The notes under the pieces were generated by a model. The model did not search any database, was not told the DNA's origin, and saw only the letters and a list, made by a program, of their open reading frames with translations. Below are positions 1-59,722 of a stretch of 59,722 nucleotides of DNA, piece after piece. The DNA lies in the NCBI GenBank assembly GCA_013202295.1, contig JABMRT010000248.1:1-59722 (forward strand), written 5' to 3'. The number at the start of each line of letters is the position of its first letter. The stretch's first letter is position 1. The DNA is from Candidatus Zhuqueibacterota bacterium (GTDB lineage Bacteria; Zhuqueibacterota; QNDG01; JABMRT01). Both the position numbers and the translations under genes were made by a program.

Positions 1-42
1 GGTATGTGAGACCAGCGCTCTAACCAACTGAGCTAATCGTCC
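1..42 (-). tRNA. tRNA-Val (anticodon CAC), 5' part only
   Basis: Read on the minus strand, bases 42 to 1 give the 5' half of a tRNA: a 7-base acceptor arm GGACGAT, TA at positions 8-9, a D-arm GCTC...GAGC with an AGTTGGTTA loop, then an anticodon stem CTGGT, loop CTCACAT and the start of the 3' stem ACC. The loop places CAC at 34-36, so the tRNA reads valine GUG codons. The variable, T and 3' acceptor arms lie beyond the window start, so the call rests on half a cloverleaf. Confidence 0.85.
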
Positions 43-109
43 GAGTTTATTCTTAAATAATTATTACAAACTTTCTTCTTATATCTATCTTAACTGGCTT
101 GTCTGCTTG

Positions 110-156
110 TCCGCCGTATCTCGCTTCAGCGGGAGGAGGCGGAAGCTAATCGTCCG
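110..156. repeat. Hairpin element plus copy of the tRNA 5' end
   Basis: Bases 110-115 (TCCGCC) and 138-143 (GGCGGA) form an inverted repeat around a short GC-rich centre, like the small intergenic hairpin repeats seen in many FCB-group genomes. Directly after it, bases 143-156 repeat the 14 bases at 31-44 that form the 5' end of the tRNA-Val gene. The direct repeats are 112 bases apart, with the hairpin inside the interval. Confidence 0.5.
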
Positions 157-158
157 AA

Positions 159-989
159 TTATTTTAATTTCTTAATTAACGTAAACCGGTTGCCATTCTT
201 CGCGTCAGCCTGATATTTCATGTCATCCACAGCCCGTGCAATAATATACAAGCCGAAGCCGCCGCGGCTTTTTTGCTCAAACGATTCGTTCACATTATAA
301 GGTTTTATTTTTTCAAAATCAAATGGTTTTGCCCAATCCAGAATGGTAATCTCAAGTTGCTTTTCAACCTGGACGATTTCAAGCGCCATCATCTGATTGG
401 GTTCAAAACGGTATCCATGCTCGATCACATTCATGCAGCATTCATACACCGCGATCTTTAATCGGCTAAGATCATCGTGCGAGAGCCCTACTCTCTGCCC
501 GGCCTGCGTTACAAAATCCGTGATACGCTGAAGCGAATCCACAGCCGCTGCGACCTGAATGGTGACAGGCTTCTGCTCCTCCAACTCGAGCAGATCCGGT
601 TCAGCCGGCATGAACGATTCAATCGAATCGGAGTGCTTAAATTCTTCTTCAGCACCGATCAATAGATACGTCAGCGGAGTGAATGTGGCAAAATGATTGC
701 GCGCAGTTTCGGTCAGGTTGAGCAGATAGAGATCGCCTCCGAACTGCCTGACTTCATGTGTGGTACCAATCAGCATGGCAATAAAACTTCCATTGGGGAA
801 CTCCACACCCTCCATATCAAAATAAATCCGGACGGCATGCTCATTGATCAGCGATTGAAAAAATCCGTGCAGTTCGTAAATTATCTGATTCGGATCCACA
901 CTGCCACGCAATTTCACGCGGACCGCATCGGCATCGATCTGCTCTTTCTCAAAGTACAGTGTCTCTGTTTTTATATCGGATTCGTCCAT
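159..989 (-). CDS. STAS-like / RsbW-type ATPase fusion (partner-switch regulator)
   Basis: This 276-residue cytoplasmic protein joins two halves of a partner-switching system. Residues about 15-120 look like a STAS (anti-anti-sigma) domain, with a serine in the stretch PNGSFIAML where the phosphorylated serine of SpoIIAA/RsbV lies. Residues about 145-276 are a GHKL ATPase of the SpoIIAB/RsbW anti-sigma kinase type: N-box AVYECCMNVIEHGY with E, N and H, a DWAKPFDF G1-like stretch, and GGFGLYII as G2. The two are usually separate proteins that bind each other, so a fusion suggests intramolecular control. No sigma factor or PP2C phosphatase gene lies nearby, so the target is unknown. No clear ribosome binding site precedes the ATG. 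Confidence 0.8.
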   Translation of the reverse strand: MDESDIKTETLYFEKEQIDADAVRVKLRGSVDPNQIIYELHGFFQSLINEHAVRIYFDMEGVEFPNGSFIAMLIGTTHEVRQFGGDLYLLNLTETARNHFATFTPLTYLLIGAEEEFKHSDSIESFMPAEPDLLELEEQKPVTIQVAAAVDSLQRITDFVTQAGQRVGLSHDDLSRLKIAVYECCMNVIEHGYRFEPNQMMALEIVQVEKQLEITILDWAKPFDFEKIKPYNVNESFEQKSRGGFGLYIIARAVDDMKYQADAKNGNRFTLIKKLK

Positions 990-998
990 AGCAAAGTC

Positions 999-1027
999 AA
1001 TATAATCGAAACAGATCCGATTTTCAA
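999..1027 (-). promoter_or_regulatory. Sigma70-type promoter, near-leaderless
   Basis: On the minus strand TTGAAA (1022-1027) and TATATT (999-1004) are separated by exactly 17 bases. The start codon of the STAS/ATPase gene is at 989-987, only 9 bases beyond the -10 box, so the transcript would have a leader of about 0-5 bases. This agrees with the absence of a Shine-Dalgarno site. Confidence 0.5.
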
Positions 1028-1072
1028 CCCGTTTTTATCGATTTGCAATATATTTTCTTATAATTTAGATAT

Positions 1073-1942
1073 TCATATGGATTTTATCCCTTCATGAATA
1101 GATATCAAAGGTGTTTTCAAAATGTGACGCGCCTTTGAAACATCCATGGATGCATCCAGCGGTCGCCTCACTTTTAAATCAAGCATGCTCATAGAGGTGG
1201 GAATGAGCTTATCCTCTGGCAGCCCTTTGGCGCGGGCCAGCACGCGCCCGAATTCCATCCGGTTCACACGGTCCGGACCGCCGAGATGAAGCAACCCGGT
1301 GAAATCGGATTGGATCAATTCAAGCAACAGATCCGCCGTATTCTGAACGAGAATCGGAGTGCGGTATTGATCCTCAAAAAGTATGACGGATTCTCCTTTT
1401 CGGAGTTTTTCCTCGATGGCTTGGGAAAAAGTGCGCCCTCCTGTGATGGGATTGCCATACACCAAAGCAAGACGGACAATAATTGCACGAGGACAAACCA
1501 CTCGGATATCGTGTTCCGCGTTCAGTTTGGAATGTCCGTAAACATTCGGTGGATTGGCTACATCCGTCTCCTTGTATCGTCCTTTCCTGCCGTCAAACAC
1601 CATGTCGGATGAGAGTGCCAGAAACCGGCAATTCAGACAGGCCGCTTCTTCCGCGATGATAACGGATGCCTGCCGGTTGATCCTGTCTGTAAGATTTGGG
1701 TCGGACTCACACGCATCCACATCGGTCCAGGCCGCAGTATGCAGAATTGCATCCGGCCGGAGGGTTCGGATCTGCTCCCGAATTTGGTCCGGATTGGACA
1801 GATCCATACACAGGGTTTGCACATCATCCATCTCAAAAGAATGTGCATGCATTGTAGCAAACACTTCACCGATTCGTACGGCTTTTTGCGCAACATGCCC
1901 CCCGACCAAACCACTCCCTCCTGTAATTAAAAATCGTCGCAT
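1073..1942 (-). CDS. RmlD-like dTDP-4-dehydrorhamnose reductase / SDR
   Basis: A 289-residue extended short-chain dehydrogenase of the RmlD family, which reduces dTDP-4-dehydro-L-rhamnose to dTDP-L-rhamnose with NAD(P)H. The N-terminal GGSGLVG is the Rossmann nucleotide-binding glycine motif, LHTAAWTDVDACE is the RmlD-typical loop, LSSDMVFDG carries the catalytic serine region and YGHSK the YxxxK catalytic pair. Length is normal for the family. AGGAAATTGA precedes the ATG. No other rhamnose gene (rmlA, B or C) is in the window, so the substrate may be another nucleotide sugar or the 2'-O-position analogue handled by RmlD-like paralogues. Confidence 0.8.
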   Translation of the reverse strand: MRRFLITGGSGLVGGHVAQKAVRIGEVFATMHAHSFEMDDVQTLCMDLSNPDQIREQIRTLRPDAILHTAAWTDVDACESDPNLTDRINRQASVIIAEEAACLNCRFLALSSDMVFDGRKGRYKETDVANPPNVYGHSKLNAEHDIRVVCPRAIIVRLALVYGNPITGGRTFSQAIEEKLRKGESVILFEDQYRTPILVQNTADLLLELIQSDFTGLLHLGGPDRVNRMEFGRVLARAKGLPEDKLIPTSMSMLDLKVRRPLDASMDVSKARHILKTPLISIHEGIKSI

Positions 1943-2006
1943 TCAATTTCCTGATTAATCCTGATTTCTCAACATTTTCGGGAAAGTCAGCACATCGTGA
2001 TTTTCC

Positions 2007-2035
2007 TTGACATTCTTCATATTTTCTTATATAAT
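2007..2035 (+). promoter_or_regulatory. Perfect consensus sigma70 promoter of the redox-module cluster
   Basis: TTGACA (2007-2012), a 17-base spacer and TATAAT (2030-2035) match the housekeeping consensus at all 12 positions. Transcription would start near 2042, leaving a leader of about 85 bases before the ATG at 2127. This is the obvious promoter for the first membrane protein/cytochrome pair. Confidence 0.8.
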
Positions 2036-2081
2036 AAAAAGCTTTGGTCGGCTGAGCAAGCCTTTTTTTTCAGCAAGGATA

Positions 2082-2115
2082 ATGTCATGAGTGACAATGT
2101 GGTCTCCCATGACAT
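2082..2115 (+). promoter_or_regulatory. Inverted repeat in the leader
   Basis: ATGTCATG (2082-2089) and CATGACAT (2108-2115) are perfect complements separated by 18 bases, ending 11 bases before the start codon at 2127. The repeat could be an operator or an RNA hairpin that affects translation. No clear Shine-Dalgarno site is visible before this start. Confidence 0.4.
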
Positions 2116-2126
2116 GAATTATATTT

Positions 2127-3947
2127 ATGAGTGAAGACAACATAAAAATGCGTGGATTACGCAACCTCCCGATTCTTGCGACGGGGGTTCTTTTTTTAGT
2201 CAGCTTTTATCTGGTCATTCTGAAAGTGATCCGGCCGGCTGCCATCTATGTCAAACAGATGCCCGTCTTTGTATCCACTTCGCATGCATTCCATGAAGCA
2301 CTTGCCTATCCGGGTGGACTGATTGATTATATTTCATCGGGATTCATGCTTTATTTTGTGAAAGAATGGATTGGTGCATTATTTTTGACGATTCTTTGCT
2401 TGATGATTTTTATCCTCATCACCGCTCTTCTACAGAAGCGCACTTTGCTCAAAGGATTCTGGGGACTGCCCTTTCTGCCTTGCTTGGCACTCGCAATGAT
2501 GTTGACCAATTACGATCGCCCTTTAGCTGACACGATGAGTCTGACTCTTGCACTCGGTGTTTTCTGGATCACTCAGCAATTCAATAAAAAGTCATTGGCG
2601 CTGCGCCTTATCCTTCTTTTTGTATTGGGATGTATGCTTTATTATCTCACACCCGGCGGATTCCTGCTCTTCCTCGTATTGATCATCATTTCACAAATAC
2701 CCACCCTGATCTCAAGTCCAATAAATATTATTTTAATCGGATTGGCCGGGGCATTTGCATGGATCCTTCCGACCCTGGCGTATCAATGGATCTTTCTCAT
2801 TAGTAAAAAAGAAGCCTTTCTGGCCCATTTGCCATGGATGCAGAATCATCCGGTAATGATGCCCTTCATCCTTTTTATAATTCTGCTCTTTGGATCGATT
2901 CTGCTCGCATCAATCCGAATTGAGCCAAAAGTCGGAAAGGGAAACCGGATTCTAAATCATCCGGTCACTGTGATTGCACAGATGATCTTGATCCCGGTAT
3001 TGACCGTACTGCTTGTGACCGCGACTGTGAATAAAACCACACGTAAAATACACGAAATCCGCTATCTCGCGCATGAAAACCGCTGGCGTGATGTGCTCGC
3101 TGCAATGGATGTGAATGCGATCCGGCACGTCACCTGCATGACCTTGATCAACCAGGCGCTTTACCATACCAATCAACTCGCTTCAAACATGTTCGCCTAT
3201 CCTCAGGCATGGGAGACTTCTGGGCTGATATTGCCTGCTGATATCGCTTATGAATATCCGCTTGATCACAGCCACATCGTTTACGATATGGGCCACGTGA
3301 CAGAGGCCGAACGCTGGGCAGCAGAAGCATTGGTTTTATATGGCCAAACACCCTGGGTGATTGAACACCAGGCGCTGATCAATATTTTGCAGGAAGACTG
3401 GGCAGCGGCCGACAAATACCTTCAGGTTATGGGAAAGATCGGACCAACCCGCGAACGGGCAGCTCACTATCTGGATATAGTAAAAGATCCGGAAAGATTG
3501 CGCTATGAATACCGGCTTCAACAGTTGAAAGCGCTTCGGCCCGAAAACAACTTTGTGACCAGTATCAATTATCCTCAAAAGGATTTCGAAGCCCTTCTTC
3601 AGCAGAACCCGGAAAATAAAATGGCCTATGAGTATCTGATGGCCCATTCTCTTCTTGCCAAGGATTTTCAGACTTTTGCGAAATTTCTTCCAAAGTATAA
3701 GGATTTTAATTATCACCGGATGCCAAGGCATTTTCAAGAAGCCCTTGTGGTTTACGTGGCACAAAAAGGCAAGGTTGATCTGCCCGGTTTTCAACCTGAT
3801 CAAAGAATTCTTCAGCGATTCAACGAGTTCAGGCAGGTGGCACAGCAGACCAGATCTTATGGAAATGCCGGGATTCAACAACTCAAGGAACAATTTGGCG
3901 ATACCTATTGGTACTACCTGATATACACCCAGATTGAAAGTGGATAA
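2127..3947 (+). CDS. Polytopic membrane protein with C-terminal TPR-like domain, copy 1
   Basis: A 606-residue protein with no assigned function; the architecture resembles the uncharacterised DUF6057 group known mainly from Bacteroidetes (recalled, not searched). About nine hydrophobic segments fill residues 14-310. A positively charged N-terminus suggests N-in, so an odd segment count would put the soluble part (about 315-606) outside the inner membrane. That part is helical and TPR-like, with the family motif YDMGHVTEAERWAAEAL followed by PWV, and it ends in GDTYWYYLIY. Two paralogues (6871, 10260) share these motifs. The stop lies 13 bases before the ATG of the heme-propeller gene, so the two are co-transcribed. 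I infer a membrane partner, perhaps a quinol- or electron-handling subunit, for that cytochrome. Confidence 0.75.
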   Translation: MSEDNIKMRGLRNLPILATGVLFLVSFYLVILKVIRPAAIYVKQMPVFVSTSHAFHEALAYPGGLIDYISSGFMLYFVKEWIGALFLTILCLMIFILITALLQKRTLLKGFWGLPFLPCLALAMMLTNYDRPLADTMSLTLALGVFWITQQFNKKSLALRLILLFVLGCMLYYLTPGGFLLFLVLIIISQIPTLISSPINIILIGLAGAFAWILPTLAYQWIFLISKKEAFLAHLPWMQNHPVMMPFILFIILLFGSILLASIRIEPKVGKGNRILNHPVTVIAQMILIPVLTVLLVTATVNKTTRKIHEIRYLAHENRWRDVLAAMDVNAIRHVTCMTLINQALYHTNQLASNMFAYPQAWETSGLILPADIAYEYPLDHSHIVYDMGHVTEAERWAAEALVLYGQTPWVIEHQALINILQEDWAAADKYLQVMGKIGPTRERAAHYLDIVKDPERLRYEYRLQQLKALRPENNFVTSINYPQKDFEALLQQNPENKMAYEYLMAHSLLAKDFQTFAKFLPKYKDFNYHRMPRHFQEALVVYVAQKGKVDLPGFQPDQRILQRFNEFRQVAQQTRSYGNAGIQQLKEQFGDTYWYYLIYTQIESG

Positions 3948-3960
3948 GCAAGTTAAAGTT

Positions 3961-5514
3961 ATGGCAAATAAACATCAAAATTTCCTTTTAACTGGATTTG
4001 GAATACTCCTCCTGGCCTCCATTTTATGGGCCAAAGAACCGGCGCCTTTAAACCGGCTTCCCAGGATTGATCCGGATTATACGGATATTCAGGTGCCATC
4101 CAATATCGCGCCACTCAACTTCCGCGTTCAGGAAGAAGGCGAGCCGTTCCGGGTCAGCATTTCAGCTCCTGAAGGAAAGTCCATCGAGATTAAAAGCAAA
4201 GACGGCCTGATACAAATCCCGATGAAAAAGTGGAAAAAGATTCTTGCAGATAATTCAGGCGCCTCTCTGAAATATGAGATTGAAGTGAAAGATGAGGAAG
4301 GATGGCAAGCCTTTGCTCCTTTCGAAAACGCGATATCCTCGGATACCATTGATAGCTATCTCGCGTACCGCATTATCGATCCCGCATTCGGTCTTTGGGT
4401 GAAGATGGGCATTTATCAGCGCAATCTCGAAACGTTTGACGAGTCTCCTGTGCTGATCAACCGGATCACACACGGCAAATGCATGAACTGTCATAATTTC
4501 CTGCGAAATGATCCGAATAACATGATGATGCATTTACGCGGCGGCGAGGGATCTGGCACCTTGATTAACTGGAAGGGTGAATTACGCAAGGTCGATACCG
4601 GCACCCCGTTCAACAAAGCGGGCGCGTATCCATCCTGGCACCCGAGTGGAGAAATGATCGCGTATTCCGTAAACAAGCTTTCGATGTTCTTTCATTCGGA
4701 GCGGAAAGAGAGCCGTGACGTGTTGGATTCGGCATCGGATCTCATTGTCTATTTGATCGGGGAGAACACCGTCACATCCGATCCCAAAATCTCGGATCCC
4801 GAACGGATGGAAACCTTTCCCTGCTGGGCACCGGATGGCAGGTCGCTCTATTTTTGCAGTTCACCCAATCTGGAATCCTATGTTGTAAAAAAGGATGGGG
4901 TGGAAGATCTCGCATGGGATCGTATCCGCTACAGCCTAATGCGCATCGCGTTTGATCCGGACACCCGCGAGTGGGGCGAACTGGAAACCGTGCTTTCAGC
5001 CGGGGAGATGGATGGCAGCATCACCGAGCCGCGTGTTTCACCGGATGGTAAATTCGTTCTCTTTACTAAGGCGGATTACAGCAACTTCCCGATCTATTTG
5101 AAAAGCGCGGATCTCTACATGCTGGATCTTGAAACCGGAAAAGTGGAACGGCTGAGCTGCAACAGTCTGGAGGCTGATTCTTTTCACAGCTGGTCAGGCA
5201 ATGGCCGCTGGTTTGTGTTCAGCAGCAAGCGGCGCGACGGATTTTGCGCTCGCCCCTATTTCTGTCACGTGGATGAGAATGGAAAACTTTCGAAGCCTTT
5301 TGTGATGCCACAGAACGATCCGGCATTTTACGATACCTTTATCAAAACATACAATGTGCCTGAACTGGTGAGGGAGCGAATCAAAATCAATCCCCGCACG
5401 TTTGCGAATACGGCCCATGACAACAGCAAAAAATACAAAGCGCAACTTGATCCGGTGCTCCAGCCCAGACAGACTGGCGAGGATGATGACCTCTACAGAC
5501 CAGCGGTTCAGTAA
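3961..5514 (+). CDS. Exported TolB-like propeller with single CxxCH heme site, copy 1
   Basis: A 517-residue exported protein. I use ATG 3961, which starts a normal signal peptide (hydrophobic to LWAKEPAP); an in-frame TTG at 3934 inside the previous gene adds only nine charged residues. An N-terminal Ig-like or all-beta segment carries the family motif VPSNIAPLNF. The only heme c site, CMNCH (4480-4494), is followed twelve residues later by MMMH. Next come PD40/TolB-type propeller blades: YPSWHPSGEMIAYSVN, WAPDGRSLYFC, PRVSPDGKFVLF and WSGNGRWFVFSSKR. The C-terminus has FVMPQNDPAFYD. It is a monoheme c-type cytochrome by motif. Its function is unknown; pairing with the membrane protein upstream suggests extracytoplasmic electron transfer. 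Confidence 0.8.
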   Translation: MANKHQNFLLTGFGILLLASILWAKEPAPLNRLPRIDPDYTDIQVPSNIAPLNFRVQEEGEPFRVSISAPEGKSIEIKSKDGLIQIPMKKWKKILADNSGASLKYEIEVKDEEGWQAFAPFENAISSDTIDSYLAYRIIDPAFGLWVKMGIYQRNLETFDESPVLINRITHGKCMNCHNFLRNDPNNMMMHLRGGEGSGTLINWKGELRKVDTGTPFNKAGAYPSWHPSGEMIAYSVNKLSMFFHSERKESRDVLDSASDLIVYLIGENTVTSDPKISDPERMETFPCWAPDGRSLYFCSSPNLESYVVKKDGVEDLAWDRIRYSLMRIAFDPDTREWGELETVLSAGEMDGSITEPRVSPDGKFVLFTKADYSNFPIYLKSADLYMLDLETGKVERLSCNSLEADSFHSWSGNGRWFVFSSKRRDGFCARPYFCHVDENGKLSKPFVMPQNDPAFYDTFIKTYNVPELVRERIKINPRTFANTAHDNSKKYKAQLDPVLQPRQTGEDDDLYRPAVQ

Positions 5515-5578
5515 ACTGCAGGATGGATCGGGATGGTTATGATTCCGGATAAGGGATGATCTAGCATAAGGAAACTCA

Positions 5579-6793
5579 ATGGCGACACCGATTGTGAAAA
5601 CACTGAAATCTGCGATTCTTTCTACAACCTGGATCGGAAAGGATCAGATACATATCAGCGCCTCTGTGACAGATCCGCATGTCAATCATGTTGAGGCCTG
5701 TAGTCAAATTTACAAAGAAATTTCTGACACATTACATCAGAACGAAATGCATATTGTGCATGAACGTTTATTCGGCAGCCTATCGGTGAAGGATGAAGTG
5801 ATCGAGGGACGCCGAGAATCGCTGCACAATGGCGACACGGCCGATCAACTGCCGATGACCTACATTCAGGGGCACCCGCATTGGGGTGAGGGGTTTTCTG
5901 GCGTACAGATTCGCGCGGTCTCAGAGGGTGGATTGGTCGAGAAGATCTGGACCCTCCGGGAGAACGGCAAACCCGTAGGCCGCGGCTGGATACGCAATGG
6001 TGCGAAATTCATCATGTTGCAAGACATTCACGGCGCATCTGCCGGAGATGGGATCAACCCGTCTCGTGCGGAGCAAACCAAAGAAATGTTCGACCGGGCC
6101 AGCCGTCTTCTGAAAGAAGAAGGTGCCTCGTTCCGCAATGTGGTGCGAACTTGGATCTATCTATCGAAAATACTGGAATGGTACAGAGAATTCAATGAGG
6201 CCAGAAACGACCGGTTTTTGGATTTCGGACTTTTTCAGGATCCCAAAGCGGAGCAGGAAAATGCCGAACAAGTCTACATGCCGGCCAGTACCGGTATCGA
6301 AGGCGATAATCCAGCCGGTTCAGCAGGCACGATGGATGTATTTGCCGTGATTCCATCCGACGATCCTTTTGCCGTTGAGATCGAACCGGTCACGGGTATA
6401 AAGCAGAAATCGGCCTATCGATATGGTTCAGCTTTTTCAAGGGCCATGCGTATCACGGAAACCGATTGCACACACATCCTGGTATCGGGAACCGCTTCGA
6501 TTGATGAAAAAGGCGACACTGTATTTTTGGGTGATACGCGCGCGCAGATGCAGAAAACCATTGAGATTGTGAACGCCCTGATTCAATCCAAAGGAGCGAC
6601 CCTAGCCAATATCTGTGACGCCACAGTGTTTTTGAAAGAGGCGAAGGATATAGAGATTTGGCGTGAAGTCTCCAAGGAGAAGGGGCTGGATATGATGCCC
6701 CAGGTTTGTATGGTGGCCGATGTATGCCGCGACGATCTGCTCTTTGAGTTGGATGCGAATGTGGCTATCCAACATCAGGATTTGTCAAAATAG
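5579..6793 (+). CDS. FkbO/Hyg5/XanB2-like Rid-family protein (chorismatase-like)
   Basis: A 404-residue cytoplasmic protein whose C-terminal half is a YjgF/RidA fold (about 270-395: GTASIDEKGDTVFLGD, TLANICDATVFLKE, RDDLLFELDANVAI). The N-terminal half has the second RidA-like lobe found in the chorismatase group, including VYMPASTGIEG. Known members hydrolyse chorismate to a dihydroxy-cyclohexadienoate (FkbO) or convert it to 3-hydroxybenzoate (Hyg5) or to 3-/4-hydroxybenzoate (XanB2). The glutamate in LLFELDA is in the position of the catalytic acid. AAGGAAAC precedes the ATG and the gene continues the module-1 operon 64 bases downstream. A quinone or aromatic cofactor role beside cytochromes is attractive but inferred; it may instead be a non-chorismatase Rid paralogue. 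Confidence 0.65.
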   Translation: MATPIVKTLKSAILSTTWIGKDQIHISASVTDPHVNHVEACSQIYKEISDTLHQNEMHIVHERLFGSLSVKDEVIEGRRESLHNGDTADQLPMTYIQGHPHWGEGFSGVQIRAVSEGGLVEKIWTLRENGKPVGRGWIRNGAKFIMLQDIHGASAGDGINPSRAEQTKEMFDRASRLLKEEGASFRNVVRTWIYLSKILEWYREFNEARNDRFLDFGLFQDPKAEQENAEQVYMPASTGIEGDNPAGSAGTMDVFAVIPSDDPFAVEIEPVTGIKQKSAYRYGSAFSRAMRITETDCTHILVSGTASIDEKGDTVFLGDTRAQMQKTIEIVNALIQSKGATLANICDATVFLKEAKDIEIWREVSKEKGLDMMPQVCMVADVCRDDLLFELDANVAIQHQDLSK

Positions 6794-6821
6794 CCGGATT
6801 TTGTTTATAGATATCAGAACC

Positions 6822-6850
6822 AGCCATCTGCACACGCAGGTGGCTTTTTT
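6822..6850 (+). terminator. Strong intrinsic terminator
   Basis: A ten-pair stem (6822-6831 with 6836-6845, one G-U pair) closes an ACAC loop and is followed by at least five Ts. It ends the first transcription unit (membrane protein, cytochrome, Rid protein) and separates it from module copies 2 and 3. Confidence 0.9.
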
Positions 6851-6870
6851 ACTCATACTGAGGATGCTTA

Positions 6871-8679
6871 ATGAATCATCGGAATAGAGACCGTGGTCTG
6901 CTCACCACCGCGTTTCTGCTCTTCCTTTTCTTCTACACCCGATTCGCCATTCAGCCTGAGATCATCTATCAGGCGCAGGAACCGGTCTTTTTCAAAACAG
7001 CCCGATTTTTTGTGGATTTTCTCGGAATCCCCGGTGGTCTGACCGCTTATACTGCCGCCTGTTTATCACAATTTTATATTTTACCCTGGATCGGTGCTGC
7101 TGTCATTACATTGATCATTGGCGGGATTGTCAGCCTGACGCATCTGTGGCTCAATCGCCTGCAGCCTGAGCGGACGGATGTCTGGCTACATTTGATTCCC
7201 GGCCTTTTCCTGCTCATGCTGCACAGTCACTATCATCATCCACTTTCGATGACACTGGGCCTGCTCCTTGCGATGGCTGGACTCGTCCTTTATACATCCA
7301 TCCCTATTAAAAACGTTGGATTGAGATTTCTTTTTTATGCCATTCTATGTGGATTGCTTTTCTACCTCAGCATCGGTGCCATGCTTATATTTGCAGTGCT
7401 TGGCGCATTATTTGAATGGACTAAAAACCGATCCGTAAAAGGAGCCCTGCTTGGCCTGATTTTTCTGTGCTTCGCTGGCACACTTCCCTGGATTGCTACA
7501 ATGCTTACGATGATCACCCCCAAACAAGCCTATCTCACACATTTTTGGATTGCATCACGATATCCAGTTGGATGGGCGCCTGCCGGATTGTATATTACTC
7601 TCATCTTTCTGGCCTTTATCCCCTTCTGGCTCCCGCTCTTTCGAAAGCTCTCTTCTATAATAGGAGATCGAATCAAACGGATTCCTATCCTGAAAAAAAC
7701 AGGGTGGATCTGTCGCATCATCCTGATCTCTTTGCTGACGTGGGCAGCCGCCCATTATTCCCTGAGCCGCGACAGCCGCACACTCTATCAGGCGGTGCAC
7801 CACACCCGTGAAAAAAATTGGGATACCGTACTTGAGGTGATATCAGGGAATCCGATGAATCACATCCTGATTCAACATTTATCCGCCCGTGCGCTGCACC
7901 ACTCCGGCCGACTGCTGGACGATCTCTTTTCCTATCCGCATGCATGGGGAAAACAGGGGCTGCTCCTTTCATACCAGTTCAATTATTCTGCGCCGAAACA
8001 CATGTGTGATTTTTGCATGGATATCGGCCATCTGAATGAAGCCGAACACTGGACGTATGAGACTTTGACACTGGGCGGTGAAACTCCGTGGATTCTTCAT
8101 AAGCTGGCCGAGATCAATCTGCTGAAGGGCGAGACGGATATGGCCCGGATCTGCATCAACAAACTCAGGCAGACGCTGCTGCATCAAGCATTGGCCGATG
8201 ACTGTGAACAGCTGGCCCGAAATCTTGCGGCCGGAAGAACGGGTGCCTATCCGTTTCCAATAAGGACGGATTTTATCATCAATAAACATAAACTTGAAGA
8301 AGACTTGCAGGCACTTCGAGAGCTGATGCCACAGAACCGCATGGTCTTTGAATTCAATATCGCTTCCCTTCTTTTTGATAAGGATCTGGAAGGTCTTTAC
8401 AATCAGATTGGTCGGCTACCGGAATTCGGAATTCGTACCCTCCCCCGTCACTGGCAGGAAGCCATGATTCTGAGAATGCTCAAGCCTGATGGCTCGAAAC
8501 TCGATTTAGCCGGATACAAGCTAAACAGCAGCCTGATTCAAAACTTGCAGAATTTTCAGCAGGCCCTCCTACTCAAAGCTGATAAAAGAGTTGAAGCCTA
8601 CAATGAACTGGCTCCTGCATATGGAAACACCTATTGGTATTATCTGATCTTTGAAGAGGTGGCCGGAAATGCAAAATAA
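6871..8679 (+). CDS. Polytopic membrane protein with C-terminal TPR-like domain, copy 2
   Basis: A 602-residue paralogue of the protein at 2127. It keeps the N-terminal transmembrane block, with IIYQAQEPVFF and PGGLTAYTAA between the first two segments, and the soluble block with MDIGHLNEAEHWTYETL, PWILHKLAEINLLKGE and the terminal GNTYWYYLIF. GAGG lies before the ATG. The last codons overlap the next gene's start by 11 bases, so translation of the pair is coupled. It lacks the C-terminal flavinylation motif of copy 3. Function unknown; see copy 1 for the topology argument. Confidence 0.75.
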   Translation: MNHRNRDRGLLTTAFLLFLFFYTRFAIQPEIIYQAQEPVFFKTARFFVDFLGIPGGLTAYTAACLSQFYILPWIGAAVITLIIGGIVSLTHLWLNRLQPERTDVWLHLIPGLFLLMLHSHYHHPLSMTLGLLLAMAGLVLYTSIPIKNVGLRFLFYAILCGLLFYLSIGAMLIFAVLGALFEWTKNRSVKGALLGLIFLCFAGTLPWIATMLTMITPKQAYLTHFWIASRYPVGWAPAGLYITLIFLAFIPFWLPLFRKLSSIIGDRIKRIPILKKTGWICRIILISLLTWAAAHYSLSRDSRTLYQAVHHTREKNWDTVLEVISGNPMNHILIQHLSARALHHSGRLLDDLFSYPHAWGKQGLLLSYQFNYSAPKHMCDFCMDIGHLNEAEHWTYETLTLGGETPWILHKLAEINLLKGETDMARICINKLRQTLLHQALADDCEQLARNLAAGRTGAYPFPIRTDFIINKHKLEEDLQALRELMPQNRMVFEFNIASLLFDKDLEGLYNQIGRLPEFGIRTLPRHWQEAMILRMLKPDGSKLDLAGYKLNSSLIQNLQNFQQALLLKADKRVEAYNELAPAYGNTYWYYLIFEEVAGNAK

Positions 8680-10249
8680 TCTCAGAGCAGTTATCTCGCC
8701 GATAATATTAATTTGCATTGGATTGTGCTTGTCCTGCACCGGGCCGGTTGAAATGCCTCGGCTCGCATCGCTCACTCCGCTGGCGGATCAGCCCATCCTG
8801 CATCCCGATTATACGGATATCACCTTGCCGCCCAATATCGCGCCCTTGAATTTTGTAATCGAAAATCCGGGTGAGGCATATTTTGTGGAAATATCGGGAG
8901 AATTGGGATCGCTCATACGCATCTCCTCAAGAAAACCGGAAATCCGAATCCCTTTGAAATCGTGGAAAACTCTGCTCGAATCCAATCAGGGCAAAGACAT
9001 CCGGATGGATATGTGTGTGAAATCCAAAACCGGGGAATGGAAACGTCTCACGCCTGTCATCAATCATGTTTCAGAGGATTCGATTGATCCCATTCTTGTT
9101 TACCGCCGGCTCCATCCGATGTACTATCTCTGGCAAAACATGGGGCTGTACCAGCGAAATTTGGAGACCTTCTCGGAAACAACCCTGATCACGAACAATC
9201 AGATTGAGCACAGTTGTTTCAATTGCCATACGTTCGTTCAGAACCGGTCCGAAACCATGATGATGCATTTCAGGGCAGGTCAGGTATCCGGCCTTTATGT
9301 AAAAGATGGTGATCGGCACCTTAAAATCAATACAGCGACGGATTTTAACAAACCAGCCGCCTATCCATCGTATCATCCGGATGGCAAACGCATCGCTTTT
9401 TCGATTAATAATCTGGGCATGTTTTTTCACGCCACAGGTGATACACGCGAAGTCATTGACATGATGTCTGATCTGGTGATCTATGATGTGGATAAAAATC
9501 AGATTACAACGGATATCCAAATTTCCCATCCGGATTATCTCGAAACATTTCCGGCATGGAGTCCGGATGGACGCGCACTCTATTTCTGCCGCACCAATAA
9601 ACTCACGGATTACACGGCTGGTTCTGATAAAGATCCACAGCTTCAATACAATAATGTGCGCTATGATCTGATACGAATCGGTTATAATCCCGAAACGGGT
9701 GAATGGGGCAAGCTGGAAACCGTCCTGTCTTCCGGGGAATGCGGACAGAGCATCACCATTCCACGCATCTCACCGGATGGCCATTTCGCTCTGGTCTGTA
9801 TGGCCGATCATGGCAATTTCCCGGTCTATGTGAGAACCAGCGACATCGGCATGGTGGATCTTGAAACGGGCTACTGGTGGAAACCGGATATCAACAGCGC
9901 CCAATCCGAAAGCTATCACAACTGGTCCTCCACCGGCCGCTGGATTGTCTTTTCGAGTAAACGTGGGACCGGCCAGCTCGCACGTCCCCATTTTGCCCAT
10001 GTAGATAAAAATGGACAAACCGGCAAGCCCTTTGTCATGCCGCAAGAAGATCCGGCCTTTTATGACTCATTTCTGGAAACCTACAATCTGCCCGAACTTC
10101 TCACCGGACCGGTCGAATTGAACGCACGTGAGATGATCCGCACGATGTACGACAATGAACACATCGTTCAGGCCACACTGGATTCTGCAGTGACGCATCG
10201 TAATGATCTGGCAGAAGCCCGTACAGGCTGGTACATTTTACCCTATTGA
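8669..10249 (+). CDS. TolB-like propeller lipoprotein with single CxxCH heme site, copy 2
   Basis: A 526-residue paralogue of the 3961 protein. ATG 8669 is chosen over an in-frame TTG at 8651 because AGAGGTGG lies 6-13 bases upstream and the signal peptide then ends in a lipobox (LCLSC), making this a lipoprotein. It has LPPNIAPLNF, the heme site CFNCH (9215-9229), MMMH a few residues later, and the propeller motifs YPSYHPDGKRIAFSIN, WSPDGRALYFCR, PRISPDGHFALV and WSSTGRWIVFSSKR. The C-terminus FVMPQEDPAFYD is shared by the family. Lipid anchoring would hold the heme at a membrane surface. Confidence 0.8.
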   Translation: MQNNLRAVISPIILICIGLCLSCTGPVEMPRLASLTPLADQPILHPDYTDITLPPNIAPLNFVIENPGEAYFVEISGELGSLIRISSRKPEIRIPLKSWKTLLESNQGKDIRMDMCVKSKTGEWKRLTPVINHVSEDSIDPILVYRRLHPMYYLWQNMGLYQRNLETFSETTLITNNQIEHSCFNCHTFVQNRSETMMMHFRAGQVSGLYVKDGDRHLKINTATDFNKPAAYPSYHPDGKRIAFSINNLGMFFHATGDTREVIDMMSDLVIYDVDKNQITTDIQISHPDYLETFPAWSPDGRALYFCRTNKLTDYTAGSDKDPQLQYNNVRYDLIRIGYNPETGEWGKLETVLSSGECGQSITIPRISPDGHFALVCMADHGNFPVYVRTSDIGMVDLETGYWWKPDINSAQSESYHNWSSTGRWIVFSSKRGTGQLARPHFAHVDKNGQTGKPFVMPQEDPAFYDSFLETYNLPELLTGPVELNAREMIRTMYDNEHIVQATLDSAVTHRNDLAEARTGWYILPY

Positions 10250-10259
10250 TTGGTCAAGG

Positions 10260-12131
10260 ATGTCTGACAAGAAAAAAATACATCAACTTGGATTCTGGCT
10301 GACGATTGCAATTTTTTATGCCCTCCTGTTTTTTCATTTCGGTGTTCGGATTAATCCGGCTCTGATTTTCAGAAATCAGGAGCCTGTCTTTTTTACAACT
10401 TTGAGATTTTTCCACCCGTTTGCCGGATACGCCGGCGGGCTTTCGGAATATGCGGCAGCATTCCTGAGCCAATTTTTCATTTTCAGGTGGATCGGCACCT
10501 TTGTGCTCATCGCACTGATTGGCGGCACACAGGCGCTAACCGTTTATCTCTTTAGCAGTGTGACGGAACACAAATCCTTTCGCTATGCTTCGTTTGTTCC
10601 GGCAGTTCTGTTGGCAGTGATGTTGAGCCATTATGATTTTCCGCTCGCCACGGCAGTTGGATTTCTGGTTACGCTCAATTTCAGCGGCCACATTCTGCGA
10701 ATGAAAAATTGGCCCTTTATTCCGCTCGTCCCAATATTGGCCGGAATGACGGCATTCGCTTACTATCTGATCGCCGGACCTTACCTGATCTTTGTCGCAA
10801 TCAGCGCATTGGCCATCTGGAGTGCGCGTGACAAATCTATTCTGCAAAAAGGGATTATGTCCGCTGTGCTCATCGTGGTTGGTTTTGGATTCCCATGGCT
10901 GCTGAATCCTGCGCTGGGTGTGATGCCTTTGGATACATCCTATCTAAGATGGATCCCCCGATCCATTCCATTCGCATGGCCCGTTGTATCGGAAATGCTT
11001 ATTGGATTCATTATCCTTTGGAGCGTCGGCCTGTTTATTTTATCGCAATTGGGAAAGTCCCGAATATCTTCATTTGCAAGAATTTGGACAGCCTGGCCCT
11101 TGGTCCTTGTCCGTGCTCTGGCCGTGATTGGTCTCGCGATTTTAATTTTAACCACTACCCTGAATGAAACTGCCAAATCTCGACTGACCATCCGGCAATA
11201 CGCCAGGCAAAGGAATTGGGATGGCGTTCTTGAAGAGATCCGGCAGCATCCGAACGTAGACGCCATTTCATCCTTTCATATGCATCGAGCCATGTATCAT
11301 ACCGGTCGGCTTGGAGATGACATGTTCCGCTATCCGCAAAATTTCGGCATCGACGGCCTGATCCCGCTCAAGGAGGATGTGCTTTTTTATGCGACCGAAG
11401 CCGCCAATTTCTGGTTTGAAATGGCGCATTTCAATGAAGCCGAGCATTGGGCGCATGAGGCCCTTACCCAGCAGGGGGCCAATCCGTGGATTCTCCGCAG
11501 GCTCGCTGAAATTAACGCGATTAAAGGCAACCGATCCATGCTGCAATCCTGGACCACACTGCTGGATCAAACCCTGCTGCAACGAAAATGGGCCGATCCG
11601 TTCAAGGCGCAATTGGCGGATCCCACCCCGTTGAAAGACCAGCCAGCCATCAAGCAGGCACGTGCACAGTGGATTGACAGCGACTTTCTAATCCATTTAA
11701 ATTTACCTGAAATGGATTTTGTCTCATTGTACAGGCGCAATCCGGAAAACCACATGGCCTACGAATACCTCATGGCCTACTATCTTCTTGCTCGCCAGGT
11801 TGGATGGTTTGTCAATGAAATCGAAGCGATGCGGAACTTTCCATACAGCCGTCTGCCCATGCATTGGGAAGAGGCCCTGCTCATTTACATGGTAGAAACC
11901 AAAAGCACAGATCCGGTTTTTGCCGGATTTCCGATCAGTGTGGAGTCGATTCAGAGGTTCAATGATTATCAGCAGATTCTCACCAAATATGGTGGGAACA
12001 GAAAATCCGCCCATGAGGAATTGCGCCGTAAATATGGCGGCACGTACTGGTACTACTTAATGTACTCGAAGTCCAACATCCGCATGGATACAGGAGAAGG
12101 TGTGGACGCGTTCACGGGAGCGACACGATGA
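10260..12131 (+). CDS. Polytopic membrane/TPR protein with C-terminal ApbE flavinylation motif, copy 3
   Basis: A 623-residue paralogue of the 2127 and 6871 proteins. ATG 10260 (11 bases after the previous stop) aligns with the starts of its paralogues; an in-frame ATG at 10203 would add 19 residues overlapping the previous gene. It shares NQEPVFF, YAGGLSEYAAA, MAHFNEAEHWAHEAL, PWILRRLAEINAIKG and GGTYWYYLMY. Unlike the others it continues about 20 residues to end in VDAFTGATR. DAFTGAT (12105-12125) fits Dxx(S/T)GAT, the site where ApbE links FMN to the last threonine. The C-terminal block is predicted to be extracytoplasmic, where ApbE works. I infer a covalently flavinylated electron carrier. 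Confidence 0.75.
   Translation: MSDKKKIHQLGFWLTIAIFYALLFFHFGVRINPALIFRNQEPVFFTTLRFFHPFAGYAGGLSEYAAAFLSQFFIFRWIGTFVLIALIGGTQALTVYLFSSVTEHKSFRYASFVPAVLLAVMLSHYDFPLATAVGFLVTLNFSGHILRMKNWPFIPLVPILAGMTAFAYYLIAGPYLIFVAISALAIWSARDKSILQKGIMSAVLIVVGFGFPWLLNPALGVMPLDTSYLRWIPRSIPFAWPVVSEMLIGFIILWSVGLFILSQLGKSRISSFARIWTAWPLVLVRALAVIGLAILILTTTLNETAKSRLTIRQYARQRNWDGVLEEIRQHPNVDAISSFHMHRAMYHTGRLGDDMFRYPQNFGIDGLIPLKEDVLFYATEAANFWFEMAHFNEAEHWAHEALTQQGANPWILRRLAEINAIKGNRSMLQSWTTLLDQTLLQRKWADPFKAQLADPTPLKDQPAIKQARAQWIDSDFLIHLNLPEMDFVSLYRRNPENHMAYEYLMAYYLLARQVGWFVNEIEAMRNFPYSRLPMHWEEALLIYMVETKSTDPVFAGFPISVESIQRFNDYQQILTKYGGNRKSAHEELRRKYGGTYWYYLMYSKSNIRMDTGEGVDAFTGATR
12105..12125 (+). other. Predicted FMN attachment motif DxxTGAT
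   Basis: Codons for D-A-F-T-G-A-T, two codons before the stop of the third membrane protein. The acceptor would be the threonine encoded at 12123-12125. The motif is known from NqrC, RnfG and other FMN-binding-domain proteins, where ApbE transfers FMN from FAD; here it stands alone at the C-terminus without the rest of that domain. Confidence 0.6.
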
Positions 12132-13678
12132 AGAAACACCTGCCAATTTCAATTCTTTTAATTGGATGCGCCACCACACTGTTCATCATGAAGTGCGGAC
12201 CTCCTTCTGCCAGTCAATGGACAGACACAAATGTCCTGCCGCAAATTCTGCCGGATATTTCGGATGTGACCATTCCCTCGAATATCGCGCCTTTGAATTT
12301 TAAAATATTGGAGTCCGGGGAAAATTATGAGGTTAGAATCGCAGGGAAAAGTGGAGCTCCCATCCGAATCTTGACTGGATCACGCGGCATTCAGATCCCG
12401 GAAAGAAAGTGGAAGACGCTTCTTGAAAGCAACTTCGGGGACACACTTCAAATCGAGATCTATGTGAATTCGAATGACAGTTGGAATCGCTTTCAGCCGT
12501 TTTCTTTGATTGTCGCGCAGGAGCCGATTGATAGCCACATCGTGTACCGACAGCTCGGCCCGGTTTATATGTACTGGAACAAGATCAAGCTCGTGGAACG
12601 GAATCTGACCAACTTCGATGAGCGCGACCTGATGAACAATCGCGATCATGGCACCATGTGCATGCACTGCCATGCTTTCGCGGCCGGTAATCCCGAACGC
12701 ATGATGTTGCATATTCGCAGGGGACCGGGAACAGGATTGCTTCTTGCGGATAACGGAAAACTCAAGAATATCGACACAAAGACGGATTTTAATCCACCGG
12801 CTGCCATGCCCTCATTTCACCCGGATGGCAACCGCATCGCCTTCAGTGTGAACCGGTTTAAACAGTTTTTCCATGCGCTGGGCGAAAACCGAGATGTCGT
12901 GGATCTCGCGTCTGATGTCATCCTGTATGACATTCCATCCAACACAATTACGACCACACCGGATCTGGCCGCACCGGACTGGCTCGAAACCTGGCCCGCC
13001 TGGTCCGCGGATGGAAAGACATTGTACTTTTGCAGAACACCGCAGCCGGGAAAATGGAACCTGCCTTATTCAGAAATCATGAAGATCCGCTATGATCTCG
13101 CGGCCGTGGATTTCGATATGGCCACGGGCAAGTTTGGCCCCGTACGCACCGTGCTTTCAGCCGAGGAAACAGGAATGAGCCTCTCTGAGCCCCGCGTCTC
13201 ACCAGATGGACGCTACCTCTTGTTCTGCATGGCCGAATATGGAAATTTCTTTACCTTCCGGGAATCTAGCGATTTATATATGATGGATCTGGGAAATGGT
13301 GAATTCTGGCGTGCGGATTGTTCAAGCGACCGTGCCGAGACCTGGCACAGTTGGTCGTCGAACAGCAAATGGATCGCATTTTCCAGCAAACGCTATAACG
13401 GTGTGATGACACGCCCCCATTTCGCCTATGTGGACGAAAACGGTAAGACACGCAAAGCTTTTACCCTGCCGCATGAAGATCCGGAGTATTATGAAGTGGA
13501 TGTGTTCAACTACCATCTGCCTGAACTGATCACTGGCCCCGTTCCAAATTCCGAATCGGATTTTGTAAAAGCGGCCTATGATTTGGACAATCAAACTCCA
13601 GTACAATTGGATCCGGCGGTTCAGGTGCCTGAAAATCAGACCAAACCGCCTGAGATGTGGCTGCCTGGAAAGAAGTAA
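12128..13678 (+). CDS. TolB-like propeller lipoprotein with single CxxCH heme site, copy 3
   Basis: A 516-residue paralogue whose ATG overlaps the stop of the flavinylated membrane protein (ATGA), so the pair is translationally coupled. The signal sequence has a lipobox LIGC at cysteine 14; a second cysteine at 23 is an alternative. It has IPSNIAPLNF, the heme site CMHCH (12659-12673) followed by MMLH, and propeller blades FHPDGNRIAFSVN, WSADGKTLYFCR, PRVSPDGRYLLF and WSSNSKWIAFSSKR. The C-terminus has FTLPHEDPEYYE. As in the two paralogues there is a single CxxCH, so each is predicted to carry one heme. The likely electron partner is the flavinylated protein encoded just upstream. Confidence 0.8.
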   Translation: MKKHLPISILLIGCATTLFIMKCGPPSASQWTDTNVLPQILPDISDVTIPSNIAPLNFKILESGENYEVRIAGKSGAPIRILTGSRGIQIPERKWKTLLESNFGDTLQIEIYVNSNDSWNRFQPFSLIVAQEPIDSHIVYRQLGPVYMYWNKIKLVERNLTNFDERDLMNNRDHGTMCMHCHAFAAGNPERMMLHIRRGPGTGLLLADNGKLKNIDTKTDFNPPAAMPSFHPDGNRIAFSVNRFKQFFHALGENRDVVDLASDVILYDIPSNTITTTPDLAAPDWLETWPAWSADGKTLYFCRTPQPGKWNLPYSEIMKIRYDLAAVDFDMATGKFGPVRTVLSAEETGMSLSEPRVSPDGRYLLFCMAEYGNFFTFRESSDLYMMDLGNGEFWRADCSSDRAETWHSWSSNSKWIAFSSKRYNGVMTRPHFAYVDENGKTRKAFTLPHEDPEYYEVDVFNYHLPELITGPVPNSESDFVKAAYDLDNQTPVQLDPAVQVPENQTKPPEMWLPGKK

Positions 13679-13875
13679 AATCTGATTTCTTTCCCGCATT
13701 CTTGGTCATATTATGGATACACACTATCGAAACATCTGAATTTTGGCTGACAACTAATCCTTGATTCGTACTCAATTTTCTACTAAATTACATCCAATCT
13801 TTAAGACACTGCACCTCTGGATTGACATTAGTAGATCCGTGCGTCTGATGATTAAGTCGTTACACCGAGGTTCAT

Positions 13876-15255
13876 ATGCCACTCTTTTTTTGGATTGATC
13901 TTTCCGCTCTCTGTTTGTCATTAATCCTGTCATCCTCAATGACTATCGTTGTACTCGGTACAGCACCTGAACGTAAAGAGAATCGTGCCTTTGCCCTGTT
14001 TGCTGTCTTGGTCATCGGATGGACTTTCTCTGCAATGATGTTGCGAACCACATTTTTATTTCAACAACATGCTCTCGAGAGTGAACTCATCGGAACACCA
14101 TTTACCTGGTATAAGCTCACTGCCATCTTCCTGGGCCTGGCAAGTATTCTCTCTTTGAGATTTACTCTGGTATTCTTAAAAATCAAATCAAAAAGGTTGC
14201 ACATCCTGACTTTTGCAGGTGCACTGGTTTTATTGACGTTCTATTTTATTGGCAATAAATTGAATTTCTTTACAAAGTTTCAATTTACCAATCGTGGAAC
14301 ATTCGAAAATAGGATCAATTTTGCAGGATGGATTGCCATTGCGATCGTTCTGTTTTTTCTCATTTATTCCTTTATACTCTTATGGCGAAATCGAAACCAG
14401 GCAGGAGATTTTGAACTCTCTATCGGCATGCTTCTATTAATTATAGGAATTAGTGTGGGTGGTGTCATCAACGTTCCAATACCATTTATGTCAATCATGA
14501 ATGCGCTAAGTATGGTGGTGATGAGCCATGCCGTGATTCGGAGGCAAATATTTAATCCGCTGAAAGAGCTGAATGTGGCACTTCAAAAAGAAAACGAAAC
14601 ACGGAAACACGCAGAAGATTCATTGAGTCTGTCACTTGCAGAGAAGGAAATCCTTTTAAAAGAGGTGCATCACCGAGTGAAGAATAATCTTCAAATTATT
14701 TCAAGTTTATTAAGTTTGCAATCGAGCAAAGCCAAAGATCCGGGCGAAGCCAGTCTTCTGAAGGAAAGTCAGGACCGGGTTTTTTCTATCGCTCTGATCC
14801 ACCAACAACTCTATCAAAGTAGTGATTTATCAAGGATCGATTTTGAATCCTACACAAGTTCCCTTGTTAGAAATTTGTGCATCTCATATGGTATCAATTT
14901 GAATGAAATGGACAATAAAATTGATTGTCGTGAGATTGAGTTGCCCATCGATATTGCTATCCCCTGTGGATTGATCATCAATGAAATGATTGTGAACGCA
15001 TTAAAACACGGTTTTCCGGAATCCATTCAAAGGAAGCCCAAATTATCTGTTTCATTCAAGCCGCATGGCACAGACCAGTTACAGCTTATTGTTAGCGATA
15101 ATGGAGTCGGATTCTCCGATGAGATTGATTTTGAAAATTCAGATTCGCTTGGATTTGCTCTGATCAAACAGATTGCAGAAAGACAGCTTGCGGGAACTAT
15201 AGACCTGAAAGTTAAAAATGGTGTGACCTGGAAAATCACTTTTCCAAAGCCGTAA
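13876..15255 (+). CDS. Sensor histidine kinase (7TM sensor, HisKA_2)
   Basis: A 459-residue membrane kinase. Residues 1-215 hold about seven hydrophobic segments like the 7TM N-terminal sensor of bacterial histidine kinases. A short coiled coil leads to a HisKA_2 domain with the phospho-accepting histidine in LLKEVHHRVKNNLQ, then a GHKL ATPase with N-box NEMIVNALKHGF and DNGVGF. This is the HWE/HisKA_2 class, which often works without a classical DNA-binding partner. No response regulator is adjacent. It follows the heme/flavin modules by about 200 bases in the same direction and might sense their state, but nothing in the sequence links them. CGAGG lies upstream of the ATG. Confidence 0.85.
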   Translation: MPLFFWIDLSALCLSLILSSSMTIVVLGTAPERKENRAFALFAVLVIGWTFSAMMLRTTFLFQQHALESELIGTPFTWYKLTAIFLGLASILSLRFTLVFLKIKSKRLHILTFAGALVLLTFYFIGNKLNFFTKFQFTNRGTFENRINFAGWIAIAIVLFFLIYSFILLWRNRNQAGDFELSIGMLLLIIGISVGGVINVPIPFMSIMNALSMVVMSHAVIRRQIFNPLKELNVALQKENETRKHAEDSLSLSLAEKEILLKEVHHRVKNNLQIISSLLSLQSSKAKDPGEASLLKESQDRVFSIALIHQQLYQSSDLSRIDFESYTSSLVRNLCISYGINLNEMDNKIDCREIELPIDIAIPCGLIINEMIVNALKHGFPESIQRKPKLSVSFKPHGTDQLQLIVSDNGVGFSDEIDFENSDSLGFALIKQIAERQLAGTIDLKVKNGVTWKITFPKP

Positions 15256-15371
15256 AATCTTGAATGATAAATCCAATTGAAGCTCCCCATAAATGGGATC
15301 TTCTAATTTAAATAACCACCCCTTGCACTGCATCACCGTTCTTTAGTTAAATAAACTGGAGAGGTGAATAC

Positions 15372-16316
15372 ATGAAATCTTTTCCTTGTTTTTCCGCAAT
15401 CATTTTTTTCATCGGTTGTTTCTCATTACACGCCAGCATCATTACAGTAGATGACGATGGCCCAGCGGATTATCAACATATCTGTTTCGCAATTGATGAC
15501 GCGATGTCGCATGACACAATTCTTGTAGCTGAGGGAGAATATATAGAATGTCACTATAGTATTGATAAGCCCCTTACACTCCTTGGTGCGGGACGCGATC
15601 ATACAATATTAAGTTATTGGGATGGTATTATTTCTATTAGATCAGACAGTGTCAAGATTGATGGATTTACAATTCAGGGTGGTTTTATGCAGACATATGT
15701 ACACCATACAGACATCCAGAATTGCTCACCAATAATGACAAATAATACATTTATTCAAAGAAATGGTTGGGGATTTGTTTGCGTATTCTATTGTAATGGT
15801 AGTGCTTCTCCCAAACTCCATTATAATAATTTTAACCTTGACTACACAGTCTTCTATTTACACAATGATAGTCTTGATATTCACGCAGAATATAATTGGT
15901 GGGGAACCACAAATGAGGATACTATACAATTAGTTATACATGACAAACATGATGATCCAAGTTTAGGAGAAGTGCTGTACAAACCTTTCTTAACCCAACC
16001 CGCCGCTGTCGAGGGCAGTGAAATCGATCATTTAATAACCACTTTTAACCTGTATCAGAACTATCCTAACCCATTTAACACTTCAACCACTATTCCATAT
16101 GATCTTTCAAAGGATGGTCATATAAGACTCTCTATCTATGATCAAGCTGGAAACTTGATATGCAGATTGGAAGATGGTTTTAAAAGACAGGGAGCATACA
16201 CAACTTATTGGAATGGAACGAATTCGAACAATGTGCCTGTTTCAAGTGGTGTTTATTTTTCTCGACTTGAGATAGGCAGCCAATTAATTACAAAGAAGTT
16301 GATTATTATAAAATAA
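15372..16316 (+). CDS. Secreted right-handed beta-helix protein with type IX sorting domain
   Basis: A 314-residue secreted protein with a good ribosome site (GAGAGGTGA). A signal peptide covers about residues 1-22. Residues 25-190 open with ITVDDDGPADYQHICFAID, typical of secreted parallel beta-helix proteins, followed by short repeated strands. The C-terminal 85 residues are a type IX-style sorting domain: YQNYPNPFNTSTTIPYDL, a mid-domain strand and the closing SGVYFSRLEIGSQLITKKL. The helix is short (only a few coils), so this may be a binding or scaffold protein rather than an enzyme. Base composition is more AT-rich than the genes to its left. Confidence 0.7.
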   Translation: MKSFPCFSAIIFFIGCFSLHASIITVDDDGPADYQHICFAIDDAMSHDTILVAEGEYIECHYSIDKPLTLLGAGRDHTILSYWDGIISIRSDSVKIDGFTIQGGFMQTYVHHTDIQNCSPIMTNNTFIQRNGWGFVCVFYCNGSASPKLHYNNFNLDYTVFYLHNDSLDIHAEYNWWGTTNEDTIQLVIHDKHDDPSLGEVLYKPFLTQPAAVEGSEIDHLITTFNLYQNYPNPFNTSTTIPYDLSKDGHIRLSIYDQAGNLICRLEDGFKRQGAYTTYWNGTNSNNVPVSSGVYFSRLEIGSQLITKKLIIIK

Positions 16317-16322
16317 ACGAAA

Positions 16323-16355
16323 AAGTTCCCGACACTTTGAAACTGCCGGGAACTT
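16323..16355 (-). terminator. Intrinsic terminator after purC
   Basis: A nine-pair stem (16323-16331 with 16347-16355) is followed on the minus strand by TTTTTCG and a T-rich tract, placing it 27-59 bases beyond the purC stop. It could also stop readthrough from the plus-strand beta-helix gene, though that side has no T run. Confidence 0.7.
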
Positions 16356-16381
16356 GTCATATTAACACAAACATAAAACCG

Positions 16382-17176
16382 CTACGGCAAATCCTTAAAC
16401 TTCCCCGTAATCTCCGCAATCACCGCAAATTTGGATTGTACCATATCCAAGTCCTCGCCCATGCGGTAATTGTCCTTATCCAGACGACCCGCAGGATTCA
16501 GCTCTGAAAGCACATTCTCCTGATTCAGTTTGGGCTCTTCATTTGCATAGGGCCAAAGTCGGAACGAGCCACCCGTGATCTCATCGATAAGGGTGACCTT
16601 GCCGTCAATGATCCCATATTCAAGTTTAAAATCGATGAGCTGAATTTGAAAATTCGCGAAAGCCTCTTCAAGGATTTCAAAAACCTGATCATTGATTTTT
16701 CGCATTTCTGAATATTCGGTCGCACCCTTGTTATTGACCATGAAGTTTACATAGGATTGATCGAGCATGGGATCATGCAGCGGATCGTCTTTGTAATGGT
16801 ACTGCGTGACAAGCGGATCAAACCGTTTGCCCTCCGGCATATCACCCCACTTGAGAATGGATCCGGCCGCTACACGGCGCGTCACAACCTCAATATCGAT
16901 CTTGCGATCGAGCTTCTTTACCAGACAGACTCTCTCCTGCGGAGCGGAAATATAATGCGTGCATACACCCTTGCGGTTTAAATACTCAAAGATATCCCGG
17001 TTGGTCTGCCAGTCTACAAATGCCTTACCCTGAATGATGTCATGCTTGACGCCATCACCAGCCGTGATGTCATCCTTAAAAAGCATATACACAGATTTCA
17101 GATCATCCGGGTTGGCGTAGATGATCTTGGTTTTTCCTTCATTCAATTTACGCAACGCATTGAAATCAATCGCCAT
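16382..17176 (-). CDS. purC: Phosphoribosylaminoimidazole-succinocarboxamide synthase
   Basis: A 264-residue SAICAR synthetase, which joins aspartate to CAIR with ATP in purine biosynthesis. Clear family motifs are KLNEGKTKIIYAN at the N-terminus, FKDDITAGDGVKHD (ATP/substrate loop), IDIEVVTRRVAAGSI, the PLHDPML/ITGGSFRLW regions near the active site and LIDFKLEYG. Length is standard for the bacterial single-domain enzyme. AGAGGAGA precedes the ATG. It stands alone, with no other pur gene in the window. Confidence 0.97.
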   Translation of the reverse strand: MAIDFNALRKLNEGKTKIIYANPDDLKSVYMLFKDDITAGDGVKHDIIQGKAFVDWQTNRDIFEYLNRKGVCTHYISAPQERVCLVKKLDRKIDIEVVTRRVAAGSILKWGDMPEGKRFDPLVTQYHYKDDPLHDPMLDQSYVNFMVNNKGATEYSEMRKINDQVFEILEEAFANFQIQLIDFKLEYGIIDGKVTLIDEITGGSFRLWPYANEEPKLNQENVLSELNPAGRLDKDNYRMGEDLDMVQSKFAVIAEITGKFKDLP

Positions 17177-17286
17177 CGGGTTTCTCCTCTTATTCTATAG
17201 ATCAATAGTGGAATTAACTGCCATAAAGAACAGATTCACAAAAAAAGATATAGGAAACGTTATTTAAAATCAAGTAAATTTTCCCA

Positions 17287-18009
17287 TCACCAATTCACCA
17301 CAACAGTGCTTAAGAATGTTGTATCGGTTTTCTTGATTGCCGGATCAGGCGGCGCGTTTTGATAATTCAGCAAATAGCCAAGACCAATAGCAATCCGGCT
17401 GTTAACGCCGACCTGAAGGGAGATATCTCCGGTGATAAAATAGCGTTCCGTCTCCTCCAGTGAGACCATGTAATCCCCGAGAACCTTCAGGGTGACATGT
17501 TCCTTGATCTTGCGATCGCAGGCCAATCCTGCTTTTCCAGTGGCGTAATTTTCTGATTCCAGATCCGGGACGGCATAATCGTCAAAAAAATACATGGAGG
17601 AAAGCATCCCCTTTATAGAATGCTTTTCCTGGTTAATGATATCCATTCCAAGCCCGAGACCCACGGATATGCGGGAGTCGAAACCGGAATACTTGTCCTG
17701 CAAATAGCCCCCTCCGACAAACGCGAATAGACGGCCCGTAATGACCCGCTCGGTCCTGACATCCGCGTTCAGTTTGTTCGCAGTCTCAATGTCCCCGGAT
17801 TTGCCGTACAGGTAGCTCCCGCCCAGGATATACCGATTGCCCATACCCGTGCCGTTCACATCCAGTTTACTGGAAAAGCTTTGTGTTTCCGTATTCCCGG
17901 ATGTGTTCACATAGGAAAGCCCGAGCTGTGTTTTCCATCCCGCATCCTCTTCTGCATAAACAGCAAATGAGATGAGTGCAATCAATACACTCAGGATATT
18001 CTGTTTCAT
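17287..18009 (-). CDS. DUF481-family outer-membrane beta-barrel protein
   Basis: A 240-residue exported protein with a short signal peptide (cleavage near AVYAEED). The opening GWKTQLGLSYVNTSGNTETQSFSSKLDV is the hallmark of DUF481 (YdiY-like) proteins, followed by alternating amphipathic strands and a C-terminal LSTVVVNW that ends in an aromatic residue as outer-membrane barrels do. Function of the family is unknown. AGAGGTG precedes the ATG. It lies 21 bases downstream of mntP and is probably co-transcribed with it. Confidence 0.8.
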   Translation of the reverse strand: MKQNILSVLIALISFAVYAEEDAGWKTQLGLSYVNTSGNTETQSFSSKLDVNGTGMGNRYILGGSYLYGKSGDIETANKLNADVRTERVITGRLFAFVGGGYLQDKYSGFDSRISVGLGLGMDIINQEKHSIKGMLSSMYFFDDYAVPDLESENYATGKAGLACDRKIKEHVTLKVLGDYMVSLEETERYFITGDISLQVGVNSRIAIGLGYLLNYQNAPPDPAIKKTDTTFLSTVVVNW

Positions 18010-18029
18010 CTTACACCTCTTATTTCGTA

Positions 18030-18590
18030 TCAGGTTTTAGTCAGGATGTGTTCGATAACAATTTTAATTCCAATAGCAATTAACAAAAGGCCCCCGATGC
18101 GCTCTACTTTTCGGCCGAAAAAACAACCGAACCGTTCACCGAGAAGCACACCAGCCCACGACATGCCGAAGGTAACAACGCCGATGATAATAACAGGAGT
18201 GATGATGGATATGGCCAGCACGGCAAAGGTCAGACCCACGGCGAATGCGTCGATACTTGTCGCCAGAGACATCATGAACAGAATATGCCAATCCAGAAGG
18301 TTCGTGCGCTTCTGGCACGATTCGCGTGCCTCCCACAGCATCTTGCCACCGATAAAACCGAGAAGTGCCATCGCGATCCAGTGATCAAAACCGGCAATGA
18401 GATCACGAAAACTCGTACCCAACGCCCATCCGGCCACAGGCATCAATGCTTGAAACAGACCGAAAGCAAACGCAATTCTAAAAGCGTGTCGTTTCTTAAG
18501 TTTTTTAATAGAGAATCCGCAGGAAATCGAGACCGCGAACGCATCCATGGCCAAACCCACAGCAATCAATCCGATTGAAATAAAATCCAA
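18030..18590 (-). CDS. mntP: Manganese efflux pump MntP
   Basis: A 186-residue inner-membrane protein with six hydrophobic segments, matching MntP in length and in both signature repeats: GLAMDAFAVSISCGF in the first half and SLATSIDAFAVGLTF in the second, whose aspartates are needed for Mn(II) export. The start is a TTG at 18590 with AAAGGTGA six bases upstream; no ATG fits. I looked for a yybP-ykoY manganese riboswitch upstream and saw none. Confidence 0.93.
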   Translation of the reverse strand: MDFISIGLIAVGLAMDAFAVSISCGFSIKKLKKRHAFRIAFAFGLFQALMPVAGWALGTSFRDLIAGFDHWIAMALLGFIGGKMLWEARESCQKRTNLLDWHILFMMSLATSIDAFAVGLTFAVLAISIITPVIIIGVVTFGMSWAGVLLGERFGCFFGRKVERIGGLLLIAIGIKIVIEHILTKT

Positions 18591-18918
18591 AAGTCACCTT
18601 TTAAATTGAAGTCTGCAGAAAATACATCAGTGCGACTTATCCTGCCATCAGAAAATGAAATTCTGAAATCGCAAAAACAAAATAGTTTTCGTATAACCCA
18701 ATCGCAAGCAAAATATCAGTTCATCCTTGTATTGCCAAGAAGGAATGCATAATAAAAAGAATGGATGGATTTGTTGAAATTTATTGAAGCACTGCAAGCA
18801 GCGAAGGAGAAGCAACCTCTTTTATGAGGATGCTAATAGTAATTCGATTAATTTTTAAACGGCAAGGAAGCAACAATATATTCTCCCTTCCCTCTAACCG
18901 CTTACTCCTTACCTGTGA
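18591..18918. other. Non-coding gap, little structure
   Basis: A 328-base AT-rich gap between mntP and the end of the large sensor gene. Besides the mntP ribosome site, it contains a six-pair inverted repeat (18648-18653 with 18661-18666). I see no gene, riboswitch or convincing terminator here. Confidence 0.5.
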
Positions 18919-21900
18919 TTAATTATTTCTTTGCTGATGTACATTCAAAGACTGTGCAAGAACCGCGAGTTTCTCAATTCTTGTGCCAACCTCAAGTGTA
19001 TTGGCATTCACCTTTTCAACAGTTACACGATTTCTTTCACTTACGGATGCCACACTGTCAATAGCGACCTGTACTTCACCTGAAAATTTCTGCATTTCAT
19101 TCACACGGCTGGCGATCGACAGCAGACGTTTCTTCTCATCTTCAACTGAATTACATATCTGGTCAAGTACTTTGCGGCCCTTATCAGTAAGTTCCGCAGA
19201 CTTCCTGACATTCTCAAGGCCCTGCTTGGTGGTCTTCTCCATCTGCGATACATCGATCTGAATCCTTTGGATGAATTCCGTGATCTCGAAGGTGGATTCT
19301 GCCGTCCGCTTTGAAAGGTTTCGGATTTCCTGCGCAACCACCATAAAGCCCTTGCCGCTATCGCCGGCCTTGACTGCCTCAATGAGCGCGTTCATCGCCA
19401 GAATATTCACTCGGGATGCAATATCATCAATGAACCGGACAATCTGGTCAATATGTTCAGAATGCTCGATTAGACCCTTCATGATCTCCCAGGTCTCATT
19501 TACACTTTCTTCAATGATCCCGATATTATCAAGTGTATCCTGCATGGAGGCCGTACCCGCGATAACAGCTTCAGCGGTTATTTCTGCGGCCTTGGCACTG
19601 GTTTTGGTTTCACTGTTTGCTTTATAAATGGTTGCCAGCAAATTATCAATCGTTGCACGCGTACGCGCCACAAAATCACTTTGGGACCTGGCGCCATCTT
19701 TAACTTCATGCATGGCCTCATTGATCTGTTCCGTGGCCTGATTGACGAATCGTGAGCTGGATGCGAGCGCGGCACCGGTCTCAGATAATTTTTTATAGGA
19801 TGCTTCGATTTCATCTGATTTGGCTTTCAACTCAGCTGTGCGCTCAGAGATCTCTTTTTCCAGTTTTTGACGATGTGCTTCCAAAGAGCCCACGCGCCAT
19901 TTATAAGTCACATATGCGGCCGTTAAACCAACGAGGATAACAAATAGAATAAACCAGGCGCGTTGATAAAAAGGAGGAGGAATTGTAATCTTTAAGGATG
20001 CGCCCTCTTCGGTCCAGATCCCGTCATTGTTGGCCGCTTTCACGCGAAACACATATTTACCAGGATCAAGATTGGTATATGTAGCCTTATGCTCCGTGCC
20101 CACATAATGCCAATCGTCCTTCTCATCAAAATTCTCAAGGATGTAGGCGTATTGATTGTTCTCTTGCTGCGTGAAACTGATACCCACAAATCCAAATGTC
20201 AACATGGATTCTTTATGGCTGATCTTCATCTCTTCTGTGAGATAGATCGGTTTCTTCAAAGGAGAATCGGGATCAAGAAAGGATACCGGTTTCATTGAGA
20301 GTTGAAAATCATTAATCAAAACTTTCGGAGCAACTGGATTCTTTTGAATGGCATTGGGATCAAAGCGGTTGAATCCATTTAATCCACCGAAATACATCAT
20401 ACCGTCTCTGGTTTTAAAATAGGACCACTGTCCGTACTGTTCACCCTGAAGTCCATCCTGCGAGGAATAATTGGTACACTGAATGTTCGTTTTCCCATCC
20501 ACTTCGGTTGCTACGACCTTGCTCAATCCCTGAATGGAGCTCACCCAGAGATTGCCCTGTTCATCTTCAAGAATGCCATAGAGTGTTTGCGCGGGGAGAC
20601 CATCTTCTTTATGGAAAGAAGTAAACTCTTCTGTTTCAGGGTTGAATAGATTCAATCCATTGGTTGTGGTTAACCAAAACCGGCCCTGACTGTCTTCAAG
20701 TACACAAACTACATAATCACCACTGATGGTCGTGGAGTCATCCGGATTGTTCTGATAATAAATAAAACGATTCTCTTCTCTGTTAAAATAATTCAGACCC
20801 TGACCTTCTTGTGCGAGCCATAACCTTTTCTGATGATCTTCATACATTGAGATAATTGACTCACCACTTGTGCCCGTCCCGTCGGTCTGATTGAACGTGT
20901 ATCGGGTAAAGGAGTCTGCTGAGCGATTATACTTGTTTAAACCTGAGCTCCATGTGCCCACCCAGAGATCTTTGTTATGATCCAGGAAAAGAGAAAAAAC
21001 ATTATCATTGGATATACTGGATGGATCATCCGGATCATACCAGTAGCGGGTGATAATACCTGTCTGGATATCATAGCGGTTCAGGCCACCGCCCCACATG
21101 CCGATCCAGAGGGTATTGGGTGCTTCAAACAACAAAGAGAGCACCTTGTCACTTGAGATGCTGTTGGGATCATTGAGACGATGTTTTAAGTATCGGAACT
21201 TTCCAGTGGCCGGATTAAAAATATTAACTCCACCCCCATCTGTACCCACATAAATGCGCCCCGAATTGTCTTCTGTGAAATTTGTGACATTGAGATGGCT
21301 CAGTCCAGAGCCATCCGTGGATATACTTGAATTCTTCAGGAATTTGCTGCCATACTGATCATAATAATTCACACCACCGAAACGGGTTGCAAACCATATC
21401 CCGCTCTCTTCTACAAGTACCCTCTGTATATGCGTGGCGGAAATTGAATTGGGATTGTTGGGATCTTCAAGATATTGATGAATTCTTGAATTTTGTGGAC
21501 GATTTTCATTGATCTCAATAAAGTTGAGTCCTTCGGTGGTGGCAACCCAGAGATTTCCATCCCAATGAAACGCCATGCCATTCACCTGATAATGGGACAA
21601 TGCATTGCGACGTCCGGCCTCATAGGGAAGCTGATAGAATCGATTCTTCTGAACATCATAGTATTGCAGACCAACTTCATAGGTGCCGATCCAGAGATTA
21701 TCTTTTTCATCCATCAGAATGGTTCGAATATAGCTGGAACCAAGACCATATGGATTACCGGGATCAGCGAAAATTTGTTTAAACTGCTCTGTGGTCGGAT
21801 CAAACATATTCAGTCCATTTTCAGTTGCAATCCAGAGCCGCCCTTTACTGTCCTCCGTCATATCATAGGCAGTGTTTGAACTAAAACTGGTCGGATCTTC

Positions 21901-22446
21901 AGGATCATTTTGATAGTGGATTATCGTGTCTTGATCAACCAGCATGCATTCCAGACCCGCTTCACCCACGATCCATAAATTTCCTATGGAATCTTCAAAT
22001 AGTTTTTTAATATCCGGACTAGCTATATGATAGGGTTTTTCAAGAGTGGAAGCATATCGAATGAAATAATCCTTTTCAGGTATATACAGATTCATCCCGT
22101 CACGGGTACCCACCCACAATCGGTTCTGACTGTCAATAAGGAGTGTCTCTATATAGCTGTTCGTCAGACTATGATCATCCTCAGCATCATGATAATATAC
22201 TGTGAATTGATAGCCGTCATAGCGGTTCAATCCATCTTCGGTGCCAATCCATATAAAGCCATGTTGATCGCGTACAATATCAATCACATTGGCCATAGAG
22301 AGGCCTTCATCCGTACCCAGATGTTCGAAATAATATTCCTGCTTCTGAGCTGATAGCGGCATGAAAATGAGGATGATTCCAAGCAATACGACAGTTTTGT
22401 ATAATTGTCTCAAGGCTAGGCTGTGTAAATGATTGATGTAATTCAT
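18919..22446 (-). CDS. Two-component-type propeller sensor fused to an MCP-like signalling domain
   Basis: A sensor of about 1175 residues. I place the start at ATG 22446 (GGGAG upstream), which begins a signal peptide ending MPLSAQ; the frame is open to 22575 but that adds a non-signal stretch. About fourteen Reg_prop blades follow (GFIWIGTEDGLNRYDGYQF and relatives), making two seven-bladed propellers, then a Y_Y_Y domain, a transmembrane segment (WFILFVILVGLTAAYVTY) and a coiled coil. The C-terminal 270 residues are not a kinase. They are a methyl-accepting-chemotaxis-like helical hairpin: IDDIASRVNILAMNALIEA and GKGFMVVAQEIRNLSKRTAE match the MCP tip. No che gene is nearby. Family precedent suggests a sugar or polysaccharide signal. 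Confidence 0.85.
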   Translation of the reverse strand: MNYINHLHSLALRQLYKTVVLLGIILIFMPLSAQKQEYYFEHLGTDEGLSMANVIDIVRDQHGFIWIGTEDGLNRYDGYQFTVYYHDAEDDHSLTNSYIETLLIDSQNRLWVGTRDGMNLYIPEKDYFIRYASTLEKPYHIASPDIKKLFEDSIGNLWIVGEAGLECMLVDQDTIIHYQNDPEDPTSFSSNTAYDMTEDSKGRLWIATENGLNMFDPTTEQFKQIFADPGNPYGLGSSYIRTILMDEKDNLWIGTYEVGLQYYDVQKNRFYQLPYEAGRRNALSHYQVNGMAFHWDGNLWVATTEGLNFIEINENRPQNSRIHQYLEDPNNPNSISATHIQRVLVEESGIWFATRFGGVNYYDQYGSKFLKNSSISTDGSGLSHLNVTNFTEDNSGRIYVGTDGGGVNIFNPATGKFRYLKHRLNDPNSISSDKVLSLLFEAPNTLWIGMWGGGLNRYDIQTGIITRYWYDPDDPSSISNDNVFSLFLDHNKDLWVGTWSSGLNKYNRSADSFTRYTFNQTDGTGTSGESIISMYEDHQKRLWLAQEGQGLNYFNREENRFIYYQNNPDDSTTISGDYVVCVLEDSQGRFWLTTTNGLNLFNPETEEFTSFHKEDGLPAQTLYGILEDEQGNLWVSSIQGLSKVVATEVDGKTNIQCTNYSSQDGLQGEQYGQWSYFKTRDGMMYFGGLNGFNRFDPNAIQKNPVAPKVLINDFQLSMKPVSFLDPDSPLKKPIYLTEEMKISHKESMLTFGFVGISFTQQENNQYAYILENFDEKDDWHYVGTEHKATYTNLDPGKYVFRVKAANNDGIWTEEGASLKITIPPPFYQRAWFILFVILVGLTAAYVTYKWRVGSLEAHRQKLEKEISERTAELKAKSDEIEASYKKLSETGAALASSSRFVNQATEQINEAMHEVKDGARSQSDFVARTRATIDNLLATIYKANSETKTSAKAAEITAEAVIAGTASMQDTLDNIGIIEESVNETWEIMKGLIEHSEHIDQIVRFIDDIASRVNILAMNALIEAVKAGDSGKGFMVVAQEIRNLSKRTAESTFEITEFIQRIQIDVSQMEKTTKQGLENVRKSAELTDKGRKVLDQICNSVEDEKKRLLSIASRVNEMQKFSGEVQVAIDSVASVSERNRVTVEKVNANTLEVGTRIEKLAVLAQSLNVHQQRNN

Positions 22447-22511
22447 TGGTGAACACACTCCCTTGGTTATAGCCCGACAAACAAACCATTTCAAACTAAA
22501 ATACATGAATT

Positions 22512-22533
22512 CCATTTTAGAATAATAAAATGG
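22512..22533 (-). promoter_or_regulatory. Inverted repeat upstream of the propeller sensor
   Basis: CCATTTTA (22512-22519) and TAAAATGG (22526-22533) form a perfect eight-pair inverted repeat with a six-base centre, 66 bases upstream of the sensor's start codon. It could be an operator; no T tract suits a terminator. Confidence 0.3.
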
Positions 22534-22722
22534 CCCATTCAAACCATGATTAAAATCCAGCCTCAAAAAATGCAACTCTCAGAGACAATAAATTGTTCTG
22601 TGCTGCATCAACAGATTATGCAAAACAAATGCCATGGATCATCAATTCAGCCATTTCAATCGTATTGGGAACTTTTTACTTGCCATTGAGTAAGAGATTG
22701 ACTAATACAATAGGAGGAACAA

Positions 22723-23058
22723 ATGAGAACCAAACTTTTTTCAGCCCTGTCGATTGCACTGCTTATAGTTGCTGTTGCAGGAAATTCGTTTGCAGATGAC
22801 GGTAAAGGTTGTAGTGGTTGTTCTAAAAAGGCAGAAGCCAAAACCGAACAGAAAGCAGAGTTGAAATCCCAGACCATTTGTCCCGTGATGGGCGGACCCG
22901 TGAATAAAGAAACCTTCGCGGATCACAATGGCAAACGGATCTATTTCTGCTGTAATCCATGTGTAGAAAAGTTCAAGGAAAACCCTGAAAAGTTTCTGGA
23001 AAAGCTCGAAAAAGAGGGCGTAAAACTTGAGGATGCTCCTAAAACCTCTGATGCCTAA
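22723..23058 (+). CDS. Exported YHS-domain protein
   Basis: A 111-residue exported protein with AGGAGG before the ATG and a signal peptide ending NSFADDG. A short Cys-rich stretch CSGCSKK and a charged linker precede a YHS-like domain: CPVMGGPVNKETFADHNGKRIYFCC, then NPCVEKF and a helical tail. YHS domains bind metals, probably copper or other soft metals, through the cysteines. A terminator hairpin follows directly, so it is probably a single-gene unit, with a RseC-like protein downstream. Confidence 0.8.
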   Translation: MRTKLFSALSIALLIVAVAGNSFADDGKGCSGCSKKAEAKTEQKAELKSQTICPVMGGPVNKETFADHNGKRIYFCCNPCVEKFKENPEKFLEKLEKEGVKLEDAPKTSDA

Positions 23059-23072
23059 AATTGGATAAACTG

Positions 23073-23112
23073 TTTCCGGGAAGGCAGTGAGTCTTCCCGG
23101 AAATATATTTTA
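23073..23112 (+). terminator. Intrinsic terminator after the YHS gene
   Basis: An eleven-pair perfect stem (23073-23083 with 23093-23103), nine-base loop, followed by TATATTTT. It covers the in-frame GTG at 23087, which supports ATG 23120 as the true start of the next gene. Confidence 0.8.
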
Positions 23113-23119
23113 CGGATGG

Positions 23120-23554
23120 ATGATGCGTGAACCCGGTGAAATTATTCGAGTGGAGCAGGATAAAGGTGTCGTGCGTCTGAATCCTCATGGCGGATGCGAT
23201 AAGTGCGGATTGAATGGTGTCTGCCATACCACTGGATCAAGTAAACGCGAATTGCAATTGTCCGTTGGGCAAGAGAATTTCACACCAGGTGAGCTGGTTG
23301 AAATTGAAACCGCGCCGGGCGGCGTGATCACAGCCGCTTTTCTTGTCTTTATTCTGCCCCTCATACTCTCGATCACGGCATACATGCTTGTTTCTGGAAG
23401 ATCTGACAGTGAAGGGTACGCGATACTCGCTTTTCTTGTCACCTTCGCTTTATCGGAACTGTTGATCATGGGCATTGATCGTGTTATCGGGAGTAAACAA
23501 TTTTTCCAACCACGAATTGTCAAACGTTTATCACCTGACTCGGAATTTAAATAA
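23120..23554 (+). CDS. RseC/MucC-like membrane protein
   Basis: A 144-residue inner-membrane protein of the RseC (SoxR-reducing system) family. The N-terminal cytoplasmic part has the four-cysteine pattern GGCDKCGLNGVCH, expected to hold an Fe-S cluster, and two transmembrane helices follow (AAFLVFILPLILSITAYMLV and YAILAFLVTFALSELLIM). RseC proteins usually accompany Rnf complexes or anti-sigma-E systems; neither is in the window. ATG 23120 (or 23123) is chosen because the earlier GTG lies inside the upstream terminator. Confidence 0.8.
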   Translation: MMREPGEIIRVEQDKGVVRLNPHGGCDKCGLNGVCHTTGSSKRELQLSVGQENFTPGELVEIETAPGGVITAAFLVFILPLILSITAYMLVSGRSDSEGYAILAFLVTFALSELLIMGIDRVIGSKQFFQPRIVKRLSPDSEFK

Positions 23555-23650
23555 CCATTTCAAAGTCAAATATAAACAAGCACATTTGAACTGCCCATGG
23601 CCGCTCTGTATTGTGGCTCAATCGTTTTAAATAAAGGAGAACCTAAATCC

Positions 23651-23806
23651 ATGTGGTCAATATTTGGAAATCGAGGCGGAAATATAGAGTCCATCACTCC
23701 AGAAGAAGTCAAAGAAAAGCTGGACATTAAGGCACCCATTCATCTCATCGATGTGCGAACCGAAGCGGAGTTCCACGGACCGGAAGGCTCAACAATATGC
23801 GCCTAA
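23651..23806 (+). pseudogene. Truncated rhodanese-domain protein
   Basis: GGAGA lies upstream of ATG 23651. The encoded protein begins MWSIFGNRGGNIESITPEE and reads VHLIDVRTEAEF-like (PIHLIDVRTEAEFHGPEG), the first half of a single-domain rhodanese. The family then continues with HIPGA and the catalytic cysteine loop; here the frame enters foreign sequence after GPEG near 23787 and stops at 23804. The active-site half is gone, so the gene is a remnant cut by the IS256-family fragment next to it. Confidence 0.8.
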
Positions 23807-24148
23807 AGTATCGATGAGAAAGCAAATTACTCAAAGCATGCGGAGCATATTCAACAGCCCGGACCGAGAGACAGCACTGGCAATGGCTCAAAAAGCAGGG
23901 GATGTATTCAAGGATGAAGCGCCTGATTTTGTCCGATGGCTTGAGGAGAACATCAAGGAAGGTTTGACCGTATTCAGCTTACCAAGGCAGTATTGGATAA
24001 AAATCAGAACAGTGAATCCCTTGGAACCTGTGAACATAGCGATTCGCAGACGAACCAGATTGTTAATATATTCCCTAATCAGGAATCCTGTTTAAGATTG
24101 ATCACAGCTGTATTACAAGAAAATTCAATTGAAAATTATAGAAAACAG
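23787..24148 (+). mobile_element. IS256/Mutator-family transposase 3' remnant, frameshifted
   Basis: From 23787 a second frame reads AQQYAPKVSMRKQI, SIFNSPDRETALAMAQKAG, WLEENIKEGLTVFSLP and RTVNPLEPVNIAIRRRTR, closely matching the C-terminal third of IS256-family transposases. Around 24058 the match moves to the next frame and continues IVNIFPNQESCLRLITAVLQE. The N-terminal two thirds with the first catalytic aspartates are missing. The fragment abuts the rhodanese stub on the left and the end of the mannoside locus on the right, so it marks a past rearrangement point. Confidence 0.85.
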
Positions 24149-24160
24149 AGAAAAAACAAA

Positions 24161-25270
24161 TTATTTTTCCAGGCATATACTCATCTTTGTTTCTGCATTA
24201 AAGAAGTGCCCTTTTTTTATATTAAAAAAAAGATTAATATCTTCACCTGGTTTAATCTGACATTGTACATCCAATCGGGCAACAGCAGAATGTTTTCCAA
24301 CAGATGAATAGAGAATCACCTCATTACCCATTGGCTCAACAACTTCTACATTAACATTGACACTAATCAAAAATTCATTATCAGACTTATCACCCGACTG
24401 GTGGATATCCTCGGGACGTATTCCAAATATTATTTCCTTATTAACATAACTCTCAATATTTTTTTCAAACCGGGACGGTACCTTCAATTTAAATTGCCCC
24501 TCATCAAACCACAATCCGCTCTCTTTAACTATTTTCCCATTAAAAATATTCATAGGAGGGCTGCCGATAAATCCCGCTACAAACTGGTTTTCAGGTTTAT
24601 TGTAAAGAGTCATCGGTACATCAATCTGCTGTGTACATCCATCTTTCAAAACTACAATCCGGTCTCCCATGGTCATGGCTTCCACCTGATCATGGGTGAC
24701 ATAGATCATGGTTGCCTGTAATTTCTGATGGAGTTTTGAGATCTCTTTTCGCATCTGAACACGCAGTTTTGCATCTAGATTAGAGAGCGGTTCATCAAAT
24801 AAAAACACCTTGGGCTTGCGCACTATGGCCCTCCCCACGGCAACTCTCTGACGCTGTCCTCCGGAAAGTTGCTTTGGCTTTCGTTCCAAAAGATCAGTGA
24901 TGCCCAGAATATCTGCTGCATCCCTGACACGATCCTGGATCTCATTTTTGGCAATCTTTCTTAACTTTAATCCAAATGCCATATTATCAAATACGGTCAT
25001 ATGGGGATAAAGCGCATAATTCTGAAAAACCATGGCAATATCACGGTCTTTGGCCTGGATTGAATTGACAAGGCGGTCATCGATAAAGATCTCGCCTTCA
25101 GTAATATCCTCCAGACCTGCTATCATTCGCAGAATCGTTGATTTGCCGCATCCGGACGGGCCGACCAGTACTACGAACTCCCTGTCTCGCACCTCCAGGT
25201 TGACCCTGTTTACTGCAATGACATTCTTTCCGTAAATTTTAGTGACATCTTTTAAAACGACATGTGCCAT
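24161..25270 (-). CDS. Sugar ABC transporter ATPase (MalK/UgpC/MsmK type)
   Basis: A 369-residue ATPase that powers the sugar importer encoded upstream. Walker A GPSGCGKST, Q-loop VFQNYALYPHM, signature LSGGQRQRVAVGRAI, Walker B VFLFDEPLSNLDAKLR and switch histidine VTHDQVEAMTMGDR are all present. The C-terminal 130 residues form the TOBE/OB regulatory domain typical of MalK-like ATPases (GIRPEDI). AAGGGAAGG precedes the ATG. It is the last gene of the mannoside operon, 36 bases after the GH130 gene. Confidence 0.93.
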   Translation of the reverse strand: MAHVVLKDVTKIYGKNVIAVNRVNLEVRDREFVVLVGPSGCGKSTILRMIAGLEDITEGEIFIDDRLVNSIQAKDRDIAMVFQNYALYPHMTVFDNMAFGLKLRKIAKNEIQDRVRDAADILGITDLLERKPKQLSGGQRQRVAVGRAIVRKPKVFLFDEPLSNLDAKLRVQMRKEISKLHQKLQATMIYVTHDQVEAMTMGDRIVVLKDGCTQQIDVPMTLYNKPENQFVAGFIGSPPMNIFNGKIVKESGLWFDEGQFKLKVPSRFEKNIESYVNKEIIFGIRPEDIHQSGDKSDNEFLISVNVNVEVVEPMGNEVILYSSVGKHSAVARLDVQCQIKPGEDINLFFNIKKGHFFNAETKMSICLEK

Positions 25271-25306
25271 TGCATCCTTCCCTTATAATTAGAATTTGCA
25301 AACAAC

Positions 25307-26284
25307 TTAGATACGGCAATCGGGTGAGTTCATCAGGTAATCGATCACATCCGTCATGTTTGCCGTAGCCAGAGCCACAAACGAATCGGCTGCGCCGTAA
25401 TAGATGCGCAGTTCATCCGATCTCTTATCCCAGATCACACCGCTGGGAAATATAACATACCCGACATCGCCATGGGTCTCATAGATCTCGCGGGGCCCGA
25501 ATACCCAGTTTCTTCCACGCCGTATAACCTTGGTCGGATCGTCTATATCCAGCATGCACAATCCGACACGATAGAGGCTTCCGGCACAGGTATTCCGAAC
25601 GCCGTGGTAGATAAGCAGCCAACCTTCAGGCGTTTCAATAGGCTGGGGGCCAAGACCGATTTTTCCGGCATCCCACCAACCGCCCTTTCGGGCTTTCAAA
25701 ACTATAGAATGTTCGCCCCAGTATTTCAGATCAGGCGAAAATGAGATCCATATATTGGCGTTGGCGGATGGATCGACAGGCATAGGACGGTGAATCAGAG
25801 CCCACTTGCCATTAATCTTTTTGGGAAAGAGAGAGGAGTCCTTGTCATTCGGGGGCATGACCACGCCTTTCCGCTCGAAGGTCTTGAAATCTTTCGTCAA
25901 TGCCATGGCCACTATTGGGCCTCCCTTGGAGTAAGCCGTATACAAAACCGCATAGGTATTTAGCTCTTCAAGCTTTACGATGCGAGGATCTTCAATGCCC
26001 CAGATCTCCTCGGGATAGTTTTCAGGATCGGGCAGCAGCGTGGGTTCCGGATTGATTCTCCAATTGGTCTTTCCATCCTTGCTGCGGGACACGGTGAAAT
26101 GGGAGAAACCGTCCATACCCTCCACTCGGTTCAGCAGAAGAGTCTCCCCTTCAAATTCAATGGCTGCCGGGTTGAAAACGGCATTAGCCGTATAGGGCCA
26201 CTCTGCGGGTGAATGAATTGGATTCTTATCATATCGTTTAATCAACACATCATGTTTTTGAATCAAATCTGCAATTTTCATCAT
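25307..26284 (-). CDS. GH130 beta-mannoside phosphorylase
   Basis: A 325-residue cytoplasmic enzyme of glycoside hydrolase family 130, five-bladed propellers that phosphorolyse beta-1,4- or beta-1,2-mannosides to mannose-1-phosphate. Family marks are PIHSPAEWPYTANAVFNPAA near the N-terminus, EEIWGIEDPRI with the catalytic aspartate, DSSLFPKKINGKWALIHRP (phosphate site) and GWLLIYHGV. There is no signal peptide. AGGAGG lies upstream. Between a beta-mannosidase gene and an ABC ATPase gene, its likely substrate is an imported beta-1,4-mannooligosaccharide or Man-GlcNAc; the exact linkage cannot be read from sequence. Confidence 0.88.
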   Translation of the reverse strand: MMKIADLIQKHDVLIKRYDKNPIHSPAEWPYTANAVFNPAAIEFEGETLLLNRVEGMDGFSHFTVSRSKDGKTNWRINPEPTLLPDPENYPEEIWGIEDPRIVKLEELNTYAVLYTAYSKGGPIVAMALTKDFKTFERKGVVMPPNDKDSSLFPKKINGKWALIHRPMPVDPSANANIWISFSPDLKYWGEHSIVLKARKGGWWDAGKIGLGPQPIETPEGWLLIYHGVRNTCAGSLYRVGLCMLDIDDPTKVIRRGRNWVFGPREIYETHGDVGYVIFPSGVIWDKRSDELRIYYGAADSFVALATANMTDVIDYLMNSPDCRI

Positions 26285-26301
26285 TATAAAACCTCCTGAT
26301 A

Positions 26302-28812
26302 TTACCCCCGGCTGTTCCAGGACACCGCCCGGGGCGTATAATATCCAACTGAATAAAATATTAATTCGTTAATTTCCGGTGCGGATGCATCCGTTTTTAT
26401 CCCTGCCAACTCTACGGGATTATCGGCATCCAGGTCGAAAAAATTATCCGAAAAGGACCAACCTGGAAGGTGCAGATAAACACTTTTGAGAAATGATTTC
26501 GATTTACATTGGATCTTAACTCCTTCTGAACTATTATTAATGATTTCCGCCTGAATACTCCCTTCCGGGAAATCCATCCATTTATATCTCAGGAAGATGT
26601 GATTAGAGCTCAACCTTTCCTGACCATCAATTTTCAAGGACGCCTTGACATAGTTTCGTTTTTTATCAAGATTATCCATTTCTTCATTGCAGAAAACCGG
26701 AATTTTGATAAGACCATTATCAGGAACATTGACTGCAACCTTTTTTTCAAGTTTCTCTTCACCAAAAAAGGTGCGGATATTCAAATGAACTTCCCCCTGC
26801 AGATTCTCAGGGGTATCATTGACAATATAGAGAACAAGGTTGTTTTCTGCCTCTTCAAAGCCCATAAGAATGGGATGGAAGAATTTCTTTGAATAGAAGT
26901 AGGATGCTTTCGGCTCAAGACGGCTGTCAATCAGGGACCAGCTTGAGACTGGCCAGCAGTCGTTCAGCTGCCAGATGAGGGCGCCGGCTGTATCAAATTT
27001 CCGGCTGCGCCAGTGTTCGATGCAGGTCTTCAATGCTTCCGCCTGATTGACCTGGCAGGCGTAAATAAAGGGAATGTACTCAGTAGTCACCTTCTGATGA
27101 CCGGCCAAGAAACGGAAGAGGCGCTCATTTCCCTCCTCCTGCTTCTGATGGTCTGCGAAGACCTCTCCTTCAGGATTACGGTCCTCCGGTTTCAGGCAAC
27201 TGTTCATGGTTTCAACCGAAGCCGGAGCCTGAAATCCGAATTCAGAGATGAATTTTCCATGGTCGTTCACCACTTCCGTAAAATCGACCCAGCGGCTCCA
27301 GATATCCCAGGAGTGGCGGTTGCCAATATCTTCACTGTTTGGATCATCCCCTCCCCAGGGCGTGGACGGCCAGTAAGGACGGGTTTGATCCAGATTTTCA
27401 CAAAGTTCCGGCAGCATATCATGAAATATTTTGAACCCGGACATTTTCTGCGGCAATCTACTGCCATCGTGATAGTATATCCACTCATTCTCGTTGTTCC
27501 CGCACCAGATAACAATTGAGGAATGATTTCGTAATTCCTTCACAACCCACTCAGATTCCTCTTTCACCTGCTGCAGAAAATCGTCACTTTCCGGATAGGC
27601 GCCGCAGGCAAACATGAAATCCTGCCAAACCATAATCCCCATTTCGTCGCAGAGCTGATAGAAAATGGGATTCTCATAGATGCCGCCTCCCCAGATGCGC
27701 AGCATGTTCATGCCGGCGTCACGGGACATTTCAAGCAGGCGGCGGTACTTTTCAGGCGTCACTCTCGGAATAAAACTGTCTGCGGGAATCCAGTCAGCAC
27801 CGCGGCAGAAAACCGGTTTGCCGTTAACCAGAATGTGAAAACAGTTTTCTCCCTTCTCATCAGTTAAACGGAGTTCTGTGGTCCGGATTCCATATTTAAA
27901 CCGCTTCTCATCTATTAATACTCCCTGACAGGAGACAGTAAAACGAAAATCATAAAGGTATGGATCACCCCATCCACCAGGCCACCATAGCTTTGGATTG
28001 GCAACGGAAAGGAAAAATCGGACTCTATTTTCCGTGGATATCACTTCCTGAGAAACGGTTTCTCCTCCGCCGGCCAGCTTGACATTGCAGATGATCTCTT
28101 TCTCTATCTCTCCCTCAAGAACTGCTTCAATTTCAAGTTTTGCAACATTAGATGTACACGAAAAAGTTTTTACAGAAACATCTGCAATTCGAATACTGTT
28201 GTATCCCTCAAGATAGATCGGGCGCCAAATTCCTGAGGTGGGAAGCATCGGGCCCCAGTCCCATCCGAAAGAGTATTGAGCCTTGCGGAGATACATACGG
28301 TGGGAATGGCGGATTTCCGTCAGCTTTCCGTGTAACTGTTCCAGCTCTCTTGTACAAACAAGAGGTGAATCAAACCGTATGCAAATCTCATTTTCGCCGG
28401 GCTTCAGATAGTTCTTAATCGGGAAACGGTGAGTAATAAACATGTTCCGGCATTGGGCAATTTCTTGATCATTTATAAATATTGTGGCCAGAGTATCCAG
28501 GCCTTCACATACCAGATCAATGTTCTGCTGTTCCAGACAATCCTGAGTGATATGAAATGACCGGGCATATTCCCAATCAGCTTCTCCCACCCACTGTACT
28601 TTATACTCATTATCTCCAAAAAACGGATCAGGAATTTTATCTAAAGTCATCAGATCTGTGTGAACCGTGCCCGGCACTTCAGCCTGCATCCATTGATCCA
28701 AGTTTTCAGTAATCTGTGATTCAACACCATTGCGATTCTTCAGTCTGAAACGCCATTCACCGTTCAGGTCAAGTCGCTGAAGTTCAGTTCTTAATTTTTC
28801 ATTATCAGTCAT
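26302..28812 (-). CDS. GH2 beta-mannosidase
   Basis: An 836-residue enzyme of glycoside hydrolase family 2, beta-mannosidase subgroup, without signal peptide and so probably cytoplasmic. Order: N-terminal jelly roll (LNGEWRF, VPGTVHTDLM), Ig-like domain, TIM barrel (RGADWIPADSF, LRIWGGGIYENPIFYQLCDEMGI), C-terminal beta domains. The acid/base glutamate is in WCGNNENEW and the nucleophile in ISEFGFQ. AVPGTVHTDL-type N-termini are typical of beta-mannosidases rather than beta-galactosidases. GAAGGAAAC precedes the ATG. It would trim short beta-mannosides from the ABC importer. Confidence 0.9.
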   Translation of the reverse strand: MTDNEKLRTELQRLDLNGEWRFRLKNRNGVESQITENLDQWMQAEVPGTVHTDLMTLDKIPDPFFGDNEYKVQWVGEADWEYARSFHITQDCLEQQNIDLVCEGLDTLATIFINDQEIAQCRNMFITHRFPIKNYLKPGENEICIRFDSPLVCTRELEQLHGKLTEIRHSHRMYLRKAQYSFGWDWGPMLPTSGIWRPIYLEGYNSIRIADVSVKTFSCTSNVAKLEIEAVLEGEIEKEIICNVKLAGGGETVSQEVISTENRVRFFLSVANPKLWWPGGWGDPYLYDFRFTVSCQGVLIDEKRFKYGIRTTELRLTDEKGENCFHILVNGKPVFCRGADWIPADSFIPRVTPEKYRRLLEMSRDAGMNMLRIWGGGIYENPIFYQLCDEMGIMVWQDFMFACGAYPESDDFLQQVKEESEWVVKELRNHSSIVIWCGNNENEWIYYHDGSRLPQKMSGFKIFHDMLPELCENLDQTRPYWPSTPWGGDDPNSEDIGNRHSWDIWSRWVDFTEVVNDHGKFISEFGFQAPASVETMNSCLKPEDRNPEGEVFADHQKQEEGNERLFRFLAGHQKVTTEYIPFIYACQVNQAEALKTCIEHWRSRKFDTAGALIWQLNDCWPVSSWSLIDSRLEPKASYFYSKKFFHPILMGFEEAENNLVLYIVNDTPENLQGEVHLNIRTFFGEEKLEKKVAVNVPDNGLIKIPVFCNEEMDNLDKKRNYVKASLKIDGQERLSSNHIFLRYKWMDFPEGSIQAEIINNSSEGVKIQCKSKSFLKSVYLHLPGWSFSDNFFDLDADNPVELAGIKTDASAPEINELIFYSVGYYTPRAVSWNSRG

Positions 28813-28819
28813 TCAGCAA

Positions 28820-30106
28820 TCAGTTTCCTTCGTTTGAATTCCTGTTTACTTTTATCCATCTATTAAGTTCTTCAAAAGTTTTTGGATAACTTGCCACATC
28901 CAGAAGGCTCATCAAAGCTTCGATAGTCGATTCGGCCCCGGAATTCAGATTAATGGTTTGAGCATCATTGATTCCGTCAAAGCAACGGCCGGTTTTGATA
29001 TCATACATGATTAATTGGGGTGCATTCTTGCCGAAAAACCAGGCGGCAGCCAGACCGGCCTGGACGGCATAGGCTTCATCACAGGTGGCTTCAGATAGAC
29101 GGACCAAGCCTGATATGACCGGTCGCGCACCATAGGCGATCTGGGAAAACTGCTTGATTTCCGGTGGTTCTTCCATTTTGATTGAGTAGAAAAAACCCTC
29201 TTCGATCAATTTGGGGTAGAACAAATCCGCCTCTTTCCGGGCCGCTGTCAGCCAGGATGGACGATCCAATATTCGAGCAAGTTCGGACAACGTCTGAGTC
29301 TGGCAATTGGCGTAGGCATGCCAGACACCCTTCCATGACAGAAAGACGCCGGGATAGGGATCATTATCACCTAGCTGCATATCGAGAAGTCCCTTTACCA
29401 GTTTTCCAGTTATCTCTTCGAGTTCATTATCCTTTTCAATTCGGAAATATTGGGCCATACCCAGCAGTAGTTCAGAAGTGGCGTCACTGCCGTAACGATT
29501 GATCAGCCACGTGGGATACTCTTTTCCATTTATTGAATCATACTTTCCGTATCGTTTCATTAAACTGCGAAGAGGCAACTTGCATTTCAGGAAACGATCT
29601 TTTAACAGCGAGGCATACTCCTGATCCATATCCCGGAATATACGATACCCCCAGGCTATGGCCCAGTACCCCCTGGCCGCCCAGAAGTCAAAGGACTTCA
29701 GGCTGGTTTTGCCGGTCCGGTTAATGGTATAATCGGCATTGATAAAGTTATAGAATTCTCCATCGTCACACTGCAGAGCCATGACAAAATCCAGCAGTTT
29801 TCTTGCCCTGTTCAAAGCGGATACAGTCCCGGACAGCTCATAATAATGTAAATAGACCACTACAGCTCTGGCCGCATCATCCACACAGGCAATGCCTTCG
29901 TCCCCGGCATCAAGCCACTCATAATCGGGATAATCCGCGTAAATATGTACAATAGAGACCGAATCACCCTCAACAATTACATCCTCACACAAATAATCCA
30001 GATGATCCAGATTGATCAGCTGAGACTGAAAAGATGAATCTGCCCTCTTCTGACAACCGGCAATTAATAATCCAGCAATAATAAATAAAACACACCATCT
30101 TCTCAT
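28820..30106 (-). CDS. Lipoprotein, predicted (alpha/alpha)6-barrel carbohydrate-active protein
   Basis: A 428-residue lipoprotein (signal peptide with lipobox LIAGC, cysteine 18). I do not recognise a named family. Repeated helical hairpins with conserved aromatic-acidic pairs (DEGIACVDDAARAVVVYLHYYE, FDFWAARGYWAIAWGYRIF, GVWHAYANCQTQTLSELARIL, AYAVQAGLAAAWFFG) look like an (alpha/alpha)6 toroid as in many glycosidases, lyases and epimerases. It sits 7 bases upstream of the GH2 beta-mannosidase and after the permeases, so a surface or periplasmic role in mannoside processing is likely. No catalytic residues can be assigned. Confidence 0.6.
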   Translation of the reverse strand: MRRWCVLFIIAGLLIAGCQKRADSSFQSQLINLDHLDYLCEDVIVEGDSVSIVHIYADYPDYEWLDAGDEGIACVDDAARAVVVYLHYYELSGTVSALNRARKLLDFVMALQCDDGEFYNFINADYTINRTGKTSLKSFDFWAARGYWAIAWGYRIFRDMDQEYASLLKDRFLKCKLPLRSLMKRYGKYDSINGKEYPTWLINRYGSDATSELLLGMAQYFRIEKDNELEEITGKLVKGLLDMQLGDNDPYPGVFLSWKGVWHAYANCQTQTLSELARILDRPSWLTAARKEADLFYPKLIEEGFFYSIKMEEPPEIKQFSQIAYGARPVISGLVRLSEATCDEAYAVQAGLAAAWFFGKNAPQLIMYDIKTGRCFDGINDAQTINLNSGAESTIEALMSLLDVASYPKTFEELNRWIKVNRNSNEGN

Positions 30107-30127
30107 CTATTTTTTTATCCTTTATCT

Positions 30128-30937
30128 TTATTCTTTCAGCCCGGAAGTCGCCATGCTCTCTATAAAATACTTCTGGAAAAAACTGTACGCCAGAATCACC
30201 GGCATGGCCAGCAGCATGGCAGCGGCCAGTTTTACACCCAGTCTGGCTTCAGCCTGCCCCCCTATATGGAATATTGCCACAATCTGAGGCATGGTCATCA
30301 TGGCCCGGTCACGGATCACTATGAGCGGCCACAGCACCTCGTTCCATGATGTCATAAAGGTCAGGATACCCACGGTAATCAAGGCCGGTATTGAATTTGG
30401 CCATAGAACCCGGTAGAGAATCCACAGCTCGCTGCAGCCGTCAATACGGGCTGCGTCTATGAGATCCTGGGGCAGGGCCATGAAATACTGGCGGAAGAGC
30501 AGAATGCTGAATCCCGTAAGCATATAGGGGACAATCAGGGCCAGATAACTGTTCACCCAGTGAAACTTGACCATCAGAACATAGAGCGGAATCAGCGTAA
30601 TCTGAAAGGGCAGGGTCATGGTAAACAGAATGATGATAAAAATCAGACTTCTGCCCCTGAATCGAAGCCGGGACAATGCATATCCCACCATGGATCCGAA
30701 AACCAGAACACCGGCAGTCACCGATCCTGCAACAATGAAACTGTTCAACAGCGCCCTGAAAATGGGAATCTTGTGAATGACCTCTTTGTAGTGCTCAAAG
30801 GTCAGTTTGGAAGGAATCAGTCCCAATGCACCGATCTCTCCCTCCGGCCGCAGCGTGGATGACGCCATCCATAAAAACGGATATAAAGAAAAGACGACAA
30901 AGACGATTAAAATTGTATATATAAGTGGCTTTTTCAT
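30128..30937 (-). CDS. Sugar ABC transporter permease (MalG/UgpE type)
   Basis: A 269-residue inner-membrane permease with six transmembrane helices. The EAA loop that docks with the ATPase reads ARIDGCSELWILYRVLWPNSIPALI. ATG 30937 is preferred to an in-frame TTG three bases earlier; AAGGA lies upstream. It forms a heterodimer with the permease encoded just before it and imports the sugar delivered by the binding lipoprotein at 31843. Confidence 0.92.
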   Translation of the reverse strand: MKKPLIYTILIVFVVFSLYPFLWMASSTLRPEGEIGALGLIPSKLTFEHYKEVIHKIPIFRALLNSFIVAGSVTAGVLVFGSMVGYALSRLRFRGRSLIFIIILFTMTLPFQITLIPLYVLMVKFHWVNSYLALIVPYMLTGFSILLFRQYFMALPQDLIDAARIDGCSELWILYRVLWPNSIPALITVGILTFMTSWNEVLWPLIVIRDRAMMTMPQIVAIFHIGGQAEARLGVKLAAAMLLAMPVILAYSFFQKYFIESMATSGLKE

Positions 30938-30958
30938 CAAAAACAGTCCTTAAAATGA

Positions 30959-31819
30959 TTAGTACTGGACATCCTTCTCAACGAACTTTCGCTGAAGAAT
31001 AATCACGGCCAGAACAATAATCGCAAAGAAAAATCCCAATGTGGCGGCGTATCCCATATGATAGAAATTAAACCCCTGCTTGTAGATGTACATCATGGCG
31101 GAGAGTGTGCTGTTCATTGGGCCTCCGCCTGTGATGATCACCGGCTCGATGAACAGAGAGAATCCTCCGATGGTGGAGAGTATAACGACCATGAACATGG
31201 TGGGATTAATCATGGGCAGGGTGATGTATAGGAACTTTTTCCAGTGGCTCGCCCCCTCCAGATCTGCGGCTTCATAGAGACTTTTTGGGACACTCTGCAG
31301 ACCAACCAGAAAGAGGACGATGTAGAGTCCCACATTCTTCCAGGTGGCCACCAGGGCGATGGATGGCATGGCCATATAGGGACTTGTTATCCAGGGAATT
31401 CGGCCCAAACCAATGCGTGTCAAAATGGCATTGAGCATACCGGTATCCTGGGCAAAGAGTTGGCTCCACAGCATGGATATCACCACGCCGGATATAACAA
31501 CCGGGAGAAAAAATGCGGCTCTGAAAAACCCTCTGAACCGGAGGCTCTGGTTGAGAAGTTCAGCAATGAAAAGGGCGAATATGATCTGCAAAGGAATGTG
31601 AATGACCAGAAAAACCAGTGTATTAACAATGGATTTAAAGAAAAGATTATCCTGAAAAAGTTTCCGGATGTTATCCAGTCCCACCCACTCCATGGATGAA
31701 AGGATATCCCACCTGTGAAAAATCAAAATAAAGGAAAAAATCAACGGAAATGCAATGAATATCGCAAAATGAATGATATAGGGGGATACAAATAGGTAAC
31801 CGATCCTATTCTTCTTCAA
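30959..31819 (-). CDS. Sugar ABC transporter permease (MalF/UgpA type)
   Basis: A 286-residue permease with six transmembrane helices and the EAA loop EAADLEGASHWKKFLYITLPMINP. The start is a TTG at 31819 preceded by ACGGAGCG; no ATG is available nearby. It begins 23 bases after the solute-binding gene and ends 21 bases before the partner permease. Confidence 0.92.
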   Translation of the reverse strand: MKKNRIGYLFVSPYIIHFAIFIAFPLIFSFILIFHRWDILSSMEWVGLDNIRKLFQDNLFFKSIVNTLVFLVIHIPLQIIFALFIAELLNQSLRFRGFFRAAFFLPVVISGVVISMLWSQLFAQDTGMLNAILTRIGLGRIPWITSPYMAMPSIALVATWKNVGLYIVLFLVGLQSVPKSLYEAADLEGASHWKKFLYITLPMINPTMFMVVILSTIGGFSLFIEPVIITGGGPMNSTLSAMMYIYKQGFNFYHMGYAATLGFFFAIIVLAVIILQRKFVEKDVQY

Positions 31820-31842
31820 AATACTCGCTCCGTAAGATTGAT

Positions 31843-33186
31843 CTATTCCAGTACAAGTTTCGACCGAACAGCCGCATCATGAACAGCCTGTTCCGGGGTT
31901 TTTGCGCCGTACACGACACAGGCCTCGAACTCCTGGGATATAGCATCAAAAACCTCTTTCAGCGTGGGCGACTCATCCACATTCCGAATGTATTTTGCCT
32001 GATGTGCAAATTTAACCATTTTAGGATTATTGTCAAAATAGTTTTGGTAGAGAGTATCTTCAAGTATATTTTGCCGCAAAGGCAACTGGGTAGCCAGCTC
32101 CAGGAGCCTAAGATCATTCTTCCTGTTAATCATGAATTGAATGAATTCCCAGGCGTGACGGGGATATTTTGAATTCTTGAAAACAACAATACCTTTCAGG
32201 TCTCCATAGGTGTAGATCGGTTCCCGTGTACCGCAGGGAACCGGAACATGAATAAAATCGTACTGAAAACCTTCAGGTTTGAACTTCTCAGTATGCATGA
32301 CCTCCCATGGGCCCACCACTCTCGATCCCGCCAATTCGTTCAGGAAAAAATCCCGCCGCCCGGTTGCGATCTCTTTTGGGAAGTAATCATTCTTGTAAAT
32401 ATCCCGGTAAAACTGAAAGACACCCACCGCAAATTTATTGTCAAAGGTCACTTCCCCGTTTTCAATCAATGTTTTACCGCCGGATGCTGCAATATAAAGC
32501 GGGTAGAAATCGAAGAGCCGGTCTCTCCACCGCGCACGGATATCGGTGATGCCCACCCACCGGTCCACATAGCCGTCACCGTCGGTGTCGCGGCTGATGC
32601 GTTTTCCGGCTTCTAGATATTCCGTATAGGTTCTCGGCTCATGAACACCGGCATTGCCAAACATCTTTGTATTGAAAATCAGCATCACCGGATTGGTTTT
32701 CCAGAGTATCTGATAAACATGCCCGTTCTTTGAACGGGATTGTTCGATATCACCGGGGCTAAACCTTTCGGAGGTAACAGAGTCAAAATTGGAGAACTGG
32801 TCGAAATTAACCAGCTGTCCAGCGCGGACATAGGAAGCCACATCACCGGGCCACATGTTGGAGTAGATGTCAGGTGTTGTCTTACCTACCACCGCCGCCA
32901 GAATCACTTCCTCGCTGGACTCACCCTCAGGTACCGGCTGATGTTTCACCTGTATTTCCGGATGCAGGGCATTCCATTCCGCGACAACTTCTCTGGCCAG
33001 ATTAATCTCATCCTGGTTGTTGGATGACCAGTATACCATCTTCCCTGAGCCGGAATCTTTTCTCTCTGATTGACAGGCTCCAAATAGGATAACCAAGAAT
33101 CCCAGTATAAAACAAAGAAAAATGAATAGAGATTTCCTGATTTTTCGGTTCCTTTGAACAGGGTTCTTACATGTCTTAAAAATCAT
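31843..33186 (-). CDS. Sugar ABC transporter substrate-binding lipoprotein
   Basis: A 447-residue extracellular solute-binding protein of the family 1 (MalE-like) fold. The long N-terminus has a hydrophobic segment ending in the lipobox LFGAC. The mature part starts KMVYWSSNNQDEINLAREVVAEWNALHPEIQV, the usual family opening, and contains TPDIYSNMWPGDVASYVRAGQLVNFD. AAGGTGA precedes the ATG. Together with two permeases and the MalK-type ATPase it makes a complete importer, most likely for beta-mannooligosaccharides given the two enzymes in the operon. Confidence 0.9.
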   Translation of the reverse strand: MIFKTCKNPVQRNRKIRKSLFIFLCFILGFLVILFGACQSERKDSGSGKMVYWSSNNQDEINLAREVVAEWNALHPEIQVKHQPVPEGESSEEVILAAVVGKTTPDIYSNMWPGDVASYVRAGQLVNFDQFSNFDSVTSERFSPGDIEQSRSKNGHVYQILWKTNPVMLIFNTKMFGNAGVHEPRTYTEYLEAGKRISRDTDGDGYVDRWVGITDIRARWRDRLFDFYPLYIAASGGKTLIENGEVTFDNKFAVGVFQFYRDIYKNDYFPKEIATGRRDFFLNELAGSRVVGPWEVMHTEKFKPEGFQYDFIHVPVPCGTREPIYTYGDLKGIVVFKNSKYPRHAWEFIQFMINRKNDLRLLELATQLPLRQNILEDTLYQNYFDNNPKMVKFAHQAKYIRNVDESPTLKEVFDAISQEFEACVVYGAKTPEQAVHDAAVRSKLVLE

Positions 33187-33201
33187 AAAGTTAGATTCAC
33201 C

Positions 33202-34224
33202 TTAAAATTGTAGGCCTAATGTCAACTGCTGTGCATTCTGAAGCCTTCCGAAATCCGCATAAGCGTAATCGAGACGGAACTGAAGGCCGTCCATGAATTT
33301 CATGTGAAAACCACCGCCCAGGGTGAGCCCCTCTTCGCTGTCTCGCATGAATAGAGTCTGATAGCCTGCCCGAAGAAAGAGCATCTCTTTCAAAGCATAT
33401 TCCAAACCGACATTCACCGCTTCAGTATTGTCACTGGGATGCAGTGCATCAGAAGCCACAGTCATACGATGCATTTCATTATCCATCAATTCCATGGCGA
33501 CACCGAATTGGAAATTCAGGGGCAGCGGCCATCTTTCGGTCTGAAGTTCGGCAAAAACCTGGTCATTGTTTCCATCAATGCTTTCATCGATGTCGTGATA
33601 AACCAGGAGATCTTTCCCTGACATTCTCATATCCGTACCGAAATTATAAAGCGTGGCGCCGATTCGAAGTCCGCGGAATCCTGTTGTAAATAGTGTTCCG
33701 ATATCAAATCCCATGCCCCAGGCGCTTTCATTCCAGATATGCTGCTGAATAAATTTCCCTGTAAAGCCAATGGAGAAGCGGTCTGTGACATTAAAGGCAT
33801 AAGTTAAGGCCATGGCAATATCCCCTGCCCCAAAATACTCACCGGTTCCCTCAGGCTGATCCACGGTCTGTACCATCATGTTATCCATGCTTAATGAAGT
33901 GACGGATGCGCCCAGGGAACCGAAACTACCGATTGGCATGACAAAACCGGCATAGTCAAAGCGGATGTCCGCAATCCACTGTGTGTGAACGAGGATAGCT
34001 TCAGGCCGATCCATTTGAGTAATTCCGGCCGGATTCCAGTAAAGGGCGCTGGCATCATCAGCGGTCCCCACGAATGCGCCGCCCATGCCGATGGCCCGGG
34101 CACCGACGCCGATTTCCAGAAATGGGGCGGCCGTGACTCCGACCTTGGAGACATCGCTTACAAACTGGCCGGATGCAGCCATTGCAAAACCCAGACAGAT
34201 AAAAAACATGATGAGTTTTTTCAT
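33202..34224 (-). CDS. PorV/PorQ-like outer-membrane protein
   Basis: A 340-residue outer-membrane barrel. ATG 34224 has GAGGGAGA upstream and starts a clean signal peptide ending ASGQ; an in-frame GTG at 34242 is less likely. The N-terminal AAPFLEIGVGARAIGMGGAFVGTADDASALYWNPAG is the diagnostic stretch of the PorV/PorQ (UPF0164) family, which in type IX secretion shuttles cargo to the surface attachment complex. Strands continue to the C-terminal aromatic LTLGLQF. It lies directly after a sorting-domain protein and may be a dedicated shuttle for it. Confidence 0.85.
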   Translation of the reverse strand: MKKLIMFFICLGFAMAASGQFVSDVSKVGVTAAPFLEIGVGARAIGMGGAFVGTADDASALYWNPAGITQMDRPEAILVHTQWIADIRFDYAGFVMPIGSFGSLGASVTSLSMDNMMVQTVDQPEGTGEYFGAGDIAMALTYAFNVTDRFSIGFTGKFIQQHIWNESAWGMGFDIGTLFTTGFRGLRIGATLYNFGTDMRMSGKDLLVYHDIDESIDGNNDQVFAELQTERWPLPLNFQFGVAMELMDNEMHRMTVASDALHPSDNTEAVNVGLEYALKEMLFLRAGYQTLFMRDSEEGLTLGGGFHMKFMDGLQFRLDYAYADFGRLQNAQQLTLGLQF

Positions 34225-34243
34225 GTTGAACGTCTCCCTCACT

Positions 34244-37200
34244 CTATTTAATCACGGCAAATTTGCCGATCTTGTTACCAATACCAGGGGCATCCACATG
34301 GTAAACATAGATGCCGTAGGCAATGTCCATTCCGTCTTTGGAAACCAGATCCCAGGACTCGGCGCCCTCTCCGTCTGGTCCATAATGCTCAACTGTGTCC
34401 ACCAGATATCCCCGCACCGTATAGATGCGGATGGTGCACTCTTCCGGCAGATTGATGAACCAGATGCGCCGTTCTCCTCTACCGAAGCGGTAGGGATTTT
34501 TAGGTTCCCATGAAGCGGCCGCCACATAGGGATTGGGCACCACGGAGATCCTGTTCATATCTGACTCGGCCACCTGCTGGTTAAAACGCATCCCGTTCAC
34601 ATCAAAACAGATGACATCGCCGGTACGGTAGGGTTTTCGTGTAGAGATCCGATAAACATCCCCGGGCTGCGGTTCGATGATCTCCGGCTTTAAAGTATCC
34701 GTCATGAAGGAGAATCTCCAGGTTGTGCTGATCTTGAATGCCGTATTGAGATCATCTTCATAAATGAGGATCGATTCTGTGGTGTCCGGCGTCAGCATGC
34801 CGTCAGCGACATCGTCGCGGAACATGAATTTAGCCGGTTTATCATCCGTCAGATTGTAGACAGAGAAGGTGACAGGCACTTCCGGGAAACCGATATTCCC
34901 AGAATTGGATGTATCAACGATAGTATCGGAAAACCGAATCTCATAATCGGCCGGATTGGGAAAATTAATATTGAATACCTGATTGGTCTCACTGGTAAAA
35001 CGCGGGTCAAAATCGATAGTGATGCGGTAATTGCAATCGCCTGCCAGCCACTCCGTCAGATCCGTGTCGATTTCCACAATCTCATCATTGTCAATTGTGA
35101 GAACCATGCCGTCAATAATGGGCGATTCCGCAGACTCGACAAATTCCGTTTGATCAATCAGCAGAGTGGAATCCCCGCCGGTCACATCAAAAATCCGATA
35201 GTAGGATGTTCCCGAATTGTGAAACAGGGAAGAATCGGAGAAGATGATTGCATAAGAGTGTCCGTCAAGGACGGAATCTTCATAGGCAAACTGCAAATCT
35301 ACACTGCCCGTTGCCGGTCCCGTGTGAACAAGTCCGTTTTCCAGGTCGGGATCGATATATCCGATTGCCCGGGGATTGGGCGTCACCACGGCCGTATTGA
35401 TGTCCACTTTGATATTGCCTGAGATATCCTGCTGTATCATGCTGGCGCATTCAGAAGGCGATATGCCCAGATTCTGTCCTACAGTTGTCGTATCAATATA
35501 TCCCCGGTCGTAGGCAACAACAGCATAGTAGTAGGTCTGGCCGTTTTTCACATCTTCATCCACATACATGTGACGAAGGCCCGTATCATTCCCCAGATCA
35601 AAATGAGCGCCGTGAACGTCTATGGGATGCAGTCCTTTGATGCCGTTCTTGAGATCGAACTGGGTAATGGGTTTTCTGTAGGTCAGCCGCCCGTAACCGT
35701 CGGTGATGAGACGGGTTTCGTAAAGTTCCGGCTCGGTGGCCCGGTAAATACGGTAGCCTTCGAAATCGTACTCCTGCAGGAAGGGATCAAATGAGTTCTC
35801 CGATTTGGAATCCCAGAGCAGAGTCACTTTGCCGTCACCCGATATTACGGAGAGGGTCGGTTTATCCGGTGGGATCGCGAAAGTATAGTCTGCATTGTAA
35901 ATGGACTGGACCGTTTTCTTTGTAGGCGCCAGATCACCCAGATGATTGCCGATGGCGGGATCGGGATGAACCATGTCCTCACCAAAGAGAAGCGCCATGG
36001 AGTAGTTCTCAGTCTGTCCGGCCTTGACCTCAAAGGGGCCGGAAGAGAAGAACATTCCCAGGTTGGCCGTTACCTGCAGACCTTCCCTGGGCGGGAGTGC
36101 CGCACTGAAAACTTTCCAGTTCTGATTCTCATTATGCAGTTGATAGGTGTGAACCGGGAAGATGGCAAAACCCGTCAGACCAATCTGATCCGACTCATCC
36201 TTGTCCAGGTAATCGAAATTGGGTTCCCCCGCTGTGGGCATGCCGTCGGTTTCTCCCTCATCAGGTCCTGGATAACCGGCTGCAAAAGGACCTAAACCAT
36301 CAGCGCCCACATCATCCTGAACAGGCTCGCCCTCGTCCCACTGACCATTGTCATTGATATCTTCATAGCCTCGCCAGTCCTGATCTTCATCACCTGACCA
36401 GTGAGGTCTGGAATCTCTATCATAGAAGCGCTTAAAATCCGCTTCATTCGATACACCGTAGGGAGGTGAATCGAGCCAGACTCCGGCTCCGCTGTCGCGG
36501 CGTTCATCTATTATACCGTCCTCATCATTGTCCTTGCCGTCGTTGAATATACCCGGACTTTCCAGAAAGGCAAAACCTGCCACACCCACGGGTCCCCACT
36601 GACCCGGTGTACCCAGGCCGTTGAAGTCATAGGCAAAGGCGATATCCAGCACGGTTTCATAATCGCCCGTATCATCGGATGAATCGTCGGTACCCCCTAA
36701 ACCCCAGTCGATGTAAAAGATGTAGTAAGTACTGTCATAATCGGTCTGCCCCTCATTGGTGATGAAATAGAGGGCAAAGATACAGTCCTCTGCCAGGACA
36801 TGGTCCCACTGAAAGAGGCGGGTAGCCACTTCCAGACCCAGCCCGCGCCTTTCGGGATCTCCCGGATCCGGGAAGAAATTCCACTCTTCATCGGGATCGT
36901 CATCGAAAACAAAATAGGTTTCCAGATCAGCCTGAATAAGCCCTTTGCCGCGCCAGCCGTTCCACACTGCCTGACCCGTCTCTTCATCGAACCATTCGGG
37001 TTTGTCTGGCCAGCGGTATGGCCAGGTCACGGGATCGTCGCTCATGGCCGGCTCATCTCCCAGGGCATTGAAATAGCCTGGAACGGGCGCCCAGCCCCAT
37101 AGTTCGTCATTAGGGCCCTTGTCCACAAATTCCCGGTACTGGGTTTCCATGGGGTAAATTACGTTTCCATCATTATCCAGGGTTTTGGCCTGAACCGCCA

Positions 37201-37450
37201 GGGCGACTCCGTCCACATAGGAGTGGCCGCTTCCTTTGGGCCATTCACCTGATGGTTGATCGGGCCAGTGGGCGATCTCTCCCCAGTTGATGAAGATGGT
37301 GCGAACCAGGTTTCCGTCCATTATGCCCTGACGGCGATAGGATGTTTTCCCTGTATTGGGATCCGGCTGCCGCTGGGCCATAACCGGTGAAACCAGCAGG
37401 AAGAGCGCTGTAAGCAAGCCTGCATAAATCAATCGATCTTTTATTAACAT
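34244..37450 (-). CDS. Large secreted protein with Ca-binding-like repeats, Fn3-like and type IX sorting domains
   Basis: A 1068-residue secreted protein with signal peptide (cleavage after VMAQ). The N-terminal half has acidic loops of the thrombospondin-3/dockerin kind (DGKDNDEDGIIDE, DINDNGQWDEGE). A fibronectin-III-like domain follows (PDKPTLSVISGDGKVTLLWD ... YRIYRATEP), then beta-rich domains, and at the C-terminus a sorting domain (VVPNPYVAAASWEPKN, then DGMDIAYGIYVYHVDA). The motif is VPNPY rather than YPNPFN. Proteins of this type are often encoded beside TonB receptors in FCB bacteria lacking SusD, and may serve as the surface glycan-binding partner here. GAGGTGG precedes the ATG. 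Confidence 0.75.
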   Translation of the reverse strand: MLIKDRLIYAGLLTALFLLVSPVMAQRQPDPNTGKTSYRRQGIMDGNLVRTIFINWGEIAHWPDQPSGEWPKGSGHSYVDGVALAVQAKTLDNDGNVIYPMETQYREFVDKGPNDELWGWAPVPGYFNALGDEPAMSDDPVTWPYRWPDKPEWFDEETGQAVWNGWRGKGLIQADLETYFVFDDDPDEEWNFFPDPGDPERRGLGLEVATRLFQWDHVLAEDCIFALYFITNEGQTDYDSTYYIFYIDWGLGGTDDSSDDTGDYETVLDIAFAYDFNGLGTPGQWGPVGVAGFAFLESPGIFNDGKDNDEDGIIDERRDSGAGVWLDSPPYGVSNEADFKRFYDRDSRPHWSGDEDQDWRGYEDINDNGQWDEGEPVQDDVGADGLGPFAAGYPGPDEGETDGMPTAGEPNFDYLDKDESDQIGLTGFAIFPVHTYQLHNENQNWKVFSAALPPREGLQVTANLGMFFSSGPFEVKAGQTENYSMALLFGEDMVHPDPAIGNHLGDLAPTKKTVQSIYNADYTFAIPPDKPTLSVISGDGKVTLLWDSKSENSFDPFLQEYDFEGYRIYRATEPELYETRLITDGYGRLTYRKPITQFDLKNGIKGLHPIDVHGAHFDLGNDTGLRHMYVDEDVKNGQTYYYAVVAYDRGYIDTTTVGQNLGISPSECASMIQQDISGNIKVDINTAVVTPNPRAIGYIDPDLENGLVHTGPATGSVDLQFAYEDSVLDGHSYAIIFSDSSLFHNSGTSYYRIFDVTGGDSTLLIDQTEFVESAESPIIDGMVLTIDNDEIVEIDTDLTEWLAGDCNYRITIDFDPRFTSETNQVFNINFPNPADYEIRFSDTIVDTSNSGNIGFPEVPVTFSVYNLTDDKPAKFMFRDDVADGMLTPDTTESILIYEDDLNTAFKISTTWRFSFMTDTLKPEIIEPQPGDVYRISTRKPYRTGDVICFDVNGMRFNQQVAESDMNRISVVPNPYVAAASWEPKNPYRFGRGERRIWFINLPEECTIRIYTVRGYLVDTVEHYGPDGEGAESWDLVSKDGMDIAYGIYVYHVDAPGIGNKIGKFAVIK

Positions 37451-37482
37451 GAAACCACCTCTATAAATAGAGCAGAAAATGA

Positions 37483-40179
37483 TTAAAATTTAAATTTAAC
37501 GCCAATATTCACTTCCCTGGGAGAGGAATAGAAATCAGGCCGGTTAAAGTAATCATCCAGACGGTTCAATCCTCTGGGTCTCAGACCTCCGGTATAGAGC
37601 GGCGCAAGCGAGTAGCCTGCCCGTCCAGTATCGGAGAAGACATCTTTTTCATTGAGACGGTCAAGGAGATTATACGCCCTCAAAAAGAGAGTCATATCAA
37701 AAATTCCTACCTTGAAATCTTTGTAGGCGTAGAGATCGACATTGTAGACCGTGGGTTTACGGGCACTGTTTTCAACACCGGTCTGATAGTTCTGATGAGA
37801 CGGTGTATAGGGCAGGCCCGTACCCAATTGTCCGATAACGCTGACATTGTAACCCCCCGGTTTCCCCATACTCAGGGTCAGGTTCACCTGATGACGGCGG
37901 TCCCAGTTGAGGGGCGCCATCTTTTTCTCCGTCTGTTTGGGCGGATCGGTCTGTTGATCCAGGAAGGCTGAGTTTGGATCGGATGCATTTCCCATGGCAA
38001 TCTGGAAGGTATAATCCAATGTTGCTGAAATGCCCATGGCAGGACGTTTTTCCAGAGCCACTGTAATGCCCCGCACATTGGCATAATCCCGGTTGATGTA
38101 GCGCCCGTATCTGTAACCTTCATTGGTCTTGAAGACTTCGGTTCCAAGCAGATTTCTGATATCTTTATAGTAAACAGTCAGGTCGAATCCCACATCATCC
38201 GTCAGCTGCTGCTGAAGTCCGATCTCGTAGATGACGGTCTTCTGGGGTTTCAGGTTGGCATTGCCCACTGTGTTCAGCTGGCTGTGAGGGGGTGATGACG
38301 CAATACTCTGAAGGGGGTAAATATCAAATTCAGGATTTGTATACAAATAGTCGAAGTTGGGAATCTGAAAAAAGTGTCCGTATGAAATATGAATGGCGCC
38401 CCGTTCAGAAATAGGATAGGCGATTCCCACCCGCGGACTGAGCTGGCTTTTCGATACGACCTCTTCCTTCTCAGAATCTCCGGGATCGGTAAAATCAAGG
38501 GGAATCTCCCCGTCTGGATTGAACCAGTCGAAACGCAGACCGGCATTGACAATAATATCCTGGTACTCCATCTTATCCTGTATAAATGCCGAGAACTCCA
38601 TGGGGTTGTGAGTATACTCATTGTTGGCGAATGTAGTAATGGGCGGAATGCGGTCCGGCAGTTCCGTCACCACAATAAATTCATGAAGCCAGAGTTCATG
38701 ACGGCGTGCTTCAAGTCCCAGTTTGAATTGATGCGTATTGGTGACCTGACTGATCAGGTCAAACTTCACCAGAGAAGTTGTGGTGCTGCGGTTAAAATGC
38801 CACAGTTCCATTCCGCCTGAAGTAAACGCATTGGCGCCTGTATCCTGAAGCCGCTGAATGGTTACATAGTCCTCATCATAGGGATCTTCCAGTACGTACT
38901 GGTTGTATTTATTGTAAAAATGGCTGAAACGCAGGTCCATAAAGGTACGGCTGCTAAAAACATGAGTCCAGCCAAGCCTGTGATTATAGCCTCTTCTTTT
39001 TCTCTTATAATTGCCATCGGGATTCAGAAAAAAGTTGTGAACATACTCACAATAATCATTCCTCTGAAGAAAGTACTCGTAGTTTATAATATCCGCATTG
39101 GTAAGTTTTAATGTGATTTTGGATTGCAGGGTGACACGCTGACTGGAATTCATTGGAACGGCGTCTGCATTGTCTATGAGGGAGTCTGCCAGGGATTCGG
39201 TAAATGAGTGGGCATTCCCCTGAGCCATAATGTCCCAGTCTTCGGGATCGTCGGCTGTCCAGTCGGAATGGTCGGATGGAACAAAAACCTTTTTCCCGTA
39301 AATATACCCGTCTGAATCGTAATAGCGTCCTGAGGCAAAGAACTTAAGCCGTTTATTCATAAACGGTACCGGACCGCTGAGACTTCCCTGTACATTGTAG
39401 GTGGGATTGATATTATCTATATTGTAAAAGATATCAGAATGGGTGCTGACATAGTCGCCTAAATAGGTAGAGAATTCACCGTGATAATCATCTCCCCCCT
39501 CTTTGGTCACAATATTGACCACACCCGACATGGCCTGTCCGTACTCGGCATTGAAAGTACCGCTGATGACCTGCAGTTCGGCAACAGAGTTGTTCTCGAC
39601 TTCAATGGCCGATTCTCCGGAATAGACATCATTCACCGGAATGCCGTCGATCATGTACATGACCTCGCCCGATCTGCCACCACGCATATGGCCGTCTACG
39701 ACGCCGGCTTGCAGGTTGATCACATCCTCTATCCTGTCCACAGGGAGCTTGCTGATGGCATCGGCCCCGACCACCGCTTCCGTAGAGGTTAAATCCCTTT
39801 GAACCATAGGTTTTTTAGCCACAATGGACACAGTCTCACCTGACATCACCGTGGGGCTAAGTTCAAAATCGACCCGGGATGTCTTATCTACAGAGACATG
39901 GATCTGCCGTACCTCTACGGGTACGTATCCCATCATCATGGTGCGTACAGAATAGACCCCCGGAGGAAGTCGCAGGATATTGTAATACCCGTTCATATCG
40001 GTGGCTGAGCCGTAGGTTGTGCCGACAACGACCACATTTGCACCGATCAGAGGATTTTCCGTATCACCGTCGATGACCCGGCCGGCAATTTTTCCGGTGG
40101 TGCCTCCCATGAGTACAAACGACTTCATCCCGACACAGAGGATGATTATTCCTGCAAAAAGCCTGTTGATTGGACGCAT
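37483..40179 (-). CDS. TonB-dependent receptor with carboxypeptidase-like N-terminal domain
   Basis: An 898-residue outer-membrane receptor. After the signal peptide comes a CarboxypepD_reg-like domain (GKIAGRVIDGDTENPLIGANVVV ... TDMNGYYNILRLPPGVYSV), then the plug (ISKLPVDRIEDVINLQAGVV, SGEVMYMIDGIPVNDVY, FNAEYGQAMSGVVNIVTKEGG) and a 22-strand-type barrel ending EVNIGVKFKF. These domains match SusC-like/TonB oligosaccharide receptors, but no SusD gene lies beside it. The neighbouring sorting-domain proteins may replace SusD. It is likely the outer-membrane port for mannooligosaccharides. AAGGAAAA precedes the ATG. Confidence 0.9.
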   Translation of the reverse strand: MRPINRLFAGIIILCVGMKSFVLMGGTTGKIAGRVIDGDTENPLIGANVVVVGTTYGSATDMNGYYNILRLPPGVYSVRTMMMGYVPVEVRQIHVSVDKTSRVDFELSPTVMSGETVSIVAKKPMVQRDLTSTEAVVGADAISKLPVDRIEDVINLQAGVVDGHMRGGRSGEVMYMIDGIPVNDVYSGESAIEVENNSVAELQVISGTFNAEYGQAMSGVVNIVTKEGGDDYHGEFSTYLGDYVSTHSDIFYNIDNINPTYNVQGSLSGPVPFMNKRLKFFASGRYYDSDGYIYGKKVFVPSDHSDWTADDPEDWDIMAQGNAHSFTESLADSLIDNADAVPMNSSQRVTLQSKITLKLTNADIINYEYFLQRNDYCEYVHNFFLNPDGNYKRKRRGYNHRLGWTHVFSSRTFMDLRFSHFYNKYNQYVLEDPYDEDYVTIQRLQDTGANAFTSGGMELWHFNRSTTTSLVKFDLISQVTNTHQFKLGLEARRHELWLHEFIVVTELPDRIPPITTFANNEYTHNPMEFSAFIQDKMEYQDIIVNAGLRFDWFNPDGEIPLDFTDPGDSEKEEVVSKSQLSPRVGIAYPISERGAIHISYGHFFQIPNFDYLYTNPEFDIYPLQSIASSPPHSQLNTVGNANLKPQKTVIYEIGLQQQLTDDVGFDLTVYYKDIRNLLGTEVFKTNEGYRYGRYINRDYANVRGITVALEKRPAMGISATLDYTFQIAMGNASDPNSAFLDQQTDPPKQTEKKMAPLNWDRRHQVNLTLSMGKPGGYNVSVIGQLGTGLPYTPSHQNYQTGVENSARKPTVYNVDLYAYKDFKVGIFDMTLFLRAYNLLDRLNEKDVFSDTGRAGYSLAPLYTGGLRPRGLNRLDDYFNRPDFYSSPREVNIGVKFKF

Positions 40180-40265
40180 ATGCTTTTCCTTGATATAAAT
40201 ATCGGAAAATTGACCAGGACGGCTCTGTATTCAAAAGAGAGCCGCCCCGGTACTTGAGAGGAGTT

Positions 40266-41696
40266 TTACTTTACAAAGATCATACGTTTGGTTACGGTAT
40301 TGTTTTCTATGCGAAGCTGATAGAAATAGATACCGGAGTTGACCATATTTCCGTTTTCATCCCGGCCGTTCCAATCAATCAGGTACGACCCGGCGTTACG
40401 GACTTCATTGACCAGGGTCTGTACCTTCCGTCCAAGGATGTTGTAAACCGACAGTTCGACCATACCTGTTTTTTGTATGGTATAGCCGATCTGGGTTGTG
40501 GGATTGAACGGATTGGGATAGTTCTGGGCCAGCTTGTATTTTTCGGGAACCTGTGTATGTTCAGAATACCAATCTTCCGCAACGGATGTTGCAACAATAT
40601 TGACCTTGCGGATAGAGAAGTCGTCGTACCAGCAGGATCCCATGGAGAATGAGTTAAAGCGTGCACGGCAAGAGAGACCCACAGCATCTTCAGGTGCCTG
40701 GGCCTTGACACGATACTGCACCCACTCTGCTGAGCTGGAATCGAGTTGGTCGAAATAGAAGAACTGATCGCCGCCGGTGAGTTCCCAGGCATCTCCCAAG
40801 TCGTCTTTGTGGAAGAAGAAGCAAATGCCCAGACGCTGATCATTGTAGACTGGCGTTACATTGGTGGGCAGATACTGGGGATCGGTATTAATGCTGTCCC
40901 ATTTGACCCAGACGCTGATCTCGTACCATTCCTCGGGCTCGACGGGAACCGGCTCGGAGTAGAAGACCATCTCATCGCTCTCAGCATCCGGCTCGTGAAG
41001 CAGGGCCGAGTAGGTGCCGCTGTGGGCCTCTGCATCATCCAGGTTGCAATAGTTAAGAGGATTGTCGCCTGAATGCCACTCAAGCCAGCCCAAAGGTATT
41101 TCAGCATTGCCGTTGAAAAGGCCCATGGTCCAGGGATCGGTGCCGCAGCCGATATTGTCAAAATAGGCCGTTCCTGTGGCGTCTTTGCCCATGAACAGGG
41201 TGACGTAAATCTCATCCGGCTTGCTGCCCGCGGTGGTGGCAACTCCGTCGGTGACCTCGGTCCAGTCCATGTCGGCGGCTGTCTGATCGATATAGACGAT
41301 CTTCTCGCCGATGGAGGCGCCGCCTGTGAAGAATTCATACTTCACACCGATCTTTTCATCATCCGTGGCAGGAGTGGTATTTACGCCAACTGTCTTGACC
41401 CTGAAGCTCAGGTTGTAGAGTCCGTCTGCTTCAGCATGGTTCCAGTAGAGCTGGGCATTGTTGTCGCTCTTCCAGCCCACGATATCCGCAGTTGCGGCGG
41501 CTTTCTCAATCTGAAGAGAACGGAGACTGCCGTCATACCCATCCGTAGACCAGGTCATGGTGGCGCCGTCGCCGAAAGAAGACCAGAAATTGGGCTCCAT
41601 GGTTTCCAGGTCGGCATTGACCAAAAGATTTCCCTGGGCAAACAGAGAGCCTGCAAAAAAACCACCCAGGATAAGAACTGTCCATACTTTACGCAT
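40266..41696 (-). CDS. Secreted carbohydrate-binding-like protein with type IX sorting domain
   Basis: A 476-residue secreted protein with GGGAGGT before the ATG and a signal peptide ending SLFAQ. It contains two or three jelly-roll modules of the CBM4/9-like type: each opens with a LLVNADLET / FNGNAEIPLGWLEWHSG style stretch and carries Trp/Tyr-rich strands. The last 90 residues are the sorting domain (AQNYPNPFNPTTQIGYTI ... GIYFYQLRIENNTVTKRMIFVK). No catalytic signature is seen. As the first structural gene after lacI it is probably an abundant surface glycan-binding protein. Confidence 0.75.
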   Translation of the reverse strand: MRKVWTVLILGGFFAGSLFAQGNLLVNADLETMEPNFWSSFGDGATMTWSTDGYDGSLRSLQIEKAAATADIVGWKSDNNAQLYWNHAEADGLYNLSFRVKTVGVNTTPATDDEKIGVKYEFFTGGASIGEKIVYIDQTAADMDWTEVTDGVATTAGSKPDEIYVTLFMGKDATGTAYFDNIGCGTDPWTMGLFNGNAEIPLGWLEWHSGDNPLNYCNLDDAEAHSGTYSALLHEPDAESDEMVFYSEPVPVEPEEWYEISVWVKWDSINTDPQYLPTNVTPVYNDQRLGICFFFHKDDLGDAWELTGGDQFFYFDQLDSSSAEWVQYRVKAQAPEDAVGLSCRARFNSFSMGSCWYDDFSIRKVNIVATSVAEDWYSEHTQVPEKYKLAQNYPNPFNPTTQIGYTIQKTGMVELSVYNILGRKVQTLVNEVRNAGSYLIDWNGRDENGNMVNSGIYFYQLRIENNTVTKRMIFVK

Positions 41697-41803
41697 TTCT
41701 AACCTCCCTTTCAGTTGAAAGTTACTTTCAGATAACTCCTCAAAAAAATCTCTCTTTCTTCTTCAAAAATCCTTTACATCATTTTTCCTTCAGATCACCT
41801 CCC

Positions 41804-42826
41804 TTATTTGATTGAAACACCTGTCGATCTTCTTACAACCAGTTCAACGGGAAGCAATGTCTTCCCCTGAATAAAATGTCCCGCCTTAATCATTTCAACC
41901 AGACGCCGGATGGCCATGGCGCCCAGTTCGACCTTGTCCACGTGTACGGTTGTCAAATTCGGCTCGATCATTAAATCGTTCTCAATATCATCGAACCCAA
42001 CCAGAGCCACATCATCAGGCACACGAACATCATGTTCCCGCATACAGCGTAAACAACCTTGGGCCATGGCGTCATTGCCTGCGAACAATCCTGAAAACTC
42101 AACCCCCCTTTTCAAGAGTTTGCACATGGCATTATATCCATCTTCAAAGGCCGTAGAGGGTTCATCCGCAACAATGAGATTCTCATCCACAGAAATGCCC
42201 GATTCCAACAATGCCTTTTTATAACCCTCCAATCGTACCTTCAAACTGGGGTGATCCATATCCCCGCCCACAAACGCGATCCGATTGTGTCCCAATTGAG
42301 TAAGATGAGACACCGCCTGCCGGGCGCCGTCTACATTATCGATCAGTACGGCGGATACCGCTCCTGTCTTGGGAAGAAAATCAACAAACACAAAGGGTGT
42401 TTTGGTTTTACGAATATATTCAATGAGAACCGCTGGTATGTGACCCGCCAGGATGACACCGTCCACATTCTTTTCCAGTAGAAATCGGGGGATATGCTTA
42501 TTCTTGCGGAATGAACCATTAACTGTCGTCAATAACATATAATAATGATGGGCCCTGGCTTCGAATTCAGTGCCCAGAAAAACTTTCGTGTAAAAGGGTT
42601 CTGCGCGGGAGAAATGATCCTCGGTCAAGATAAAGCCAATATTGCCCGTGGTCTTGCTGGCCAATCCGCGGGCGATCCGGTGCGGATGATAATCCAGGGC
42701 CTCGATGACGCGCATGACTTTTTGACGCGTCTCTTCGCTTACATTTTTTTTCTTATTTAAAACGAGGGAGACTGTCGAGAGAGAGACTCCCGCTTTCGAG
42801 GCGACATCTTTGATTGTCACACCCAT
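41804..42826 (-). CDS. LacI-family transcriptional regulator
   Basis: A 340-residue regulator. The N-terminal helix-turn-helix and hinge read VTIKDVASKAGVSLSTVSLVLN and YHPHRIARGLASKTTGNIGF, followed by a periplasmic-binding-protein-like sensor domain (FVFVDFLPKTGAVSAVLIDN, GHNRIAFVGGD, GLFAGNDAMAQGCL, VALVGFDDIE). GAGGAAAGG precedes the ATG. It is the first gene of the run that includes the mannoside operon and has a LacI-type palindrome 110 bases upstream, so it probably represses itself and the locus and is released by a mannoside. Confidence 0.95.
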   Translation of the reverse strand: MGVTIKDVASKAGVSLSTVSLVLNKKKNVSEETRQKVMRVIEALDYHPHRIARGLASKTTGNIGFILTEDHFSRAEPFYTKVFLGTEFEARAHHYYMLLTTVNGSFRKNKHIPRFLLEKNVDGVILAGHIPAVLIEYIRKTKTPFVFVDFLPKTGAVSAVLIDNVDGARQAVSHLTQLGHNRIAFVGGDMDHPSLKVRLEGYKKALLESGISVDENLIVADEPSTAFEDGYNAMCKLLKRGVEFSGLFAGNDAMAQGCLRCMREHDVRVPDDVALVGFDDIENDLMIEPNLTTVHVDKVELGAMAIRRLVEMIKAGHFIQGKTLLPVELVVRRSTGVSIK

Positions 42827-43224
42827 AAAGGGCCTTTCCTCGTAACGTTTTTATAAAAAATTATTTTTCTCAACTTAAGTCTTAACATAAAGTGGGACAA
42901 AAACAACAAAAAGTATTACCAAAAGCTGCCATTCTATCGAAACGTTTCGATTATTTAACATAAAAAGAAATTCCTTCCATGTCAAGTCTTTTTTTTACAC
43001 GGACACGATATAAGTATGGATATTTATTTTCAAAATCCAGGATCAGGGTTAATTTTATCAGATTGAATTATAAAGAAAAGGCGCTTTCGCGGTAGGATTA
43101 ATGTGTTCAACCAGTAAACATCCACCGCCAGATCAGTGGTCCCGCTTCATATTAAAATGGATATTAGAGAATCGGAACGACTTATATAGTATCGAGTCCC
43201 GACGGAGTCGGGATGATGATTAAT
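42827..43224. other. Non-coding region between the foldase gene and lacI
   Basis: A 398-base gap. It holds the lacI leader, operator and promoter described separately. The rest (42990-43190) is AT-rich without a gene. A short hairpin (TCCCGAC 43197-43203 with GTCGGGA 43207-43213) lies just past the end of the foldase gene and may serve as its transcription end; it has no T run on the minus side. Confidence 0.5.
42936..42985 (-). promoter_or_regulatory. Sigma70 promoter with LacI operator at the start site
   Basis: On the minus strand TTGACA (42980-42985), 17 bases, TATGTT (42957-42962). Five bases after the -10 box begins the perfect palindrome ATCGAAACGTTTCGAT (42936-42951), with the central CG typical of LacI/CcpA-family operators. 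It covers the expected start point near 42950, a classic repression position. The leader to lacI would be about 125 bases. Confidence 0.85.
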
Positions 43225-44619
43225 TCAATCCTCAATACGACCTTGACCCAGTTGTGGCCAGATCGGCACGGCAAGCTGACGCTGAAAATTCGTCCACACC
43301 GCGATCATGGGCACGCCCGTCAAAGGGATATTCATCAGCCGTTCCGCGTCCACAAATGCGGAATACTCAGCCGCCGATTCCCGAAACGCTAGCCTTGGAT
43401 CGCGCCCCTCCGCCATCATGCGATTCTTTGCCAGAATGAACAGAAAGTTATCCCGCCAAATGGCAACGTCGGCTCTGACTCTGGGCCTTTGTGCCAATCC
43501 CCGACGGCGCCCCTCTTCCGCCAGCAACGCGTCCCTGACCATCATACGGATCGCCTTCTGAAGATCCCGGCGGAACGCCCGGGATGATCGACGATTGATC
43601 GGCACTTCCTGGAGCCATATCTTTTCAAGGAATTGGCGCACGGTCCACTCGCCTCCCCGGAAGGTCACGAGCGCATCATCCAAATGATCCGCTACGCGTT
43701 CTTCGGTCAGGATTACCTCCTGTTCCACGAACATCTTGACATTGGCCCGGGACTCCGTCTCTTCATCAAAATCAATCCACTTTTCCAGTTCTTCGGCAAC
43801 CAATATGAACAAGCGACCTTTGAGTACAACGCGTTTGTCCTTCATGAAAGCTTCCACAAACTGACCTGAACGCAAAGCCTCTTTCCGCCTGCGGATCATC
43901 TTCTCGATTGTTGCTTTACGGGATGCAAAATGCTCCTCCGTAGACATCATCTCCCGGACGCGATTCTCCAGCTTAAGAATGAGATAGCCGTTAGAAACCT
44001 GAATCACCGGCGAAACCTCTCCGGCGTCCATCCGATAAGCGGCCTCCTCAATGGCTGGTTCAGCCTGCCCCCATGTAAATTCAACTCGCGAATCGCCGGG
44101 ATCCGTTCGACCGTAAATCTCTTCCAGAAGCCGTTCAAAGGGGATTCCGTCATCGAGCATGCCCTTCCACGCCGCTGCAACTTCCTGATCCGCGGTCTGG
44201 AGAAACCGGACCACCAGCTTCTCATTCATCTTTTGGAATGCATCTCGAACTTCATCTTCATGAATCCAAACTTCGTTCCGAACGGCTTCATGATACAACT
44301 CCCGTCCCACAGCCGAACTCTCCACGGATCGAACCTTCTTCTGGAATACAGGATTCTCATGCAAGCCCAGTTGTTCCGCCTCCGCGGCAAAAACTTTCTC
44401 GGTGACAAGCATATCCAACGCCCGTCGTCTGCCCTCCAGCGTGTTGATGTCGATTCCCACAGGCAGAGGACTCATTTCCACGCGCTGCACAAAATCACGC
44501 ACCATAATCGCCCGATCCCCGACAGTCAGAAGCACATCCGCGTCTTGTTCCTGTGTTCTACCGCAAAACAGGAGCAATGCCGCGAGCGTCGGCAGAAGTA
44601 TGACAAATCTCGATTTCAT
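43225..44619 (-). CDS. SurA/parvulin-like peptidyl-prolyl isomerase lipoprotein
   Basis: A 464-residue exported protein with lipobox LLLFC at cysteine 19 and AAGGGAGA upstream. The N-terminal third is SurA-like helical (ALDMLVTEKVFAAEAEQLGLHENPVF), then a parvulin-type segment (ILEEIYGRTDPGDS-like LLEEIYGRTDPGDSRVEFTWGQAEPAIEEAAYRMDAGEVSPVIQVSNGYLILKLE region, residues about 150-225) that has the GEVSPVI and GYLILKL strands. The C-terminal half is again helical. Such proteins help outer-membrane or secreted proteins fold. It is set between carbohydrate genes and may serve their exported products. The parvulin domain is short and catalytic activity is uncertain. Confidence 0.7.
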   Translation of the reverse strand: MKSRFVILLPTLAALLLFCGRTQEQDADVLLTVGDRAIMVRDFVQRVEMSPLPVGIDINTLEGRRRALDMLVTEKVFAAEAEQLGLHENPVFQKKVRSVESSAVGRELYHEAVRNEVWIHEDEVRDAFQKMNEKLVVRFLQTADQEVAAAWKGMLDDGIPFERLLEEIYGRTDPGDSRVEFTWGQAEPAIEEAAYRMDAGEVSPVIQVSNGYLILKLENRVREMMSTEEHFASRKATIEKMIRRRKEALRSGQFVEAFMKDKRVVLKGRLFILVAEELEKWIDFDEETESRANVKMFVEQEVILTEERVADHLDDALVTFRGGEWTVRQFLEKIWLQEVPINRRSSRAFRRDLQKAIRMMVRDALLAEEGRRRGLAQRPRVRADVAIWRDNFLFILAKNRMMAEGRDPRLAFRESAAEYSAFVDAERLMNIPLTGVPMIAVWTNFQRQLAVPIWPQLGQGRIED

Positions 44620-44707
44620 GGTCTCCCTTAAACCGTCAGATCATCCGATCTTTATCTTATAAAAAACACTAATTAAATTCAACCTGTATTTTGCCCGGCT
44701 TCTCGCC

Positions 44708-46024
44708 TTAATCACATCTTTCGACTTTATCAATCAGATCGAGGACCAGGCTCGCGGTCCAGGAAAAACCCTCGCCCCCATATCCTTCGCCGGTGAACGG
44801 ATTGAAATATTCGTGGTATCCGTGCGCATGCACCAGAGTCAACGTCTTCTCAATAATCTGGCGGGCTTCCACCTCAAAGCCAGAATCCATCAACCCGCAG
44901 ATTAAAAACCAGTTCATATTGATCCACACCGGTCCCCGCCAGTAATTCATCGGATCAAATTCAGGCGCAACCACGGAAACCGTACAAAAGGGATGTCCCT
45001 GCTCCGGCCAGAATTCGCCGCCGGACTTCAATCGCTTTGCCCATTGATGTGCAGTCTCCGCTTCAACGAGTCCGGCGTACAAGGGCATGAAACCGACGAT
45101 TGTATTTCGGACAATCCTGTGTTGACCCCGCACATCGTAATCCGTGTATACGCCTTTATCCTGATCCCACAACTTGGACACGATCCCGCGCTCCAACATG
45201 GAGATCCAGTGATCGATTTCATACGTGTCCTCGCCCAGCAGTTCAGCCATTTGCTTCAGACAACGATCCGCAGCAAGTAAAATCACATTAAAAAGCACCG
45301 GCTGCACCAGGAACGGACATTCGGTCAGCACGCGTTCCTCGTCCCAATCCAGGGATCGCAGAAACTCGACCAAATAGGAATACCGGTCATAGTCGTCATC
45401 AGAGGGACGTTGATCCGCGGGCACCACGTTCCGGTCGTGCCGCTGATATTGAGGCTGCCAATCCATGCAGATGTTTCGAAGCGGTTCATCCCAGCGGGGC
45501 GAATTGTCCAAGCCGCTCTCCCAAGGATGCACAATGGCCGCCAGCCCGTCGTCACCGACCGTGCGATCCCGATGCAGAAAAGCATGATAGGATTTCAATC
45601 GCGGGAAAACCGTCCGTAAGAAATCGAGGGAATGCTCTCTATCCTTTGAATTCCGGAATACCGCCCAGGCCGCCACCGCCAGCATGGGAGGCTGGGTGAT
45701 CCCCGATGTGCTTACTTCCTCCGGCGCCATTGGACTTCGGCTCGCGCCCCAATACGCCGGATCAGGATGATAGCCGCGGGAGTCCGGATCGAAGATGATA
45801 TGAGGAATCATCCCGTTCTTCCACTGACCGCGGAACAGGGAGAGTATCTCCCGGCGCGCCCGCTCCTCATCCACATGCGACAAGCCAATGGCGATAAAGG
45901 CCGAATCCCAGTTCCACTGATGCGGATACAATCCGGGACTGGGTTTGGTGTACGCGCCCGTATCATTCGCCTTCAGAACGCGGACGGCACGCTCCCGAAG
46001 CGTCTTCAACATGTTTCTATTCAA
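44708..46024 (-). CDS. GH63-like (alpha/alpha)6 glycosidase, mannosyl/glucosylglycerate-hydrolase type
   Basis: A 438-residue enzyme without signal peptide. The stretch YPHQWNWDSAFIAIGLSHVD and later GMIPHIIFD, GITQPPMLAVAAWAVF, IVHPWESGLDNSPRWDEPL and YWRGPVWINMNWFL match the small GH63-like hydrolases that act on mannosylglycerate or glucosylglycerate. The WESGLDNSPRWD aspartate is the likely general acid. The start is a TTG at 46024 with AGAGAGG upstream. It follows the broken glycosidase gene by about 40 bases and is probably co-transcribed with it. The substrate could equally be another alpha-glucoside or alpha-mannoside. Confidence 0.8.
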   Translation of the reverse strand: MNRNMLKTLRERAVRVLKANDTGAYTKPSPGLYPHQWNWDSAFIAIGLSHVDEERARREILSLFRGQWKNGMIPHIIFDPDSRGYHPDPAYWGASRSPMAPEEVSTSGITQPPMLAVAAWAVFRNSKDREHSLDFLRTVFPRLKSYHAFLHRDRTVGDDGLAAIVHPWESGLDNSPRWDEPLRNICMDWQPQYQRHDRNVVPADQRPSDDDYDRYSYLVEFLRSLDWDEERVLTECPFLVQPVLFNVILLAADRCLKQMAELLGEDTYEIDHWISMLERGIVSKLWDQDKGVYTDYDVRGQHRIVRNTIVGFMPLYAGLVEAETAHQWAKRLKSGGEFWPEQGHPFCTVSVVAPEFDPMNYWRGPVWINMNWFLICGLMDSGFEVEARQIIEKTLTLVHAHGYHEYFNPFTGEGYGGEGFSWTASLVLDLIDKVERCD

Positions 46025-46062
46025 ATGAAAAACCTCTCTTCCGGAAATTTAATCCGGATCAT

Positions 46063-48616
46063 CTAAAATCCGACCTCCACCACCGAATCCCCAGTTCGAA
46101 GCGTGAATGCCACATGGATTCGGAATAGTCCGCTCTGCGGTACGCTCCGCCACCCATCGACCACCTCGCCGTCTATGCGTAAACTTCGGACATCCCACGG
46201 AGAGACCAGATCAACACAGGACGCATGTCCCGCAAATGCCTTCAATTGCATGGTCAGGGTTTTCCTGCCCTCATCGTAGTTGCAGGATTCCAATATGGCT
46301 TCAGTGGAGGTTAAATAGGGCGACGTCTCTTCTCCCAGCAGGATATCGATCCGCTCGCCTGCGAATCCGGAGGGCGCCACAGCCGTGGGCATAGCCTCCC
46401 CGTCATAGGCGATGCGGTGGATGGCCTCCCCCTCTCCATGAATCCTGACCTCAACAGGCCTGCCCTGCATGAAAACCGTGAACAACGACGCATCCATCCC
46501 TTCGGCCAGCCAGGGATTGAATGAAAGATTCCAGACATTTTCCCGCATGCCCAGCAGATGGTACATGCTGTACAGATACCAGCCGCCTGCCCAGAGGAAC
46601 GACGGCTTGTCCACCTTGCCGTAAACCGCCGGATCATGGGGATTACCGTTGCGGTACTCATACATGGCCGGCTGCCCGTTGGGACTGTTCATGGTGCCGT
46701 GCAGGGACATGACGCGCTTGATAAATCTGTGGGTTTCTTCATGCCTTCCGTCGGCGATGAGGGCCAGGGCGTAGAAGGCGTTGCCGTGGGGCCAGATCCC
46801 GCCATTGGCATAGACGTAGGAATCCCAGCCTCGTTTCCCTCGAATTTAAGGAAGCCGATGAGCTGGTGAAAATCCATGGGAAATACATTGTAAATGCCCA
46901 CTTTTTCGTCCAGCAGATGACGGGTTGCGGTCTCCACCAGATTATGCTGCATCTCCCCGTCCAAATGGTTGAAATGGGCCGCTAGAAGGGATCCGATGTA
47001 GTAGTGGGGATCCTTCTCGCCGCCCTCGTAAAAGTTCATTAGATACTTGAGGTCGTCGTCCCAGAGATGGCTGCTCAGCACTGAGCGCATGCGGGCGGCC
47101 AGCGCTTCGTATTCGGACATCCGGGGGCGGCATCCTTTCCCAGCACTGTGGAAATGTAGTTGAACACCTCCAGAACGCGTATGGTCAGAATCGTCATGTA
47201 GGAGCGCTGACCGAAGCTGCTGCCGATGTCCCACCAGTCCGGACGATAGGCCCACATGAGGTCATCTTCTCCAAGGTTTTCCAGGGCCAGTCGGATGCTT
47301 CGCTCGATGTATGGATAGAGATTTTCTAGAAAAGCCGCGTCGCCCGTGTGGCGCAGATACCTGGCCGACACCAGGGTGAACCAGAAATGGTTCCAGTTAT
47401 CCGACAGAGCGTATTCGGTGACGTACCGGTCATCCCGCCAGTAATAGGCATGTGGAATGGTATTCAGACTATCGGCGTGCTGAATGATGAATTCCAGATC
47501 CCGTTTCACCCGGTGCGTATCGAAAAAAACAGCCGCAAGATCGGTAAGCAACACATCGTGGGTGAAGTAGAAGTTGTACTGCGCCGGGCAGGGCATGGGC
47601 ACCAACATGCCGTCCAGGACATGGGCGTTGGCCGCCAGAATGGCTTTGGACCAGTGCACCGAATGGTCGAGAACGTCATCCCCCGTTTCCAGATGGTGGC
47701 CGCCGTAGGCCGCATCCAGGACGTACGCTTCATACGCCCGGGTCTCTTTCTCATGATGTTTCACCAGGTAGCTGATCCCGTCCCGGCCCTTGCCCATCAA
47801 GATCGATCCGATGATTTGAACCACCTTCATGGACTCGCCGGGACCCAGCGTCTTCCGGTACACGAAGCCTGCCGCAGGGTGCCCCGGATTTTCCCTTGGG
47901 AAGATGGTTCCCGGCAGATCCGCGTCATCCATCCAGGTACTTCCATCGCCGGCAGTGGTAAAGCCGCAGGGTATCAGCCCGGCATTGGCCACGAAGATCT
48001 GAGCATTCCCGGTTTCCGGATCTTCGAAATTGGCGAAAACGGCTCCGTACAGAGAATCATATTCGGTCCAGGCTTCATCTTTTATTTTATAGGAGTGACA
48101 GGTGCGCAGGGACAGATCGAGAGATAAAAAGAGTTCACAGGGAACGCTTTCCGGGCCTTGATTTGTAATCTCATAGGTCGCTGTAAACGCGGGACAATCC
48201 TTGCAGAAACGATAATCCACCATCATGGAAAAGGCGGAATCCTTTTTAACCAAGTGAATCGTACAGGGCGTCAGCGTGAAGTCAAAGGGTTCGGTTCCGA
48301 TCCACCGTTTTAGTTGATCGCCGAAACGGATACCTATATCCATGATCCGATATTTTTCACGTTTCCAGTAATCCTGACTCACATCGACGCTGTTGGCCCG
48401 GGGATAATAGAAGCTGATGCGGTTGAGGGCAGGAGCGCTGTTGTGCATCTCAATGCCTGCATAGGGTCCACCCACTTCAATCTGGGCTCTGTCACCGGAA
48501 AACTCAACCTGCAGATCATTCCGCATTCGTGCCGGATCTTTTTCAGTCGAGCAGACGAAAAACAGAAGATGGCCAATCACTGTAACAAGGATTAAAACTT
48601 TGAGACTCCGCCTCAT
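46063..48616 (-). pseudogene. Exported (alpha/alpha)6 glycosidase-like gene broken by two frameshifts
   Basis: Three overlapping minus-strand frames make one protein of about 850 residues. Frame one starts at ATG 48616 (signal peptide, HLLFFVC lipobox-like) and covers a beta-sandwich and most of an (alpha/alpha)6 domain (PMPCPAQYNFYFTHDVLLTDLAA, HAYYWRDDRYVTEYALSDNW). Near 47123-47127, a run of five Gs, the reading passes to a second frame (SEYEALAARMRSVLSSHLWDD). Near 46845 it passes to a third (WDSYVYANGGIWPHGNAFYAL ... PSFLWAGGWYLYSMYHLLG). Homology-like content continues across both breaks, so these are recent lesions or sequencing errors. The fold resembles GH94/GH63/glycogen-debranching enzymes; the exact family is unclear. 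Confidence 0.75.
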
Positions 48617-48624
48617 AATCGACC

Positions 48625-51600
48625 TCATTCTATAAACAGCAATTTCTGATTCAGCACCTTCCCACCCGCCCGCATCCGGTAAATATAGATGCCGGATGAG
48701 ACCTGAGCACCCCGTCGGTCCCTGCCGTCCCAGCGGACGGTGTAGTAACCCGGCATCTTCTCTTCATTGACCAGAGTGACTACGGACTGCCCCAAAAGGT
48801 TAAACAGCTCAATGTGGACCTCTCCCACCCGGTTCAGTTGATAACGGATGTTAGTTGTAGAATTAAACGGATTGGGATAATTGGGAAGCAATAGTGTGAG
48901 ATTTGGGACAGCTTCTTCATTGTCAGCAATAGAAGAGAATTCATCGTAGAGATCCCCGATTTCATCCTCGGACAGAGCATAACTGTAAAGCCTGATTTCA
49001 TCAAGCACTCCCTTAAAGTTGTATCCCGCCTGACCTGGCAAATGCTGGCCGATGGTCAGATCCAGAGCTGTGACGGCGATTTTTCCTGTGAAATCGGACT
49101 GAACCTCCTGAACTCTGTTGATGTAGAGAATCATTTCGACGCCGTTGTAGAGTGCAGCTATATGATAAAATTGATTCTTGGCCAGCACAGTCTGGGAATC
49201 GACATCCCGGATGCCTTTGTCGGTTTTCAGAGTCCACCGCACCTTCTTTTCAGGGGTGATTGAGACTTTCCAGCGACTCTCCCAACTGCCGTGAGATATA
49301 GGATAGAATTCACGGTCTGTGTAAAGCTCTTCAGGCTTCATCCAGAAAGAGACGGAGACGGCACTCTGAAAATTGAGATCGGCATTATTGGCCACCTGTA
49401 TGAGGTCGAAGGAGCCGTTGAATGAATAGGCATTGTCAGGATTTCCCAGTTTGTCGCTGGTGAGAAGTGCGCCCTTCACTGTGCCGTGATGGTCATTTCC
49501 GCTCTCGTCGTTGGCATTGCCGCTAAAAGGCAGATAGAAAACAGGTAACCCCCCTGAATTGTTGGACGTATCCTGAACCACGATGCCGATGCTGTCTGAA
49601 GCTGTCCCGTTGTGGCCGTCCTCAACGCTACAGATGATATAGTAAAATCCCTCGGATTGAGGAGCCGTCCATACGGCTGCGGAATCGGTTGCAGCCAGAG
49701 AACCCGATTCTGTGGTCCACGAATAGGTCAGTGCCTCCCCGTCGGGATCGGAAGCATAACAGCATAATGCGGAGCTTCCTCCCAAATGAATAATTCGGGA
49801 ATCTGCCTTTAGGCTGTCAATCACCGGTGCATGGTTAATGAAGTCCACCACTTCCAGAGTCACAGATGAACTATCAACTCCGCCGCGGCCGTCATCGATC
49901 CGGCAGGTGACGGTGTAGGTACCCATATCCGGCGCCGTCCACAGAGCCTCTGACGGATCTCCCGAAAGAGTCCCCCCTGAGGCGGTCCACTGATAGGTAA
50001 TAGCGTCGCCGTCCCGGTCTGTCGCTGTACAGTAGATGGTAGTTGATGAATCGATAACGATCAGATCAGATAGTGAAGCCATCCCCTTGATTCGGGGCGG
50101 ATAGTTGTCCACCACCTGGCCGGAACTGTAATCAACCACGATGCCGTCGACCAGCATCTTGTCCATATCGTAGGCAATCTCTCCCCCATCTGGACACAAG
50201 ACCAAGACAACAGCGGATTTCTCGGGAATGGTAAAAGATGCCGTTCCGCTTGCGTTCTCAACCAGAAAAGTGTTGGAGACTAGATCGTACAGGTCGCAGA
50301 CGCCTCCCCATCCCCATTCGATTTCTACATCCTTGGACGACTCATGGGGATTGTAGTAGAGATAGGTGGGATAGGCCTCGTCACCGAAATAGTCGGTTTT
50401 AAGAAGATCGAGCTGCAATATCATTTCAACATTGGTAGTGTCAATGACGCCGCCGAAAATACCCACATGGGAAGCTCCGTATAGAGCCAGATTGGTGGTC
50501 GACCATCCCCCGTGGATGGCGTCGCCTGTGGCAAAGGGAGAGATACCGGTGTTCAGGCCGTATTCGCGCATGGACTCATGAGCGATATAGGAATTGGGAT
50601 CATACTGATGCGCCCATTCCTCACTGTCCTGATGATCATCGGGAAGATAGTTGGTATAAAAGAGACGGGACGCATTAGCGCAGTTGAGCACCCATTTGCC
50701 AATGGCTTGGGCGAACCGGTCATCGTAACGGACAGCGGGCGCCAGAGCCCCAACCTGTTCGAAACCGTTCATAGCAAAGGCGTATCCGGTGTACTTGGCC
50801 TCGCCAATTAGTCCGGCACAGTCGTAATCCCCCCATTTGCCCACAGTGGCGCCCCAGTTGCGTATATTGTCCCTGGGGTCAAAGCACCACTCCATCATCT
50901 TCCAGATATCATAGGTTGTTCCAAGCTCCGCGTTCATTCGTGCTGCTGTGTAGACGCCGTAGGGAAGCTGCAGCTCATATCCCGGATTTGAGGACCGGGT
51001 ATTCAGAAACTCCATACACCACTCGGCTCCGAGACGATACTTTTCCTCCCCAGTTTCTATGAAGGCATTGTAGAGAATCCAGGCGATGGCACCTGCGGCT
51101 TCCGGCTCTTTTACGCCCACATCCAGAGGCGTCATGGTAGAGAGCGCCCAGGCACGATAGTTCATGGAGGCCTGGCTCCAGGGAGCAGCGCTCCCTCCCA
51201 TGGTTTCCACGGCTTCCAGCCACCGGTCTGCTACCGTGGTAAACTGAGTATTAAAATCACCGGTATGGGGATAGAGATATGCCAGCTGGTAGAAGAAGAT
51301 ATTGGGCATAGTGTCATACCACCAGTCCCCACCGCTGTTGGCGACATAATTATTCAGGTATACATTCTCCTGGGGCCGCCGGTTGAAAAACTCCTCACAC
51401 ATCAATACCCAGTTATAACCATGTTGATTGCTTTTATTAATGCCGGACAGAGTAGCGCCGATTACAGAAGGCAGCACATTAATGGCTTCCGCGCCCTGAG
51501 ATCCGACATAAGAAGGCATTCCGAACCGCTGATGATCAGGATAGTTAATGCCCCCGCCGTCCACCCAGACCAGAGGCAGATATTCACCTGTCAGTCTCAT

Positions 51601-51762
51601 GTCGAACACCAGGGAATCATATCCCATGGCCACGGTTTTCCAGTTTCTCATCAGATAGGGGCTTGGCCTGTCAGGCATCCTGGTGATCTGATAGATGTCG
51701 ATCTGTTGGGCTGAGGACTCATGGGCCAGTAATATAAGACAAAGTAACATGAATTTACGCAT
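48625..51762 (-). CDS. Large secreted (alpha/alpha)6 / PKD / LamG protein with type IX sorting domain
   Basis: A 1045-residue secreted protein; ATG 51762 has GGAGG upstream and a signal peptide ending ESSAQ. Residues 20-520 are a helical catalytic-looking region of toroid type (NYVANSGGDWWYDTMPNIFFYQLAYLYP, MNYRAWALSTMTPL, CAGLIGEAKYTGYAFAMNGFEQ). Two PKD/Ig-like repeats follow (YTVTCRIDDGRGGVDSSSVTLEV and FYYIICSVEDGHNGTASDSI), then a LamG/concanavalin-type jelly roll (PDNAYSFNGSFDLIQVANNADLNF), then the sorting domain (LLPNYPNPFNSTTNIRYQL ... GIYIYRMRAGGKVLNQKLLFIE). It is probably a surface polysaccharide-degrading or binding protein. I cannot name the catalytic family. Confidence 0.75.
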   Translation of the reverse strand: MRKFMLLCLILLAHESSAQQIDIYQITRMPDRPSPYLMRNWKTVAMGYDSLVFDMRLTGEYLPLVWVDGGGINYPDHQRFGMPSYVGSQGAEAINVLPSVIGATLSGINKSNQHGYNWVLMCEEFFNRRPQENVYLNNYVANSGGDWWYDTMPNIFFYQLAYLYPHTGDFNTQFTTVADRWLEAVETMGGSAAPWSQASMNYRAWALSTMTPLDVGVKEPEAAGAIAWILYNAFIETGEEKYRLGAEWCMEFLNTRSSNPGYELQLPYGVYTAARMNAELGTTYDIWKMMEWCFDPRDNIRNWGATVGKWGDYDCAGLIGEAKYTGYAFAMNGFEQVGALAPAVRYDDRFAQAIGKWVLNCANASRLFYTNYLPDDHQDSEEWAHQYDPNSYIAHESMREYGLNTGISPFATGDAIHGGWSTTNLALYGASHVGIFGGVIDTTNVEMILQLDLLKTDYFGDEAYPTYLYYNPHESSKDVEIEWGWGGVCDLYDLVSNTFLVENASGTASFTIPEKSAVVLVLCPDGGEIAYDMDKMLVDGIVVDYSSGQVVDNYPPRIKGMASLSDLIVIDSSTTIYCTATDRDGDAITYQWTASGGTLSGDPSEALWTAPDMGTYTVTCRIDDGRGGVDSSSVTLEVVDFINHAPVIDSLKADSRIIHLGGSSALCCYASDPDGEALTYSWTTESGSLAATDSAAVWTAPQSEGFYYIICSVEDGHNGTASDSIGIVVQDTSNNSGGLPVFYLPFSGNANDESGNDHHGTVKGALLTSDKLGNPDNAYSFNGSFDLIQVANNADLNFQSAVSVSFWMKPEELYTDREFYPISHGSWESRWKVSITPEKKVRWTLKTDKGIRDVDSQTVLAKNQFYHIAALYNGVEMILYINRVQEVQSDFTGKIAVTALDLTIGQHLPGQAGYNFKGVLDEIRLYSYALSEDEIGDLYDEFSSIADNEEAVPNLTLLLPNYPNPFNSTTNIRYQLNRVGEVHIELFNLLGQSVVTLVNEEKMPGYYTVRWDGRDRRGAQVSSGIYIYRMRAGGKVLNQKLLFIE

Positions 51763-51765
51763 CAC

Positions 51766-52121
51766 CTTTTAACCTCCATAAATTCAGCATTAATACAGAA
51801 TTTTATCAAGAAAATAGTCGACAGGATGTAAAATAGATTATGCAGCCCAGTAAAAAGAGATATCTGCCAAGCCATTTGAATAAGCAGTTGTATAGAAAAA
51901 AAAGAGCTTCAAAAAATAAATGTACTATTTTTTTATTTAAATACAAGAGAAATCTTTTGAACGAGGATTGCATGAAAATCGTAAAAGTATTTACAATGAG
52001 ATTATTAAAAGGATAGACAAATCTTTTAAAAGTACGAAAATAGATATCAAGAAACCTTTGATTTAATCTCTAAGGGTCTCATTCCCCGCCGCTTGCAGCG
52101 AAAAGTTTTTATATTATATAA
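51766..52121. other. Non-coding AT-rich gap with the left end of an IS200 element
   Basis: A 356-base AT-rich gap without a gene. The last part (about 52070-52121) has CTAAGGGTCTCATTCCCCGC and a small CGCT/AGCG hairpin just before the IS200 tnpA start, as expected of the subterminal left end of such elements. Confidence 0.4.
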
Positions 52122-52244
52122 ATGAGCAAGAGTGAATACAGACATAAATCGCATAATGTTTCGATATTAATATATCATTTTGTCTGTCCAGCCGAGTACA
52201 GACAAGTTGTATTCAGTCGTGAAATGGAAGATACTTCTGGATAA
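52122..52244 (+). mobile_element. IS200/IS605-family tnpA, 5' fragment
   Basis: ATG 52122 opens 40 codons reading MSKSEYRHKSHNVSILIYHF and VCPAEYRQVVFSREME, the characteristic N-terminus of Y1 (HUH) transposases of the IS200 group. The homology stops at about 52230, where the sequence passes to group II intron RNA, and a TAA follows at 52242. The HUH and catalytic tyrosine parts are missing, so the element is dead. Confidence 0.85.
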
Positions 52245-52437
52245 GACGGCACATAAAGGAAACGAAGCTTTGGCGGGAGTTGACAGCCAGACAATTGAGA
52301 CTGGCGATATACTGAGGATAACTGTCGGGTTGCCCCAACACGGCAACCTTTGGAAATGCTTGAGCCGTATGACGGGAAACTGTCACGTACGGTTCTTAGG
52401 AGGGAATGGGGCGGTAACGCCCCTGACCTATCCGGCG
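52245..52437 (+). ncRNA. Group II intron 3' end (domains IV remnant, V and VI)
   Basis: Bases 52362-52395 form a perfect 34-base domain V: lower stem GAGCCGTA/TACGGTTC, two-base CG bulge, upper stem with GAAA tetraloop. Domain VI follows with a GGGGCG-GTAA-CGCCCC hairpin (52408-52423) and an unpaired adenosine near 52426 as the candidate branch point. Upstream, GGTTGCC and GGCAACC (about 52328-52347) form a short stem where domain IV should be, and no maturase/reverse transcriptase is encoded. Domains I-III are not recognisable, so this is a truncated intron. An 88-codon open frame here is only a by-product of the RNA. Confidence 0.85.
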
Positions 52438-52483
52438 TGCTAAAAAATTGTGATCATAATTTTCGTATATAAAGGAATAGATC

Positions 52484-52839
52484 ATGCAAAATAAAACAAT
52501 ACTTATCAGCCTGATCCTCTTATCATTCTCAACACAAATTTTATTTAGCCAGACCACTGACCGGCTAGAACCGCGCTGGGGCAACTCCATGGTGGTGATT
52601 GGAAATAAAAATTATATCTTCGGCGGTCAGGGAAATGAAGAAAGTGTGGCAAAAGCCATAAGCGGCTCATTGGTTCCATGCTGCCCTGCAATGTCGTGGT
52701 TCAGGATGCTGAAAACGGCGGAACCGAAGTGGCGGTCATTGATCCGATGGCATCCATGCAGGCGGTGGAGAATCCCGCGTTGGGTGAGGTGGCCCGGGAA
52801 GTTCAAGCCAAACTAAAGCGGGTCATCGATAACATTTAA
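52484..52839 (+). pseudogene. Chimera of a kelch-protein 5' end and a DUF302 3' end
   Basis: ATG 52484 (AAGGAA upstream) begins a signal peptide and then LEPRWGNSMVVIGNKNYIFGG, one kelch blade. After about 52632 the frame loses sense and stops at 52816. In another frame bases 52663-52839 encode LIGSMLPCNVVVQ, VAVIDPMASMQAV and NPALGEVAREVQAKLKRVI, the C-terminal half of a DUF302 protein, ending at TAA 52837. Two unrelated gene ends are thus joined within about 30 bases by deletion or recombination. Confidence 0.75.
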
Positions 52840-52969
52840 ATGCATGGGATATCGGGTAACCTCACCACTCACCTCTTACCCCGAACCATTGTGATGCAAC
52901 TCGTTTTCTTACATGTTTTTTTGGTTATGTCCCCTTCATTGCGATTTGGATCATTCAGGTCAATCATTC

Positions 52970-54088
52970 CTATTTCAAGAGCAATGCCTTCTTCACTTCC
53001 TGATAAGAATCAGTCTCTATCTGATAAAAATAGATCCCTGAAGTGACTGCGCTGCCGGAAGCATCAGTTCCATCCCATGACGTCTGAAATTCGCCTTGTG
53101 GATAAAAATCATCTGTCAGAATTTGAATGGTCCTGCCCGATTGATTGTACACGCTGATTTTCACATGACTGGATTTGGGAATCCTGAATTGTATTGTGGT
53201 ATGTGAATTGAACGGATTGGGATAATTGTCGCTCAACAGATAATTGGATGGAGAGGTGTCCTCCGAATCCCCAACAAATGAGCCGCCCTCTTTTTGATAA
53301 ACACGCACGTAATCCACTTCCAGTGTTTGGGGGAAAGTCGTGGTCGCATCAGGATAGCCAGGCCAGTTGCCGCCTACTGCAAGATTAATCAGCAAATGAA
53401 ACCGCTGATCAAAGGGCGCCGGGAAATCACCATTGGTCGAATACCAGGAGGTCTTGGTTTGATACAGCACACTATCCACGAACCAGTGAAAAACACCCTC
53501 TTCCCATTCCATAACGAATTCATGAAACTCCTCCGCAAAGCTGCCCTCTGACAACGTGGTGCTGCCCGTGGATTGCGCATTCTGTGGCCAGGACCCGCCA
53601 TAGTGCAGGGTGCCATGCACCTTGTTTGTCTCATGTCCCAGAAATTCCACGATATCGACTTCACCCGAAGCGGCCCACCCCCCATAGAGATTGTCCGTGG
53701 GCATCAACCAGAGGGCCGCCCAGAGCCCCTTACCTACAGGCATCTTGGCTCTGAACTCAAACCGTCCATAGGTCCAGTCACCCATTTCTTTGGTACGAAT
53801 CCGGGAGGAGGTGTAGTCGCATCCGGAATGGGTTTCTTCACGAGCAGTAATCACAAGGTTGCCATTTTCAATCGTAGCATTATCTTCTAAATACCACTCA
53901 CGCTCATTATTTCCCCAGCCGGCCGGCAAGCCATAATCCGTCCCGTTTCCAAGCATATGTTCCCATTTCGAATCATCAAGTTCCGTACCCTCAAACTCAT
54001 CAGACCAGACCATTTCGTAATCCTGAGAGAATAGAGCCAATTGGCAGAAAATTATAAGGATCACAAAACCAATAATAGATCGACTCAT
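52970..54088 (-). CDS. GH16 beta-glucanase with type IX sorting domain
   Basis: A 372-residue secreted enzyme; ATG 54088 has GGAGGTGA upstream and opens a signal peptide ending ALFSQ (an earlier ATG at 54124 is less suitable). The catalytic domain (residues 12-260) is GH16: YEMVWSDEFEGTELDDSKWE, GNNEREWYLEDNATIENGNL, and the active-site GEVDIVEFLGH with its ExDxxE glutamates; the C-terminal strand is VDYVRVYQ. These are laminarinase-like beta-1,3(4)-glucanase features. The sorting domain follows (LLSDNYPNPFNSHTTIQFRI ... SGIYFYQIETDSYQEVKKALLLK). It would cut beta-glucans outside the cell. Confidence 0.9.
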   Translation of the reverse strand: MSRSIIGFVILIIFCQLALFSQDYEMVWSDEFEGTELDDSKWEHMLGNGTDYGLPAGWGNNEREWYLEDNATIENGNLVITAREETHSGCDYTSSRIRTKEMGDWTYGRFEFRAKMPVGKGLWAALWLMPTDNLYGGWAASGEVDIVEFLGHETNKVHGTLHYGGSWPQNAQSTGSTTLSEGSFAEEFHEFVMEWEEGVFHWFVDSVLYQTKTSWYSTNGDFPAPFDQRFHLLINLAVGGNWPGYPDATTTFPQTLEVDYVRVYQKEGGSFVGDSEDTSPSNYLLSDNYPNPFNSHTTIQFRIPKSSHVKISVYNQSGRTIQILTDDFYPQGEFQTSWDGTDASGSAVTSGIYFYQIETDSYQEVKKALLLK

Positions 54089-54162
54089 TGCTTTATCACC
54101 TCCATTTTGGATAAATTCATACAATTCTAATCTATTTTACTTTTAGGATAAATTCAAGAGAA

Positions 54163-54188
54163 AAGAGGCATTTCTGAATGCCCCTCTT
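54163..54188 (-). terminator. Terminator hairpin of the rubrerythrin operon
   Basis: AAGAGG-CATT and AATG-CCCCTCTT pair with a small bulge (54163-54172 with 54177-54188). T-rich tracts flank both sides: GT8 on the plus side and TTCTCTTG on the minus side. It lies 8-33 bases past the stop of the small membrane gene at 54196. Confidence 0.65.
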
Positions 54189-54195
54189 GTTTTTT

Positions 54196-54582
54196 TTAAG
54201 ATGAATGATTCGAATTGATCTTGATACGATAACAAATCCAGACACCATGAAAGATCGCGAAGATCCCGATAAACAGCCAGATTGCCGGAGGAACCGTTGT
54301 CGTTATAATGGACAAGACAAATCCGGCCAACGCGGTTGCGGACCAGATTATTTTCAAATTCAGCATTCCGCGATACGCTTCCAATCCGGCGTTTCGGCCA
54401 AGAAAGGATTCAATGCCAATACCCAACAGAGCCGCTCCGACCAGTCGAGTGGCGATCGGATCAACCGTCCTCCATCCCAGCAATGTGAGAACAGCAACCG
54501 GCGCGATAAGCAGAGGCAGTCCTGTGATCACATCCATGATAAAATGGATAACAAACCAGATGCGCAGACTTTTGGGAATCAT
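54196..54582 (-). CDS. Small four-helix membrane protein, unknown
   Basis: A 128-residue protein with four hydrophobic segments (VIHFIMDVITGLPLLIAPVAVLTLLGW, ATRLVGAALLGIGIESFL, LKIIWSATALAGFVLSIITTTV, AIWLFIGIFAIFHGVWICYRI). I do not recognise it beyond a resemblance to small DUF-type inner-membrane proteins. AGGGAG precedes the ATG. It begins 9 bases after rubrerythrin stops and ends at the terminator, so it belongs to the peroxide-stress operon. Confidence 0.65.
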   Translation of the reverse strand: MIPKSLRIWFVIHFIMDVITGLPLLIAPVAVLTLLGWRTVDPIATRLVGAALLGIGIESFLGRNAGLEAYRGMLNLKIIWSATALAGFVLSIITTTVPPAIWLFIGIFAIFHGVWICYRIKINSNHSS

Positions 54583-54591
54583 CGGTACTCC

Positions 54592-55116
54592 CTAAATAAT
54601 ATCCAGATTGGCCGGTTCGTAATGCTCTCTGGAGTGTTTGCAGCAGGGGCATTTCACAGGAGGCTCAGTACCTTCATGGATATAACCGCATTCACTGCAT
54701 TTCCATTTGATCGGTTTCTCGCGTTTGAATACCATATCCTTTTCAACCAGTTCAAGCAACTTCTTATAGCGATCCCGGTGATGGGCCTCTACTTTGATAA
54801 TCTGTTTGAATAATGCAGCCGCCTCGGTGTGACCTTCTTCTTCAGCCTCTCTGGCGAAATCGGCATACATGACTTCGACTTCGTAATGCTCGCCTTCCAT
54901 GGCAGCTTTCAGATTTTCGGCAGTCGATCCAATGCCATTCAACAGATTAAACTCATCTTTGGCATGCCGTTTTTCATTTTCCGCAGTCTCTTCGAAAAGC
55001 TTCGCAATATAGTGATATCCCTCTTTCCGGGCCTTCTGCGCCCAGTACGTATATTTGTTTCTCGCCTGGGATTCACCGGCGAACGCGGTCTTCAGATTCT
55101 CAATTGTTTTACTCAT
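54592..55116 (-). CDS. Rubrerythrin
   Basis: A 174-residue non-heme diiron peroxidase that reduces hydrogen peroxide in the cytoplasm of anaerobes. The four-helix ferritin-like part carries the glutamate/histidine ligands (FAGESQARNKYTYWAQKA, FEETAENEKRHAKDEF, EHYEVEVMYADFAREAEEEGH, KQIIKVEAHHRDRY). The C-terminal rubredoxin-like part has CSECGY and CPCCK. AAAGGAGA precedes the ATG. It is 21 bases downstream of a Fur/PerR-type regulator, as in many anaerobes. Confidence 0.95.
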   Translation of the reverse strand: MSKTIENLKTAFAGESQARNKYTYWAQKARKEGYHYIAKLFEETAENEKRHAKDEFNLLNGIGSTAENLKAAMEGEHYEVEVMYADFAREAEEEGHTEAAALFKQIIKVEAHHRDRYKKLLELVEKDMVFKREKPIKWKCSECGYIHEGTEPPVKCPCCKHSREHYEPANLDII

Positions 55117-55137
55117 TGAACATCTCCTTTTTTAGGA

Positions 55138-55578
55138 TTATTTGGATTGACATAATTCACAAATCACATTAATCACAACTCGTTTGCTGACCACCTTATA
55201 TTCCCGTTTAAATTGTTTCGGGATTTGGATATTATTAAACTGTTCGTCTTTGAAATCTACAATCATTCCGCATTGGACACAATGAATGTGATGGTGACTA
55301 TCAAGGTTCGGATCAAAACGCCTTGCTCCAGAAAAGGATTCAATCACATCGAGAATACCCGTCTCTGCAAATTTTAAAAGTGTACGATTCACAGTTTCAA
55401 ACGAGATATTCGGATGCTCTTTGTGGATGTTCCGGTATACAAAATCCGCTGTGGGATGATCTGTCGATCCAGCCAGCGCCTTATAAATAGTAATGCGCTG
55501 TGGTGTGACTTTCAATCCACGCTCCCTGCAGTGTTGTATAAAAACCTCGTTCAAATAAGTGCTGGTTTCTTTTTGCAT
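55138..55578 (-). CDS. Fur-family regulator, PerR-like
   Basis: A 146-residue metal-dependent repressor. The winged-helix part reads CRERGLKVTPQRITIYKALAG and HPTADFVYRNIHKEHPNISFETVNRTL; the sensor part has the metal-site histidines HHHIHCVQCG and a second CxxC near the C-terminus (CELCQ) for structural zinc. Control of rubrerythrin directly downstream argues for PerR (peroxide sensing) rather than iron-uptake control. No Shine-Dalgarno site is present; the promoter spacing implies a leaderless message. Confidence 0.9.
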   Translation of the reverse strand: MQKETSTYLNEVFIQHCRERGLKVTPQRITIYKALAGSTDHPTADFVYRNIHKEHPNISFETVNRTLLKFAETGILDVIESFSGARRFDPNLDSHHHIHCVQCGMIVDFKDEQFNNIQIPKQFKREYKVVSKRVVINVICELCQSK

Positions 55579-55584
55579 ATAGTT

Positions 55585-55613
55585 ATTATATGAGAATTAT
55601 TCTCATTTGTCAA
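55585..55613 (-). promoter_or_regulatory. Consensus promoter with Fur/PerR box inside the spacer
   Basis: On the minus strand TTGACA (55608-55613), exactly 17 bases, TATAAT (55585-55590): a perfect consensus. The spacer contains TGAGAAT-T-ATTCTCA (55591-55605), a perfect 7-1-7 palindrome of the Fur/PerR box type. The ATG follows the -10 box by six bases, so transcription would start at or next to the A of the ATG. Confidence 0.9.
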
Positions 55614-55658
55614 GCTTTTTTTTCTCTATACTCCGCTTGATCAAATAATGTTTTCCCC

Positions 55659-55687
55659 TTGACTTTTACACTCTGGAAACGTATCGT
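55659..55687 (+). promoter_or_regulatory. Sigma70-type promoter of the ACT-domain gene
   Basis: TTGACT (55659-55664), 17-base spacer, TATCGT (55682-55687). It reads towards the ACT gene at 55741, which has AAGGAAGGA before its ATG. Confidence 0.5.
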
Positions 55688-55740
55688 ACTCTTGAAAATT
55701 CCCAGATCTGTTTCATTCTTAAAAAGGAAGGAAGTCTGCC

Positions 55741-56154
55741 ATGGCATCCCAGATTCGACGTGTTGATTACTTTAACACAACTGTGGACGATCAGCCAGGT
55801 GAGAGCTGCGCGATACTTTCTCAGCTCGCCGGTCTCGGCATCAATCTTCTGGCCTTCTCAGCTGTTCCGATCGGACCCACTCGCACACAACTCAGCATTT
55901 TCCCCGATGATCCGCACAAACTCACATCTGAGGCAGATAGAGCGGGTATTCTGTTGGACGGCCCCCATTCTGCCCTACTTGTGCAGGGAGATGATCAACT
56001 GGGTGCTCTTGCGGAAATTCACAAACAGCTCTACCAGGCCAATGTGAATTTGTACGCGTCAAATTGTGTAACGGATGGCAAAGGCGATTACGGCTACATC
56101 ATCTACATCAGACCGGATGAATTCGACCGGGCCGCATCTGCTTTGGGGATTTAA
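55741..56154 (+). CDS. ACT-domain protein (two ACT-like repeats)
   Basis: A 137-residue soluble protein. Residues 5-65 read RVDYFNTTVDDQPGESCAIL and LAGLGINLLAFSAVPIG, and residues 75-135 have a second similar unit (HSALLVQGDDQLGALAEIHKQL, ANVNLYASNCVTDGKGDYGYIIYI). ACT domains bind small ligands such as amino acids. No enzyme domain is attached, so this is a free-standing regulator or binding protein; its target is unknown. Confidence 0.75.
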   Translation: MASQIRRVDYFNTTVDDQPGESCAILSQLAGLGINLLAFSAVPIGPTRTQLSIFPDDPHKLTSEADRAGILLDGPHSALLVQGDDQLGALAEIHKQLYQANVNLYASNCVTDGKGDYGYIIYIRPDEFDRAASALGI

Positions 56155-56160
56155 AATATT

Positions 56161-56289
56161 TCTAACTACACCAATTTTGATGTTTGTCTATTTAGAAACA
56201 TGTTAATAAATTGTTTGTATTTAGAAAGATATTAGTCTATTTAGAAATGTTTCTAATGAATAGAAATGGTCGATAAACTTAGGTTAGCC
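56161..56289 (+). repeat. AT-rich leader with repeats, ending in GTTAGCC
   Basis: Three direct copies of the 12-base unit T[C/G]TATTTAGAAA start at 56187, 56216 and 56236. At the right end is GTTAGCC (56283-56289), the same seven bases that close the inverted repeat at 57800-57806 on the other side of the S41 gene; CTAACTA near 56162 is a weak left partner. It may be a degenerate attC-like site or an operator array. Confidence 0.35.
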
Positions 56290-56309
56290 AATAATTAAGG
56301 AGTGAAATT

Positions 56310-57671
56310 ATGAAGCATATAATACTGATATGTTTACTAAATGTATCTATCCTATTCTCCCAACAAAATCAACAAGCAGCAAATAATAAAGAGTGGACAG
56401 GTGCACCCGATCAAAAAATATGGGGATTAATGACCGTCTGGGCTCAAACGAAATTTGCATTCCCACATACAGAAATACTACAAGAAATTAACTGGGATGA
56501 GAAAGTTCAAGAGTTCATTCCTCGTGTTCTGGAAGTTGAGAGTTTAGAGAGTTATTATTTAGTATTAATGGAATTAGTTGCACTTTTAAAAGATTCGCAT
56601 ACTTACATCACACCACCCTGGGGGCGAATGACGCCCGGATATGATATACCACCCGTAGAAATACTGGTAATTGATGATAAATTCTTAATTGGACGAGTAG
56701 GTGAATCTGATGAAATGAAATTTGAGCGTATATATCCAGGTTTGGAAATACTGCAAATTGACAATGTCCCTGTTAGAGAATTTTTCAATGATAAAGTTTT
56801 AAAATATTATACAAGGGGATCGAAACAAGCCGATGAGGCAGTACTTATTTTCTACATTCTTTATGGTCCCAAAGAAGAAAAGGTTCGATTAAAAATTAAG
56901 GATACAAATGGTAGTATTAGAACTGTAGAGCTCTCCAGAAATTCAAAAGGGAAAGATAACAGACCATTTTTATATCGCTTTATCGAAAATGTATTTACTC
57001 CAACGATTCAATCGAAAATATTAGATGATGGTATCTTATATATTAATATTCCTAATTTTCAAAGTGAAAACCAACAGGTATACATTGATTTTCAGAAATT
57101 GATTGACACATTAAATGTAGCTAACATTAAAGGTTTAATCGTTGATGTCAGATATAATATGGGAGGCTCGGACGCTATTGTCTCAAAAATAGTAAGCTGT
57201 TTGATTGATACACCAGTTAAATCACCTGCTAATCATTACTTTCATTATGTGCCAGCTAATATCCCCTGGGGGAAAGAAAGTATATCATGGACGTCAAGGT
57301 ATAGTGAAATAGTACCTCGTGACGGGATGAGATATTTAGGTCCCCTGGTAGTTCTCACCGGACCCACAACACATAGTTCTGCTGAAGACTTTGTTATAGA
57401 GCTTAAACAAACAGGAAGAACTATAATCGTTGGCGAGAAAACCTCAGGCGGCGCAGGTGGAAAGCTTACTTTTATTCTACCCGGTGGTGGGGAATTTGCT
57501 TTGAGTACTTTTAAAGCGACTTATCCTGATGGAGGAGAATATATAAGGATTGGTATTCAACCTGATGTTGAAGTTCATTTAAAACTGGATGATATTATTA
57601 ATAGATACGATAGTATTTTGGAAAAGGGGATAGAAGTGATTAATAATTGGACTTCCTTCTTGTCAAAATAA
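56310..57671 (+). CDS. Exported S41-family peptidase (tail-specific protease like)
   Basis: A 453-residue exported protein with AAGGAG before the ATG and a short signal peptide (ILFSQQ). The N-terminal region has a cap and a PDZ-like segment (YPGLEILQIDNVPVREFF). The catalytic S41 part reads GILYINIPNF, GLIVDVRYNMGGSDAIV and THSSAEDFVIELK, with the nucleophilic serine in the last, then GEKTSGGAGGKLTF. A catalytic lysine cannot be placed with certainty. The gene is more AT-rich than neighbours to the left and is bracketed by GTTAGCC sites, which suggests acquisition. Confidence 0.85.
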   Translation: MKHIILICLLNVSILFSQQNQQAANNKEWTGAPDQKIWGLMTVWAQTKFAFPHTEILQEINWDEKVQEFIPRVLEVESLESYYLVLMELVALLKDSHTYITPPWGRMTPGYDIPPVEILVIDDKFLIGRVGESDEMKFERIYPGLEILQIDNVPVREFFNDKVLKYYTRGSKQADEAVLIFYILYGPKEEKVRLKIKDTNGSIRTVELSRNSKGKDNRPFLYRFIENVFTPTIQSKILDDGILYINIPNFQSENQQVYIDFQKLIDTLNVANIKGLIVDVRYNMGGSDAIVSKIVSCLIDTPVKSPANHYFHYVPANIPWGKESISWTSRYSEIVPRDGMRYLGPLVVLTGPTTHSSAEDFVIELKQTGRTIIVGEKTSGGAGGKLTFILPGGGEFALSTFKATYPDGGEYIRIGIQPDVEVHLKLDDIINRYDSILEKGIEVINNWTSFLSK

Positions 57672-57694
57672 AAGTGACTCTTTCGTGGAAAATT

Positions 57695-57806
57695 GGCTAA
57701 CAATTGGCTCAACTGGATTTTAAAACGCGAGTTTTTTTGATGCCATCGCCTTTTGTGGAATTGCTTTTTCAATAAAAATATCGTTCAGTTTTAAAACCAG
57801 TTAGCC
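57695..57806 (+). repeat. Candidate integron attC-like recombination site
   Basis: Bases 57706-57726 pair with 57788-57806 over 19 base pairs, leaving single extra bases at 57710 and 57717 on the left arm only; the ends are GCTCAAC (matches RYYYAAC) and GTTAGCC (close to GTTRRRY). Extrahelical bases on one arm, a long loop and a position 24 bases past a stop codon are features of attC sites. A second GGCTAAC lies at 57695. No integrase is in the window. Confidence 0.45.
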
Positions 57807-57849
57807 ACGACGTTTTGTTTAATTAAACGAATTGTTTAGGAGGTCTAAA

Positions 57850-58827
57850 ATGAGAAAGTTACAAACAATAGTTCGTTTTCTGTTTGTTATTGCTTTGTTC
57901 TTTAATTGTAACAAGAACTCAACAGAGCCAGCGGAAACAGTGTTGACCAGCATCGAAATTACACCTGATAGTGTAAGGGTATTAGGCGGAAAAACCCAAC
58001 AGTTCATCTGCACCGCTAAGTATTCAGATGAAAGTTCTATTATAATGACGGAGAATGTCAACTGGTCCGTATCACCTGGCACAGCTGGGCGAATTGATTC
58101 AACTGGCCATTATACAGCTTTCGATACATCCGGTATTGAGATTGTGACGGCAATGTACCTGGATAAACAAGCGGAATCTATTGTCATTCAAACCGACCAG
58201 TCCTCAATCGCTGACATAGACGGCAATATTTATAAAATAGTTCAAATTGGCGATCAATGGTGGCTGGCGGAAAATTTGAAGGTAACCCATTATCGTAATG
58301 GAGAGGCTATCACCCATGTGACGGATTGGTCTAACCTGACCGCAGGAGCCTATTGTGCTTATAAAAATGATGAAAACAATGCAGACACTTATGGCTATTT
58401 ATATGACTGGGCCGCTGTAAAAGACAGCCGTAATATTGCACCTGAAGGCTGGCATGTGCCGACTGATGAAGAATGGAAACAACTGGAGATGTACTTGGGT
58501 ATGAGCCAGTTTGAGGCTGATGATATTTTTTATCGCGGCACAAATGAAGGCAGCAAACTAGCGGACAATGCATCATTATGGAGTGATGGAGCCCTAAAGA
58601 ATAATTCCGTATTTGGTGAAAGCGGTTTTTCCGCCCTGCCCGGTGGTTGCCATCACTTCACTGGTAATTTCTTCGGCGGTATGGGCTTCAGCGCCTATTT
58701 TTGGTCTTCTACTTCGGCCCATAGTCTTAACGCATGGGGCCGGAAGCTGTATGACAGAAATTCAGAAGTCTACCGGTACAGCACATCTATTCAGGATGAG
58801 TCGTCAGTACGTTTAGTCAGGGATTAG
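57850..58827 (+). CDS. Lipoprotein with Ig-like and FISUMP (C-type-lectin-like) domains
   Basis: A 325-residue lipoprotein (AGGAGG upstream of ATG 57850; signal peptide with cysteine in ALFFNC). Residues 30-115 are a BIG2/Ig-like domain (VLTSIEITPDSVRVLGGKTQQF). The rest is the Fibrobacter succinogenes major domain, FISUMP: DIDGNIYKIVQIGDQWWLAENL, GYLYDWAAV, APEGWHVPTDEEW, GFSALPGG and the C-terminal YFWSSTSA ... SSVRLVRD. This C-terminal part has the layout of the C-type-lectin/FGE-like folds used by variable proteins of diversity-generating retroelements. A hairpin and an Avd-like fragment follow directly. Confidence 0.85.
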   Translation: MRKLQTIVRFLFVIALFFNCNKNSTEPAETVLTSIEITPDSVRVLGGKTQQFICTAKYSDESSIIMTENVNWSVSPGTAGRIDSTGHYTAFDTSGIEIVTAMYLDKQAESIVIQTDQSSIADIDGNIYKIVQIGDQWWLAENLKVTHYRNGEAITHVTDWSNLTAGAYCAYKNDENNADTYGYLYDWAAVKDSRNIAPEGWHVPTDEEWKQLEMYLGMSQFEADDIFYRGTNEGSKLADNASLWSDGALKNNSVFGESGFSALPGGCHHFTGNFFGGMGFSAYFWSSTSAHSLNAWGRKLYDRNSEVYRYSTSIQDESSVRLVRD

Positions 58828-58853
58828 ACTATTTGTCTATTTGATATTGGGGT

Positions 58854-58870
58854 CTGGGGTACAGCCCCAG
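58854..58870 (+). other. GC-rich hairpin after the FISUMP gene
   Basis: CTGGGG (58854-58859) pairs with CCCCAG (58865-58870) around TACAG, 27 bases past the stop codon. There is a T5 run only eleven bases later, so it is a weak terminator. Its position also fits the hairpin found just beyond the variable repeat of diversity-generating retroelement targets. Confidence 0.4.
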
Positions 58871-58888
58871 CGAAATGAGTTTTTAAAA

Positions 58889-58960
58889 ATGGCAAAATAT
58901 GATGAATTACCTGTTTATAAGGCAAGTTATGATTTGCGGTTTGAGACTTTCTGGCTTTAA
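58889..58960 (+). pseudogene. Avd / 23S-IVS-like four-helix-bundle protein, N-terminal stub
   Basis: ATG 58889 opens 23 codons, MAKYDELPVYKASYDLRF and five more, then TAA. The sequence LPVYKASYDL is typical of the N-terminus of four-helix-bundle proteins of the 23S rRNA intervening-sequence/Avd group, about 115-120 residues long. The following 90 bases have stops in all frames of interest, so the gene has decayed or been cut off. Confidence 0.6.
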
Positions 58961-59362
58961 AAGAAGACGCTAACCTGTTAATGCAATGGATCTTGCCTCG
59001 TTCCATTTCATGAAGCTTCGAAGGATTAGTAGAGGCAAAACCATTGATCAAATCGTTATGATGTATAGACTATAAGTAGTAACTTCTTCTGAGAGTGTAA
59101 AAGTATAGACTACGATAAGTAGTCTTTAGTTCAGTAAAACTTATGACTTTGGCAAGTAGTAGAAGGTTTTGAATCCGCCAAATTTTGGACCGATGTATTA
59201 GTATAATACAATTATTCTTGTTATTTTGATATAATCAATATATCAGTACTTTGATGACATTTGGATTTAGCACATCACATCATAACAATATTTAAGATCT
59301 TTGGGGTACCGCTCGCACTAATAAATCCGTCCTGGTATATCTAAAGAGACTGTGGATCAACG
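58961..59362. other. AT-rich gap with a short direct repeat
   Basis: A gap of about 400 bases. A near-direct repeat of GTATAGACTA..TAAGTAGT occurs at 59063-59080 and 59103-59123, in line with small insertion or slippage. I found no gene, no RT and no template repeat here. Confidence 0.4.
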
Positions 59363-59722
59363 ATGTCAGTAGACAAATATTCAATGAAAATATTTTCGCT
59401 GCAGTTTCACGATAAAGCTACTGAATTTCTCTATAAAGACCATATCTTTGATCGAACTCTTTGGTTTTGTCGAATTACCTGGGGATTAGTGGTTATTTTG
59501 GGGGGTAGTTTTGGTCTATTGGATCGTCAGGTGTTTGGGGAGAACGCCAATATGGTCCTTCTGATACGATTCATTCTGATATCATTTTCAGTATTAATCA
59601 TTGCCGTAACTTTTAGTCCCCGGTTTAAAGGATTCATGGATTTGAGTTCGTGTCTATTTATCCTAAGTGTAGGCCCGTTTTGTACCTTCCTTACGGTAAT
59701 GAGTAATCCTTCAATATTCTCA
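59363..59722 (+). CDS. Membrane protein, N-terminal part, cut by the window end
   Basis: ATG 59363 opens a frame that stays open to the last base (120 codons). After about 45 polar residues (MSVDKYSMKIFSLQFHDKA...) come hydrophobic segments ITWGLVVILGGSFGLL, MVLLIRFILISFSVLIIAV and LSSCLFILSVGPFCTFLTV with RTLWFCRI before the first. This resembles the multi-helix membrane sensor that precedes adenylate/guanylate cyclase, PP2C or GGDEF output domains, but the output domain lies beyond the window, so the function is open. Confidence 0.6.
   Translation, partial: MSVDKYSMKIFSLQFHDKATEFLYKDHIFDRTLWFCRITWGLVVILGGSFGLLDRQVFGENANMVLLIRFILISFSVLIIAVTFSPRFKGFMDLSSCLFILSVGPFCTFLTVMSNPSIFS

Follow-up and report, generated by a model that had tools for sequence, protein, structure and literature searches.

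The window (the whole stretch of DNA analysed, 59,722 bases) is the entire contig C242, which belongs to a draft genome of 5.15 Mb with a completeness of 95.65%. Between positions 2127 and 13678 the listing of open reading frames (ORFs) gives, on the plus strand throughout, the gene order D1-P1-R-D2-P2-D3-P3 (Table 1), where D is a DUF6057 protein with a membrane half and a TPR half, P is a PD40 propeller with a CxxCH motif, and R is a chorismatase-family gene. The original prediction described this stretch as three tandem copies of a two-gene module, a membrane protein followed by a propeller. The three pairs are real (all six ORFs are present, with matches to PF19529 and PD40), but the description omitted R, a protein with two Rid domains between copies 1 and 2, and the word 'tandem' misleads, as the copies are older than the separation of related genera. 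The couplings it reported are exact when ATG 3961 and ATG 8669 are taken as starts: a gap of 13 bases from D1 to P1, an overlap of 11 bases between D2 and P2, and an ATGA overlap between D3 and P3. The D3 frame is open from an ATG that lies within P2; the ATG directly after P2 is more plausibly the start. The candidate lipoprotein cysteine of P2 lies in SCTG, near residue 29 as counted from a TTG-initiated ORF.

Table 1. Genes of the D-P-R run in the window, with the matches and motifs on which their assignment is based
Gene	Position	Strand	Assignment	Match	Motif	Remarks
D1	2127..3947	+	DUF6057 membrane protein, C-terminal half TPR-like	PF19529, 338 bits	TYWYYL 3903-3920	Orthologues L017/L022
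P1	3961..5514	+	PD40 propeller, predicted to be exported	PD40, 1.4e-16	CMNCH 4480-4494	ATG 3961; lacks lipobox Cys
R	5579..6793	+	Rid-fold relative of Hyg5/FkbO chorismatases	Hyg5 (profile), 5e-32	C383/R384/E390 kept	Third array member
D2	6871..8679	+	DUF6057 protein	PF19529, 297 bits	TYWYYL 8629-8646	Orthologue L015
P2	8669..10249	+	PD40 propeller, putative lipoprotein	PD40, 6.8e-16	CFNCH 9215-9229	
D3	10260..12131	+	DUF6057 protein	PF19529, 331 bits	TYWYYL 12042-12059	ORF open from ATG 10203; orthologue L023
P3	12128..13678	+	PD40 propeller, putative lipoprotein	PD40, 1.2e-23	CMHCH 12659-12673	

Identity among the three copies is 28-29% for D and 43-47% for P, and the closest named relative of the window propellers is found in a Calditrichaceae metagenome-assembled genome (MAG), at 53% identity, which makes a bacterium of Calditrichota type the probable host. 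Recent tandem duplication was ruled out, since both the D tree and the P tree place each copy with a different orthologue from other genera. These separate orthologues in related genera identify the copies as old paralogues and, as read from the trees, the copies are older than the split of those genera.

The pairing of D and P extends well outside the window. Each of the five D in the source genome stands beside a P; these five P are close matches, and one further, distant P has no D. A contig search starting from P yielded 33 loci, hosted by Bacteroidales, a Calditrichaceae MAG and MAGs from the rumen that bear a planctomycete label; at 32 of them D adjoins P on the same strand, and the 33rd is a weak PD40 match. 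Because this search relied on patterns containing CxxCH, a search free of the motif, with PF19529, was added. PF19529 was above cut-off in 16 of 149 Bacteroidales genomes, and P adjoins 34 of the 40 D matches found in these 149 genomes (31 in the order D-P and 3 in the order P-D), so that the D-then-P order reported for the window holds for all three of its copies but not for 3 of the 34 adjacent Bacteroidales pairs. Three genomes (G087, G112 and G165) have a D without P and, elsewhere in the same genome, a P without D, so the numbers of D and P still balance. The original prediction had named families that usually occur apart as the survey result that would count against it; the two surveys, starting from either partner, found them side by side. 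The pairing is far beyond chance, and we regard it as almost certain that D-P is a real unit.

The two trees also agree on which copies belong together: D1 groups with L017 and L022, D2 with L015 and D3 with L023, and the P partners do likewise. Over 82 pairs from 44 genomes, D and P distances correlate at 0.74, a value reached in none of 3000 within-genome partner swaps (mean correlation 0.51). When this mirror correlation is split by D half, the membrane and TPR halves give z values of 5.9 and 5.8, so that the half contacting P is not singled out. This agreement shows, at the level of sequence distances, that D and P neighbours remain partners over evolution; as gene linkage alone can yield mirrored trees, it speaks for lasting neighbours or partners and not for physical contact.

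Each of P1-P3 holds exactly one CxxCH, as had been predicted, and so do all 70 P of our first set and all 50 P of the regions collected later, nearly all of which were retrieved via D matches or a profile and not via the motif. In an alignment of 68 sequences, which for the most part share 28-50% identity with P3, both cysteines and the histidine (C178, C181 and H182) are invariant, and R141, R158, R197 and Y140 are almost so; the conserved arginines could hold the heme propionates. The N-termini of P are signal-like, with a lipobox-like pattern in 31 of 50, and a lipobox-type cysteine lies near the N-terminus in 62 of the 68 aligned relatives, P1 and several other P being without one. PD40 is the only Pfam family above cut-off in P1-P3, and no cytochrome c domain family was matched in the same Pfam search. 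The AF2 model of P3 (pLDDT 92.3, pTM 0.90) is a propeller preceded by a small beta domain, and its fold matches are generic propellers, including cytochrome cd1. The CxxCH of the model lies within a beta strand of a blade, which is an unusual placement for cytochromes c; by our reading of the sequence, this strand takes the position of the 'WSPDG' stretch in ordinary PD40 blades. We consider covalent heme on P to be very probable, well supported by this conservation and, indirectly, by a CcsBA cytochrome c synthase encoded in the D-P gene run of two genomes.

D1-D3 match PF19529 over nearly the whole protein (cut-off 29.8 bits). The C-terminal TPR-like domain ascribed to them was said to end in TYWYYL; the motif is present in all three copies, 8-23 residues ahead of the C-terminus. 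In the AF2 model of D3 (pLDDT 89.0, pTM 0.89) a helical membrane half is joined to a helical-repeat half, and the best sequence and fold matches of D are TPR proteins, none of them strong over the whole chain. Charge counts alternate along 47 D sequences in a manner that fits an N-terminus inside, about nine helices and a TPR half outside, which would make the TPR half periplasmic. Positions conserved in at least 75% of these 47 sequences number about 12 in the membrane half and more than 30 in the TPR half, and no His, Cys, Asp or Glu of the membrane half is conserved. This pattern of conservation speaks against D as a carrier of heme b or as a transferase that depends on an acidic residue, and it favours a part in docking or assembly; the redox role first given to the membrane protein is not supported. 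The specialised redox partners that the original prediction read from the divergence of the copies are a guess. We put at roughly even the case for D as a dedicated assembly or docking partner of P.

R, the third member of the array, is related to the chorismatases. A profile of 14 R sequences matches Hyg5 (5ag3; Table 1) and FkbO (5e-22), and C383, R384 and E390 of R, which are invariant in the 14, align with C327, R328 and E334 of Hyg5, in which Glu-334 is essential and catalytic (PMC7170507). Against the NCBIfam chorismatase model TIGR04444, R scores 55 bits, below the 325-bit cut-off, and we therefore count it as a relative of the chorismatases. Within the phylum, orthologues of R (E < 1e-100) occur in 6 of the 7 genomes with a D over cut-off, the seventh genome being 76% complete, and in none of the 32 other genomes, one of which has a 34% homologue. 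Each of these orthologues lies next to D-P, which holds for the related Calditrichaceae MAG as well. This adjacency in relatives, together with the co-occurrence with D in the phylum, rules out R as an unrelated intruder.

More distant, Hyg5/FkbO-like R homologues of Bacteroidales lie beside D-P (L065, L109 and L131) or beside or near CcsBA (seven genomes; L094, L095, L096, L097, L098, L099 and L100). Two of the latter, from Paludibacter-type genomes (L099 and L100), bring the genes together in the order R, CcsBA (a ResB + Cytochrom_C_asm protein), D, P. A search of 27 genomes for PF01578 gave a match in 25; it was missing from G003, where no D passes the cut-off, and from G054, which has D-P; G068 likewise has a D and no PF01578 match, and incomplete assemblies may explain both G054 and G068. 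Among Bacteroidales the excess of PF01578 in genomes with D (15 of 16, versus 104 of 133 without D) is not significant (p=0.20), and CcsBA presence across genomes was dropped as statistical proof of heme.

Several other observations concern these loci. At L094 and L095 the R-CcsBA genes occur together with genes for a di-haem oxidoreductase (DHOR) and an imelysin, a set that resembles BT2473-2482 of B. thetaiotaomicron, which is strongly induced under iron limitation (PMC10434189). At L098 (7831-11832, plus strand) a 1334-aa protein of the P. distasonis group lies between R and CcsBA; its domains are HZS_alpha (the middle domain of hydrazine synthase alpha), NPCBM in two stretches and FGE-sulfatase, and it has two CxxCH motifs. 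A gene for a DUF4369-type lipoprotein stands between or ahead of D-P pairs at many Bacteroidales loci (L040, L049, L054, L057, L064, L069, L106 and L109). On contig C197 of the source genome, a divergent P with CANCH and no D (L088:3238-4866, minus strand) adjoins an arylsulfotransferase-like protein that carries CBM and FlgD_ig domains. Neither of two other divergent P variants, both with CGNCH (L146:7898-10156, plus strand, 753 aa, and L147:2170-3915, minus strand, 582 aa), has an adjoining D, and one of the two lies beside an R homologue. Parabacteroides distasonis has annotated DUF6057-PD40 pairs. Plasmid matches were not taken as a sign of mobility: the two P. distasonis records examined represent one strain, carry housekeeping genes and look like pieces of chromosome.

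The surroundings of D-P also include genes for glycan use, which we treat as leads only. SusC lies within the gene run of 15 of 80 Bacteroidota D-P pairs (a raw count), and glycoside hydrolases of families GH26, GH130, GH2, GH43, GH97 and GH3 occur near D-P in Bacteroidota, with GH26/GH130 genes beside D-P in Parabacteroides and Bacteroides. Elsewhere in the window, the minus strand carries a mannoside-utilisation-like operon (24161-40179) with genes for a TonB receptor, a PorV-like barrel, a solute-binding protein, an ABC permease, a GH2 mannosidase-like protein, a GH130 phosphorylase and a MalK-like ATPase, as well as a 1218-aa protein (18919-22575) in which Reg_prop propeller repeats and Y_Y_Y are fused to a methyl-accepting chemotaxis signalling domain in place of the usual histidine kinase.

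We propose that each D-P pair is one working unit, a heme-c P with D as its dedicated inner-membrane partner, a reading to which we give an even chance. P would be exported, usually as a lipoprotein, and would gain one covalent heme c through the CcsBA (System II) machinery of the cell, at a site in a modified propeller blade. The roughly nine membrane helices of D would hold in place a TPR superhelix on the periplasmic side, to which P would bind; D would either assemble P, in the way that CcmI and NrfG serve other cytochromes c, or retain it as a subunit; the size of the nine-helix membrane domain, which exceeds the needs of a chaperone, speaks against the first of these. Holo-P would carry out an extracytoplasmic redox step, and R, in the cytoplasm, would probably make or modify a small aromatic compound of the hydroxybenzoate type for the same process. 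More tentatively, D-P(-R) might constitute an envelope system, a new extracytoplasmic redox unit present in several specialised copies per cell, in which heme c sits in a propeller blade, is held by a membrane TPR partner and works with a chorismatase-type aromatic compound.

D might instead act in the membrane as an enzyme or as a transporter (a permease, say, or a degenerate GT-C type transferase), with P as its periplasmic heme-bearing regulator or catalytic partner; the substrate of the pair would then lie in the envelope and could be an imported glycan. The helix order of the D model, in which two short helices separate the first helix from the others, appears to resemble the GT-C topology, and the nearby SusC and glycoside hydrolase genes would fit such a substrate; the SusC linkage, however, is a raw count, neither an acid nor a His is conserved in the membrane half, and neither a GT-C transferase nor a transporter is among the best 50 fold matches of D. 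With no conserved acid even in the first outer loop across the 47 D, the GT-C form of this reading is not supported, and the reading as a whole seems to us rather unlikely.

We think it improbable that D-P is a classical membrane electron-transfer module, in which D would draw electrons from quinol or from the membrane and hand them on to the P heme. Co-inheritance of D and P and the very likely binding of heme c by P would suit it, but the membrane half of D lacks any conserved His or Cys that could bind heme b or a metal centre, and a Pfam profile search of D gave no match to quinol-oxidising families. We assign equally little weight to the idea that the invariant CxxCH is another metal site or a structural disulfide. 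The location of the motif in a beta strand of the model blade, the lack of a match between P and any cytochrome c family, and the genomes G054 (D-P) and G068 (D) with no PF01578 match point that way; against this, the histidine is as invariant as both cysteines, CcsBA adjoins D-P in two genomes, and the two exceptional genomes may be incomplete assemblies.

The D, P and R families are each already catalogued. In the open-licence literature we found no paper naming DUF6057 or PF19529 and no description of the D-P pair (the original prediction knew of no experimentally described function for it), of R with cytochrome c genes, or of chorismatase-type enzymes linked to cytochrome c biogenesis. The pairing gives a testable setting to DUF6057, a domain of unknown function that occurs in bacteria of the human gut, the rumen and the environment: it gains a one-to-one partner, very likely a heme-c propeller, which in some lineages shares its gene run with a cytochrome c synthase and with a relative of the chorismatases. 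If the proposal is true, it adds a c-type heme protein with its heme in a propeller blade, and it ties chorismate chemistry to cytochrome c function, a tie for which we found no earlier report.

Several known systems can be set beside this one. D1-D3 are members of DUF6057, well above its curated cut-off, a family with no described function. CcmI and NrfG are TPR apocytochrome c chaperones, membrane-linked or periplasmic, that are dedicated to cytochrome c assembly. D would share with them a TPR part at the membrane or in the periplasm and, by our proposal, a role in cytochrome c assembly; the likeness found is that of the TPR. D belongs to a different family and has a large membrane domain, and the cytochrome c machinery here is CcsBA (System II), not Ccm. 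P has propeller repeats in common with TolB and other PD40 propellers, but P1-P3 score only 38, 34 and 31 bits against TolB TIGR02800, far under its 343-bit cut-off, and P has in addition the CxxCH and an N-terminal beta domain. The alpha subunit of hydrazine synthase is exported and carries c-type heme at an unusual site (PMC12607021), as is proposed for P; P differs from it in having one CxxCH, not two, and P1-P3 have no match to the HZS_alpha domain PF18582 at E up to 1, which rules out P as hydrazine synthase-like. With the Hyg5 and FkbO chorismatases, R shares the profile match and the three aligned residues, but it falls below the family cut-off and is set among cytochrome c genes instead of genes for antibiotic or pigment synthesis.
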